A stretch of 64,000 bases of DNA. Origin: Gigantopelta aegis (taxonomy: Eukaryota; Mollusca; Gastropoda; Neomphalida; Peltospiridae). Of this stretch, positions 1-64,000 are shown piece by piece. Made by a program: the position numbers and the translations under genes. The stretch is taken from NCBI RefSeq assembly GCF_016097555.1, contig NC_054713.1:8418345-8482344 (forward strand). The letters are read 5' to 3'. How positions within the stretch are numbered: the stretch's first letter is position 1; each line of letters begins with the position of its first letter. The notes under the pieces were generated by a model. The model did no database searches and had not been told where the DNA came from. It saw nothing but the letters and a program-made list of their open reading frames with translations.

Positions 1-45
1 ATTTGCAGCAAACCCAAGAATGTCCGTTAAAATAAATCTCAAGAC

Positions 46-657
46 ATGTCAGTAAGGAAGATTTCTCGATTCTTCGGGAGGGTGCTGCGCAACTTCAGTC
101 GGAACAATCGAATTGATCCAGTCCCGGAGGTTTCGTCGAAGCCGGTCGACCCCGTTCCGCGTCCATCAAGATTTTTAAATTTCGATTTGATCGATGAAGT
201 CAAGGAACCACCCAAGGATCGCCACTTTTGGCGCGAGCTTTGCTGGACAGTTTGCTTCGTAACGACTGATGCTGATAACGCCTATCTCACCTACCACTGG
301 TGTCGCTGGTCCCCCGACACAACGATCAGCAACACTCGAGGAAATGCCGCCAGCGGCCCTTTCAAGGGCCACTACATCAACCTTTATAGCTGTAACAACA
401 ATAATACTAAAATTATAATTAAACAAAACGTTTTTTTAGAATCGCCAAAACTTCAAGTAGAGGCTTTTAGCCTATATAAAAAGCGAATACAAAAGGCAAC
501 TGGGCCCCTATGTATTAAAGGGACATTCCGTAGTTTGCTGCATTGTAAGATGTTTCCTACTAATAAAATATTTCTACGATTAAACTTACATATTAAATAT
601 ATTTTCTTGTTTAGAACATCAGTGTCTGTATATTCAATGTGTTTCTGGTCGTCTTAA
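46..657 (+). other. 203-codon open frame repeated in most satellite units, probably not a gene
   Basis: The frame starts MSVRKISRFFGRV and recurs in every unit, starting at 46, 772, 1498, 2223, 2949, 3675, 4403, 5129, 5855 and 6581. I recognise no domain. The first 56 residues are basic and proline-rich. The last 45 or so residues are translated from the embedded MITE, whose sequence elsewhere is plainly non-coding. The two units with indels change or shorten the frame (71 and 179 codons), so nothing seems to protect it. A short reverse-strand frame overlaps it. A real peptide from the first 70 codons cannot be excluded, but there is no positive evidence. Confidence 0.3.
355..370 (+). other. 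GC stem-loop in each satellite unit, resembling a histone 3' end hairpin
   Basis: GGCCCT, loop TTCA, AGGGCC: a perfect 6-bp stem with a 4-nt loop, followed by AC. The animal histone mRNA hairpin is also a 6-bp stem with a 4-nt loop, but its loop is usually UUUC or close to it. No histone coding sequence lies upstream in any frame, so this is a resemblance only. It recurs once per 726 bp. Confidence 0.35.
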
Positions 658-752
658 TATTTGTAAGAAGCGCAAACTGGATTTAGTCTTCAAATAATTT
701 CGTACGTCAGTCGATAATTTCCTAAAATTTGCAGCAAACCCAAGAATGTCCG
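519..752 (+). mobile_element. Internally deleted TTAA foldback MITE inside the satellite unit
   Basis: Ends AGGGACATTCC and GAATGTCCG match the dispersed MITE copies at 9838, 32009, 52139, 54128, 59898 and 62167, and TTAA flanks both sides (515-518, 753-756). Compared with full copies of about 375 bp, the centre and right arm after the CGTACGT core are missing, leaving 234 bp. The same copy is repeated in every unit of the array. Confidence 0.85.
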
Positions 753-3700
753 TTAAAATAAATCTCAAGACATGTCAGTAAGGAAGATTTCTCGATTCTT
801 CGGGAGGGTGCTGCGCAACTTCAGTCGGAACAATCGAATTGATCCAGTCCCGGAGGTTTCGTCGAAGCCGGTCGACCCCGTTCCGCGTCCATCAAGATTT
901 TTAAATTTCGATTTGATCGATGAAGTCAAGGAACCACCCAAGGATCGCCACTTTTGGCGCGAGCTTTGCTGGACAGTTTGCTTCGTAACGACTGATGCTG
1001 ATAACGCCTATCTCACCTACCACTGGTGTCGCTGGTCCCCCGACACAACGATCAGCAACACTCGAGGAAATGCCGCCAGCGGCCCTTTCAAGGGCCACTA
1101 CATCAACCTTTATAGCTGTAACAACAATAATACTAAAATTATAATTAAACAAAACGTTTTTTTAGAATCGCCAAAACTTCAAGTAGAGGCTTTTAGCCTA
1201 TATAAAAAGCGAATACAAAAGGCAACTGGGCCCCTATGTATTAAAGGGACATTCCGTAGTTTGCTGCATTGTAAGATGTTTCCTACTAATAAAATATTTC
1301 TACGATTAAACTTACATATTAAATATATTTTCTTGTTTAGAACATCAGTGTCTGTATATTCAATGTGTTTCTGGTCGTCTTAATATTTGTAAGAAGCGCA
1401 AACTGGATTTAGTCTTCAAATAATTTCGTACGTCAGTCGATAATTTCCTAAAATTTGCAGCAAACCCAAGAATGTCCGTTAAAATAAATCTCAAGACATG
1501 TCAGTAAGGAAGATTTCTCGATTCTTCGGGAGGGTGCTGCGCAACTTCAGTCGGAACAATCGAATTGATCCAGTCCCGGAGGTTTCGTCGAAGCCGGTCG
1601 ACCCCGTTCCGCGTCCATCAAGATTTTTAAATTTCGATTTGATCGATGAAGTCAAGGAACCACCAAGGATCGCCACTTTTGGCGCGAGCTTTGCTGGACA
1701 GTTTGCTTCGTAACGACTGATGCTGATAACGCCTATCTCACCTACCACTGGTGTCGCTGGTCCCCCGACACAACGATCAGCAACACTCGAGGAAATGCCG
1801 CCAGCGGCCCTTTCAAGGGCCACTACATCAACCTTTATAGCTGTAACAACAATAATACTAAAATTATAATTAAACAAAACGTTTTTTTAGAATCGCCAAA
1901 ACTTCAAGTAGAGGCTTTTAGCCTATATAAAAAGCGAATACAAAAGGCAACTGGGCCCCTATGTATTAAAGGGACATTCCGTAGTTTGCTGCATTGTAAG
2001 ATGTTTCCTACTAATAAAATATTTCTACGATTAAACTTACATATTAAATATATTTTCTTGTTTAGAACATCAGTGTCTGTATATTCAATGTGTTTCTGGT
2101 CGTCTTAATATTTGTAAGAAGCGCAAACTGGATTTAGTCTTCAAATAATTTCGTACGTCAGTCGATAATTTCCTAAAATTTGCAGCAAACCCAAGAATGT
2201 CCGTTAAAATAAATCTCAAGACATGTCAGTAAGGAAGATTTCTCGATTCTTCGGGAGGGTGCTGCGCAACTTCAGTCGGAACAATCGAATTGATCCAGTC
2301 CCGGAGGTTTCGTCGAAGCCGGTCGACCCCGTTCCGCGTCCATCAAGATTTTTAAATTTCGATTTGATCGATGAAGTCAAGGAACCACCCAAGGATCGCC
2401 ACTTTTGGCGCGAGCTTTGCTGGACAGTTTGCTTCGTAACGACTGATGCTGATAACGCCTATCTCACCTACCACTGGTGTCGCTGGTCCCCCGACACAAC
2501 GATCAGCAACACTCGAGGAAATGCCGCCAGCGGCCCTTTCAAGGGCCACTACATCAACCTTTATAGCTGTAACAACAATAATACTAAAATTATAATTAAA
2601 CAAAACGTTTTTTTAGAATCGCCAAAACTTCAAGTAGAGGCTTTTAGCCTATATAAAAAGCGAATACAAAAGGCAACTGGGCCCCTATGTATTAAAGGGA
2701 CATTCCGTAGTTTGCTGCATTGTAAGATGTTTCCTACTAATAAAATATTTCTACGATTAAACTTACATATTAAATATATTTTCTTGTTTAGAACATCAGT
2801 GTCTGTATATTCAATGTGTTTCTGGTCGTCTTAATATTTGTAAGAAGCGCAAACTGGATTTAGTCTTCAAATAATTTCGTACGTCAGTCGATAATTTCCT
2901 AAAATTTGCAGCAAACCCAAGAATGTCCGTTAAAATAAATCTCAAGACATGTCAGTAAGGAAGATTTCTCGATTCTTCGGGAGGGTGCTGCGCAACTTCA
3001 GTCGGAACAATCGAATTGATCCAGTCCCGGAGGTTTCGTCGAAGCCGGTCGACCCCGTTCCGCGTCCATCAAGATTTTTAAATTTCGATTTGATCGATGA
3101 AGTCAAGGAACCACCCAAGGATCGCCACTTTTGGCGCGAGCTTTGCTGGACAGTTTGCTTCGTAACGACTGATGCTGATAACGCCTATCTCACCTACCAC
3201 TGGTGTCGCTGGTCCCCCGACACAACGATCAGCAACACTCGAGGAAATGCCGCCAGCGGCCCTTTCAAGGGCCACTACATCAACCTTTATAGCTGTAACA
3301 ACAATAATACTAAAATTATAATTAAACAAAACGTTTTTTTAGAATCGCCAAAACTTCAAGTAGAGGCTTTTAGCCTATATAAAAAGCGAATACAAAAGGC
3401 AACTGGGCCCCTATGTATTAAAGGGACATTCCGTAGTTTGCTGCATTGTAAGATGTTTCCTACTAATAAAATATTTCTACGATTAAACTTACATATTAAA
3501 TATATTTTCTTGTTTAGAACATCAGTGTCTGTATATTCAATGTGTTTCTGGTCGTCTTAATATTTGTAAGAAGCGCAAACTGGATTTAGTCTTCAAATAA
3601 TTTCGTACGTCAGTCGATAATTTCCTAAAATTTGCAGCAAACCCAAGAATGTCCGTTAAAATAAATCTCAAGACATGTCAGTAAGGAAGATTTCTCGATT

Positions 3701-6700
3701 CTTCGGGAGGGTGCTGCGCAACTTCAGTCGGAACAATCGAATTGATCCAGTCCCGGAGGTTTCGTCGAAGCCGGTCGACCCCGTTCCGCGTCCATCAAGA
3801 TTTTTAAATTTCGATTTGATCGATGAAGTCAAGGAACCACCCAAGGATCGCCACTTTTGGCGCGAGCTTTGCTGGACAGTTTGCTTCGTAACGACTGATG
3901 CTGATAACGCCTATCTCACCTACCACTGGTGTCGCTGGTCCCCCGACACAACGATCAGCAACACTCGAGGAAATGCCGCCAGCGGCCCTTTCAAGGGCCA
4001 CTACATCAACCTTTATAGCTGTAACAACAATAATACTAAAATTATAATTAAACAAAACGTTTTTTTAGAATCGCCAAAACTTCAAGTAGAGGCTTTTAGC
4101 CTATATAAAAAGCGAATACAAAAGGCAACTGGGCCCCTATGTATTAAAGGGACATTCCGTAGTTTGCTGCATTGTAAGATGTTTTTCCTACTAATAAAAT
4201 ATTTCTACGATTAAACTTACATATTAAATATATTTTCTTGTTTAGAACATCAGTGTCTGTATATTCAATGTGTTTCTGGTCGTCTTAATATTTGTAAGAA
4301 GCGCAAACTGGATTTAGTCTTCAAATAATTTCGTACGTCAGTCGATAATTTCCTAAAATTTGCAGCAAACCCAAGAATGTCCGTTAAAATAAATCTCAAG
4401 ACATGTCAGTAAGGAAGATTTCTCGATTCTTCGGGAGGGTGCTGCGCAACTTCAGTCGGAACAATCGAATTGATCCAGTCCCGGAGGTTTCGTCGAAGCC
4501 GGTCGACCCCGTTCCGCGTCCATCAAGATTTTTAAATTTCGATTTGATCGATGAAGTCAAGGAACCACCCAAGGATCGCCACTTTTGGCGCGAGCTTTGC
4601 TGGACAGTTTGCTTCGTAACGACTGATGCTGATAACGCCTATCTCACCTACCACTGGTGTCGCTGGTCCCCCGACACAACGATCAGCAACACTCGAGGAA
4701 ATGCCGCCAGCGGCCCTTTCAAGGGCCACTACATCAACCTTTATAGCTGTAACAACAATAATACTAAAATTATAATTAAACAAAACGTTTTTTTAGAATC
4801 GCCAAAACTTCAAGTAGAGGCTTTTAGCCTATATAAAAAGCGAATACAAAAGGCAACTGGGCCCCTATGTATTAAAGGGACATTCCGTAGTTTGCTGCAT
4901 TGTAAGATGTTTCCTACTAATAAAATATTTCTACGATTAAACTTACATATTAAATATATTTTCTTGTTTAGAACATCAGTGTCTGTATATTCAATGTGTT
5001 TCTGGTCGTCTTAATATTTGTAAGAAGCGCAAACTGGATTTAGTCTTCAAATAATTTCGTACGTCAGTCGATAATTTCCTAAAATTTGCAGCAAACCCAA
5101 GAATGTCCGTTAAAATAAATCTCAAGACATGTCAGTAAGGAAGATTTCTCGATTCTTCGGGAGGGTGCTGCGCAACTTCAGTCGGAACAATCGAATTGAT
5201 CCAGTCCCGGAGGTTTCGTCGAAGCCGGTCGACCCCGTTCCGCGTCCATCAAGATTTTTAAATTTCGATTTGATCGATGAAGTCAAGGAACCACCCAAGG
5301 ATCGCCACTTTTGGCGCGAGCTTTGCTGGACAGTTTGCTTCGTAACGACTGATGCTGATAACGCCTATCTCACCTACCACTGGTGTCGCTGGTCCCCCGA
5401 CACAACGATCAGCAACACTCGAGGAAATGCCGCCAGCGGCCCTTTCAAGGGCCACTACATCAACCTTTATAGCTGTAACAACAATAATACTAAAATTATA
5501 ATTAAACAAAACGTTTTTTTAGAATCGCCAAAACTTCAAGTAGAGGCTTTTAGCCTATATAAAAAGCGAATACAAAAGGCAACTGGGCCCCTATGTATTA
5601 AAGGGACATTCCGTAGTTTGCTGCATTGTAAGATGTTTCCTACTAATAAAATATTTCTACGATTAAACTTACATATTAAATATATTTTCTTGTTTAGAAC
5701 ATCAGTGTCTGTATATTCAATGTGTTTCTGGTCGTCTTAATATTTGTAAGAAGCGCAAACTGGATTTAGTCTTCAAATAATTTCGTACGTCAGTCGATAA
5801 TTTCCTAAAATTTGCAGCAAACCCAAGAATGTCCGTTAAAATAAATCTCAAGACATGTCAGTAAGGAAGATTTCTCGATTCTTCGGGAGGGTGCTGCGCA
5901 ACTTCAGTCGGAACAATCGAATTGATCCAGTCCCGGAGGTTTCGTCGAAGCCGGTCGACCCCGTTCCGCGTCCATCAAGATTTTTAAATTTCGATTTGAT
6001 CGATGAAGTCAAGGAACCACCCAAGGATCGCCACTTTTGGCGCGAGCTTTGCTGGACAGTTTGCTTCGTAACGACTGATGCTGATAACGCCTATCTCACC
6101 TACCACTGGTGTCGCTGGTCCCCCGACACAACGATCAGCAACACTCGAGGAAATGCCGCCAGCGGCCCTTTCAAGGGCCACTACATCAACCTTTATAGCT
6201 GTAACAACAATAATACTAAAATTATAATTAAACAAAACGTTTTTTTAGAATCGCCAAAACTTCAAGTAGAGGCTTTTAGCCTATATAAAAAGCGAATACA
6301 AAAGGCAACTGGGCCCCTATGTATTAAAGGGACATTCCGTAGTTTGCTGCATTGTAAGATGTTTCCTACTAATAAAATATTTCTACGATTAAACTTACAT
6401 ATTAAATATATTTTCTTGTTTAGAACATCAGTGTCTGTATATTCAATGTGTTTCTGGTCGTCTTAATATTTGTAAGAAGCGCAAACTGGATTTAGTCTTC
6501 AAATAATTTCGTACGTCAGTCGATAATTTCCTAAAATTTGCAGCAAACCCAAGAATGTCCGTTAAAATAAATCTCAAGACATGTCAGTAAGGAAGATTTC
6601 TCGATTCTTCGGGAGGGTGCTGCGCAACTTCAGTCGGAACAATCGAATTGATCCAGTCCCGGAGGTTTCGTCGAAGCCGGTCGACCCCGTTCCGCGTCCA

Positions 6701-7357
6701 TCAAGATTTTTAAATTTCGATTTGATCGATGAAGTCAAGGAACCACCCAAGGATCGCCACTTTTGGCGCGAGCTTTGCTGGACAGTTTGCTTCGTAACGA
6801 CTGATGCTGATAACGCCTATCTCACCTACCACTGGTGTCGCTGGTCCCCCGACACAACGATCAGCAACACTCGAGGAAATGCCGCCAGCGGCCCTTTCAA
6901 GGGCCACTACATCAACCTTTATAGCTGTAACAACAATAATACTAAAATTATAATTAAACAAAACGTTTTTTTAGAATCGCCAAAACTTCAAGTAGAGGCT
7001 TTTAGCCTATATAAAAAGCGAATACAAAAGGCAACTGGGCCCCTATGTATTAAAGGGACATTCCGTAGTTTGCTGCATTGTAAGATGTTTCCTACTAATA
7101 AAATATTTCTACGATTAAACTTACATATTAAATATATTTTCTTGTTTAGAACATCAGTGTCTGTATATTCAATGTGTTTCTGGTCGTCTTAATATTTGTA
7201 AGAAGCGCAAACTGGATTTAGTCTTCAAATAATTTCGTACGTCAGTCGATAATTTCCTAAAATTTGCAGCAAACCCAAGAATGTCCGTTAAAATAAATCT
7301 CAAGACATGTCAGTAAGGAAGATTTCTCGATTCTTCGGGAGGGTGCTGCGCAACTTC

Positions 7358-7718
7358 TCACTTTCGAAAAATAGAGGCTTACGCCTTCAAAAACACTATT
7401 TCCAACATGTTAGCACTTTCAGCACGTTCGTGGATCCTGCCGGACATATTTTATGGTCATTTGCAAATCCATAGGGTTCCCACCCACCCTGATTACGCCC
7501 CTAATTAGCAATTTCTAAAATCGATTGAAAATCAACGATGGCGTCCCATGACGTCAGATATACGGGGCGTGTGTCAAAAGTAAAGGTGCGGGATCCTTAT
7601 TATTTTCGTTTTGTACTTTCAACAAGTTGAATTATATTTGATTTCTGGCATTCTAGTATATTACTAATAATAAATAATTGTTTTCATTTATTATCGTATA
7701 TATCAATAATAATAATAA

Positions 7719-7753
<35 letters not shown>

Positions 7754-9647
7754 TGATGAATTTTAAAAGTCACATTTTCTTTGTGAAAGGAACAAAGGCT
7801 TGAAAATTGAAAGAAATGACATATCAGCAAAATATCAACTTTGGGACTGTTTAGTATTTATCATAAGACAGGGGCGGATTATACTTTAGGTGGGGGAGGG
7901 AGGGGGGGGGTCCCGAAACAATATGTAAATGTTTATAATTTGAAATTATAAATTGTACAGGTTATCTACGTGGTGGGGGTGGGTTTTTTTTTTAGCCGGA
8001 TAGAATCCGCCCGTTTAAATATTAAAATTAAGCAAATAATTTTGAAGCAGGACGGTTAGACCCCTTGTTAATAATTATAAATATTAATATAGTGACACAC
8101 ACTAAACAGTCACAAAAGTGGATTATTAATTATTATTTTTGACGTGTTGTTCCATTTGCCCTTTTCTGGTTAGTCTCCCATCCTCCGCAAAATAATTCCT
8201 GGATCTACTCCTGAATACAGAATTATTTTCAACGACGGTCTAAAGGCTAGAGCTAGCTCAGATTGACCGTGTGAATACACAGATCAGTGGCCGACTGACT
8301 CTCCTGCATCAGAATGCGATTGTGTAAAACAAAAATTCCACTGAAATAAATAATCCACCCTATAGTGGTACAGACTGTTTAAATGCGAATTATAATTAAG
8401 CCGAATTATATTTTCACTTCGTTGACAAAACCAAATAGAGGACCCCTTCCTCCTCTCACCCAAAGTCAGCAGTCGAGTATGCGAAACTTGGGCCGATTGT
8501 TTTCTTTGTACAGTAAACTTCTTTTTTTTTTTTAAATCAAGCAAGCAATGGGGTGGACGGCTCTCACACTGAGGGGGGCGGGCAACATTACTGAATAGTC
8601 TTATGGGGCAAATACAAGACACGTGTGCAGCGATTTTAGCGATTCTAGACTGGCGATCTAACAGGTCATACGGGCTCCTATTTTTGCAGACTGATTTTTG
8701 CCCGAATTAAACGAAAATGGAATTTTAAAAAACTACATTTTATTTATATTAGCCATATTTGTGAATGACTGCGGCTGGTATTTGTACGAATGGCTAATTA
8801 CATGTAGGCCTACAAATATAACGTGAGAGACAAGTGGACGAACACTTAAAATCGTAGTTTCAGTTTATAAAATACGTGTCTTTACATTATATACACTGCA
8901 GACAAGAAAAATAGGTGGAACTACAACGATTAATATAATATTTCATGGAGGATGACTGACCATGGGACGAAGTTTAGGGCTACTATGACATGGGCCCCGA
9001 GACATACAGAGTCGAATTATTCTGAACTAGTGGTTAAAATGACGAATCAAGAGAGGTATAATAATAATAATAATAATTATCATCATCATCATTATTGTTA
9101 TAAAGGAAGCGGGAAAAAGTGGGAGAAAAAAATTCCACCGTGTTCAACGTTTTTGAGTCTTGAGATAAACCCTGCGTTCATCGCCCCATCTAGCGGCAGT
9201 TACAACGTAAATACTTCCGTTTTGTGAGTGATCCGCAACTGGCGTATCAAGTGTGTCCCCTTTGAGGAGTTACATTAAGTCGTTTGCAGCATCATTTTTC
9301 ATAAAACTAGTCATGCACAATCTATATATGTTTCCCCTACTGGTACTATAAAATTTCAAAGGATATAAAAAGAAAAACATCAAAAACTTCATCTCTCTTT
9401 TTAAACGTCTTCTTTTTTTCATGTCGTCTGCTCGTGTAAAGTTTTAATAGTGGTTATGTATCGCCGTCCAAAATAAAACCAAGACTATATACTGTTATAG
9501 TTATTTTACGTACAATTTCAAGAAACATGTATTATCTGTTTGTTAGAATATTTGTTTAATGAAATTTACATAGAAATGACTAAAAATTGAATATACCGAC
9601 AGACTGATCGGTAACTACAGGTGGTCCGGAAGTGGCACATCACCTGT
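7358..9647. other. Gene-empty AT-rich stretch with simple repeats
   Basis: Only short, unconvincing frames are present. It holds an (ATT)n tract near 7720-7750, an AAT/ATC-rich tract near 9060-9095 and one candidate short inverted-repeat element (7869-8014). No coding or RNA gene was seen. Confidence 0.6.
7869..8014. mobile_element. Candidate short MITE with GGGCGGATT ends
   Basis: The left end CAGGGGCGGATT is matched in inverse by AATCCGCCCGT at the right, about 146 bp apart, enclosing G-rich and T-rich low-complexity sequence. No clear target duplication was seen, so assignment as a MITE is tentative. Confidence 0.4.
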
Positions 9648-9720
9648 ATTAGAACGATCAGAAACACGTTAATTACAGTCGTTAAAAAGTCTCTGCACTA
9701 ACAAACTCAGGAATGTCCCT
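9648..9720. mobile_element. Truncated right end of the TTAA foldback MITE
   Basis: It matches the last ~73 bp of the MITE at 9838-10212, including the AGGAATGTCCCT terminus followed by TTAA. The left part is absent. Confidence 0.7.
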
Positions 9721-9837
9721 TTAAACATTCATTCATTCCAGCTAGCCAACGGGAGCAGGGAGACCAAAAGTGCTCATGGAATTATAGCGCGAGAGTCCTA
9801 GGGCATTACAAACACAAAGCAATAAATCTAGTTTTAA

Positions 9838-10212
9838 AGGGACATTCCTGATTTTTCTGCATTGTTTCCGACTAATAAAATATTTCTACGATTAAACTTA
9901 CATATTAAATATATTTTCTTGTTTAGAATATCAGTATCTGTATATTCAATGTGTTGCTGGTCGTCTTAATATTTGTAAGAAGCCCCAAACTGGATTTTGT
10001 CTTCAAATAATTTCGTACGTACGAAAAAACAATATTTTAGGAAATAAGATGAAATTTAACCTAGTACAAATATAAGAACGATCAGAAACACGTTCAGTAT
10101 ACAGCCACTAATATTTTAAGCAAAAAAATATATTTGATATGTAATTACAATCGTTAAAAAGTCTGTTAGTTAATAACATCTTAAAAAGTGCAGCAAACTC
10201 AGGAATGTCCCG
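9838..10212. mobile_element. TTAA-flanked foldback MITE, 375 bp
   Basis: Termini AGGGACATTCC and its inverse are flanked by TTAA at 9834-9837 and 10213-10216. The two halves are diverged inverted copies of each other around a palindromic TCGTACGTACGA-like core. There is no coding capacity. TTAA target choice points to a piggyBac or Kolobok transposase supplied in trans. Confidence 0.85.
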
Positions 10213-10536
10213 TTAAGTCCCTCCAATGTCTGCCAAGAAAACGTGCATTACAGTTGGACTTGGGGGTCCAGTCAGGACCTCCATCTGTGATGAATGATAA
10301 CACTGGCTTTTCCAAATCAGGATTTTTTTCAAATATGTCATGAATGTCATTCACATGATGCTCAATACAACCGATTTCAGTCTAAACAATGACGTTACTT
10401 CGTTGTTTGTGACTTAGATTTGCCACACTGTTACTGTGAAGGCAGGAGAGCAGAGCTAGCCGCACACGCAAAATTTGAATGTGTCCGCCGATTCGCGCAT
10501 CAATGGATCGACATTTTTCATTTTAAAAAAAAGTGT
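10213..10536. other. Gene-empty stretch
   Basis: No gene or known repeat was recognised between the MITE and the LINE tail. Confidence 0.5.
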
Positions 10537-13500
10537 ACGAATGAATGAATGTTTGTTTAACGACACCCCAGCACAAAAATACATATCGGCTATTGGGTGT
10601 CACAAATGGTAAGTATATGGAAATATTATTTATATATATTCATGTAAAACCACAGTGTAAGGAGCTGTGGGGAAAAAAGTATAATACAATACATAAAATC
10701 AAGGTAACTACATTTTAAAACTTGGTATAGAAGTCAAAGTGAGTACATTTTAAAACTTTCTATAGAAGTCAAAGTGTTTTAAAAACTTTACAATTAATTC
10801 TGGGTGGAATTTAAAAGATTCCAAAACATTTCTGTTGCCAAATATATCATTTCTCGTCGGCTTGAGATGATCACACTCCACCAAAATGTGACGCACAGTC
10901 AGTGTACACGGACAATGTTCACACAGAGGGGGAGGGTCCTTCTTTAAAATAAATGACGCATGGCCGATGCGGGCACGGCACAAGACTACTTCATCCTTCT
11001 TGCATCGCCTGTAGGATGACTGCCACTCTTCCAGGACTGCTTTGACAGAATGAAGCTTGTTCGCAACCGCACTGTCCCAATCGTCTTGCCAAGTCGAAAA
11101 GATATATTGCTTTATATGAAATTTAAAATCACTGTAGGGGACACGGGGCATGTTCAAAGCAGACTTGGCAGCAACATCTGCCTTTTCGTTACCCCTAATG
11201 CCGACATGACTGGCAATAAATTATAACATCTTTACTGGTAATTGATAAAAAGACACACGTTCGTATCACCATTCCAACTAAGGGGTGCTCCAATTTCATG
11301 TACTGTAGAGGTTGGAGACACGAAAGTGAGTGTAAAAATAATATATTTGGATGCACATGACTCCTTAATCTGTTCCAGGGCTTTAATGATTGATGCTGAA
11401 TCGTGCAATCTCATGGGAAAAACTGTAGCACAAGCTACAGAATTCCCATCCCGTGATCCGTCTGTGTAAACAAGCCTTCAAGCCCTTCTTTTTCACATAC
11501 TGTAAATGAGGAACAAAAGATAGCCTCCTGTCAAAACTAACCTCCAGAAATTTGGTCTCCTCCACAACTGGAACTAGAATTTTGTCCAGAAACAGCTGAG
11601 GATCTAAATGGTGACCTCTTTTCTGGCAGATATCCATACAGACGGTTTTTGACTTTGAGATTCGAAATCCATTGTCAGTTGGCCATTGTTGAAGTTTATT
11701 CAAACAAAGCTGCAACTGACGTTCAATAATACTCATACTGGACGACCTGTAGCAAATCTGAAAATCGTCCACATATAACGATCTATCAACGCCAGGTTTT
11801 AAACACTGGGTGATGCTGTTAATTTTCACGGAAAATAAAGTTACTGACAGGATGCTACCTTGAGGCACACCCATCTCTTGGGAGTGAGCATCGGATAACG
11901 TAGATCCCACTCGTACCTTGAAAGACCTATTCTGTAAGAAATTTGAGATCATGCCATGGAGGTCTTTCAAAATCCCATCATAAGCTTTCTCGAGGTCAAA
12001 AAAGACCGATACCAAATGCTGGTTATGGATAAAAAGCATCCCTACAAAACGTTTCCAATCTAACAAGATGATCGACCGTGTCTTTAGGCCTGAACCCACA
12101 TTGCACGTTAGTAAGCAATTTGTGGGACTCAAGATACCAGACAAGTCCACGGTTGATCATTCTTTCCATGGTTTTACAAATGCAACTTGTCAAAGCAATA
12201 GGGCGATAACTGGTAGGATTTGTTGGATCCTTACCAGGCTTAGGAATAGGAATGACAATGTCTTTTCTCCAATCAGAAGGAAAGTCACCCGAAATCCAGA
12301 TATTGTTAAAGATATTTAATAGAACCATTAAGGATGATTCAGTTAAGTGTTTTAAGAGTTGATAATGTATTTCATCTGGTCCTACCGAAGTATCATGGGC
12401 TCTACGTAGGGCGTCCTCCAAAGAGAAGTGCCTGTTGTATACTTCAACAGTTAATAGTTGCTTTTCAGCTTTATTTCTGACTGACGTAAAAGCATCTGTA
12501 CTGAAAGAAGAAGAAGAAGAGTTATGGGAGAAACTGTCTGCCAATGCATTGGCAATGTCACGATGAGACGTAACATCCGTGTCATTGACAGACAAATGGC
12601 GAACTGTATTATTGGATTCTTTTCCCTTGATTTTACGTATCCTATTCCAGACAGATTTCACAGATGTTTGAGAAGTCAACTTGGAGACATAATTTCTCCA
12701 AGATGATTTCTTACTCTGTCTGATAGTTTTACGAGCCTTTGCCCGAGCAATGCGATAACTATTCAGGTTATCCCCGGTAAGTTCGCGTTTGAACCTCTCG
12801 AGGGTCCTGTTTCGCTCTTTGATTGCATCTTTGCATGTCTTGCATGTCTCTCATTAAGTAATATTAAGTCATTTTTGAGAATTAAGTCTTCTAATTGTTT
12901 ACCCTCTAGTGTTTATGTCATCGCATCCCCACAAAGTGTGGTGTGCATGATAATAAAGGGAGTAGATCAAGAAGACCTTGAAAGTCCCTAGTGACCTTGA
13001 AAGTCCCTAACTGTAATTGTTTCGAGGGGGTAAATAAACTGAACAGAGAGTAATAGTTTTAAGAGCCGTGACCTTTACGGCCACAGCTTGTAAAGTCGAC
13101 TTTAATATGACTTCACTCTGGGGAATGTTTTCATTTACAATAATGGAAACGCCCCAAGACGCTCTGTTTTCACTCTGTTGACATTTATGGTAGAGATTAA
13201 ATCCTCTCATGTTAATACTGTCAGTATCCTGTTGACATTTATGGTAGAGATTAAATCCTCTGATGTTAATACTGTCAGTATCCTTCAGGAAAGTTTCCTG
13301 AAGACACACTGTAAGAGGATTATACTTTTGAATTAGAAGACTTAATTCATCAAAATTATTAAGTCTTCTAAGCCCACGACAGTTCCATTGGATAACTTTA
13401 TTTTCCATCGGGAGGAAGTATGGGTTTTATCTTTGGCTTTGCTGGTTTTTGGTCTTTGTGATCGGCAATGATCTGGAGATGAAATCTCCATATCATCATC

Positions 13501-13607
13501 ACCGATATCAGCCAAAGTATCATACATATTGCTGATCGGGACCGAACGTAATTCGATCTTTTTCAGCCTACCAGACAGTACTTCTGTAGCTTTCTTTGGA
13601 GATTTCT
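10537..13607 (-). mobile_element. LINE copy A, I/Nimb-like, 5'-truncated and rearranged
   Basis: Reading leftwards from 13607 the copy gives the end of ORF1, the start of ORF2 (APE domain, 13408-13007), a large internal deletion near 12860-13000, RT (12679-11400), an RNase H remnant and the C-terminus with a Cys/His-rich segment (11157-10750), then the 3' UTR ending in ATTC repeats at about 10537. It is truncated at the 5' end within ORF1. Near 13195-13290 a 57-bp stretch coding DTDSINxRGFNLYHKCQQ is duplicated in tandem. Confidence 0.9.
10750..13408 (-). pseudogene. ORF2 relic of LINE copy A (APE, RT, RNase H)
   Basis: ORF2 of this family nicks DNA with an APE-type endonuclease, copies RNA with its RT and has an RNase H domain. 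Here the APE start MENKVIQWNCRGL is recognisable, followed after a deletion by RT motifs YRPIALTS, FFDLEKAYD, GVPQGSILS and the catalytic YVDD. The RNase H part is reduced to a fragment near 11232-11414, and a Cys/His cluster (CEHCPCTLTVRHILVECDH) is kept at 10860-10930. Multiple frame changes and deletions mean it cannot encode a working enzyme. Confidence 0.88.
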
Positions 13608-13665
13608 TCCAGCGATGCAAGCACCTCAAGCGACCACTTAACCGACTGAGCTAAATCCCGCCCCG
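13605..13665 (-). mobile_element. tRNA-like SINE head fragment
   Basis: On the minus strand a box A-like GGGATTTAGCTCAGTCGGT is followed by a tRNA-like stretch that is cut where LINE copy A begins. It has no complete B box, so it is read as a SINE head, not a tRNA gene. Confidence 0.45.
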
Positions 13666-14960
13666 AATACAATACCAAGTTAAAGTGTCTGTCTAGATTC
13701 GGCAACCCCTATCGGTCGTAGACTTCAAAAATCAAACCAAGTCCTTGCACGTATCACATGGACTGAATCATTGATGTAAACATCAACATCCGTCACCCAA
13801 CCACACATAAAACGGCCATATGCATCAAAACCTTTATAATTCAGGAAGTCCTTCAGGATATAAATAGGGCTTGGTTAAAAATCAAGTAATTTATCAGATC
13901 TGCATACATAAATAACGGATAAAACGGGGTCCTGAAGCCATTTCCCACTGGCAATTTTGTACGAATTCTGCTTCCCAATGTATCCAGTTTTTTCCCCATA
14001 TCTTCTCTTTGCCGTCTTATCCAGTGTATCAAAATAATAATAATATATATATATATATTTTTTTTTAAAAGGAGTTAAGTTATAAATCTAACTGCGAAGC
14101 TCGTATTTGTATACAACAATGAAACGCTATTGTTTACCTTCCACAATGGCCGGCCGCACAGACATATGGGTAATATTGCTATTTTTAGCACATCGCGGAA
14201 CCCTCTATACTGGTACGAAATGACTAGAATACGAACTAACTTTTTTACAATGGTACGAAATGACCAAATTAGACAGGTAGGAGACTAATAAATACATATA
14301 AAAACTCACGCCAATCCAAGAATCACCACAGAACACCATTTTCTTCCTCAGATGTAAGCGCACCTGTACATAATAAAAACTATGATTGACTACAGGCAAC
14401 CCAGCAAACTTCGAATCGAGGCTACAGTTATGGCAATCTAGCCATACTGTACAACTAAAAAAACAAACACTGATTCAAAACTTGCAACCAAAATAATAAA
14501 AAAATTATTATTGGTATATGCTACAATACAGTTAAAATCCCTAACGTGTCGTTAAACATTCATTCAGTCCCTAAAATTGTAGTGAGGACGAAAGATCCTA
14601 TTAACCATTATTTTACTCAATTGTTTTTTTAAAATAGCTTCAATTCCTTGTATATAATGAAGTACACGGGTCTTGTTGGCTTGTAAGCAAATAACCCATC
14701 CACAGCAACACATTACCTAGAGACCTTGCAAATATGCATGCCACTATTAACCGGGTTAATAAAGTACCACAAAGGTGTGATAATCGAAGTTTAAAAAAAA
14801 AAAAAGAGCAAATAATAATAATAATTAAAAAACAAACACGCACAAATGTTTTAAAAATAAATTCAAAATAACAAACATCTGAGATTTCAACATACACATG
14901 TATCTATACTTAAATATTTGTTTAAACGAATATTAAATGTCTCTTACTCTGGTACGCCAT
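13666..14960. other. Gene-empty AT-rich stretch
   Basis: Contains an (AT)n/T-rich tract near 14035-14065 and poly-A tracts. No coding, RNA or recognised mobile sequence was seen. Confidence 0.5.
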
Positions 14961-15486
14961 CTTGTTGAGTTTTTGCTTTTCCGTCCATTTTTATGATTTA
15001 AAAAAACCCAAATTATATCAAATTATATTGTTCAAAATCGCTAGTCTACACAAGTTTCTGACATCGCTACACAATTTTAAAACAATAGTGGCTAATAAAA
15101 AAATATAACAAATATGGATTTTGAAAATTTTAAATTCTGCTAGATTTCAAATGTTTGGAAACGCGTTTTTCAACACTAAAGAGTTCTACTTCAATGAATG
15201 ATCCTTTGATTAAAATCACACTGGATCTCGCGAGAGATGTTGAGGCTAAAGACCGTTTTTTGACTGCTGTTATACCTCGCAGATGTTGCCCCGTGTCCAT
15301 GTTTGTATCCCCACAGTGATTTTAAATTTCATATTAACCAATATATTTTTTCGACTTTGCAATATGATTGGGACGGTGCGGTTGCAAACAAGCTTCATTC
15401 TGTCAAGGCAGTCCCGTGAGAGTGGCAGTCATCCTACAGGCGGTGCAGGAAGGATGAAGTAGTCTTGTGCCGTGATTGCATCGGCC
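14961..15486 (+). mobile_element. LINE fragment F with a ~320-bp unidentified insert
   Basis: 15277-15486 matches the 3' part of LINE ORF2 (same sequence as 23700-23890). 14961-15276 is a non-LINE segment that also occurs at 57805-58130 inside LINE copy C, at the same point of the LINE. The insert has no recognised coding capacity, apart from a short frame containing FNTKEFYFN. Confidence 0.7.
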
Positions 15487-16020
15487 TAAAGCTATGTTCA
15501 CATGGATACGGATACGGCAAAAATCGCTAACCATTGTTTTCAATAGGGTTGTTCACATATGTCCGAATTGTTTTGATCGCCCCATGTAGCGAATGAAATC
15601 GTATCTGTATTATCTTACATTTTCAGTGCAATCAAAGTATGTGATATCTTTGCAAATTAGATGTAAATTAGTGGAGGTCTCTGCACTAGGTTTATTGACA
15701 TTTAAGCAAACGTACTTGGGTGACATTCCATGATTGACGTATGCATTCAGTCATCAAATAAAAACATTTCAATGGCAATTTGACACTGAAAGCTGTCCAG
15801 CGTTCAGAAAACAAAAAACGTTAGGCATACCCGGTAACTTTATTTTGATGTAAGGACATCCGAAATGACGTCATTCGATTTTGACGTCATTTCCATTCAA
15901 AAATACACCGCGCCACATATTCTTACGTCATTTGAATATCTAGTAATGGCGGACTGGAATTAAAGTTGCGTGTACAGTTTACAAAAACACGTTGTATTAA
16001 GCTTGAGCTTATATGATAAA
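15487..16020. other. Gene-empty stretch
   Basis: No coding or repeat feature was recognised. Confidence 0.5.
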
Positions 16021-16158
16021 GAGATTATTACCCTCGTGTATTTCGATATCGTCAATATATATTAGGAATAAAAAATAATGTATTATGTTCGCACAATACA
16101 ATTTTTATTCCTAATATATGATATTGACAATACCGAAAAACACTCTGGTAATAACCTC
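16021..16158. mobile_element. Hairpin (foldback) element, 138 bp
   Basis: The left arm GAGATTATTACCCTCGTG and following ~55 bp are mirrored by the right arm ending GGTAATAACCTC, with a short central loop. Arms are imperfect. It has no coding capacity and could be a MITE or a cellular hairpin. Confidence 0.6.
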
Positions 16159-16538
16159 TATATATACCAGTGTATCAGAAACCAGTGTCGTCACAGCAAT
16201 TAAATATGTATACCCCGTTGTAATATCTTTTTTTAATTGCAACACCTCTAACATTATGGCCACTGCTGTGGAGATTACTAATTTTAATGAATATTGATAT
16301 GTGAACTGTTATAATTATCAGAAGAAATACAGTTCTTTAATTACATTATATGGTTCTGCAGGCCCGTAGCCAGCTATAATTGCGAGGATATTGGGTGGAA
16401 CTAAATTTATATCATGGGTGCCGAAGGCGCGAGAGTTCTAGGGAGGTTCGGGGGCATGCTGCCACTATTTTTTTAACACTAAGCCGCCCCTAGACAATGA
16501 ATATGCTAATTATAGGCAATGAAATTGAAATTAAACTA

Positions 16539-17012
16539 AGGTCTCACTACACAGATGTCATCTGCCATTGAAACCCATGTTAAACTGCCCAACTTCAAGC
16601 GAAGATTGCCCATAGAATGGGTTCTCGTTGGCACTAACAACATACACCATTGCAAACATACATTATATAAGCATTTATTTTCACTCCAAAATTGAGAACA
16701 TTTCCGTCTCAGTTTTTTGCTATATGACCGCATCTGGCTGTAGTACCGGTCCGAACAGGTGGTTCATTAACCGATTCACTCCGGCTGTCACTTGCGCTAT
16801 ATACCCATGTCCCAAAAGATCGATGCACAATATTACAAAATAACATGGGCAAAATACAGCCAGAAGGCTTACCATTAAACATGCATGTTGTTTTAATTCT
16901 TCACCATTTCCTAGAAGTGAATATGTGAACCATAACATATGTCCCAATTAGGAACTATAGTGGACCGTGATCAATGAACTGTCACCCGGAAGTGATCTGT
17001 GTAGTGAGACCT
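16539..17012. mobile_element. Non-autonomous DNA transposon, 474 bp, TA target duplication
   Basis: Perfect 18-bp terminal inverted repeats AGGTCTCACTACACAGAT are flanked by TA on both sides (16537-16538, 17013-17014). The interior has no transposase. TA duplication fits a Tc1/mariner-type mobiliser, but other superfamilies are possible. A second, truncated copy lies at 18266-18476. Confidence 0.8.
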
Positions 17013-17141
17013 TAAAGTCTAGTGACCGATTTTGTCAAACTTTGTTTGACGTCAGTTTGATAATTTGGGTCATTTACACCATGAAAAGCTATACTAGAGC
17101 CGTGTAACTTATGAACACTAACCAATACACCAAAAGATAGA

Positions 17142-17517
17142 AAGAAAGAAGTGTTTTATTTAACGACGCACTCAACACATTTTATTTACGGTTATATGGC
17201 GTCAGACATATGGTTCAGGACCACACAGATTTTGAGAGGAAACTCGCTGTCGCCACTACATGGGCTACTCTTCCGATAGGCAGCAAGGGATCTTTTATTT
17301 GCGCTTCCCACAGGTAGGATAGCACAAACCATGGCCTTTGTTGAACCAGTTATGGATCACTGGTCGGTGCAAGTGGTATACACCTACCCATTGAGCCTTG
17401 CGAAGCACTCACTCAGGGTTTGGAGTCGGTATCTGGATTAGAAATCCCATGCCTCGACTGGGATCCGAACCCAGTACCTACCAGCCTGTAGACCGATGGC
17501 CTGCCACGACGCCGGTC
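17142..17517 (-). mobile_element. SINE1 copy (tRNA-derived), with target duplication
   Basis: An 11-bp duplication CAAAAGATAGA flanks it (17131-17141, 17518-17528). On the minus strand it has the tRNA-like head with B box GGTTCGGATCCC, a conserved body and the LINE-like tail ending GTCGTTAAATAAAAC. The first ~10 bp of the head are shortened. Confidence 0.88.
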
Positions 17518-17528
17518 CAAAAGATAGA

Positions 17529-18265
17529 TGCACCATACCATCCAATAAAACTTCATATCACATTGTTACTCCTTGGTCATCCACACAATAGATGGTCATC
17601 AAACAAGCAGCCACTATATGGTAATGTATGACCTTGTTGGTAGTTCTGATATGGGGAACATACAAAGAAGCTAATTATCTAGTTAGTTCATTAAAAATAT
17701 TAGTTTCCATCAATTGTTGCTATGGGCAACAATTGTTTCATAATGAAGTGTTGAAATCCTGGGGGTTTTCTGTATATTTCAGCATGAAGATCCACATATT
17801 ATTAATGGCACATACAAATTCTACTTTCATAGTAGAATACTATGTTATATATTCACAATACCATCAAAACTGTTTGTCACTATGACTACATTCGAAAAAA
17901 TTAATTATGCACAAAATCACAGAAATTAGGGTGAATTTGGATATTGACCTTGTGACCTTGAATTTTGACCTTTTACAGTGAGAAACTCTGTTAGACACTC
18001 AGATCAATTTATTTATTACATGTAAGAACACTAGAATATACATTTTGACACACACAACCCTAAAAAATGAAAAGACAAACAAAAATAATAAAAATAAATA
18101 TAATTGACATGTTTGCAATATTTACCCAAATAGGGCCCCCATACACTTGGCTGAAATCCACATCGATGTAATTACCTTTTATAAGGATGCTACACTAGTA
18201 CATTTTCATTTTGACTTGCTAAACTTATATATTTTGGGATAAACAGTAATTTCATGTTTTACATT
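17529..18265. other. Gene-empty AT-rich stretch
   Basis: No coding or RNA gene was recognised; only short chance frames. Confidence 0.5.
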
Positions 18266-18476
18266 ATGGTCTCACTACACAGATGTCATCTGCCATTGAA
18301 ACCCATGTTAAACTGCCCAACTTCAAGCGAAGATTGCCCAACTTCAAGCGAAGATTGCCCATAGAATGGGTTCTCGTTGGCACTAACAACATACACCATT
18401 GCAAACATACATTATATAAGCATTTATTTTCACTCCAAAATTGAGAACATTTCCGTCTCAGGTTTTTGCTATATGA
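18266..18476. mobile_element. Truncated second copy of the 474-bp TA transposon
   Basis: Nearly identical to 16539-16728, except that a 21-bp segment (CCCAACTTCAAGCGAAGATTG) is duplicated in tandem. It stops at 18476, exactly where LINE copy B begins, so the LINE probably inserted into it or deleted its right part. Confidence 0.78.
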
Positions 18477-18732
18477 CGCCAAGCTCGAGAGCATACAATC
18501 TTTGTTTTGTTTACATTTAGTCAAGAGCAAACATTGTTTTATATACCATATGTATTTGTTGCTCTTGGGGCGGTAGCTAGGGTCAACTGGGTGATTTTGT
18601 TTTCTTAATGCCCAAGTATATCAACCATGTATCCCTGGCATGGCTGTCTGCTGGTTATCCGCAGCACCATGTCCCCTTGTTGGACCCGGTGGTGGGTGGG
18701 GGCATGGTTGATGAACATTTTTTCAAATCTAA

Positions 18733-20063
18733 TATGGATCAACCAAAAATTATACCAAATACAGATGGGACCCTTAAAAGGGTCCACACCGAAGTTTCGG
18801 ACTTCTTGTCTTCCGACGAGGAGTCCATGAAATCGAAAACTAGTGTGAAGAAATCCAAAGTGATTTCTTCACAACACTGGCCAAGGTTTCTCGTCATCAG
18901 TTCCACTGATGACTGAGCCTTGAATAAACTTTCACCCTTTGCCATTCAAAAGGCAATTGTTGGCTTGGCTGGCGAGCCAAAATCTGTCAAAAAAATTAAG
19001 ACTGGCCTTTTGGTTGAATGTTTAACCGAAAGGCATTCTACTTGTCTTCTCAAGTCGACAGTTTTTTTGCAACGTACCAATTAAGGTAACTGTGCATTCC
19101 TCCCTTAATTCGTCAAAGGGAGTTATCAGATGCAGAGATTTGGAAGGTGTTAGCGAGGAAGAAATATGCCAAAATTTACATACACAAGGAGTTACTGCTG
19201 TGAGGAGGATAAAGGTTCGTCGAAACAATGACTTGTTACCGACGAATACTTGTATCCTCACCTTTAACGTCCCTACCCTACCTCAATCTGTCAAAGCCGG
19301 TTACCTTGATATTCCTGTTGAACCCTTTATTCCAAACCCCTTGCGTTGCTTCAAATGCCAGCGGTTTGGCCATGGTCAGAACACATGTCGTGGAAAACTT
19401 ACATGCGCTCGTTGTGGTCTATTTGACCATGACAGCAAGACATGTAAGAACGATACACTTTGTCTCAACTGCAAGGGCAACCACTGTGCATACTCGCGAG
19501 AGTGTCCGCGGTGGAAGCTGGAAAAAAGAGTTCAACAGGTGAAGGTACAAAATAAACTGGATGCCAGGAGGTTGGTGGAGACAGCAACACCTACAGTCGG
19601 TGACAAGTCATATCCAGCTGCTGCCAAAGTTGCCACTAAAAGTGTTGCATTCAACACAGACCTCATTTGGCATTGTGATGAAGCCAAGTACAAGAAACTG
19701 TCTGATATTGAGAAGACGCAAAAACAGGTGCAAAAAGCAGCACAAAAACAAAAAATCACACCCCAGAAAAAGGAAATTGAAACTCAAGTGTCATTGGATT
19801 TTAAAAATCCACCAAATAGGTCGAGCACTAGTCTCCCTAAGACAGGCAATGACACAAAGAAATCTCCAAAGAAAGCTACAGAAGTACTGTCTGGTAGGCT
19901 GAAAAAGATCGAATTACGTTCGGTCCCGATCAGCAATATGTATGATACTTTGGCTGATATCGGTGATGATGATATGGAGATTTCATCTCCAGATCATTGC
20001 CGATCACAAAGACCACCAGCAAAGCCAAAGATAAAACCCATACTTCCTCCCGATGGAAAATAA
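18733..20063 (+). pseudogene. LINE copy B ORF1, RNA-binding zinc-knuckle protein (broken)
   Basis: ORF1 proteins of this group coat the element RNA. The likely start is ATG 18733 (MDQPKIIPNTDG), with an acidic/basic N-terminus, a middle part that may be an RRM-like fold, and three CCHC knuckles: CFKCQRFGHGQNTC, CARCGLFDHDSKTC and CLNCKGNHCAYSREC (about 19350-19515). A lysine-rich C-terminus follows. The frame is interrupted by a TGA at 18914-18916 and a one-base shift near 19083; from 19092 it is open to TAA 20061-20063. Its end overlaps the ORF2 start by 11 nt (ATGGAAAATAA), an arrangement that could couple translation of the two. Confidence 0.9.
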
Positions 20064-23000
20064 AGTTATCCAGTGGAACTGTCGTGGGCTTAGGCCCAAT
20101 TTTGATGAATTAAGTCTTCTAATTCAAAAGTATAATCCTCTTGCAGTGTGTCTTCAGGAAACTTTCCTGAAGGATACTGACAGTATTAACATCAGAGGAT
20201 TTAATCTCTACCATAAATGTCAACAGAGTGAAAACAGAGCGTCTGGGGGCGTTTCCATTATTGTAAATGAAAACATTCCCCAGAGTGAAGTCATATTAAA
20301 GTCGACTTTACAAGCTGTGGCCGTAAAGGTCACGGCTCATAAAACTATTACTCTCTGTTCAGTTTATTTACCCCCTCGAAACAATTACAATTTTAATACT
20401 AGGGACTTTCAAGGTCTTCTTGATCAACTCCCTACTCCCTTTATTATCATGGGAGATTTTAATGCACACCACACTGTGTGGGGATGCGATGACATAAACA
20501 CTAGAGGTAAACAATTAGAAGACTTAATTCTCAAAAATGACTTAATATTACTTAATGATAAAAGTCATACATACTTTCATCCTGCAAGTGGTTCTTTTAC
20601 ATCCATTGATTTAACCCTTTGTAGTCCATCACTTTGTCTTGATTTCTCATGGAAAGTTTGTCCAGACCCTTGTGGTAGTGACCACTTTCCAGTTATTTTG
20701 GAGAATGATGGACCTCCATCACTTGAAAGAGTTCAGAGATGGAGGTTGACAGGGGCAAACTGGGATCAATTTCGGCATCTATGCAGCACTCGACTGCAAC
20801 AAACTGCCATGACTGGTGCCGATGATCCCATGTCTTTGTTTATCTCCATCTTGAAAGATATTGCAGAGGAAACTATTCCTAAGACTTCGGCAGTACCGAA
20901 GCGGTTCAATGAGACGTGCAAAGAAGCAATCAAAGAGCGAAACAGGACCCTCGAGAGGTTCAAACGCGAACCTACCGGGGATAACTTGAATAGTTATCGC
21001 ATTGCTCGGGCAAAGGCTCGTAAAACTATCAGACAGAGTAAGAAATCATCTTGGAGAAATTATGTCTCCAAGTTGACTTCTCAAACATCTGTGAAATCTG
21101 TCTGGAATAGGATACGTAAAATCAAGGGAAAAGAATCCAATAATACAGTTCGCCATTTGTCTGTCAATGACACGGATGTTACGTCTCATCGTGACATTGC
21201 CAATGCATTGGCAGACAGTTTCTCCCATAACTCTTCTTCTTCTTCTTTCAGTACAGATGCTTTTACGTCTGTCAGAAATAAAGCTGAAAAGCAACCTATT
21301 AACTTTTCATCTGAAAATGTTGAAGTATACAACAGGCACTTCTCTTTGGAGGAGTTGCAGGACGCTCTACGTAGAGCCCATGATACTTCGGTAGGACCAG
21401 ATGAAATACATTATCTCTTAAAACACTTACCTGAATCATCCTTAATGGTTCTGTTAAATATCTTTAACAAAATCTGGATTTCGGGTGACTTTCCTTCTGA
21501 TTGGAGAAAAGCCATTGTCATTCCTATTCCTAAGCCTGGCAAGGATCCAACAAATCCTACCAGTTATCGCCCTATTGCTTTGACAAGTTGCATTTGTAAA
21601 ACCATGGAAAGAATGATCAACCGTAGACTTGTCTGGTATCTGGAGTCCCACACATTGCTTACTAGCATGCAATGTGGGTTCAGGACTAGACGTAGCACAG
21701 TTGATCATCTTGTTAGATTTGAAACGTTTTGTAGGGATGCTTTTATCCATAACCAGCATTTGGTATCGGTCTTTTTTTTACCTCGAGAAAGCTTATGATA
21801 CCACGTGGAAGTATGGGATTTTGAAAGACCTCCATGGCATGGGCCTAACAGGCCGTATGCCTGACTTTATCTCAAATTTCTTACAGAATAGGTCTTTCAA
21901 GGTACGAGTGGGATCTACGTTATCCGATTCTCATTCCCAAGAGATGGGTGTGCCTCAAGGTAGCATCCTGTCAGTAACTTTATTTTCCGTGAAAATTAAC
22001 AGCATCACCCAGTGTTTAAAACCTGGCGTTGATAGCTCTTTATATGTCGACGATTTTCAGATTTGCTACAGATCGTCCAGTATGGGTATCATTGAACGTC
22101 AGTTGCAGCTTTGTTTGAATAAACTTCAGCAATGGGCAACTGACAATGGATTTCGATTCTCAAAGTCAAAAACCGTCTGTATGCATATCAACCGGCCTCG
22201 GTGGCGTCGTGGCAGGCCATCGGTCTACAGGCTGGTAGGTACTGGGTTCGGATCCCAGTCGAGGCATGGGATTTTTAATCGAGATACCGACTCCAAACCC
22301 TGAGTGAGTGCTCCGTAAGGCTCAGTGGGTAGGTGTAAACCACTTGCACCGACCAGTGATCCATAACTGGTTCAACAAAGGCCATGGTTTGTGCTATCCT
22401 GCCTGTGGGAAGCGCAAATAAAAGATCCCTTGCTGCCTGTCGTAAAAAGAGTAGCCTATGTGGCGACAGCGGGTTTCCTCTAAAAACAGTGTCAGAATGA
22501 CCATATATTTGACGTCCAATAGCCGATGATAAGATAAAAAATCAATGTGCTCTAGCGGCGTCGTTAAATAAAACAAACTTCTTTTCTTTTTTTTTGTATG
22601 CATATCTGCCAGAAAAGAGATCACCATTTAGATTCTCAGCTGTGTCTGGACAAAAATCCGGTTCCAGTTGTGGAGGAGACCAAATATCTGGGGATTATTT
22701 TTGACAGGAGGCTATGTTTTGTTCCTCATTTACAGTATGTGAAAAAGAAGGGCTTAAAGGCCATCGATATCTTAAAAGTTATTGGCAAGACTGAATGGGG
22801 AGCAGATCGAAAGGTTATGCTCCGACTTTATAGATCTTTAGTTCGGTCTAAATTTGATTATGGGTGCATTGTGTATGGGTCAGCACGTAAGTCTTACTTG
22901 CAAATGCTAGATCCTATACACAACCAGGGACTTAGGCTTTGTCTTGGTGCTTTCAAAACATCTCCTGTGGAGAGCTTGTACGTCGATGCAAACGAACCTA

Positions 23001-23936
23001 GTTTGGGTGCTAGACGTGCAAAGCTTTCTCTGCAGTATGCTACAAAGATTAAATCAAAGCCAAAACATCCTGCACACAATGCGGTGTTTGATAATAAATA
23101 TATGAAGTTATTTGATACGATTCGAACATTTGGTCTTCGCATTAAGCCGTTTTTATCAGTTTGCAACATTGATTTAGCAGACATTTTGGAAACGCCTTCA
23201 TATTTTATTTTGCCACCTTGGTGTATCAAACCACCAAAAATTGTGTTCGATCTTGTGCATCTAAAAAAAGATCGCACAGATGCAGTTATTTATAAACAAC
23301 ATTTCATGGAAATCCAAGAGAGGTATTGTGATTACATTCCTGTTTACACAGACGGATCACGGGATGGGAAGTCTGTGGCTTGTGCTAGTTTTTTCCATCA
23401 GACGCAATAATTTCCATGAGATTGCCCGATTCAGCATCAATCTTTACTGCTGAAATTTGGGCAATCATTAAAGCCCTGGAACAGATTAAGGATTCATGTG
23501 TATCCAAGTATATTATTTTTACAGACTCACTTTCGTGTCTTCAAGGTCTACAGTACATGAAATTGGAGCATCCCTTAGTTGGGATGGTGATACGAAAGTG
23601 TGTCTTTTTATCTATTGCCAATAAAGATGTTATATTTTGTTGGGTACCCAGCCATGTTGGCATTATGGGTAACTAAAGGCAGATGTTGCTGCCAAGTCTG
23701 CTTTAAACTTGCCCCGTGTCCATGTTGGTGTCCCCTACAGTGATTTTAAATTTCATTTTAACCAATATATCTTTTCGATTTCGCAAGACGATTGGGACGG
23801 TGCGGTTGCGAATAAGCTTCATTCTGTCAAGGCAGTCCTGGGAGAGTGGCAGTCATCTTACAGGCGATGCAGGAAGGATGAAGTAGTCTTATGCCGTACC
23901 ATACATATTCGACGCATTCATTTATTTTAAAGAAGG
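20053..23936 (+). pseudogene. LINE copy B ORF2, APE endonuclease-RT-RNase H (broken)
   Basis: Open from ATG 20053 to 21798, with APE motifs IQWNCRG, CLQETFL, GDFNAHHTVWG and SDHFPV, then the RT start SYRPIALTS. An extra T in a T run near 21774 shifts the frame; RT continues in another frame with LEKAYDTTWK, GVPQGSILS and YVDD (about 22045). A SINE interrupts the RT at 22190. After it, the thumb and connection region (22598-23400) and RNase H (VYTDGSRDG, FTAEIWAIIKALE, IIFTDSLS, FCWVPSHVGI) follow, with a frame change near 23400 and a stop after the GIMGN motif near 23674. The catalytic RT box is YVDD, not the commoner FADD or YADD. Confidence 0.92.
22190..22594 (+). mobile_element. SINE1 copy inserted in the LINE RT gene, 405 bp
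   Basis: Flanked by a perfect 12-bp duplication TGTATGCATATC (22178-22189, 22595-22606), so the insertion is recent enough to define exactly. tRNA-like head GGCCTCGGTGGCGTCGTGG with B box GGTTCGGATCCC, body, then tail CCAATAGCCGATG ... GGCGTCGTTAAATAAAAC and a T-rich end. Confidence 0.95.
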
Positions 23937-23939
23937 ACC

Positions 23940-24115
23940 TCATTGGGGCCATTAAACGCTGGAGAAAGTTCCTGGGAATGTCATTCCAGATCTGAGGAAG
24001 GATCAGCCATACGTCTTGACGAGGGGTTGTCACAGGTGGTCGGCCGCTACGAGGACGGTCCCTGACCTGCTGTTTTGTTGATATCGTTGCCGTAAGTGCC
24101 ATATTGTGTTTCTGT
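23940..24115 (-). pseudogene. Tc1/mariner-type transposase remnant
   Basis: The minus-strand translation gives VRDRPRSGRPPVTTPRQD, the typical linker and second helix-turn-helix of Tc1-like transposases, joined directly to IWNDIPRNFLQRLMAPMRS, which resembles the family's C-terminal end. The catalytic domain between the two is missing, so this is an internally deleted copy. Its right-hand limit and its inverted repeats were not found. Confidence 0.75.
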
Positions 24116-24354
24116 ATGTTGAATTGACGTGTGAGGTCCCAGATTCAAGCATCCCTATGACTTGCCATCTGTCATTTTCACTGAGGCGTGGCATGATGAA
24201 ATTGCATCAAACAGTTCACTAATGGTGTTTTTCTGACTTCTGGACGCTGCACAGAGTGGCAATGATTTGCGAGTGAATGTCTGGCCTTTTATGGTTAACA
24301 CTGGACAGGATTTCTCCCGAGTATTTTGTTTCTTGCACAAAGCATGCAATCACT

Positions 24355-24947
24355 CAATCTAATTAAAATTAGCTCCACTATTACATGTGGATCTAACACC
24401 AGCCAGTTGGAGCTCATGTCCACCAATCAAAACCTTACTTGCAGAATCCTGCCAGTGATTTAAAACTAACAACACTGCGTAGTCCCCAATGTCCAGGTAA
24501 CATTTCGTCTGTAAATAATAATTTAAATATTGACCAATCGCACTTCGCCTTTTGTAACGTTATTTGGGAGCATACAAATTCTAAAAATATCGGGCGAGTC
24601 TATTTTAGTGGCCGCAGTACAGCGAACCATACCAATACGTACGGGGTGGGTTATCAGTCTTCAATTTTATATTAAAAATTATTTATTTATTTATAAAAAT
24701 AAAAACAAACTAAATCAGTGTTCAGTTTTACATTACAAATTATTTATTTTATAAAATAAAACATGTTTTAAGGCATTCGTAATTCACACGAAACATGTCG
24801 TATACCCTCAGGATAATTCGGAATGTTTTCAAATTATTTTTAATCAGTGGCAGGATTCTCCAAGTAAGGTTTTGATTGGTGGACATGAGCTCCAACTGGC
24901 TGGTGTTAGATCCACATGTAATAGTGGAGCTAATTTTAATTAGATTG
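24355..24947. mobile_element. Mutator-like MITE, 593 bp, long inverted repeats, 9-bp target duplication
   Basis: Terminal inverted repeats of about 108 bp, starting CAATCTAATTAAAATTAGC, are nearly perfect (24355-24462 and 24838-24947). A 9-bp duplication GCAATCACT flanks both ends (24346-24354, 24948-24956). Long inverted repeats with 9-bp duplications are the hallmark of Mutator-like elements. The 375-bp centre has no transposase. Confidence 0.85.
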
Positions 24948-24970
24948 GCAATCACTCCAACAACTGCTTG

Positions 24971-26315
24971 GAATGAATGAATGTTTAACGACACCCCAGC
25001 ACAAAAAAATACACATCGGCTATTGGGTGTCAAAAGTTTTAAGTATATGAAAAATATTATTTATAGATATTTATGTAAAACCGCAGTGAGGAACTGGGGG
25101 GGGGGGGGGGGGGGGGGGGGGGGCGGAATTATAATACAATACATGAAATCGAGGTAAGTAAATTTTAAAACTTTGTATAGAAGTGTTTTAAAAACTTTAC
25201 AATTAATTCTGGATGGAATTTAAAAGGTTCCAAAACATTTCTGTTCCCAAATATATAATTTCTCGTCGGCTTGAGGTTGCCTTTCAGCTTTATTTCTGAC
25301 AGATGTAAAAGCATCTGTACTGAAAGAAGAAGAGTTGTGAGAAAAAGTGTCTGCTAATGCATTGGCAATGTCACGATTAGACGTCACATCCGAGTCGTTG
25401 ACAGACACTTGGCGAACTGTATTATTGGATTCTTTTCCCTTGATTTTACGTATCCTATTCCAGACAGATTTCACAGATGTTTGAGAACTCAACTTAGAGA
25501 CATAATTTCTCCAAGATGAATTCTTACTCTGTCTGATAGCTTTACGAGCCTTTGCTGATAGCTTTACGAGCCTTTGCTGATAGCTTTACGAGCCTTTGCC
25601 CGAGCATGAATGAATGAATGTTTAACGACACCCCAGCACGAAAAATACATCGGCTATTGGGTGTCAAACTATGGTAATGCAAATAAATAAAGTGATGATC
25701 AACATCAATATAAAAATTCAAGTTTAAACAAAAACAGCGTAAAGAACAGTGTAAAGAACTGTGCAAAAACACAAATATCACACAATTTTACGGATACTGA
25801 ATTTTACTCAAAACTTCAATTTTGTGCTGTATTGGCCATTCTCATAGAAAATGTTACACCCCTGCACCACGGTGAGGTTACAGCACGCGCAGGGGTTGCC
25901 CGAGCAATGCGATAAATATTCAGGTTATTCCCGGTAGGTTCGCGTTTGAACCTCTCGAGAGTCCTGGTTCGCTCTTTGATTGCATCTTTGCATGTCTCAT
26001 TGAACCATGGTTTATTGAAACGCTTCGGTACTGCCGAAGTCTTAGGAATAGTTTCCTCTGCAATATATTTCAAGATGGAGGTGAACAAAGACATGTGATC
26101 ATGGCAGTTTCTTGCAGTCGAGTGCTGCATAGATGCCGAAATTGATCCTAGTTTGCCCGTGTCAACTTCCATCTCTGAACCCTTTCAAGTGATGGAGGTC
26201 CATCATTCTCCAAAATAATTGGAAAGTGGTCACTACCACAAGGGTCTGGACAAACTTTCCAGGAGAAATCAAGATAAAGTGGCGGACTACAAAGGGTTAA
26301 ATCAGTGGATATGAA
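24971..26315 (-). mobile_element. LINE copy D, internally deleted, with nested SINE2
   Basis: From the tail at 24971 (ATTC repeats, then GTCGTTAA) through the 3' UTR and ORF2 C-terminus, the copy jumps at about 25275 to the region between APE and RT, losing most of RT and RNase H. The upstream part resumes after SINE2 (25607-25895) and ends near 26315 in the APE domain. A run of about 28 G lies at 25098-25125, and a 22-bp segment is tandemly triplicated at 25536-25600. Confidence 0.88.
25607..25895 (-). mobile_element. SINE2 copy (hairpin head, LINE-like tail), 289 bp
   Basis: Flanked by TTGCCCGAGCA (25596-25606 and 25896-25906). On the minus strand the head starts CCCCTGCGCGTGCTG and returns with GTGCAGGGG, forming a possible hairpin; the tail is CCAATAGCCGATG ... 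GGGGTGTCGTTAAACATTC with ATTC repeats. Confidence 0.88.
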
Positions 26316-26321
26316 AAAATC

Positions 26322-26537
26322 ATAACTGGTTCAACAAAGGCCATGGTTTGTGCTATCCTGCCTGTGGGAAGCGCAGATAAAAGACCCCTTGCTGCTAATC
26401 GCAAAGAGTAGCCCATGTAGTGGCGACAGCGGGTTTCCTCTCAAAATCTGTGTGGTCCTTAACCATATGTCTAACGCCATATAACCGTAAATAAAATGTG
26501 TTGAGTGCGTTGTTAAATAAAACCTTTCTTTCTTTCC
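26322..26537 (+). mobile_element. 5'-truncated SINE1 copy
   Basis: Matches the 3' half of SINE1, from CATAACTGGTTCAAC to GTTAAATAAAAC. The tRNA head is absent. Confidence 0.8.
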
Positions 26538-27109
26538 TCAACTACATGCAGTTCACATGTCAGTTTTTGGCGGGAAATCCTGTAACAATGTTTCATTTTC
26601 TGTAATTTTAAAGGGACACCTATCGGAGTTACGTAGTGATAAAAAAAAAAAATTGTATATTTAGTTTCTTTTGTGTGAAGAAGATATATTATTCCATGAA
26701 AATACCTAAAATAGGTTTCAAGCAAATTAGTTTTTACCTGCATTTTGTCACAAATCGGAAAAATATGTATCAAAATACAATTAAATCTAGATAGATTATA
26801 TATATATATATATATATATATAGATATATTAGGATAGGATATGGATATGGGGATGGATGGATGGATAGGATAGGATAGGATAGAATAGGATAGATAGATA
26901 GATAGGTAGGTAGGTAGGTAGGTAGGTAGGTAGGTAGGTAGGTAGGTAGGTAGGTAGGTATGTATGTATGTATTATTATTACAAATGTTCGTGAAATGGT
27001 GCAGGGAGGGGGTCTTCATTCATTTGTGGGAGTCCGTTTTAGGCTAAATGATTGCGACTATAAAAAATATTATGTCTTCTAATGTTAAGAGTTAAAAGTT
27101 AAAGTATGT
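26538..27109. repeat. Simple-repeat region: (TA)n, GATAG and (TAGG)n
   Basis: (TA)n at about 26798-26822, GGATA/GATAG tracts at 26830-26905, then about sixteen TAGG repeats at 26905-26960. Long reverse-strand frames (THL/YLP repeats) are products of the microsatellite. No gene was seen. Confidence 0.85.
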
Positions 27110-27537
27110 TGCGTATAAGGACACCACTAAAGCCTATTGAATTTTTATTCATCGGCTAGTGGATGTCGAACATTTGTAATTTTATATTCATCGGCTAGTG
27201 GATGTCGAACATTTGTAATTTTATATTCATAGTCATAGAGGAAGCCCTCTACATTTTTCCATTACTAACGAGGGATCTTTTATATACACCACCCCACAGA
27301 CAGGATAGCTCATACCACGGCCTTTTATATACACCACCCCACAGACAGGATAGCTCATACCACGGCCTTTTATATACACCACCCCACAGACAGGATAGCT
27401 CATACCACGGCCTTTTATATACCAGTCGTGGTCGACTGGCTGAAACGAAAAATAGCCCAATGGGCCCAGCGACATGAATCGATCCCAGACCGACCGCGCA
27501 TAAGGCGAGCACTTTACCGCTGGGCTACGTCCCGCCT
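27110..27537 (-). mobile_element. SINE3 copy (tRNA-type) with internal tandem repeats
   Basis: On the minus strand the head has box A GTAGCCCAGCGGTAAAG and a B-like GGATCGATTC, then the family body. Inside the body a 45-bp segment is repeated three times (27277-27411) and a 39-bp segment twice (27140-27230). Because 45 is a multiple of three, repeat peptides appear in both strands; these are not genes. Confidence 0.8.
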
Positions 27538-27554
27538 CTTCTGTTAAAGTTTTT

Positions 27555-27680
27555 TTTTAATGACACCACATTGATTTATTAAGTAGCAAGGGATCTTTTA
27601 TATGAACCATCCCACACACAGGATAGCACATACCACGGCACTGGCTGGAACGAGAACTAGCCCAATGGGATAACTGACAG
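27555..27680 (-). mobile_element. Partial SINE3 copy
   Basis: Shares the tail-to-body segment of SINE3 (AGCAAGGGATCTTTTATATG, CATACCACGGC, TAGCCCAATGGG) on the minus strand. Both ends are eroded. Confidence 0.6.
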
Positions 27681-27699
27681 GGTTGAGACAGTGTGTAAA

Positions 27700-28440
27700 A
27701 CATATTTGTGTAAGTCGGGTCAGGTCAGGTCTGAGGTTTATAAAACGTTCACATTCAGAACAAGCCGTTGTAGTAGACGCCTGTCATTGGCGCAGGTGTC
27801 GATTTTCGCCGGCTCCTCCGTCCAGGACATGAAAGGGTTTGGAGGTGGGTTTCTTAGAGGGGGTCGCCCACGCTGGCATGTGCAAGGGAGCACAAGCAGC
27901 CCGACCAGGGTCGGTAACGGGGTTTGTTTTAGTGCTATTGAATTTGCAAATGTCCCGTAGGATTAAAGTCAAACAGAACATTTCTTGAAGGTAATTTTGA
28001 CGCATAACTTAGAGCGGTTCATCGAAATTGAAAATGGAGCTAATTGGTTGATTTGACTTGATTAATAGAAAGGTAGCTCCTTGTTGGAACCTTCCCTCTA
28101 TGGAGGCTGTGGCGGTTGGGCTACCATCGGTGTCCTGTGATTAGTCCTTGGAAGAACTGGTCAGGTCAGGTAGTGTTTAACGTGCACATTCAGAACAAGC
28201 TGTTGCAGCGCACGCCTGTCGTGCACAGACACCGGCCTCGGTCGGCTTCTCCGTTCAGGACAGGAGTGGGGTGGAGGGGGAACCGCCTGCACTGACAGGT
28301 GCAAGGGAGCACCAGCAGTCCGACCGGGGCCGGTAACAGACGGAGGGTGGTATGGTGCTATGGAAGTCTCGTAGGGTTAAGCCAAAGAGAATTGGTGCGC
28401 ATTTTACAGAAGGAAATTAGGCGCAATTTTGGACAGTCCG
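27700..28440. repeat. Two diverged direct copies of a ~240-bp unidentified repeat
   Basis: 27700-27960 and 28160-28390 share blocks such as CACATTCAGAACAAGC, GCACGCCTGTC, GGTGCAAGGGAGCAC-like and CCGACC.GG.CGGTAAC. No coding capacity. They may be copies of another short dispersed element. Confidence 0.6.
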
Positions 28441-28645
28441 CCAAAAAGTAAAGAAGTGAGCTACGTATAGTTTGGGAAGATTAGTAAGCCGAGTGTAGCT
28501 CGTTTGGAAGAACTTACTCGCACTGTTCTTTATTGAAGTCGTCCGTAGTCCCACTGTTCGTTGCTATTTGCCCATCGCAGTTCCAGAGTTGATATGCTAA
28601 ATAAACCTGTTCACATTCCCCGTTTACCGCGATGCCTGAAGTAAC

Positions 28646-28785
28646 GAATGAATGAATGAATGAATGTTTAACGACACTCCAGCATGAACAATACATCGGC
28701 TATTGGGTGTCACACTATGGAAAATGCTAAAAAAAATTATGATCAACATCAATATAAAAATTCAATAGTTAAATTAAAACACAGT
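28646..28785 (-). mobile_element. 5'-truncated SINE2 copy with target duplication
   Basis: An 11-bp duplication CCTGAAGTAAC flanks it (28635-28645, 28786-28796). Only the 3' 140 bp of SINE2 is present. Truncation at the head with intact duplication is what target-primed reverse transcription produces. Confidence 0.85.
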
Positions 28786-28984
28786 CCTGAAGTAACAAAC
28801 CATGGAAACAGAAGGAAATGCTTGTTTAACGATATATGAGAACGCTATTTGGTTTTCTAATATGACAAAGAGACAGCGACAGACATGTAGAGAGAGATAT
28901 ATAGACACAGAGAGAGAGAGAGAGCGCTCCACCACCCCGAAACGAATACATTTCAATGCTGTAAGCCTACCTCATACACAAGTT

Positions 28985-29375
28985 TATTTAGGTTAACGAC
29001 ACCACTAGAGCACATTGATTTATTAATCATCGGCTATTGGATGTCCAACATTTGGTAATTCTGATAGTCTTAGAGAGGAAACCCGCTACATTTTCCATTA
29101 CTAGCAAGGGATCTTTATATGTACCATCCCACACAGGTTAGCACATAGCCCAATGGGCCCACCGAGAGAGAGAGACAGCGACACAGACCATTGGGCTGTT
29201 TCTATATAGCGTTAGAGAGGAAACCCATTATAGTTTTCAGATAATTGCAAGGGATCCTTTATATGCACCATCCCACATACTTTGATATACCAGTCGTGAT
29301 GCACTGGCTGGAACGAGAAATTACCCAATGGGCCCACCGACGAGGATCGCGCCATTCGAGCGCTTTACCACTGGG
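28985..29375 (-). mobile_element. Two SINE3 fragments in tandem
   Basis: 28985-29170 and 29190-29375 each carry SINE3 body blocks on the minus strand; the second includes the tRNA-like head (GTAGCCCAGTGGTAAAG). The tail of the first has the family's CCAATAGCCGATG motif. Confidence 0.7.
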
Positions 29376-29719
29376 CTACATCTAGGGTTGGGTACCGCGA
29401 AAAAAACCGTACCGCGGTATATTGTTGTTTTTTGTAATGTACCACGGTATACCGCGGTACTGACAGCATACTAATCACTGCGATTCAGTGATACAATAAT
29501 TGCGCAACATACAATGTCATTTATGTGCCTTTGAACGTAGGGGTCAAACACACATGACATACTACAATGATATACCTACCAGTACAGATTTTGACTGATT
29601 CAGTTTACACTCTATTTCCTCTAAAGTTGAGTAAGCATTAAGCAGGACTAAAACTCTCATTTAGAGAATAGCCAATACTTATAGATAGAACATAGTTGTA
29701 GAGCCTTGTTGTATTTTAA

Positions 29720-30454
29720 AGCCGCACACCCTAGTTCCATCCAGCGAAAATAAAACACACTTAGATCACGTTTTTATCAAATGGAGTGAAAAGCCCATGT
29801 CCCAATTGCTTGAAATAATTTTGAAAGTTAGTATTCTGATGTCACCGGTAGATGTCGCTCGAAGCACAACAATGCCTACGTCACGACAAATTTCACAGAC
29901 TTGGGGTGCGTTCGTTTCACCTCTCCTGGACATGTTCCAACTGTTCTGTCCTGGTTGTATCCCCTCTCCAGATATCGTATTGGTTTTAAGGGTTTGTAAC
30001 GTTTTGTATTGAGACACTTACTTGTCTGAACTTTATTGTTACTGAAAATGTTCACGAACTGTGAAGAAAAATCTCACAAATGAACAACAAAAAATCGGAT
30101 GTTGATTGCGCGAACCGTGCACGAGAAAACAAATCGAACCAAAATGATAACGGTCACGTGATATACCAAGGTCTGTGACATCGAAATGGAAATATCCCCT
30201 CCAAAAATAGATTGGACCTCGCTTGCTTAACGGTTTTTTCTCGACAGAACGTCTTGTGAAAAAATGCTAAAAAAATGCATTTCGTGGTTTTACAAACATC
30301 AGGATTACCAAAAAGCACTTCAGGTGAATGGAAATGTGTATTCTAAATAATAAAATGTAAGTAAAGTGCAATTTTATTTGTGAAAAAATGGGGTTTAATA
30401 GCGAAAAACAACGCCGTAATGGTTAACAAATAGCCGTAACTAGGGTGTGTCCCT
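29720..30454. mobile_element. TTAA-flanked non-autonomous DNA transposon, 735 bp
   Basis: The left end AGCCGCACACCCTAGTT and right end AACTAGGGTGTGTCCCT are inverted copies with two mismatches, flanked by TTAA (29716-29719 and 30455-30458). The first bases AGGGACA of the better end equal those of the smaller foldback MITE, so one transposase might serve both. No coding capacity was recognised. Confidence 0.75.
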
Positions 30455-30584
30455 TTAAGACCTTATAATGTAAATGAAATAAACATAACAGATGAATAAA
30501 CTCCCTAGTTATAATTTCAGTTAAACTGGAAAATAATGAAAATGACAAAGTTACGTAATATTTGAATGGCCCTTGATGTCTAGG

Positions 30585-30725
30585 CCGGGCCGTAGCCCAG
30601 TGGTAAAACAATCGGTTGGACGCGTGGTAGGTCTAGGATCGATCCAAGTCGGTGGGCCCATTGGGATATTTCTCATTTATGTATGTGCACCACGACTGGT
30701 ATAGCAAAGGTCGTGGTATGTGCTA
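30585..30725 (+). mobile_element. 3'-truncated SINE3 copy (tRNA-like head)
   Basis: Starts GGCCGTAGCCCAGTGGTAAAA (box A) with B-like GGATCGATCC, then the body up to GTGCTACT, and stops. It is a SINE head, not a tRNA gene, because the downstream body matches the dispersed family. Confidence 0.75.
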
Positions 30726-30865
30726 CTAATGAGAAAATGCACTGCGGTTATTCGGGGAATGCCCGTCACGTGACTCAAAATAATACGTCACACCTCTGCT
30801 CTCTAAATAGCCGTTATTTTTCTCAGAATTATGGACCGTACCCATAATTCAATTCAACAGCTGAA

Positions 30866-31060
<195 letters not shown>

Positions 31061-31062
31061 AG

Positions 31063-31290
31063 ACTATCACCACGGAACAGGGAAATAAAGCCATGTGGCC
31101 ACAGGAACAACAGTTACAAATATCGCGCGCACAACCGGACCACGTCGACCTTCGGCCTGCACTTCCCACAGCAATCAAAAGTAACTCTAGCAGCAAATAT
31201 GAATCCATCTTTGCTGGTCCTTACATGAACAACATCAACACAAATCAACCACCTGTTAAACGACGGCATTATGATTCCGACAGCGATTGA
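31063..31290 (+). CDS. Candidate terminal exon of an unidentified gene
   Basis: The CT tract ends in TCTGTCAG, an ideal polypyrimidine tract and splice acceptor. The frame opening there ([19 protein letters not shown]) stays open for 75 codons and ends [18 protein letters not shown] ... [10 protein letters not shown] before TGA. The composition is protein-like, with a basic-acidic nuclear-type tail. I recognise no domain, and no upstream exon was found; an ATG at 30831 just before the CT tract ([15 protein letters not shown]) could belong with it. It may be host coding sequence or chance. Confidence 0.35.
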
Positions 31291-31807
31291 CCTAGAAAAA
31301 TTGACATCGCATGGCCTACACTGAATGGACCGGATTGATTATTAATTACAAAACTAATAACAGTTAATTTCGTTAACTGGTGTTATGTTCTTTTTCGTAA
31401 TGTTGTTTATTCAGGTGACGCCCCATCCAAAAGAAAATCGAAATTTATTCGTAAAATAATTTTTTAATGTAGGCCTACGTTAAGAGGACTATTTTGTGAA
31501 ATGTATACACACTGGCTAGCCATAGTCGTGAAACTACGGATGGACGATTTACAGTCTATGGACGCTTATTTATTTATTTATCTCTTGAAAACAAAATTAC
31601 TGAAGCATTTTAAGTGTTGTGGCTAAATTTTATGCGCAAACGTAGTTTGCCTTTTTAATGTATAGAGAATTAAAAAAAAAGAAAAAAAGTTTTTATGTTA
31701 ATATAATATAAAACATGAAGAAAATATTATTTTAAACAATGGCTTCCATCTTCAATTTTAAATGCATTTTTACTGGGTTTCGTCTAAAGGGAATGAGAAA
31801 AAAAAAA
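31291..31807. other. Gene-empty AT-rich stretch
   Basis: Could be the 3' UTR of the candidate exon. No repeat or gene was recognised. Confidence 0.4.
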
Positions 31808-31957
31808 GACTTTCATATTGTTTGAGGGTGGATAGGGAAATCCCACCTGAGGGTCACTAAATCAGGTGAACACCCGAGACTTGCCGAGGGTTTTCATCTG
31901 ATTTAATGCCCCTCGGGTGGGATTTCCCTATCCACTCCCAAATAATATGAAAGAGTC
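31808..31957. mobile_element. Palindromic hairpin element, 150 bp
   Basis: The left arm GACTTTCATATTGTTTGAGG with GGATAGGGAAATCCCACC is mirrored by GGTGGGATTTCCCTATCC ending AATATGAAAGAGTC. Arms of about 60 bp enclose a short centre. No target duplication is obvious. Similar in plan to, but unrelated in sequence to, the hairpins at 16021, 60415 and 62905. Confidence 0.7.
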
Positions 31958-32008
31958 TTATAATCTATACTTCACAAAGGAGATTGATTATGGTTCTTGA
32001 CCATTTAA

Positions 32009-32385
32009 AGGGACATTCCTGAGTTTGCTGCAATTTTTAAGATGTTATCGACTAACAGACTTTGTAACAATTGTAATTACATTTTATATTTGTCAGCATA
32101 AAATATTAGTGGCCATATATTAAACGTGTTTCTGATCATTCTAATATTTGTACTATGTTAAATTTCATTTTATTTCCTAAAATATTCTTTTTTCGTACGT
32201 ATGATATTATTTGAAGACAAAATCCAGTTTGGCCTTCTTACAAATATCAAGACGACCATAAACACATTGAATATACAGACACTGATATTCTAAACAAGAA
32301 AATATATTTAATGTGTAAGTTTAATCGTAGAAATATTTTATTAGTCGGAAACATTTTGCAATGCAGCAAACTCGGGAATGTCCCT
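32009..32385. mobile_element. TTAA-flanked foldback MITE, 377 bp
   Basis: TTAA at 32005-32008 and 32386-32389; ends AGGGACATTCC. It is the opposite orientation to the copy at 9838. Confidence 0.88.
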
Positions 32386-32706
32386 TTAATTACAGTAACA
32401 AAACATTAATTGAAGACCTGCGTGCAAGAACCCGGTAACCCACGTCGCGGCCATTTTGACAAAATAAGTATTTTGTGATGGAGTTACCTGGTTATGACAA
32501 ACATTGAAAATACAACGATATTTATAACAATTAACCCATTTATTTTTATTCAAAATGAAACATAAACTATTTTCTGGACTTGTGGCTAGATATAGTCATA
32601 TTATGCATGCTTGTGCGTAATAATTAAGTCTTTATAAATCCAGTCATAACCAATTAAATGTTTAATGAAAATTATCATAGTCTTAATTATTTTTGTTATA
32701 TCATTC

Positions 32707-33804
32707 CTAATCAAGTACTTCATCATTTTCATTATCGTCATCAGCTTTCAGGCTTTTATAGAATCCTTTTGCTGTTATAGGGATGAGATCGCAATGAGCC
32801 ACCAAATCACGCAGTTTGGCTGCCTTGATTTTTCTCGGACCTTGGTATCGAGGAACAAAAGTGAAGGGAGACTCATCAAGCGTTTCTCGGACCTTGGTAA
32901 GCTGTACGACCTTCCACCCCTTCATATCGGATAGTGGTGTACCTGAATTCGTACTGGTTTCGATATTCTCTTGAGAGTCAAAGCCATCTGATGTTGATGA
33001 ACTCGACCTTTTGACCATCAGCGGTTTTTTTCTTAAACACGAGTTTGTGGGGAAGCTTTTCGAAATCAAAGATCATGTTCCTGTCCATAGGAAATACAGT
33101 AAATGGTTTCTTTTTCCTAGTTTTTATGATAACATAGTGCCAGTCAGTTGGCAGGTATACATGGTTGCGTCGGCGTTTTTCTTTCTCAATGTGACTGAAA
33201 TCGGCATCAGATGGCAAGAAGGAATGGCCAGATACTTTGAATTTATTTTCAATTTGATCAAAACGACCTTCTCTGATAGATGCCACCATAAAGCAAGGAT
33301 ATGTTGTCAGGCGCCTTTGAGGGATATCAACAGAATCAAAATATTTCAGAAGACATGAACCAATCTCACTCGCACCTCTTGATGCAACATCTTCGGACCA
33401 AACACATATATAGCCATTTGCAGTAGAGCAGTCGTGAATACCTGTATTGTATGTCCACAACCGACGCTTGTAAAATGCAATACCAGTTGTAATGTAAAGT
33501 GTTGGTAAAGCCTGCTAAAGGTCAAAGGTAATCACTCGTGTGGACGTCATTAGCTTTTGCTGCTGCTCGGTCCTCTTTAAGCGTGAAAAAATTTCTTTTT
33601 TGCATGCCTAAGGTGCTTTTCCCACTCCCGTTTCAAATTTCATCTGTGTTGCCCATATCGGATATCTTAAATTTATAACTGTCACACGTTCTACAGGTGT
33701 CAGACCTTGGTTCCCCGAATCCTAAATTGAACTCGTGATTAAAGACATCCCTGTACTTCCATTCTTTCAGGGCTGTCTTTCCTTTTGCCTCACGTGCCTT
33801 CTTA
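32707..33804 (-). pseudogene. DUF7869-like gene relic, C-terminal part
   Basis: On the minus strand recognisable blocks run in order: [98 protein letters not shown] and KIKAAKLRDLVAHCDLIP. This order is familiar from a large, poorly characterised invertebrate protein family labelled DUF7869, often found near mobile elements; that naming is from memory. The relic is broken in several places. Its N-terminal part lies at 48683-49440, separated by the Harbinger element inserted at a TTA. Confidence 0.65.
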
Positions 33805-34122
33805 GGCTGCCTTTCCATTGGTCCGGTTTTACCCGCGCGGCTATTTCTGCCGCTAAGCGGTAAAAATCAAATGCGTTGATTTGCATTGACGTCTTTCCAT
33901 TGACCCGGTTGTTCGCCGTGCGGCCCAAAAAGGTCGATCATGTATCGATTTTGTTCTAGCCGTGCGGCTCGAACCGCATGGGGAATCCATAAATGACGTC
34001 ATTGTGGGGGTATTACCCACGATTACCCATTCCCCACCCTTATGTGTTTTACAGCGTCATTTGATAATTTTCAACTTTTCAGAGTAGCCTAGGTTGTGTT
34101 TTTTTAAAGCATTTTTCATGCA

Positions 34123-34900
34123 ATGGGCGAGCCAAAGTTCATCCACGAGCAAATGGAAACTTTAATCTATTTGGTAAGAGAAAACCCAGGCATTTATGAC
34201 CAATCTTTAAGTCAATATAAGGACCAGATCTGGGGCCCGTTTCAAAAACTTCGTAAGAAAAAAACTTTAGAAAAAAAGATAAAAAACTTACGAATAAAAA
34301 CGGTGCGTTTCACGAAAGTGTTCGTAAGAAAATTGTTATCTTAAGAACTTCTTAATTTACGAATTTTTTATTTTTATGACTCTTATATAGATGAGATAAA
34401 ATAATTCATGACAACGTAAACTTCCGGTAGTAGTGTTTTGTCAGTAACTTTTTGTTAACACTTTGTAGCATACTCTATCTACTGAATAAAGCGTGTAAGA
34501 ACTATTCAAAAACGTTAGTATCGATCGTTAATGTTGAACGCATATTTTTTGCACGTTCTACTTGACGTCTGCAATTATGCCGCTGTGTTACGTCAGTAAA
34601 GCTAAATGACAGCAGACATGGCAATGGAAACGAAAAAGAGGAAGGCCAACTGGAATGAAAATGAATTGGAAGTGTTAGCAGACGCTGTGGTGTGCGACAT
34701 TAACATTATCAGAGGGAAATTTTTTTCCTCATTAACCCATGAAAAGAAACAGAGTGTATGGATGAAAATAACAGAAAAGTAAGTAAATGCAGTCATATGC
34801 AGGGCCATGGGTGGGTGCAGGATTTTTGTAAGGAGGGAGTGTTGGACAAAAAGGGCAGTAGGAGTAGCTTATATGTCTGCTTGACAAAATGTGAGAGAGC

Positions 34901-34931
<31 letters not shown>

Positions 34932-37900
34932 AAATAAAATAAAAATAATAATAAATAAAATTAAAATAATAAATAAATTAATTAATTAAAAAATAATATT
35001 TTGGTTTTTTTAAATACTAAATTTTTTTTTTTTAAATGTTGCAGGTATATTTTTTAATATAAAATTAAGAAATAGAGGGGCACCTATTTCTGAAAAAAGG
35101 GCACTTGACATCTTGATGGGGGAGGGTGTGCATTCCCAGCACCCCCCATGGTATCCGCGCCTAACTAGTAGAAGTGTCCGCATTTAAATTTATATATATA
35201 TATACATTTTTGTATATGTGTTTTTTCTACTCCTAATTATTATTCTCGAGCAACTGATTACAAACTGATTATACCGGCCTCGGTGGCGTCGTGGCAGGCC
35301 ATCGGTCTACAGGCTGGTAGGTACTGGGTTCGGATCCCAGTCGAGGCATGGGATTTTTAATCGAGATACCGACTCCAAACCCTGAGTGAGTGCTCCGCAA
35401 GGCTCAATGGGTAGGTGTAAACCACTTGCACCGACCAGTGATCCATAACTGGTTCAACAAAGGCCATGGTTTGTGCTATCCTGCCTGTGGGAAGCGCAAA
35501 TAAAAGATCCCTTGCTGCCTGTCGTAAAAAGAGTAGCCTATGTGGCGACAGCGGGTTTCCTCTAAAAACAGTCAGAATGACCATATGTTTGACGTCCAAT
35601 AGCCGATGATAAGATAAAAAATCAATGTGCTCTAGCGGCGTCGTTAAATAAAACAAACTTTACTTTTTTTTACAAACTGATTACAAACATTTGTATTATA
35701 ACTATATTTATAACTTAAAGTACATACAAGATTGAATTAAACTCAATTTCTTTCTCTTTTCTCTCTCACTCTCTGTATCTATACATACCCACTCTGTATC
35801 TCTCTTTCATACACACACGCATACAGACATAGACAGGCATGTATGCATATGCAATGAATGGATATGGTGTGATATGGATTTCAGTGACAAATACACACAA
35901 ATTAGATGTGTTATTCAGGTATACAGTGAAATACAATAAATCATATTGAAATATTTCATGTCTTACTTTTTTAATGTTCTTAAAATTTAGAAATTTTAAT
36001 GAATTTTTCTTTCCTTAGGATCAACGCTGTCAGTACTGCAGGAAGGTCTGTAGAAGAAGTTAAAAAAAAATGGCACGACAGCTTAAGCATTGTTAAAAAG
36101 AAAGAGAGCAATCGATTGAAATCAATGAGAGAAACTGGTGGTGGACCACCATTGGAAGTCATATTTAAGCAATGGGAGTTGTCAGTGAGTGTTATTACAA
36201 ATAAATATGCAGATACATGTGCATACACAAACTCACATATACACACATACATACACATACATATACACACACACATATAAATATATACGTACCTATATAT
36301 CAATGTTAGATATATAAAGATAAAGATAAGAAGACATAGAAAGAAAGAGAGAGATAGACAGAAAGACAGACAGACATATGGAGAAAGAAATGAAGACAGA
36401 TATTTACACACTTGTGTACAAAATTAGTACTATTAGTGTCTTCAAAATGTCATTTTACAGATTTTACAGACACTTTCACCAACCGCAATATCAGGAATTC
36501 CTGGTGCTGTCGATACAAGTGAAGAAAGTGTTCCATCAGTGCAAGGTATCATTACTTGTCACAAATTTGTGTAATTGTTTGTTATACTTTACCTTCAGTC
36601 AATTTTCATGACAATTAAAAAATAAAGATAATAATCTTTTACATCAATTTATTGCATAGCAGTCATTTTGGATTTTTGTATAACACTAGCTGCAAATGAT
36701 GCATCATTGGTATTTTGAACACACAGTCATATTAATAGTAATAATAACAACAAAATCACTTAATTCATAGACTGACTAATGATATTAACACCAAAAAACA
36801 TATTGTACTCATTTATTACATTAATTTCTTTGCAGCTGTTCCATCAGACATCAACAACAATGACAGTGTGGAAGGTAATTGATACCATGTTGTACAATGT
36901 TGTTATTGCTTTTGTTATGTTTTTATATTACTAATACTGACTATTATTATTATTATTATGATACTTATTATTATGATTATGATATAACTATTATTGATAT
37001 ATATATTGATATACTGTCATTATGATATAAATATTGATATCATTGTTAATTATTTTGTCATTATTGTATTATTATCATTCAATATTAGCATATCATTGTC
37101 ATCATCATTTTGTTTCAGTCATTAGTATATTGTCAAGTATATTATAATGACTATTCTTAATTCATTAGTTAATATTTATCAGTGATAATAATTGTCGTTT
37201 TTGATTGATTGTGTACACTGTTACATTATTAACATTAATATTTTTATCATTACTTTTATATATAGAAACAACAGTGTACATTGTGAATCCGGGCCCAGCT
37301 ATGAAAGATAATGCATTAGGTAAATTATTTGGTTTTCAAATATAATACATGAGAATTTGTTGCATACTTTACAGTGATATGTCATGTCAATTACATTTTA
37401 CCGTTTTACAAATATATAGAAAAGTCACTTAATTTTCTTATTTATGAACGTTGGTAATGATTTATAAGTATAATGTCCATTGCAAACTTGTGTATTGCAA
37501 TTAATGATTATTGATTATAACAATATATAGATACAGGTACTACAATTTTTCATATGACACATGTTATCATGTGTAATGTTTATATACATATTCTTGTATA
37601 CATATATAATTCGGGATGTATGCAACATACATTTAATAATGTGATATGTCATGTCAATTTGACATTTTATTACAAATATATAAAAGTCACTTAATTTCTT
37701 ATTTTATGAATTGGTAATGATTATAATTATAATGTCCATTGCATACTTGTGTATTGCAATTAATGATATTGATTATTACATATATAGATACAGGAGACAC
37801 CCAACAACAGTATATATATGAAATAAATTTCCACATTTTGATTTCAAGCGGTTCCACATATTTCAAAAAAGAATAAAAGGACAATGGGTATGTTATTAAA

Positions 37901-40900
37901 CGTATAATTATGATAAAGGAATGACATACAGTTTATTATTATATTTTATATATCATTACATGCCTTCAGAAATTGTAATAGAGCTTGAATCAAGTAGTCC
38001 TTTCTATTTGTTGCTTGAATTTCACAATTCTTCATTTCCAAGTATATAGTGTATTAGAAGATGAAATCAATGGCTAACTTACCATTGCAACATTAACTGT
38101 ATGTCATATATTAATATATTTCAATATTCAATATAAAATGTCAATTTTTGATGTTGCTTATTTTATGCTTATTCAAGCTTTTGATATTCATGCAAAAGTC
38201 ATAAACACTTGTAATTCATTACTGTAGTATTAAAGAATACATTACAAGGTTGCAAAATTACTTTTTCAGATAATGAAGATTCTGTGAGGACAATTTGAAA
38301 TTGAAGAGAGGAGAAATTGAAAATGAGAAGAGGTATCAATGAAAAAAATCATACCAATTAGAACAAACAAAAATTGAACAATATTGTGTGAAATTTCGAA
38401 CTCACTCAAATCAATTGAAAAACATTTAAGAAAACGCTCGCCCATTTTCTGTATCACCAATCATATCATTGAACATTTTGAATACATATTCACATATAAA
38501 TGATTGCCATAGCATACAACAGTAGTTTATGTTATGTATAAATCATAAAATGTCATTTATATACTTGTAGAATGAGGTGGTAGGTTTGTGAATTTAAAAT
38601 TTAAACAGAAACAAATTTGAAATATGTACCATGAACTAATGTGAATCATTAAAGTTAACAGAATTTGAATTTGCACCAAAGTAATGCAATACAATCAATT
38701 TATGATGCATCTTCATATTTGGCTTTATGCTTTTAAAATCTTGCAATTAGTTGCTGGCGAATTGTTTGTGCTTGTCTGTCAGGAACATTTCTGCAAATGT
38801 GGTTGTTGTTTATTTGCAGTATATGTCCACCATGTAGCAAAGGAATGTTTTCATTTATTGCTTTATTATGCAGACGGAAGGTTTCAATTATTCGTGAGCA
38901 TTTTTTCGGCGAAAATGGTAATGCTCCACCACTTTTATGGATACATCTGAAAACAGACATTATTACATATGTTTAATTACTTCAATTTCATTTTGGAGTT
39001 TCATGTTTATATGTGTTTCTGTATGTGAGTGCATGTTTACATGTGCATGTGTGCATTTATTTTTTCACATGTCTTTGTTATGTGTGTAATGACATTAATT
39101 GCAATGTTATATTATGTAATAATTCCAATAACACCATAATACTAAGTAAAAGTATTAAATATTTCATCAGCATAATCATAATATATATTTATTGACATGA
39201 ATTTTATTTAAAGATGATCAAAATACTACATTCTTGTGTTTTTTTCATGTTTTAGTCGGGGTTTTTTAATTAATCATGATGTGGTTAAAATAATTTACTA
39301 ATGTAATTTATTACTATTCAAATGAAGGTACTAATTCCTTAAAATTAATACACAATTACCAATGGACTTTCAAACATGGGGAAACTGTGTTTTCATTTTT
39401 ACAATAATATTAAAAGTTAATGATTCAAATGATGAATGCAATGCAGTTGTAAGGGAAACATTTCACCTGAATCTGGATTTTAAGACACCAAATGCCCTTT
39501 CAATGACGACTCTTGTTTTGCAATGTGCCCTGTTGTATGATATTTCTTTGTGACTTGTTGGATGAATGAGGGGTGTCATCAGCCATGTTTTCAAGGGATA
39601 TCCAGAATCACCAACAAGCCACCCTCCTGGCAAGTTCTCCATCATTCGGTGAATGTTGGAACTCATTAAAATATATACATCATGAGATGCACCAGGGAAT
39701 CTTGTATTTATATTGATGAATCTGTGGGAACAATACATTATAATTTCCTTACACTTAACCTTACATATATGTCACATTTTAAGTTATTCATATTGAAGTT
39801 CTGTGCAATATTATTCATTTCATACTCAATAATACCAAATAATGTTGGGCTTAAAACCATGTATCACATAACCTTAATATAATTATGTTGAATGAGTGTA
39901 ACATTGTATCATACATTATGTTGTGGATTTATTGGCTTTTACAAATCTTTCAAGTATTTGTTCATGTTTATATTATAAAAATAGTATTTTGTTTTCATTG
40001 TTAAAATTTTAGATAAACCCACTTAAGTAATAGGTGTTGCATTTCAATTAATGCATTATGTTTTTATTTACCTCATTTTTGCATCAGCCACTGCCATGAT
40101 GTTTAAAGCATGGAACCCTTTGCGACAAACGTACAGATTTTCATCAGTTCCTGTCATACCTTGAATTGGTATTAATGTACCATCTATGGCACCAATTACA
40201 TTTGGAAAGGATGCCAACGAGTAAAACTTCTCTTTTACTTCTCTCACTTCAGCATTGTTACGTGGGAAGTGTATATTATTAAGTCTGTGACACATAGCAT
40301 CACATACACTGTTTATGCATCTGGATGCTGATGACTTTGATATGCCATGTACGTCTGCAACTTCAGACAAGAAATCTCCTTTAGCTAAATATCTTAAAGT
40401 AACCATCACCTGAAAAGTAATTTTTAATTAGAATTAACACTAATTAATTTTGTGACCTTGATATAATCACGTGTGTGCATACACACATGTTCATAACATG
40501 ATAACATACAGACAATATATGAAGGCATTTCATACAGGATAGTTCCATTATGTACAGAAATATGCATGAAGTCAGTGTGTATGTGTGTATGTGTGTATGT
40601 GTGTGTGCGTATTGTAAGAAACAAAAAGTTTATTACAGAAAATGTAAATGTTGTGCAAGATATTAAAATTGTACAGGCCACTTTCTTACTTTATATCAGT
40701 TTAATACTGATTGTGTGTTGGACTCTTTAGTGTCTATGAATTTCAGTATGAATGGAACTTGTGTTGATTTTAAATAATAATTTATTACTCATTATGTGCA
40801 TTTCACATCAGTATTTGTTTTCTCTCGTTTTCAATAATATATATTACTACCGCAACATACTGCAGTAAACCAAATTACTTCACATTTAAAAATTAACACA

Positions 40901-42693
40901 CAAACGCACACACACACACACACACAATTAAGTTATGTAAATGTTGCCACCAATATTTGAAATATATAATTTTATTATTTTCATTGTAAATTGCTGTTAA
41001 AAAATGCTTATAATTCACTGATAAACTTTGATGACTGATTATAGAAATAGTTAGGAGTGATACATTTGTAGTATCTTTCGTTACAAGTACATTTGAAAAA
41101 ATCACTGAATTCAAGTACAAATGTGGTTACTAAATATTACAAAGCGCACAATTTTAACAGCACCGTATAATCTAAGGGAGATAAATATATATAATTTTTC
41201 AAAGGTAACAGTTTCATATTTCACCGGCAGCGTTTCCTACCTGAATGTGTGGTTGAATGGGGTGACTTCTGCAACTCGGTCTCACGATGTCCTCTCTTAT
41301 CAAATCGGTCAGTTGTAATACTGTTGTCCGAGGAAATCGATATCTTGGAATGTAATCACTGTCTTGCAGTGTCTCTAACAAATACGATCTGTCTCTGAAT
41401 ATTCTTTCTCTCCGAATTTGTCGTGCAATCAACGCTTGATAAATTATGGCGGCCATTTTTACGAAGAAAATAAACTTATTAAGAGAACGCTGGGGTTATC
41501 TTAGACTTACGAACAATTTTTTTCGTAAGTTAAGAAAATTTATTTTCGTGAAACGCATTTTGTTCGTACCTTATCTCTTAAGAGTAAAACTGTTCGTACG
41601 AACTTTTGTGAAACGGGCCCCTGGACTAACAATTGCTGGACGAAGATCGCAAGAAAATTCAACGTCCAAGACATGACAGGTGCAATAATAATAATAATAA
41701 TAATAATAATTTAATATTATGCTGCTATTATACAGGCCCGTAGGAACGGTGGAGGGGGAGGCGGGGGCACGTGCCCCTCCCAATTGTGAGCCTTTTTTTT
41801 CCCCACACATTAATGTTATTGTAACATCTGATATAGTTTGTACTCGATCCGTCAGTGCTCCCCCCCCCCTCCCCCTCCCCTCCCCTCCCCCCCCCCCCCC
41901 CTCCCCCCCTCCCCCCCTCCCCTCCTCCCCCCCAAAGTCGTTCCTACGAGCCTGTTATACACGCATAGAAAGTTTATAAACACAACCATCACACAAAGTT
42001 GCAAAGTACATCTAGGCAACCCTTAAGATCATTCATGTTACAAAATCGTTTTTGTTTATTCCTTAAAATGACCGATATCGGGTCCAACTTGACAAATTAA
42101 CTTAAAATGGAGGAAGATGGATAAACATTCGGTGCGAGTCACATGACCTCACACGTGCCAGATCAACATTTAATTTTGGAGGGGTTAGTGTGGAAAGAGA
42201 GATGGGGAGTATTCAGCAAGTAATTTCGGCCTCAAAATAACCTCCTCCTCCCTCAAAAACATGGACGTAAAACGAATCCATTCTAGTAAACACAATACAG
42301 TAAATAGGAAAGGGTAATAATAATAATCATAGTAATAATAATAATACGTAAAATGTTCCAGCCCTTATACATACATCTACAGTCATTTGGCCCGAATAAA
42401 ATCGATCTGAATGTTTATCATTATAAAGTTTTTCAAAATTCCCAATCAAAGGGGAACAACTGCTTTGGGTATTTATTCTGATGTAAATTTGTTTTAAAAT
42501 GATTGCCTAAATATAGGGCGGTCTGGTACACGTGACAGGGGTAGGCTCATATCCATTGAAGGGGTGGATACGAAATTCACGCACTTAGTTCAATGCATCT
42601 AAAATCTAGACGTACATTACTTTTGTTGTTTCTTCGCTTGCAATGAATTTCCCATTAAATCATATATAAATGAATAATTAAAAAAATATATAT

Positions 42694-42745
<52 letters not shown>

Positions 42746-45700
42746 GATAAAATTGCAACAATTTCATCGCACAAACTGTTTCAAACAGAATAGCAGCAAA
42801 AACACTACATTGTTCGAGAAACTCATCTCCGAGTATCTAAATTAACCATATTTAAAGGGAGCATACCCCGGGTCCCTCCCCGAGATATCGATCCCTTCGG
42901 CAGCTCGACTCATTTGTTTTGGGCAAAATCGAACCTTCCTTTAAACAAAATTAATTTTTTAGGCCTGACCACTCTCAATATGGCTCCAGTGGGCTGTATA
43001 TAATGAAGATGTTGAAAAGATTCTGTCACAATTACTATTTCTGGCCGTAGGAACCGTGAGGGGTCGGGTGGAGTCGTTCCCCCCCCCCCCCCCCCCCCCA
43101 TGGTGGGAAAATGTACCAGTTTTGTCAAAACACACTTCAGATTTCGTTCCTACGGGCCTGAACATGCGTAGCATAATTTTCAGCAACATTTTTATTATAT
43201 AAAAAAACAAAATCCGCAATATTGAATTATATATATATATATGAAAAGGAATTTGTAAATATTGCTATACAAACATGCATTACAAACATGCATTTACAAA
43301 CTATTGCTGTTGTATTAGTCACTATTGTAGTTGCAATAACATAATTTCCAATTGTCATACTCATCCAATCAGCTCATGAACAAAATACATGTATACTGCT
43401 TGAAATAAAAATTGTTTTTAATATTTTTATTGTCGTTACAGGTGACATTCTGCGAAGAAAATGGAGGAACAAAAGAGATGCTTACAAGAAAAACAAACGT
43501 CTTCTTGAAACTAAAAAGAGCGGATCCTGTGCGTCCAAGGTGACGAAAATTATGTTCTACGATCAGTTATCATTCCTTGACCCATACATTGCTGATCGTA
43601 GGTAAGTGCATGCTCACTGAATCCCTGGCAAGTTTGTGTTAATTGGCGCAATCATAATGTAATAATAATAAGAACAATATGCATACTTTAACTTTAAAAA
43701 TTAAACATGTAAAACCAGCAACATGTAATTTAATTTTATAATACATTTAGAAATATATACTAAGAGAAAGAAATAAGGGAACACTTGGTATTGTAGAGCA
43801 AACTGCACTCACTGTTTAGCGTCGTAATGTCTGTAAAGTACAAATATGTAATGTGAGACTGAATGTCAGTAATGTGAGATTGAATGTCAGTAATGTGAGA
43901 TTGAATGTCATTAATGTGAGATTGAATGTTATTAATGTGAGATTGAATGTCAGTAACAGTGATAACTTGCTTAATACTATAGATGAGGGTTTTGCTTGCA
44001 GTCACTCTTTGCTGTTATTGTTGGTGTGATCCAATATTTCTTTCTATCAGTATATTTAATTTGTTTATTTAAAAGTCTGCTTGCTTCTGGATGCAACTGA
44101 TTCACATATAACAATGTCAAATAACTGTGTAATATCAATACTTTGATTTACAGCACAGTCAGCAATCTGCCGCAGAGGCAATCAGAGCCTCTCTTCAGTG
44201 AGGAAGAAGAAGCGGATGGTGATGAAGAAGATATTAGTCCTATATTGCCCACGTCTGATGAAGAGCATTCTGACTTAGAGTCTGCATTGAGGTAAGACAT
44301 ATATCTTTAATCACGGAATCCTCTCTTAATATAATCGGCCTGCCATGGCAGTGGATATGTTGCAAAGTATTCTTTCAGTGTGTCCCTGATGTTGGTTGCT
44401 TCAGTAGTTCCCCGAGTGCCAAGGGAACGTAAACCCTCTAAGCAATCTAAATCAGTTGGTTGTTGACCATCAATCAATTGTGTAGCCAGTGCAGGGGTTG
44501 ATTCTTTTTGAATATTGTGCAAGATTATTGAGGCTTGGATAATAGAATTAACTGTCTCCGGTAACACTGCCATTTTGGTGTGATACACACGCCATCTAGC
44601 TGCAAAAATTCCAAAGGCACACTCTACCATCCTTCGTGCTCTTGAGTGCCTATAATTATAGGCTTGTTTCTCCTCAGTGCAGTTTCATCCAGGATAGGGT
44701 CGCATGATATGTCGCTGCAATGGACACGCTTCATCTCCCACCACAACATAAGGGACGGGACCAAACTCTTCAGCTCCTTTAATAGGAGCATCATCTGGCA
44801 GGTTGAGAGCATTAGGAGGCAAAAATGCTTGGCCTAGCTGTGAATGGGAGAATATGCCTGCATCTGATTGCTTCCCATATGAACCAATATCAACACATAT
44901 AAACTTGTACGAGGCATCGACCAAGGCCATCAGAACCACTGAAAATGTACCCTTGTAATTGTAAAATAGGGATCCACTCTATGGTGCGCGTATGACTACA
45001 TGTTTTCCATCGACAGCTCCAATGCAATGCGGGTAGTTCCACCTCTTCTCGAAGTTTGCAGCGATCTCCACCCAGTCTGTCGAGGTCTGTGGCATGCTCA
45101 TAACAACTGGCTGCAAGGTCTGCCAAATGGCTGGCAGAACACACCTCAGGTACTACTTTCGATACGGTTGTCAAACCCACACGGTACTGAGTAGCAAGAG
45201 ATGTATATGTTTCCCCGGTGGCCAAGAATCTGACATAGAAATACAAATACATTTATAAATAAATAGCAAGGGAATCAGAAAAGTCAGCAACATGTAATTT
45301 AGCATTTAATAAATATATTATAGCCACAACACTAATGTTTAAATTTCTGTTTTCAGTAGTCTAATGCCCAAGAGAATGAAGGCCACCAGCATCACAGCAC
45401 CTACCCCATCCACATTATCATGTGTGAGCTCCATCTCCTCAACATCCAGGAGAAAGAAAAAGAGTCAATCGGAAACAATTGATAAGTTAGATGTTTTGCT
45501 TATGGAAATGACCAAACAGATGAACTCCACTGATGAAGAAATACGAACGGTGACGGCAAACACCGAGGCCAGAACACCTGAAGATGACTTCTTCGTGATG
45601 ATTTCTCGACGGGTTCGAATGATGTCTGCAAACACCCAACTGTGGATGGAGAACCAGGTGTGGGACTTGTATATGCAAGCGAGGAGGGATCAGGCTGGCA

Positions 45701-45927
45701 TGCCCGTCATGGGCGCCAACACTGGGACAGCTATGATCAACGCAACATACACACCCGCACTCATGCCCGGGCACTACTCGCAAACCCAAAATTTTCACAT
45801 GAACCACACAGACAACACACAGAACACGCAGACACTGACACAACTACAAACACCAAGTCAACACTCACAACAACAGCACCCAGTAAATACAAAAACTGAT
45901 GTCACGGGGATCCTACAATACCCGTAA
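34123..45927 (+). CDS. MADF-BESS DNA-binding protein of the outer Harbinger element (split by insertion)
   Basis: Four exons: 34123-34232 continued at 41624-41679, then 43442-43601, 44154-44291 and 45357-45927. With the inserted element left out, all junctions (CAG/G.GT type) keep frame and give 344 residues. The MADF domain covers about residues 6-105: IYLVRENPGIYDQSLSQYKD, W37, then ILRRKWRNKRDAYKKN and YDQLSFLDPYIADR. An acidic stretch (SEEEEADGDEED) follows, then a basic patch RRKKK and a BESS-like motif, EDDFFVMISRRVRMMSANTQ. MADF-BESS proteins bind DNA and contact partners; in Harbinger elements the second protein helps bring the transposase to the ends. The insertion lies inside codon 37, so the present gene cannot give the full protein. 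Confidence 0.85.
34618..38340 (+). CDS. Myb/SANT-like partner protein of the inner Harbinger element
   Basis: Exon 1 34618-34778 and exon 2 36019-36184 join in frame (donor GTAAGT, acceptor TTAG) to give the Myb_DNA-bind_5 type domain: KKRKANWNENELEVLADAV, W47, then VKKKWHDSL (W72) and the signature TGGGPP (residues 93-98). Tryptophans at 12, 47 and 72 form the usual SANT core. Short exons probably follow at 36461-36546 (or from 36471), 36838-36875, 37266-37320, about 37852-37888 (VPHISKKNKRTM) and 38271 onward (charged, coiled-coil-like). The tail is less certain and seems to shift frame near 38290. In this superfamily the Myb-like protein binds element ends and recruits the transposase to the nucleus. 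The first intron holds a SINE1. Confidence 0.75.
35272..35671 (+). mobile_element. SINE1 copy inside intron 1 of the Myb/SANT gene
   Basis: Flanked by ACAAACTGATTA (35260-35271, 35672-35683). Full head, body and tail, 400 bp, very close to the copy at 22190. It is the innermost level of the nest. Confidence 0.93.
38733..41456 (-). CDS. HARBI1-type transposase of the inner Harbinger element, intact reading frame
   Basis: Four exons on the minus strand: 41456-41241, 40409-40072, 39721-39467 and 38946-38733. All donors are GT and acceptors AG, phases match, and the sum is 1023 nt (340 residues), the usual size for HARBI1 proteins. The start MAAIIYQALIARQIRRERIF follows a short leader inside the right inverted repeat. 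The DDE triad is complete: D148 in VIGAIDGTLIPI, D223 in WLVGDSGYPLKTW and E259 in TRVVIERAFGVLKSRFR, giving DD35E spacing. A helix-turn-helix-like segment (HGISKSSASRCIN) lies near residue 93. It converges with the Myb/SANT gene. I see no stop or frame break, so this copy could still be functional; expression is not shown by sequence. Confidence 0.9.
41733..41954. mobile_element. Candidate MITE, CAGGCCCGTAGG ends, C-rich centre
   Basis: Ends CAGGCCCGTAGGAACG and CGTTCCTACGAGCCTG are inverted, about 222 bp apart, flanked by TTATA on both sides. The centre has long C tracts (41855-41930). Lies in an intron of the outer MADF gene. Similar termini occur at 43041-43160 and 47833-48010. Confidence 0.65.
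42660..42742. repeat. (TA)n microsatellite
   Basis: Alternating TA over about 80 bp with brief interruptions, in an intron of the outer element. Confidence 0.95.
43041..43160. mobile_element. Candidate MITE, short copy of the CCGTAGGAAC family
   Basis: GGCCGTAGGAACCG at the left is mirrored by CGTTCCTACGGGCCTG at the right, with a ~20-bp C run between. Related to 41733-41954. Confidence 0.55.
43849..43957. repeat. 21-bp minisatellite, about five units
   Basis: Units of the type TAATGTGAGATTGAATGTCAG with single-base variants. In intron 2 of the outer MADF gene. Confidence 0.9.
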
Positions 45928-47165
45928 CTGAATGAAACACGATTATCCAAATATCTCTCCTAACTGTATATCTATTAGATCTCTCTGTAACGGGCAGTTA
46001 AAAAAACCCGCGTGGCTCGTCAGAGATAAGATCTTGTATAAAGTATATATTATTATAGCACGTTTAGTTCACTAGAAAACACAACAAAACACAATACACT
46101 TTGGAATCTGTATTAATACTACGCTGACAAATGTACTGCCGCAGTAGTTATTTAACAACAACAAATAATAACAACCCAGAACAGATCACTTAATTAGTTA
46201 ATCTCTAGGTGTCTAGTTTACACAATATTGTAATCACTTCACCGTGACACAACACCCACACGTGTGATAATTGAGAAACGCTGCCAGGGGAACTTAATTA
46301 ATAAAGGAATTACAACTCTATTTCTAACTGGTTAATTTTTAATTAACCCTTAACTACTCATTCAGTAACCTTGTAACACAGAATTAATACTGGTACCTAT
46401 CACAATAAAGACAATAACCTACACTTTACCTAGGTCCTCTAGGATGACTGGTTAAGCTTTATATATATAGAACAGTGAGCCTACAGTTTACTGCGTCAGA
46501 TGACCGGCAGCACCGTCTAAATAATATTGATATAATACAGTATTAAAATATTTAAAAAAAAGTAAAGTTTGTTTTATTTAACACGCCTAAAATATTTAAA
46601 GTACATCAATCACATCAAGGTTATACACAGAGCAGAAATAAAATATTTACCAGTCCGGACGGACAGCGATCCCTGGAAGCCTTCCAACATGTTTCTCCCC
46701 GATATCTCTAAAACCCTAGCTATTTATCATAAAAATCCGAATATCGCGGTACCTCACGTATCATGAGATATTTCCCCAACTCCCAGAGACGCATTTTTCT
46801 CTTAGAATACCAGACTGGCTTGTCGCCATTCCGCGAGTAATCCCCTGGTCATAAACAGCACTACCGGAGTTATTACGTAACTACTGGCGACATGGCCTCC
46901 ACAGCTGGGCTGGGTGTGTATTGGAACAGCTCGACCACCGTCGCGCAGCGGAGGTATTACGTAACATCGTGCCCACCTGGGCTTAAGTGCATATTGGAAC
47001 TGCACACGGCCCTCTAACAATTAATATCGCCACAGGCGAAAACAAATTAAGAGCATGTTCCGTCACAACTGATAGAAGTGCTTTTGACATGATTGCAAGG
47101 TCAATGAATATATATAATGAATAAATGAATCAAAATACTCATTATATATTTATGTATGCAAGGTC
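45928..47165. other. Intron-like, gene-empty stretch of the outer element with an imperfect ~75-bp repeat
   Basis: Between 46830 and 47010 two imperfect direct copies share TATTACGTAAC followed by CTGGGCT and GTATTGGAAC-like blocks. Nothing else was recognised. Confidence 0.5.
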
Positions 47166-47177
47166 TCTCTTTGATGA

Positions 47178-47551
47178 ATCGGCCTCGGTGGCGTCGTGGT
47201 TAGGCCATCGGTCTACAGGCTGGTAGGTACTAGGTTCGGATCCCAGTCGAGGCATGGGGTTTTTAATCCAGATACCGACTCCAAGGCTCATTGGGTAGGT
47301 GTAAACCACTTGCACCGACCAGTGATCCATAACTGGTTCAACAAAGGCCATGGTTTGTGCTATCCTGCCTGTGGGAAGCGCAAAAAATAAAAGATCCCTT
47401 GCTGCTAATCGGAAAGAGTAGCCCATGAAGTGGCAACAGCTGGTTTCCTCTCAAAATCTGTGTGGTCCTTAACCATATGTCTGACGCCATATAACCGTAA
47501 ATAAAATGTGTTGAGTGCGTTGTTGAATAAAGCATTTCTTTCTTTCTTCTT
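47178..47551 (+). mobile_element. SINE1 copy in the intron of the outer transposase gene
   Basis: Flanked by TCTCTTTGATGA (47166-47177, 47552-47563). Head with B box GGTTCGGATCCC and a slightly shortened body; tail variant GTGCGTTGTTGAATAAAGC. Confidence 0.9.
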
Positions 47552-47832
47552 TCTCTTTGATGATTCCTTGTATTGATATCTTGAATATGTGAGGGACCGC
47601 TATTTGTAGGGCCCCCCGACTCTTGTTTGATTTCGATCATTGGAATTTATTGTTTCTTCTGTGTGTGAAGTGATTAGAATATTGTGCCATTGTGCCTTTT
47701 GCTAAATTAATCTCATGCTAAAAGTAAGGGAGGGGTAAAAATAAAAATGTAAATAGTTGTCAGTGTTTGTCATTTTGTTAGTAGTAGTGTCTAGAATAAC
47801 AGTATGTATACGTTTTATCGGTAACAACCATG

Positions 47833-48010
47833 CAGGCCCGTAGCCAGGATTCTGCAGCGGTATCCGTGAATTTTTTTTAACGAATAAAAAGACCTTAAAT
47901 CGCAAACAAATTATTGTTATTTTAGGAGGTAAACTGTGATGTTTTTAAAGTCATTTTCACGACGCGGTGGCTTGCTCGATACCTTTTGCCCACCCTTGCC
48001 TACGGGCCTG
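47833..48010. mobile_element. Candidate MITE, CAGGCCCGTAGCC ends
   Basis: CAGGCCCGTAGCCAGG at the left and CCTACGGGCCTG at the right are inverted over 178 bp. No target duplication is clear. Confidence 0.5.
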
Positions 48011-48682
48011 TGAAGGCAACAATCTAAGATGATAGGTTCCATGTGGCATTGTATGGCATTGTATTATTATACAATGTATTAATTAATTGTTGTATTGCCG
48101 TTTCCGATAAAACGATATATAATATTATTAAGAGTGTGGGCTGTTTAGTATTAAGCCCTGCATGACATCACTAAAGACTATAATACCTGATGCAGATCGC
48201 CAGCCTTTTCTTGGCTGAAAGAGGCTCACGAAGAACGGTCATTTTAGTTATAAGTGGACCCACAAATCCCAAAACATACTCCAGCTTCTCGGGAGACATA
48301 CGAAAATATTGATGAAATTTGTCTTTATCAAACTGACGCTCCCGCACTAGATTGAAAAAAGCACCCTGTTCCAAACTCCTTAATATCTCATGCTCCCAAA
48401 ATCTGTGTGTTCTTTTCACGGGTGTTAGTTCTCGTCTCCTTAATAACAATTCAAATCTCGATTTGATCAAATGTTGTTTTTTCCTTAAAAGTTTGATTAC
48501 TAATGCTTCTTTCTCATTTAATAATGACATATTTTAATTTATAGTATCAAACAAAATAGAAAAAAATGGCCGCTTAATTAATTAATGACGTCACATGGAA
48601 GGAACCGTGTCTTACTAAGAACGCATCAGTGGAAACGTGCTAGCCGCGCGGGTAAAACCGGGCCAATGGAAAGGCAGCCTTA

Positions 48683-49440
48683 TAGTGATTGTAAAGCTGA
48701 CTTAAGTTTAGTTCGGGACTGACATACCTTTTTCTGGGGTTTTCTGTCGGGAGTATTGCTCACATATTTGGGGATGGAATTGATGTGGTCTCTTATTTCC
48801 TGAAGATCGTCTTCAGCAGACCTGTTTGGTTTGGAGTCATGGCGGCCTCTACCAGATTGACCAGGTGTGGTATTTCCGTGTTTCATTTTACTTTGGAGAT
48901 ATTCAACTTGGTGGCGTGTAATACCTAAAATGCTACAGAATGCAACTTTGCACACATTCTTATCTATACCGTTCACTTTCAAAAAGTAGTAGAAAGAGCA
49001 TGATCTTTTGGTTTCCGGATTACTTGTGTAGCGTCGCAGAACTGGAGATCGATGCATGCAGCTAAAGAGAAAAGCATATTGTGCCTATCATATTTTAGCT
49101 TGCAGTAATCCTTAAACAGTCTTTCTCGAGATTCTTTGCCAATATTTTAAAAACATTTCTTTTTTACATCTGCAGTCAACCCCTTCCGTCTTTTGTGAAA
49201 TCTCCATCTCCATTTCTGTAGTTGAAAATTTATATATGATTTTCCAGAAAGTCTGTTTTTCTTACGAGTGACCCTTTTTCAGTTATAAGAGTTAGACTTT
49301 CTTTTCCGTGGTCGATTTCCACTGGCAGACTCTTCATCAACCAACGTCGATCTATCTGCAGCCCTGAGAAGTCAATCCGTGCTATCAATACTGTCATTGG
49401 CACCAGGAGCGTAATCAGGATCATCTATTCCATCATCTGC
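48683..49440 (-). pseudogene. DUF7869-like gene relic, N-terminal part
   Basis: Minus-strand blocks VCKVAFCSILGITRHQVEYL, GRGRHDSKPN, IRDHINSIPKYVS and, in another frame, RYVSPELNLSQLYNHYKK, which continues across the insertion point into 33804 with the TTA removed (KKAREAKGKTALKEWKYRD). This places both halves in one gene that predates the outer Harbinger. A basic stretch upstream (49200-49420) is probably its N-terminus. Broken in more than one place; whether the family is host or mobile is unsettled. Confidence 0.6.
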
Positions 49441-49908
49441 AACTATAATGTAAAACATATTTGTACCAAATCTGGAATAACTTGGCATTAAAACATAAAA
49501 TTACAAGAGAAATAAACACACACACACACACACACACATTGCACAACCATCACGTACATAATACAACAGACCGCTGGCTACTTATTGTGTAAGCTACGTA
49601 CGGTTTGTTTATTGTAGAACGATTCGTAAACATTTCACCTACAACATCATTTAATTACACGCGGAAAAATAGTCCACCTTATGCAACGACATAAAAATGT
49701 AACAACTTAAAGTGCTGTTCCAGATGTATGATGTATTGAGCTATATCAATCAAAATTATATACCGGTATATTTAAAAATATTCCCCTGAAAAACAGAACC
49801 AGCTGAATTCGTTTCGGGAATTTCCGTAAGATTTGATCCGTGACGTCACGAAGGGAACTCCTTTCGATAGTCGGCGCCATTGTTCATTGCTTCTTTTGTG
49901 TTTATTAT
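49441..49908. other. Gene-empty stretch with (CA)n tract
   Basis: (CA)n at about 49515-49540. The last 100 bp before 49909 may be promoter and leader of the THAP relic. Confidence 0.4.
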
Positions 49909-50270
49909 GGTTAAACGGCGTGTTGTTGGCGGCTGTAGCAATACAAAAGCCGATAAATTTAGTCTTCACGCATTTCCTAGTAATGTTGCTGTGAGAAAGC
50001 TGTGTGTGAATTTGATTAAAACAACGTGACAATACTGGACAGGAAGAAAATGCCGGAGACCGTTGCGACAGCAGACACTTTAGTTTCGATTCGTCCGAAC
50101 TGGCTTGTCGGCGTAGGCGATATATGGGAATACCATGTGTTATGGCTTTTAAAAAAAGATGCCGTACCAAGAATTTTTCTGCGACACAAAACAAATGACA
50201 ACAAGCCGACGCCATCCACACCGAAACGACCTTGGGGTGCATATCGTCAATGTCCCAAATTGCGTTATGC
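49909..50270 (+). pseudogene. THAP-domain gene relic
   Basis: THAP domains are C2CH zinc fingers that bind DNA, found in host regulators and P-element-type transposases. ATG 49909 opens MVKRRVVGGCSNTKADKFSL followed by HAFPSNVAVRKL, a close match to THAP starts. The first zinc ligand seems to be Arg (CGT) where Cys (TGT) is expected. After LIKTT the frame breaks; other frames keep QYWTG, RHFSFDSSEL and DAVPRIF, the last resembling the AVPTIF box. At least two frame breaks are needed, so it is a decayed copy. Confidence 0.7.
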
Positions 50271-50419
50271 TTTCAACTCCGGTCAGTTGTTTTTTTTCAT
50301 GCACGGTTCGTGCAATCATTGAGATCCGATTTGTTGTCGTTTGCATCTCGTTCATTTGTGAGATTTTTCTTTACCGTTCGAGAACATTAAAACAATAAAG
50401 TACAAACAAGTAAGTATCT

Positions 50420-51060
50420 ATAGCCCAGGCCGTCCCATCCTACAAAAATATAGGGGTTTTTTGTAAAAAAGAAAAAAGAAAAAAAAAGCTACTTTTGTAT
50501 GCATCTTAGAAAACAATCGGCTCAGAAATATATGACTGGTAAATTCCATAGTATAAAAAAAAGGCGTTCCCTGTAAAACAGACTATAAATACATTAAATT
50601 AATTTGACTATACTTTCCCACAGAGAAAACCTTTTTTTTCATACTATGGAATGTGCTATAAGTTATTTATTTCTGAGCAGACTGTTTTCACAACTGCACA
50701 CAAAAAAATAGTATTGTTTTATTATTTCCAAAACACTTTTACTTTTTTTTATGTCAAACTAAACTGAAATTATTCACACACAAAAACATCTTCATGGATG
50801 GATGGGACGGACTAAAAGTCGTTTTTGTTTATTTCTTAAAATTAAAATAAGTTATTTATTTCTGAGCAGACTGTTTTCACAACTGCACACAAAAAATAGT
50901 ATTGTTTTGTTATTTCCAAAACACTTTTACTTTTTTTTACGTCAAACTAAACTGAAATTATTCACACAAAAAAACAACATTTTCATAGAGGGATGGGACG
51001 GACTAAAAGTCGTTTTTGTTTATTTCTTAAAATTACCGATATCGGGTCCACTTGACTCGT
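50420..51060. repeat. Repeat region with a ~190-bp tandem duplication
   Basis: 50655-50840 and 50848-51035 are nearly identical direct copies (AAGTTATTTATTTCTGAGCA through GTCGTTTTTGTTTATTTC). CCGTCCCATCC at 50430 is inverted to GGATGGGACGG at 50798 and 50992, suggesting a mobile element with inverted ends. A similar segment (CCGATATCGGGTCCA) occurs at 42070. Confidence 0.7.
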
Positions 51061-51789
51061 AGAATTCAAGAGTTATTTATCGTCTTTTCTACTACATCAC
51101 AAGTATTAGAACATACAGTGTAGCAAAATAATTCGCACGAAAAGCTAAAGAACAAAACAAGAATAAAAGTTGTAAATTAGTCGTAAGCTGTCTCCACGAC
51201 CATTTTCGTCATCTGTCAGGCCGATGGTTCGTCGGAAGATGTTCCAGGTTCAAACTGATAAGGCATTATGTGTTGTGTTGCACAATTATTAGTCCAGTCG
51301 TCATTACTACACTATTCATCATCGAAAGAAGAATCGCATGATCACTTTCGCTTGCGCTGGAAGTCATCTCGTGGTAGGTTTCTGTGAAGCGCGTTCTCTT
51401 CGTGACTTCACGGCTATTTACAGGCAAATGTTTTTACCGAGAATTTTACTCGGTCGTTTCCGGCAGTGTTCTACGGGAGTGATGTTTTAATACTTTTATG
51501 GGGCATTTGAGTAATTATTGATTTTTATATCGGTGTAAAATATTATTGCAATGAATTAAGAAAGCATTTAATTGTGGAATTTGAAATGTTAGTGTATGGT
51601 CTGGCACAGCACTTTAACAATATATATAAAGTTGAAAAGATTAATTTGTTTAAATATTTTCGGAACAATAATACAACATGAAATAGCAAACAGAATTTTG
51701 TAAACCACGAGATGTTACGTCAATCGTAAAACATGAGACGTCACGCGTATGTAGACATCGTCTAGCCCTCGGGTCAGACAGATTTATCT
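51061..51789. other. Gene-empty AT-rich stretch
   Basis: No coding or repeat feature was recognised. Confidence 0.45.
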
Positions 51790-52005
51790 AGCACTGTGCA
51801 AAAGCTGGCTAAATCAGTCCAGTGGGCAAAAATATACTTTCCCCCACAGCTCCGTACACTGGTTGTACATAATTATATCAATAATATTTTAATATACTTA
51901 CCTTTTGCGACACCCAATAGCCGATGTGTCGTTAAACAGTCATTCATTCTTCGTGTTGGTGTCCCTTACAGTGATTTTAAATATCATATTAACCAGTATA
52001 TCCTC
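51790..52005 (+). mobile_element. LINE fragment G, tail joined to internal ORF2 sequence
   Basis: 51840-51948 is LINE 3' UTR and tail (CCAATAGCCGATG, GTCGTTAAAC, ATTC). It is followed directly by 51951-52003, which matches the ORF2 segment at 23720-23780. The order is reversed relative to the intact element, so two truncated copies lie side by side. Confidence 0.75.
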
Positions 52006-52138
52006 CCATAACATGTTTTTCAACAGATAAGCAAATATTGCAAATTTCTGTGATTAATTGTGAATTAAAAGCTAAATAATCTTTCTTATCTGTTGATTAG
52101 AATATAATCCACGAAACAGACAGAATTATAGATGTTAA

Positions 52139-52490
52139 AGGGACATTCCTGAGTTCTGCATTGTCAGATTAAACTTACATATTAAATATATTTTCTTGTT
52201 TAGAATATCAATGTCTGTATATTCAATGTGTTTCTGGTCGTCTTAATATTTGTAAGAAGCCCAAACTGGATTTTGTCTTCAAATAATTTCGTACGTACGA
52301 AAAAGCAATATTTTAGGAAATAAAATTAAATTTAACCTAGTATAAATATTATAACGATCAGAAACACGTTTAATATACAGCCACTACTATTTTATGCAGA
52401 AAAATATATTTGATATGCAATTACATTCGTTAGAAAGTATCTGTTAGTTGACAACATCTTAAAAATTGCAGCAAACTCAGGAATGTCCCT
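52139..52490. mobile_element. TTAA-flanked foldback MITE, 352 bp
   Basis: TTAA at 52135-52138 and 52491-52494; same orientation as the copy at 9838; slightly shortened left end. Confidence 0.87.
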
Positions 52491-52715
52491 TTAAACACAA
52501 TACAGCTTGCAGCAAAAACATTTTTCCGACATTGTGTCTGGATATACTGTGAGGAAATTACGTCATATGTTTTCGAACACGTGATAGTTTCTATAAATAA
52601 ACCTAGTTATGGGGTAGCAGCACAAGAATGTTTATGTATGGTATGCTGATTTTAACAGGCAAAAGATAACTTTCCGAACTTGAAACAATTAGATAAAAAG
52701 GTTTGAGGTCCAGAT

Positions 52716-53440
52716 TTGCGACATGACACGTCAATCCTCCCTCTACAGCGGTCATACAGTATTGCAACTGGGACTGAAAACCTTTTTTCAGCCTTACGGA
52801 TGAATATGCGATCGTTTATTACAGCAGAATATGCCTTAGATGTTCTTGGGTGTATTGACGGTATCCGGATATCTCAGTGTGAGAGTAGTCTAAAAAAGAA
52901 AAAGAAAAAAAAGTTTGTTTTATTTAACGACGCCGCTAGAGCACATTGATTTTTTATCTTATCATCGGCTATTGGACGTCAAACATATGGTCATTGTGAC
53001 TGTTTTTAGAGGAAACCCGTTGAACCAGTTATGGATCACTGGTCGGTGCAAGTGGTTTACACCTACCCATTGAGCCTTGCGGAGCACTCACTCAGGGTTT
53101 GGAGTCGGTATCTGGATTAAAAATCCCATGTCTCGACTGGGATCCGAACCCAGTACCTACCAGCCTGTAGACTGATGGCCTAACCACGACGCCACCGAGG
53201 CCGAGGAAGAAAAAAAGAAAAGAAAAAGGAACACTTATCTTCAGAAAAGGAATATTGTAAACTCTCGCAGACATTAACAAGAAATGGTCTAAACAGGCTT
53301 CCATATTTTTCTAAAAGAATCAGATTTATTTCCCTTTACAGTGAATGACGTATTCAATATGGGTATAAACAAAGCAGACGGCACATCGAGTGCAGATATA
53401 GACGATGCAGAAAAGTGCTACGTTTGTATTTACATGATGG
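52716..53440 (+). other. Possible exon remnants interrupted by SINE1
   Basis: A frame from 52716 (RSYSIATGTENLFSALRMN, AEYALDVLGCIDGIR) runs into the SINE1 at 52908. After it, 53341-53440 lies between a TTTACAG acceptor and a GTATGT donor and encodes NDVFNMGINKADGTSSADID, then DDAEKCYVCIYMM. Neither part is recognised. Confidence 0.25.
52908..53203 (-). mobile_element. SINE1 copy, internally deleted
   Basis: Tail at left (GTTTGTTTTATTTAACGACGCC in inverse order), head at right ending CACCGAGGCCG. About 100 bp of the middle is missing. Confidence 0.88.
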
Positions 53441-53514
53441 TATGTACCCAAAACTTGGACAGTGATTAATTAACATTACTTTTCAATAAATTAATTGTCA
53501 TACTTACACAAGGA

Positions 53515-53783
53515 CCCCTGCGCGTGCTGTAACATTCTCTTTGAGAATGGCCAATACAGCACAAATTTAAGTTTAGAGTAAAATTCGGTGTCCGTAAAAT
53601 TCTGTGATATTTGTATTTGTATTTTTGCACAGTTCTTTACACTGTTTTTGTTTAAACTTTGAATTTTTATATTGATGTTGATCATCACTTTATTTATTTG
53701 CATTACCATAGTTTGACACCCAATAGCCGATGTATTTTTCGTGCTGGGGTGTCGTTAAACATTCATTCATTCTATTCTATTCT
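53515..53783 (+). mobile_element. SINE2 copy with shortened head
   Basis: Flanked by ACACAAGGA (53506-53514, 53784-53792). The head lacks the second arm of the hairpin; the body and tail are standard, ending in ATTC repeats. Confidence 0.85.
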
Positions 53784-54127
53784 ACACAAGGAAGTTTTAT
53801 AGTGACATTTTTGTAGCGAACGATGACACCTTCTTGTCAATCTGCTATGTTGACGTCACACCTTCAGTATGCACGTGGAAAATAGCGTATAAATAAGTTG
53901 TTCGAAAACATGATGTTCGACTTGGAAGATGATTGGGACGGTGCGGTTGCGAACGAGTCTCATTCTGTTAAGCGAGCCCTGGGAGAGTGGCAGTCATCCT
54001 AAAGGCAGTGCAAGAAGGATGAAGGGGTTTTATGCCGTGCCCGCATCGGCTATACATATTTGAGCATTAAAAAAGGGACCCTAAATTATATATTATTATG
54101 GATTAATTCTTTTTCTTGCCCATTTAA

Positions 54128-54511
54128 AGGGACATTCCTGAGTTTGCTGCAATTTGTAAGATGTTATCGAGTAACAGAGACTTTTTAACGATTGTAATTA
54201 CATATCAAATATATTTGTCTGCATAAAATATTAGTGGCTGTATATTAAACGTGTTTCTGATCGTTCTAATACTTGTACTAGGTTAAATTTCATTTTATTT
54301 CCTAAAATATTGTTTTTCTCGTACGTACGAAAATATTTTAAGACATAATCCAGTTTGGGCTTCTTACACAAATGAAGACGACCGGAAACATATTGAATAT
54401 ACAGACACTGATATTCTAAACAAGAAAATATATTTAATATGTAAGTTTAATCGTAGAAATATTTTATTAGTCGGAAAGATCTTACAATGCAGCAAACTCA
54501 GGAATGTCCCT
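54128..54511. mobile_element. TTAA-flanked foldback MITE, 384 bp, inside LINE fragment E
   Basis: TTAA at 54124-54127 and 54512-54515; same orientation as 32009-32385. Confidence 0.88.
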
Positions 54512-54645
54512 TTAATCGTTGATCATTTATTAGGTATTCATGCAAAAGATGACTCGGAGTATGAACCAGACAAGATTGCCAGATAATCTCAAGCCGACAA
54601 GAAATGATATATTTGGCAACAGAAATGTTTTGGAATCGTTTTAAA

Positions 54646-55007
54646 AAAAAGTAGTAAAGTTTGTTTTATTTAACGACGACACTAGAGCACATTGATTTTT
54701 TATCTGTTTTTTTTTAGAGGAAACCCGCTGTCGCCACATAGGCTACTCTTGTTACGACAGGCAGCAAGGGATCTTTTATTTGCGCTTCCCACAGGCAGGA
54801 TAGCACAAACCATGGCCTTTGTTGAACCAGTTATGGATCACTGGTCGGTGCAAGTGGTTTACACCTACCCATTGAGCCTTGCGGAGCACTCACTCAGGGT
54901 TTGGAGTCGGCATCTGGATTAAAAATCCCATGCCTCGAGTGGGATCCGAACCCAGTACCTACCAGCCTGTAGACCGATGGCCTACCACGACGCCACCGAG
55001 GCCGGTA
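54646..55007 (-). mobile_element. SINE1 copy inside LINE fragment E
   Basis: Flanked by GGAATCGTTTTAAA (54632-54645) and GGAATCGTTTAAA (55008-55020), a duplication with a one-base difference in a T run. Confidence 0.9.
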
Positions 55008-55153
55008 GGAATCGTTTAAATTCCATCCAATGTTAATTGTAAAGTTTTTAAAACACAACATTTTAAGATATATTTAAGCAAAACGAAAACAACTGAAAAG
55101 TGAGTGAAAAGGAAACGAGCGACTCAAAGCCAATTCTCTTTCTGTAGATGAGA

Positions 55154-55620
55154 TCTGGGCCGGTATTTATAAAGATTCTCAAATGCTTAAGAATTCTTAA
55201 AAGTAAGAACATTCTCAGAATTCCTAAGAATTACTCTTAAATATAAGATTTTAAAAATAATTCTTAGAATCCCTAATAATTTCTTTTAAATGTAAGAATT
55301 GTCTCCGATTGCGCTTAGAATTGAGAAAAAATTACGAATCATATTAAGGACTCTTTTAAGTTGGGTTAATAAGTCTTATCTCGGACAAAATGGCTGCCAT
55401 AATAGGGATTGGAGGGCGACGCAGACGAATAGGTCACCCATGCCTCCTCCTTTGCTTTGTGTGTGTGATTCCTGCTCCAAACTTCCCTCTGATAATACAT
55501 TTTTTGTTGTCCACCAAACTAACAAAGACTCCATCTTTCATCTTCAGTCCAGTTCGGTTCACGCTTTGGTTTGCTTGCTTCCATCATGTTGCAGCTCTGC
55601 TCGTTGACGTTTGACAGTTT
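55154..55620 (+). mobile_element. Possible PIF/Harbinger terminus with transposase exon-1 relic
   Basis: GGGCCGGTATTTATAAA is followed by repeated TTAAGAATTC-like words, then ATG 55390 with MAAIIGIGGRRRRIGHP. The inner Harbinger has the same arrangement (terminus, subterminal repeats, then MAAIIYQ). The matching other end and catalytic exons were not found. Confidence 0.35.
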
Positions 55621-55772
55621 ATCTGCTTGTTTTGTCACATGATGTTAAATATAGACGGGAATATCCCTAAGAACGAAGATAATTCTAATGGAACTTCTGC
55701 TTCTATCGGTAGTAATGCAGCGTCGACGGATGAAATTACAGTACTATTAGTTAACTTAATTAATATACGGTA

Positions 55773-56046
55773 TCAAATATTTTTTTCATTGTAGTAAATG
55801 AGAGCACAAACTGGATAATTAGATGATAAAGCCAACAAGAGATCTTTATAAACATCAGGACACTTTAGTTGTGAATTTTGTAGTAAATTGTTTATCAAAC
55901 TATTTAAAGAAGGTTGGTATTCAGCTATTTGATCTTTCAATTTCTGAAATTCTTCATTTCCAAGACCATTTTTAGCATCTTTCTGAAGTAGCAATCTTGT
56001 TGCACGGTTGTTCATAAAGACTCTCGTCTTTAAAAAATTATAAATA
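55773..56046 (-). pseudogene. C-terminal exon of a CxC/HMGXB3-like (or KDZ-type) broken gene
   Basis: Minus-strand frame KTRVFMNNRATRLLLQKDAKNG, then EEFQKLKDQIAEYQPSLNSL and CPDVYKDLLLALSSNYPVCALI. The pattern (LLL, a GL..EF..L block and a final L..LASNSPVC-like motif) is one I associate, from memory, with proteins that also carry a Cys-x-x-Cys-DG block, as found at 60830-61016 on the same strand. Between the two lie only LINE, SINE and MITE insertions, consistent with one gene whose intron filled up. Confidence 0.35.
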
Positions 56047-56146
56047 ACTAATGGAAGTAAAAGCTTAATTGAACATTTGATCTAGGAAACCAAAAATAGT
56101 TGAACATATCTGCATCAATGACTGGACACGTAAGTGATTACAGTAG

Positions 56147-56431
56147 CCCCTGCGTGTGCTGTAACCTCATCGTGGTGCAGGGGTGTAACATTCTCTTTGA
56201 GAATGGCCAATACAGCACAAAATTGACGTTTTGAGTAGAATTCAGTATCCGTAACATTCTGTGATATTTGTGTTTTTCAACAGTTCTTTACACTGTTTTT
56301 GTTTGTCTTGAATTTGTATATTGATGTTGATCATCACTTTATTTATTTGCATTGCCATAGTTTGACACCCAATAGCCGATGTATTTTTCGTGCTGGGGTG
56401 TCGTTAAACATTCATTCATTCATTCATTTTT
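56147..56431 (+). mobile_element. SINE2 reference copy, full length, 285 bp
   Basis: Perfect 11-bp duplication GATTACAGTAG (56136-56146, 56432-56442). Head CCCCTGCGTGTGCTG ... GTGCAGGGG, body, tail CCAATAGCCGATG ... GTCGTTAAACATTCATTC. Best copy for defining the family. Confidence 0.92.
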
Positions 56432-56544
56432 GATTACAGTAGGAAATACAAGAACATATTACTGTTCTTTCAATGATCACAACCAGCCTACAACAGATCA
56501 ACGCTGGGAAATGCAGACAAGCAATCAGATTACAACAAATGTAT

Positions 56545-58700
56545 TTATTTCACTACTTTTCATCTGAAAATGCTGAAGTATACAACAGGCACTTCTCTTT
56601 GGAGGAGTTGCAGGACGCTCTACGTAGAGCCCATGATACTTAGGTAGGACCAGATGAAATACATTATCAACTCTTAAAACACTTACCTTAATGGTTCTAT
56701 TAAATATCTTTAACAAAATCTGGATTTCGGGTGACTTTCCTTCTGATTGGAGAAAAGCCATTGTCATTCCTATTCCTAAGCCTGGTAAGGATCCAACCCA
56801 TCCTACCAGTTATCGCCCTATTGCTTTGACAAGTTGCATTTGTAAAACCATGGAAAGAATGATCAACCGTAGACTTGCCTGGTATCTTGAGTCCCACAAA
56901 TTGCTTACTAACGTGCAATGTGGGTTCAGGACTAGACGTAGCACGGTTGATCATCTTGTTAGATTTGAAACGTTTTGTAGGGATGCTTTTATGCATAACG
57001 AGCATTTGGTATCGGTCTTTTTTGACCTCGAGAAAGCTTATGATACCACGTGGAAGTATGGGATTTTGAAAGACCTGCATGGCATGGGCTTAAAAGGCCG
57101 TATGCCTGACTTTATCTCACATTTCTTAGAGAATAGGTCTTTCAAGGTACGAGTGGGATCTACGTTATCCGATTCTCACTCCCAAGAGATGGGTGTGCCT
57201 CAAGGTAGCATCCTGTCAGTTATTTGATGCGAAACCGAATGCGATTCGAACACTTGGTCTTCGCATTAAGCAGTTTCCAACATTGATTTAACAGACATTT
57301 TGGAAACGCCTTCATATTTTATTTTGACACCTTGGTGTATCAAACCACCAAAAATTGTATTCGATCTAAAAAAAAAGATCGCACAGATGCAGTTATTTAT
57401 AAACAACATTTCATGGAAATCCAAGAGCAGTACTGTGATTACATTCCTGTTTACACAGACGGATCACGGGATGGGAATTCTGTGGCTTGTGCTACAGTTT
57501 TTCCATCAAACGCAATAATTTCCATGAGATTGCCCGATTCAGCATCAATCTTTACTGGTGAAATTTGGGCAATCGTTAAAGCTCTGGAACAGATTAAGGA
57601 TTCATGTGCATCCAAGTATATTATTTTCTACAGACTCACTTTCGTGTCTCCAAGCTCTGCAGTCCATGAAATTGGAGCATCCGTTGGGATGGTGATGCGA
57701 AAGTGTATCTTTTTATCAATTGCCAATAAAGATGTTATATTTTGTTGGGTACCCAGTTATGCTGGCATTAAGGGTAACGAAAAGGCAGATGTTGCTGCCA
57801 AGTCTTGTCGAGTTTTTGCTTTTCCGTCCATGTTTATGATTTAAAAAACAAATAATATCAAATTATATTGTTCAATATCTCTAGGCTACGCAAGTTTCTG
57901 ACATCGCTACACAATTAAAACAATAATGGCTAATAAAAAAATATCACAAATATGGATTTTGAAAATTTTAAATTCTGCTAGATTTCAAATTTTTGGAAAC
58001 GCGTTTTTCAACACTAAAGAGTTCTACTTCAATCAATCAGTGAATGATCCTTTGATTAAAATCACACTGGATCTCGCGAGAAGTGTTGAAGCTGAAGGCC
58101 GTTTTTTGACTGCTGTTATACCTCGCAGATGTTGCTGCCAAGTTTGCTTTGAACTTGTCCCGTGTCCATGTTGGTGTCCCCTACAGTGATTTTAAATTTC
58201 ATATTAACCAATATATCTTTTCGACTTGGCAAGATGATTGGGACGGTGCGGTTGCGAATAAGCTTCATTCTGTCAAGGCAGTCCTGGGATGAAGTGGTCT
58301 TGTGCCGTGCCCGCATCGGCCATACATATTTGACGCATTCATTTATTTTAAAGAAGGACCCTCCTCCTCAGTGTGAACACTGTCAGTGTACACGGACTGT
58401 GCGGCACATTTTGGTGGAGTGTGATCATCTCAAGCCGACGAAAAATGGTATATTTGGCAACAGAGATGTTTTGGAGTCTTTTAAATTCCATCCAGAATTA
58501 ATTGTAAAGTTTGTGAAACATTTTGACTTCTATACAGTTTTAAGGTTTATTTACCTCGATTTTATGTATTGCATTATACTTATCCCCACAGCTCCTTACA
58601 CTGTGGTTTTACATAAATATGTATAAATAATATTTTCATATACTTACCATTTGTGACATCCAATAGCTGATTTGTATTTTTGTGCTGGGGTGTCGTTAAA
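56545..58700 (+). mobile_element. LINE copy C, 5'-truncated, internally deleted, complete 3' end
   Basis: Starts in the region before RT (56545) and runs through RT to GVPQGSILS (57227), then jumps to the region before RNase H. RNase H follows (VYTDGSRDG, FTGEIWAIVKALE, FCWVPSYAGIKGNEKAD) to about 57800, then an inserted ~325-bp segment, the C-terminal Cys/His block (CEHCQCTRTVRHILVECDH, about 58370-58430) and the 3' UTR ending GTCGTTAAAC at 58700. This copy supplies the family's 3' end that LINE copy B lacks. Confidence 0.9.
57805..58130 (+). mobile_element. Unidentified ~325-bp insert in LINE copy C
   Basis: A 19-bp duplication GCAGATGTTGCTGCCAAGT brackets it. The same insert, also next to this LINE site, is at 14961-15276. 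It has a 70-residue frame (LNSARFQIFGNAFFNTKEFY ...) that is closed in the other copy. Origin unknown. Confidence 0.65.
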
Positions 58701-59457
58701 CAAAAAACTGTCGACTTGAGGAGGCAAGTTGAATGCTTGTCAGTTGAACATTCAACCAACAGCCCTTTTTTTTTTTTTTTTTTTTTTTTTTACGGATTTT
58801 GGCTCACCAGCCAAGCCAATAATTACCTTTTGAATGGCAAACAGGGATAATTTGTTAAGGCCCCATCATCAGTAGAACTTTGGTCAATTTTGTGAAGAAA
58901 TCACTTTGGATTTCTTCACAGTATACTTTGCTTTCATGGACTCCTCGTCCGAAAGTTCGGTGTGGACCCTTTTCAGGGTCCCATCAGAATTTGGTATTTG
59001 AATTTTTGGTTTCTCCATATTTAAAGGATGAAAGGTTCATCAACCATTGCGCCCACCCACCACCGAGTCCAACAAGGGAACATGGTGCTGCGGATAACCA
59101 GCAGACAGCCATGCCAGGGATACATGGTTGATATACTTGGGCAATAAACAAACAATAAATCACCCAATTGACCCTAGCCACCGCTTCAAGAGCAACACAT
59201 ACAAACGGTAAAGCAAACGATGTTTGTTCTCGACTGTATAAACAAAACAAAGGTTGTTTGCTCAAGAGCATGGCGTGACCAGCCGATTGATCAGGTCGGG
59301 CCATTCTTGACCTCCCGTCTACATGAACTCCGGGCCAAAGTGGTGTATAGTCAATGGCAATATACTCGGTTGCAGACATTAACCATAACTCAACCACCAG
59401 GATCCCATCATCCACTTCACGGGACGCACCTGACGGCAAACAAGGCGCCTCATACGA
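58701..59457 (-). mobile_element. LINE fragment H, 5' UTR and ORF1 start, inverted
   Basis: On the minus strand it matches 18477-19080 of LINE copy B (5' UTR, the MDQPK-type ORF1 start region, basic patch) and extends the 5' UTR by about 200 bp. A T run of about 30 lies at 58770-58800. It abuts the 3' end of copy C head-on. Confidence 0.82.
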
Positions 59458-59465
59458 GGAGTTGT

Positions 59466-59536
59466 GTATTTATTGGCCATTCTATAAAATAATGTTCACC
59501 CCTGCACCACGTTGAGGTTAATGCACACGCAGGGGG
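59466..59536 (-). mobile_element. SINE2 head fragment
   Basis: Matches the first ~70 bp of SINE2 (CACCCCTGCACCACG ... CGCAGGGG in inverse). Confidence 0.75.
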
Positions 59537-59543
59537 CTTTAGG

Positions 59544-59837
59544 AATGAATGTATGAATGTTTAACGACACCCCAGCACGAAAAATACATTGGCTATTGGG
59601 TGTCAATCTATGGTAATGCAAACAAACAAAGTGATGATCAACATCAATTAAAAAAAAAAATCAAGATTTAAATAAGAACTGTGCAAAAATACAAATATCA
59701 CAGATAGATACTGACTTTAACTCAAAATTACAATTGTATCTCGAAGAAAACAAGGGGATTTGTGCTGTACTGGCCATTCTCAAAGAGAATGTTACACCCC
59801 TGCACCACGATGAGGTTACAGTACGCGCAGGGGCCCT
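59544..59837 (-). mobile_element. SINE2 copy, 294 bp
   Basis: CTTTAGG flanks both sides (59537-59543, 59838-59844). Head with both hairpin arms, tail with ATTC repeats on the left. Confidence 0.87.
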
Positions 59838-59897
59838 CTTTAGGTGGCATATCTGATTATTACTATTACTTAGTAATATAGGCTAGTGAATTTTTAA

Positions 59898-60276
59898 AGG
59901 GACATTCCTGAGTTTGCTGCACTTTTTAAGATGCTATCGACTAACAGAAACGTTTTAACGATTGTAATTATATATCAAATATATTTTCCTGCATAAAATA
60001 TTAGTGGCTGTATATTAAACGTGTTTCTGATCATTCTAATATTTGTACTAGGTTAAATTTCATTTTATTTCCTAAAATGTTTTTTCGTACGTACGAAATT
60101 ATTTGAAGACAAATTCAGTTTGAGCTTCTTACAAATATTAAGACGACCAGAAACACATTGAATATGCAAACACAGATATTCTAAACAAGAAAATATATTT
60201 AATGTGTAAGTTTAATCGTAGAAATATTTTAATAGTCGGAAACATCTTATAGTGCAGCAAACTCAGGAATGTCCCT
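59898..60276. mobile_element. TTAA-flanked foldback MITE, 379 bp
   Basis: TTAA at 59894-59897 and 60277-60280; same orientation as 32009-32385. The central TCGTACGTACGA palindrome is intact. Confidence 0.9.
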
Positions 60277-60414
60277 TTAATGGTGGCTAATAAATTTATA
60301 AATTCAGTGATCCCATGGCTAGTGGATTTTATAAACATTCCAGAAGCCCTGGGTATACACTGATAATCAGCTCGAACACTGAAATTTGTGTTGCAAGGAT
60401 TGTCCATAATTTAG

Positions 60415-60511
60415 TTTACGTTCATTTGGGTATGAACGAAAAACAAATCATCCGCAAACTGAATCGGAGTATTTTTGTTGTTGTTGTTGTTCATACCCAG
60501 ATGAACGTAAA
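60415..60511. mobile_element. Short hairpin element, 97 bp
   Basis: TTTACGTTCATTTGGGTATG is mirrored by CATACCCAGATGAACGTAAA with one mismatch. The loop includes (TTG)n. Confidence 0.65.
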
Positions 60512-60829
60512 GGAAATAACAGACAATACTTATAATTAAATTTGAAACATACTTACTAATAACATTTAACGTTCACATTTATTTTTAATTTGATTTCTTT
60601 GTTTAAAACAATAACGCTCAGTAACATATATTACCAATTTAAAATGTCATCAGATATGATGTTCCCTGACAACGTAATTGTTACACTCATCGAGAAATTG
60701 AACAAACTCCCGTTGCTATGGGATGACGTAATATTACAATAAATGTAATGGAAATTCAGTTGTGAAATAACAGGATACTGCAAAAAGTATCTTTAATCAA
60801 ACATAAAAGCAGACTACCTTTGAGTCAGT

Positions 60830-61016
60830 ACAGTGGTATTAGTTTTTGCTTGAAGATGGTTCCTCCATGGCATGAAGGTTTTTCTTAAGCCCAAAGCAAC
60901 ACCATCCATGACAACTGTTGAAGGACATTCACCGCACACTAGGCGACTAAAACAATCAAGGTAGTGCACATTCAGTAGCTTCAAGGAATTTAAAGACCGC
61001 TACCAACCCTGGCTAC
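60830..61016 (-). pseudogene. Exon of the CxC/HMGXB3-like (or KDZ-type) broken gene
   Basis: Minus strand: SLKLLNVHYLDCFSRLVC, then GECPSTVVMDGVALGLRK and TFMPWRNHLQ. The C..C..P..VxMDGxxLGxRK block is the most telling part. An acceptor TTTGTGTAG at 61017 joins in phase with the exon to the right, but the joined frame meets a TAG at once (GW*RSLN), so the gene looks inactive. Confidence 0.4.
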
Positions 61017-61136
61017 ACAAAGTTGTAAGAGAAACATTACATACACTACCACAAGGAAATAAAGTATTTTTGTAAAACCTACATATAAAGTTATTATGCA
61101 TAAATATTTATAAAATATGATTTTTTTAAAAACCTG

Positions 61137-61285
61137 TTGTATGGATAGTCTTCATTGAAAGTCAATAGATCACTATCAACATGCTGCCAATGCCACTGCT
61201 TAAAGAATGATGACAATGTTGTGCTAACAAATGTTAAATTATTTTTGAATACATCGACAAAACCATTTGGTTTTGATTTCTGTAC
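61137..61285 (-). pseudogene. Upstream exon of the same broken gene
   Basis: Minus strand KPNGFVDVFKNNLTFVSTTL, then SSFFKQWHWQHVDSDLLTFN and EDYPYN, with a GT donor after CAACAG and an AG acceptor (TACAG) near 61285. Trp- and acid-rich, unrecognised on its own. Confidence 0.35.
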
Positions 61286-61561
61286 TCCATGAGTGTTTCC
61301 CCCGTTTGAAACACCAGTATTTTAAATTGCCGTAAGAGGATTCTTTCAGTACTAACATTAGAATTAAATGCATAAGTAAATAACATACAAATTGTTTTGC
61401 AGTACAGTTCATTAAATAAGCAGCAGTCAACATGTTAATTTTGACTAATTTTTTAAAGTTTAAATTAGGAAAAATAGGCTAATGATAATGTATTTAACTG
61501 AACACTTGAAGAATATATTATACTAAAAACAATTTTCTGCTAGTTATTATTAATGCAATTT

Positions 61562-61957
61562 GACACTAATGTCAAAATAGAGAGACTGACAGGTCTATAA
61601 TATAACCATCTGAAAACAGACACTAATGTCAAAATAGAGAGACCGACGGGTCTATAATATAACCATCTGAAAACAGACACTAATGTCAAAATAGAGACCG
61701 ACGGGTCTATAATATAATCATCTGAAAACAGACACTAATGTCAAAATAGAGAGACCGACGGGTCTATAATATAACCATCTGAAAACAGACACTAATGTCA
61801 AAATAGAGAGACCGACGGGTCTATAATATAACCATCTGAAAAAAGACACTAATGTCAAAATAGAGAGACCGACGGGTCTATAATATAACCATCTGAAAAC
61901 AGACACTAATGTCAAAATAGAGAGACCGACAGGTCTATAATATAACCATCTGAAAAC
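61562..61957. repeat. 57-bp minisatellite, seven units
   Basis: Units start with GACACTAATGTCAAAATAG and contain ACCGACGGGTCTATAATATA. One unit is 55 bp; the others are 57 bp. Because 57 is a multiple of three, a repetitive 19-residue reverse frame appears; it is not a gene. It is not a CRISPR: there are no variable spacers. Confidence 0.97.
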
Positions 61958-62166
61958 ACAAAGTTAAACATTAACACAAACATTAAATAGAATAAAAGAA
62001 ACATTTTCCCCAATTTCTTAATAGCCAGTGGTCACAAGTGCGATGCCAAAAAATATTTAATGACAAATCATGAAATTAAATATAGCAGTTTTGAACTACT
62101 GTATTTTATTTAAAAATTACTTGAGTGACTAATTTCATTACATACTGAAAATCTCATGTTACTTAA

Positions 62167-62523
62167 AGAGACATTCCTGAGTTTGCTCCATTGTAAAATG
62201 TTTCCGACTAATAAAGTATTTCTACGATTAAACTTATATATTAACTATATTTTCTTGTTTGGAATATTAGTGTCTTGATATTCAATGTGTTTCTGGTCGT
62301 CTTAATATTTGTAAGAAGCCCAAACTGGATTTTATCTTCAAATAATTTTAGGAAATAAAATGAAATTTAACCTAGTACAAATATTAGAACGATTAGAAAC
62401 ATGTTTAATTTACAGCCACTAATATTTTATGTAGAAAAATATATTTGATATGTAATTACAATCGTTAAAAAGTCTGTTAGTCGATAACATCTTAAATATT
62501 GCAGCAAACTCGGGAATGTCCCT
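62167..62523. mobile_element. TTAA-flanked foldback MITE, 357 bp
   Basis: TTAA at 62163-62166 and 62524-62527; same orientation as 9838. The central palindrome is deleted in this copy. Confidence 0.87.
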
Positions 62524-62700
62524 TTAATGAATTGTCAATTAAATCTGGTGTAAAATTTTACTTTTAAAGTTTTCAATTATTTAAACACATTTACTTTTAA
62601 AACCAATGAGAGCTTTATATAGTAAAATGTCAGGAAAGCAGTGTATGGAAATAATAATGAGAAATGTTTTCAATGTCTAGCAATGTTTAATTAATCATAC

Positions 62701-62767
62701 CGACACATCCTCAGCAGCCTTTTGATCTTCTTCTGGAACATTTATACAACTGACAATTTCTCTACCT
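62701..62767 (-). other. Possible short exon (minus), same broken gene
   Basis: GREIVSCINVPEEDQKAAED between an AG (CCTAAAAG) and a GTATG donor. It has the strand and spacing expected for a further upstream exon. Weak evidence. Confidence 0.25.
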
Positions 62768-62904
62768 CTTTTAGGAATGTATTTGTAAAAAAAATACAAT
62801 AATTGAATATATTTGAATAAATACACATGTATCCTACTATATTATATTATATTATGACCGTTTAAATTCATTTTTTAGCTATAATTGTTTTTTTTAATAC
62901 TTAA

Positions 62905-63065
62905 TTAAGAATTGACCGCAATTATTTTTTGGTTCATGCAAGTATGAACCGAACAAATTATTTGCACACTGTATGATCCCGCGTAGAGGGTCATACGAAA
63001 GTGTGCACATCGTTTTTTCGGTTCATACTTGCATGAACCAAAATATAATTGCAGTAAAATCTTAA
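62905..63065. mobile_element. Palindromic hairpin element, about 160 bp
   Basis: TTAAGAATTGACCGCAATTA with GGTTCATGCAAGTATGAACC on the left is mirrored on the right (GGTTCATACTTGCATGAACC, then AATTGCAGTAAAATCTTA). Each arm also holds an inner GGTTCAT/ATGAACC palindrome. Confidence 0.7.
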
Positions 63066-64000
63066 ATTAAATTTATATGCATACTTTAACAATATATAAC
63101 TGAATTTATTTTGTTTAGCTTTAAATATGTCTGTAGTATTGTTCGTGTAAACTTCATTGATACTTATGTCGCGTAAGAATGCGAACGTTCATTCACTATT
63201 ATTTGAATCAGGTGATTTTTTGTAAATGACGTCATTTCCTCTAGCTGCTGTGCATTTTTACGGATCATTTAGTTAGGCCTATATTGGAAGGAATTGTCCT
63301 ATTCGTGTTTAGTTTATATTTTATGAAAGTGAATGAAGGGAACGTGTCTAACATTTATGCTGTCGGTGGATCCGTTTAATTTTCGCCAACAGCTGTTGAA
63401 CATCGCTTAGAAGTAAGTTACAGAACGTGAAGTTTCCTACATGATTTCTTTGGCCAACGACAGTCTCATGTCATTAGCGAAGAGGTTTTTTTTTGTTGCT
63501 GCTTTTTTTTTAATAAATGCGTATAGATCCATGTTTACTCTGCTATAGCATTTTCCATCAATTTATCGTATACATGTTTTGTAGCTTTCACGTGTGTTTT
63601 CTTCAAAATATCTAAATATGATTGCCAGAATAATCCGGCTTGTTGCACTAAAGTAGTGCGAGTCGGGGGGGGGGGGGGGGGGAGGCGTGGCGTAATTGTT
63701 TTGGGTTCATCGAGATATGAACGGGGGGGAAAAAGCACCTCTGGACCAATCAGATTGCCGTAAAGTTTATAGACGCAAAGAAAATTTAATTATTGTTATA
63801 TGAACACTACATAATGTAAGGTCCATTTCAGTTACATAAAAAATTTATTTTAAATTTTTATTTTTTTAAATTTAATACATAAAATTTAAATTGTTATTAA
63901 TTCAGTTATTTTTTCCCATGCTTTTCTAACTATAATATTAAAGAAAAAAAATTTGTTAATTTAAAAATAAGTTTTAAAAATATGTAAAGAAAAATAAAAC
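63066..64000. other. Right end: no recognised gene; one short minus frame and a G run
   Basis: A G run lies at 63665-63682. A minus frame at 63535-63660 (LVQQAGLFWQSYLDILKKTH, then VKATKHVYDKLMENAIAE) looks protein-like but I do not recognise it and see no splice context that settles it. The rest is AT-rich. Confidence 0.3.

Follow-up and report, generated by a model that had tools for sequence, protein, structure and literature searches.

When transposable elements are found one inside another, does the arrangement record real insertions, and if so, does it also reveal the order in which they happened? A locus of the gastropod Gigantopelta aegis raises both questions, and a third concerning the nature of its outermost layer. 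It lies in a stretch of 64,000 bases (contig C15, 8418345–8482344; hereafter the window, to which all positions refer). Searches covered the whole assembly (1,149,253,464 bases in 5,216 contigs), and 12 genomic stretches of about 10 kb were compared with the window: six with copies of the outer element, five with copies of the inner element and one with a copy of the relic that surrounds them. We consider it almost certain that a SINE in a NuwaI-type element, in a PIF/Harbinger element, in a DUF7869-related relic makes up a real four-level nest. A first-pass annotation had described four nested levels with exact duplications, and this is borne out (TTA, CTG and 12 bp, at the positions listed below).

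The first layer was an element encoding a DUF7869-related protein, struck at TTA by a PIF/Harbinger element; a NuwaI-type element landed at CTG in codon 37 of the MADF exon of the PIF/Harbinger element, and a SINE with a tRNA-like head landed in a presumed intron of the Myb/SANT gene of the NuwaI element. Each of these three inserts left the target duplication typical for its kind.

The outer element

33805–48679: outer element, 14,875 bp including inserts (terminal repeats, DDE_Tnp_4, sister copies)
33802–33804 and 48680–48682: TTA target duplication (exact match)
34123–34232, plus strand: first half of the MADF exon, split within codon 37
41624–41679, plus strand: second half of the MADF exon (exon ends read by eye)
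About 43442–43605, plus strand: next exon of the MADF gene (exon ends read by eye)
44307–45252, minus strand: DDE transposase gene, disrupted by stop codons and a shift of frame

Because it combines pieces of a DDE_Tnp_4 gene with a MADF gene and TWA duplications, the outer element is a PIF/Harbinger element (PHIS superfamily). Its terminal repeats (33805–33843 and 48641–48679) agree at 38 of their first 39 bases, the flanking TTA duplication to which the first-pass annotation drew attention is exact, and TWA duplications were found around all four of the other outer copies with both ends seen (TAA for L012 and L023, TTA for L021 and L022). In Pfam searches DDE_Tnp_4 was recognised on two pieces of the broken transposase gene (E 4.4e-11 and 1.8e-8), and the joined MADF exons span the full profile (PF10545, 1–84 of 84; E 1.4e-14); the MADF exon of L012 gave E 1.3e-7.

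The outer element probably holds additional inserts, absent from the first-pass annotation. Inverted CCGTAGG-type ends bound 41735–41957, 43040–43165 and 47833–48014, perhaps MITEs (boundaries approximate), and there is a possible extra insert at about 45980–47050; by eye, 46166–46217 recurs beside a DUF7869-related element in L028. The outer copy of L012 has an internal deletion (42353 joined to 47061), lacks the transposase region and is a non-autonomous derivative.

The inner element and its empty site

34233–41620: inner element with termini GGGCCCGTTTCA (identical over 12 bases); length 7,388 bp, SINE included
34230–34232 and 41621–41623: CTG target duplication (exact match)
34618–34779, plus strand: exon 1 of the Myb/SANT gene (Pfam Myb_DNA-bind_5)
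About 36020–36184, plus strand: exon 2 of the same gene; the inferred intron between the exons holds the SINE
38740–41456, minus strand: DDE transposase gene of about four exons, stop-free within them (exon ends approximate, by eye)

Did this element enter an intact outer element? An empty site had been predicted at 34232, and five of the six other outer copies have it (L012, L020, L021, L022 and L023, all aligning ungapped across the insertion point, with the third base of CTG altered in L022 and L023); the sixth, L013, is deleted there, its alignment ending at 34227 and restarting at 42067. Among the best 40 of 60 hits for 34000–34500, only the window's own spans the inner junction by at least 10 bases on each side; 34 are outer-only and five inner-only, and 20 of the 34 stop at query positions 228–234 (the junction falls after base 233). 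The CTG duplication is exact, as had been claimed, and dropping one CTG does rebuild codon 37 (TGG) of the MADF exon, which is open and uninterrupted in L012 and L020 and out of frame in L022 and L023.

The joined Myb/SANT exons match Myb_DNA-bind_5 (Pfam E 2.8e-17), and the joined transposase exons match DDE_Tnp_4 (E 2.8e-29), with an HTH_Tnp_4 stretch under its cut-off. CWG duplications flank all three of the other inner copies with both ends (CTG for L014 and L015, CAG for L017); the single ends of L016 and L018 are also CWG, which is thus found at all eight ends seen. The termini GGGCCCGTTTC occur at all of the ends listed, where the search pattern required a GGG start and allowed one mismatch. 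The first-pass annotation called the inner element a second PIF/Harbinger element, and its place in the PHIS superfamily stands, but it is not of the typical TWA-duplicating type (CTG/CAG duplications, GGG termini, Myb/SANT gene). It is better called NuwaI-type, because CWG duplications, GGG termini and the pairing of DDE_Tnp_4 with a Myb/SANT gene match the published marks of that group.

The innermost SINE

About 35272–35669, plus strand: innermost SINE, with a tRNA-like head at 35277–35348 (ARAGORN); empty site elsewhere, multi-copy
35258–35271 and 35670–35683: SINE target duplication ACAAACTGATTA, 12 bp (14 bp at its longest, as in these coordinates)

The 12-bp duplication is exact, and may be taken as 9–14 bp depending on the SINE end chosen: it extends to 14 bp when the TT of the tail is counted, and a TTA next to the SINE can be assigned either to the SINE or to the duplication, because SINE heads elsewhere have TTA too. 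The empty site predicted at 35271 was found in four of the five other inner copies (L014, L015 and L016 exactly, L018 with an 11-bp deletion), and in the fifth, L017, the stretch is deleted. Among the best 40 of 312 hits for 35130–35330, the window's own is the only one to pass through the SINE junction; five hits, from four inner copies, stop by 35271, and the other 34 are SINE heads that start at most 17 bases to the left of the junction. Both inner levels are established, then, by their duplications together with empty sites in other copies in the same genome.

As the SINE lies in what we infer to be an intron of the Myb/SANT gene, it need not have broken its carrier. ARAGORN reported its head as tRNA-???, and Rfam gave no match at gathering score in 32000–50500. 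The label 'SINE1' in the first-pass annotation is not to be equated with the 7SL-derived class, and we take the SINE to resemble gastropod repeats.

Does the nesting give the order of insertion?

The first-pass annotation read a clear relative order of events from the nest. Nesting does tell us what landed in what, but not that a carrier had already arrived at its present place when it received its insert. The claim was too strong, because cut-and-paste elements can carry inserts with them (see the second SINE, in L012) and because the divergences of the elements overlap. The evidence for such carriage lies within the outer element itself:

47178–47552, plus strand: second SINE, in the outer element; common to L012
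47167–47177 and 47553–47563: its duplication CTCTTTGATGA, 11 bp (12 with one tail base)

This SINE, overlooked in the first-pass annotation, is also found at the corresponding point of L012, an outer copy that lies elsewhere in the genome between TAA duplications of its own. It was carried along with the outer element, which shows that inserts can move together with the element that holds them. L013 was also considered as a sharer of the insertion and rejected, its SINE having a different 3′ flank; the 12 stretches yielded no copy free of the second SINE.

The innermost SINE may therefore have entered the NuwaI-type element either earlier or later than that element came to where it now lies, and the same goes for the NuwaI-type element and the outer element that carries it. 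The likeliest order is outer element, inner element, SINE, because no second loaded copy was present among the scored hits. Alternatively, an inner element already loaded with its SINE could have jumped into the outer element, or a loaded outer element could have jumped into the relic as a unit. The second SINE common to two outer copies at different places, and the overlapping divergences, speak for such events, which we nevertheless regard as rather unlikely, though far from negligible: among the scored hits only the window joins outer to inner element, or inner element to SINE at this point, and an element of 14.9 kb with a broken transposase would presumably be a poor traveller, though movable in trans.

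How far do the divergences help with the likeliest order? The inner element differs from L014 by a K2P distance of 0.018 and from L015 by 0.016 (0.015 between these two; 0.013 to 0.032 by region and copy). The outer element differs from L012 by 0.017 in the left arm and 0.024 in the right part, from L013 by 0.036 (left arm) and from the other four outer copies by 0.07–0.15. These values do not set the insertions apart in time. Dating by substitutions private to the window was dropped: there were 134 in 6603 positions of the inner copy (2.0%), and six in 392 (1.5%) and two in 262 (0.8%) in two outer stretches, which at face value does not make the inner element younger. We think that misaligned indels inflate the inner count, because 2.0% is larger than the full BLAST distance from those sister copies (1.6–1.8%). 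The lesson of the shared second SINE is that, for cut-and-paste elements, nesting order alone should not be read as a clock.

The outermost layer

32412–33801, minus strand: first piece of the relic (its 3′ half), from the apparent terminus GAAGACC to the outer insertion point; left end common to L019, ORF relatives
32408–32411: left flank of the relic, AATT
48683–49440, minus strand: second piece of the relic (5′ part); frame across the join, alignment with relatives

The DNA of the relic is nearly single-copy in the genome, and searches with its flanks gave the window and one diverged copy ending at 33566, with no DNA paralogue across the outermost join. Since the join thus has no empty site in DNA, protein continuity was used. 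The residues KKAREAKGK, which had been said to continue the relic, do so: the joined frame reads through the junction, within an open segment of 82 residues. Aligned with the ORF of L047 this segment scores 142, against 45 and 118 for its halves alone, with a two-residue gap exactly at the join; with the L046 ORF the score is 135 (halves 38 and 104) and the alignment is gap-free across the join. L032 behaves like L046. The ORFs of L030 and L041 start at the join, and their matches are confined to its right side. When the left half was shuffled, the best score was reached in one of 1000 trials. The outermost level is supported by this continuity, together with the TTA duplication of the outer element and its terminal repeats.

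The relic is dead, because its frame is interrupted at several places and it has lost a DxCxGQN block that its relatives retain. Pfam searches with the read-through and with the two pieces gave no match to DUF7869 (PF25273) up to E 10, and no family above its cut-off. The description 'DUF7869-like' therefore holds only by way of the relatives, with one ORF matching DUF7869 above the cut-off and two places below it, and not for the relic itself. A second copy of the relic, L019 (contig C7), starts at the same base, likewise after AATT; neither local alignment nor a fuzzy pattern revealed a right terminus in the window or in L019.

Two observations concern the surroundings of the relic. Adjoining it at 32004–32390 is an inverted-repeat element with AAAGGGACATTCC ends, of which there are four more copies in the window (at about 52.2, 54.1, 59.9 and 62.2 kb). 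On the other side, a THAP-like reading of a plus-strand ORF at 49907 was set aside, its 40 residues having no Pfam support.

Relatives of the relic and a possible transposase

With the relic as query, a protein search of the genome returned 63 matches, counting that of the window itself, and Pfam was run on ORFs from three of the matching places. The 464-residue ORF of L044 matches PF25273 above the curated cut-off (E 2.2e-11), the L046 ORF falls below it (E 4.9e-4), and of the two pieces of L047 one also falls below it (E 1.3e-3) and the other has no match. The 464-residue ORF sits in a 3.77-kb element with terminal inverted repeats GAAGAGTTCAGG, 99.4% identical between L044 and L045 and with possible 4-bp duplications (AATT and ATAT, the latter weak in lying within a TA repeat); this element looks to have been recently mobile. 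Termini of a second type, GAGCCCCTRAGA, accompany DUF7869-related ORFs in two other families (L026/L048, L027/L050, L028/L051 and L046), and four such elements have the flanks AAAT/AAAT, ATCT/ATCT, AATT/AGTT and one pair without a 4-bp match. Altogether, with boundaries picked after inspection, the 4-bp duplication is perfect in four of six relatives (in one case within the TA repeat), matches at three of four bases in another and is missing from the last. The start of the relic, AATT and then GAAGACC, fits the first terminus type (L044/L045). Ends of the form GAGCCCCT were missing from seven of 16 loci scanned, and when 11 loci were examined for either terminus type, three single matches turned up but no pair; in both scans most loci were represented by 1.5 kb on each side, and ends may lie beyond.

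From the one end seen, and from relatives of this kind, we infer that the relic itself was a terminal-repeat transposon. Could it instead be a gene of the host, or plain intergenic sequence? The lack of a Pfam family above cut-off and the single terminus would fit such an origin, but it is improbable in view of the 63 matches in the genome (again counting the window's own), the second copy in L019 with its identical starting point behind AATT, and the several relatives flanked by terminal inverted repeats, among them a pair at two loci with 99.4% identity.

If the relic was indeed such a transposon, what is DUF7869? It is possible, though we put this forward tentatively, that DUF7869 is the catalytic part of a transposase, and that the elements encoding it, with terminal repeats, GAAGA/GAGCC termini and duplications of 4 bp that are mostly AT-rich, belong to a Sola-like branch or to an unnamed superfamily, with the outermost layer as a dead member. 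Following up the outermost layer brings one to terminal-repeat elements with a domain listed as of unknown function, and the best lead to come from the locus is DUF7869 as a possible transposase marker. A literature search of partial coverage found no paper naming DUF7869 or PF25273.

The reality of the nest

That misjoined repeat copies produced a false nest is hardly credible: the region is rich in repeats and a single assembly was examined, but a misassembly is not expected to flank three separate inserts with family-specific duplications (TTA, CTG and 12 bp), nor to place break points that equal, base for base, the empty sites elsewhere. (Also in the window, at about 600–7200, one short match is repeated every 726 bases or so, which suggests a tandem array.)

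The nest is very clean and well proven, but ordinary and familiar in kind. For two of its three insertions, empty sites in the same genome supply the proof, and the third is supported by protein continuity and exact duplications; with its events so supported, the locus provides a clean example for calibrating the annotation of nested transposons. No paper joining Harbinger elements, nested insertion and molluscs emerged from a literature search of partial coverage.

Comparison with known systems

The relatives of the outermost layer may be compared with the Sola2-type elements of amoebozoa, for which AT-rich 4-bp duplications of the form AWWT have been published (ATAT, AAAT, ATTT; PMC3627910). 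The comparison is one of duplications: AATT, ATAT and AAAT occur among the relatives with DUF7869, but so do ATCT, which lies outside AWWT, one match at three of four bases and one element without a match. In the mollusc set of one survey, Sola elements appear confined to bivalves (PMC10294476).

For the inner element, the published account of the NuwaI group describes CWG duplications, GGG termini and a DDE transposase together with a Myb/SANT gene, and records the group from animals, including one mollusc (PMC4482050). The inner element agrees in its CTG/CAG duplications, its GGG termini, a DDE transposase without other domains and a Myb/SANT gene, and is placed here by these features. It differs in being longer: it measures 7,388 bp including its SINE, and L014 and L015 have about 7.57 kb, where the autonomous candidates of that account average about 4,462 bp (PMC4482050).

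The innermost insert is like tRNA-derived SINEs: its 5′ head is tRNA-like and its tail T-rich, its duplication measures about 12 bp and it has many copies. It differs in that its head received no amino acid call. The outer element has the TWA duplications, DDE_Tnp_4 transposase and second, MADF (Myb/SANT-like) gene of PIF/Harbinger elements, and nothing that falls outside the range of that family; the window copy is simply one that has been enlarged by inserts and whose transposase gene is broken.
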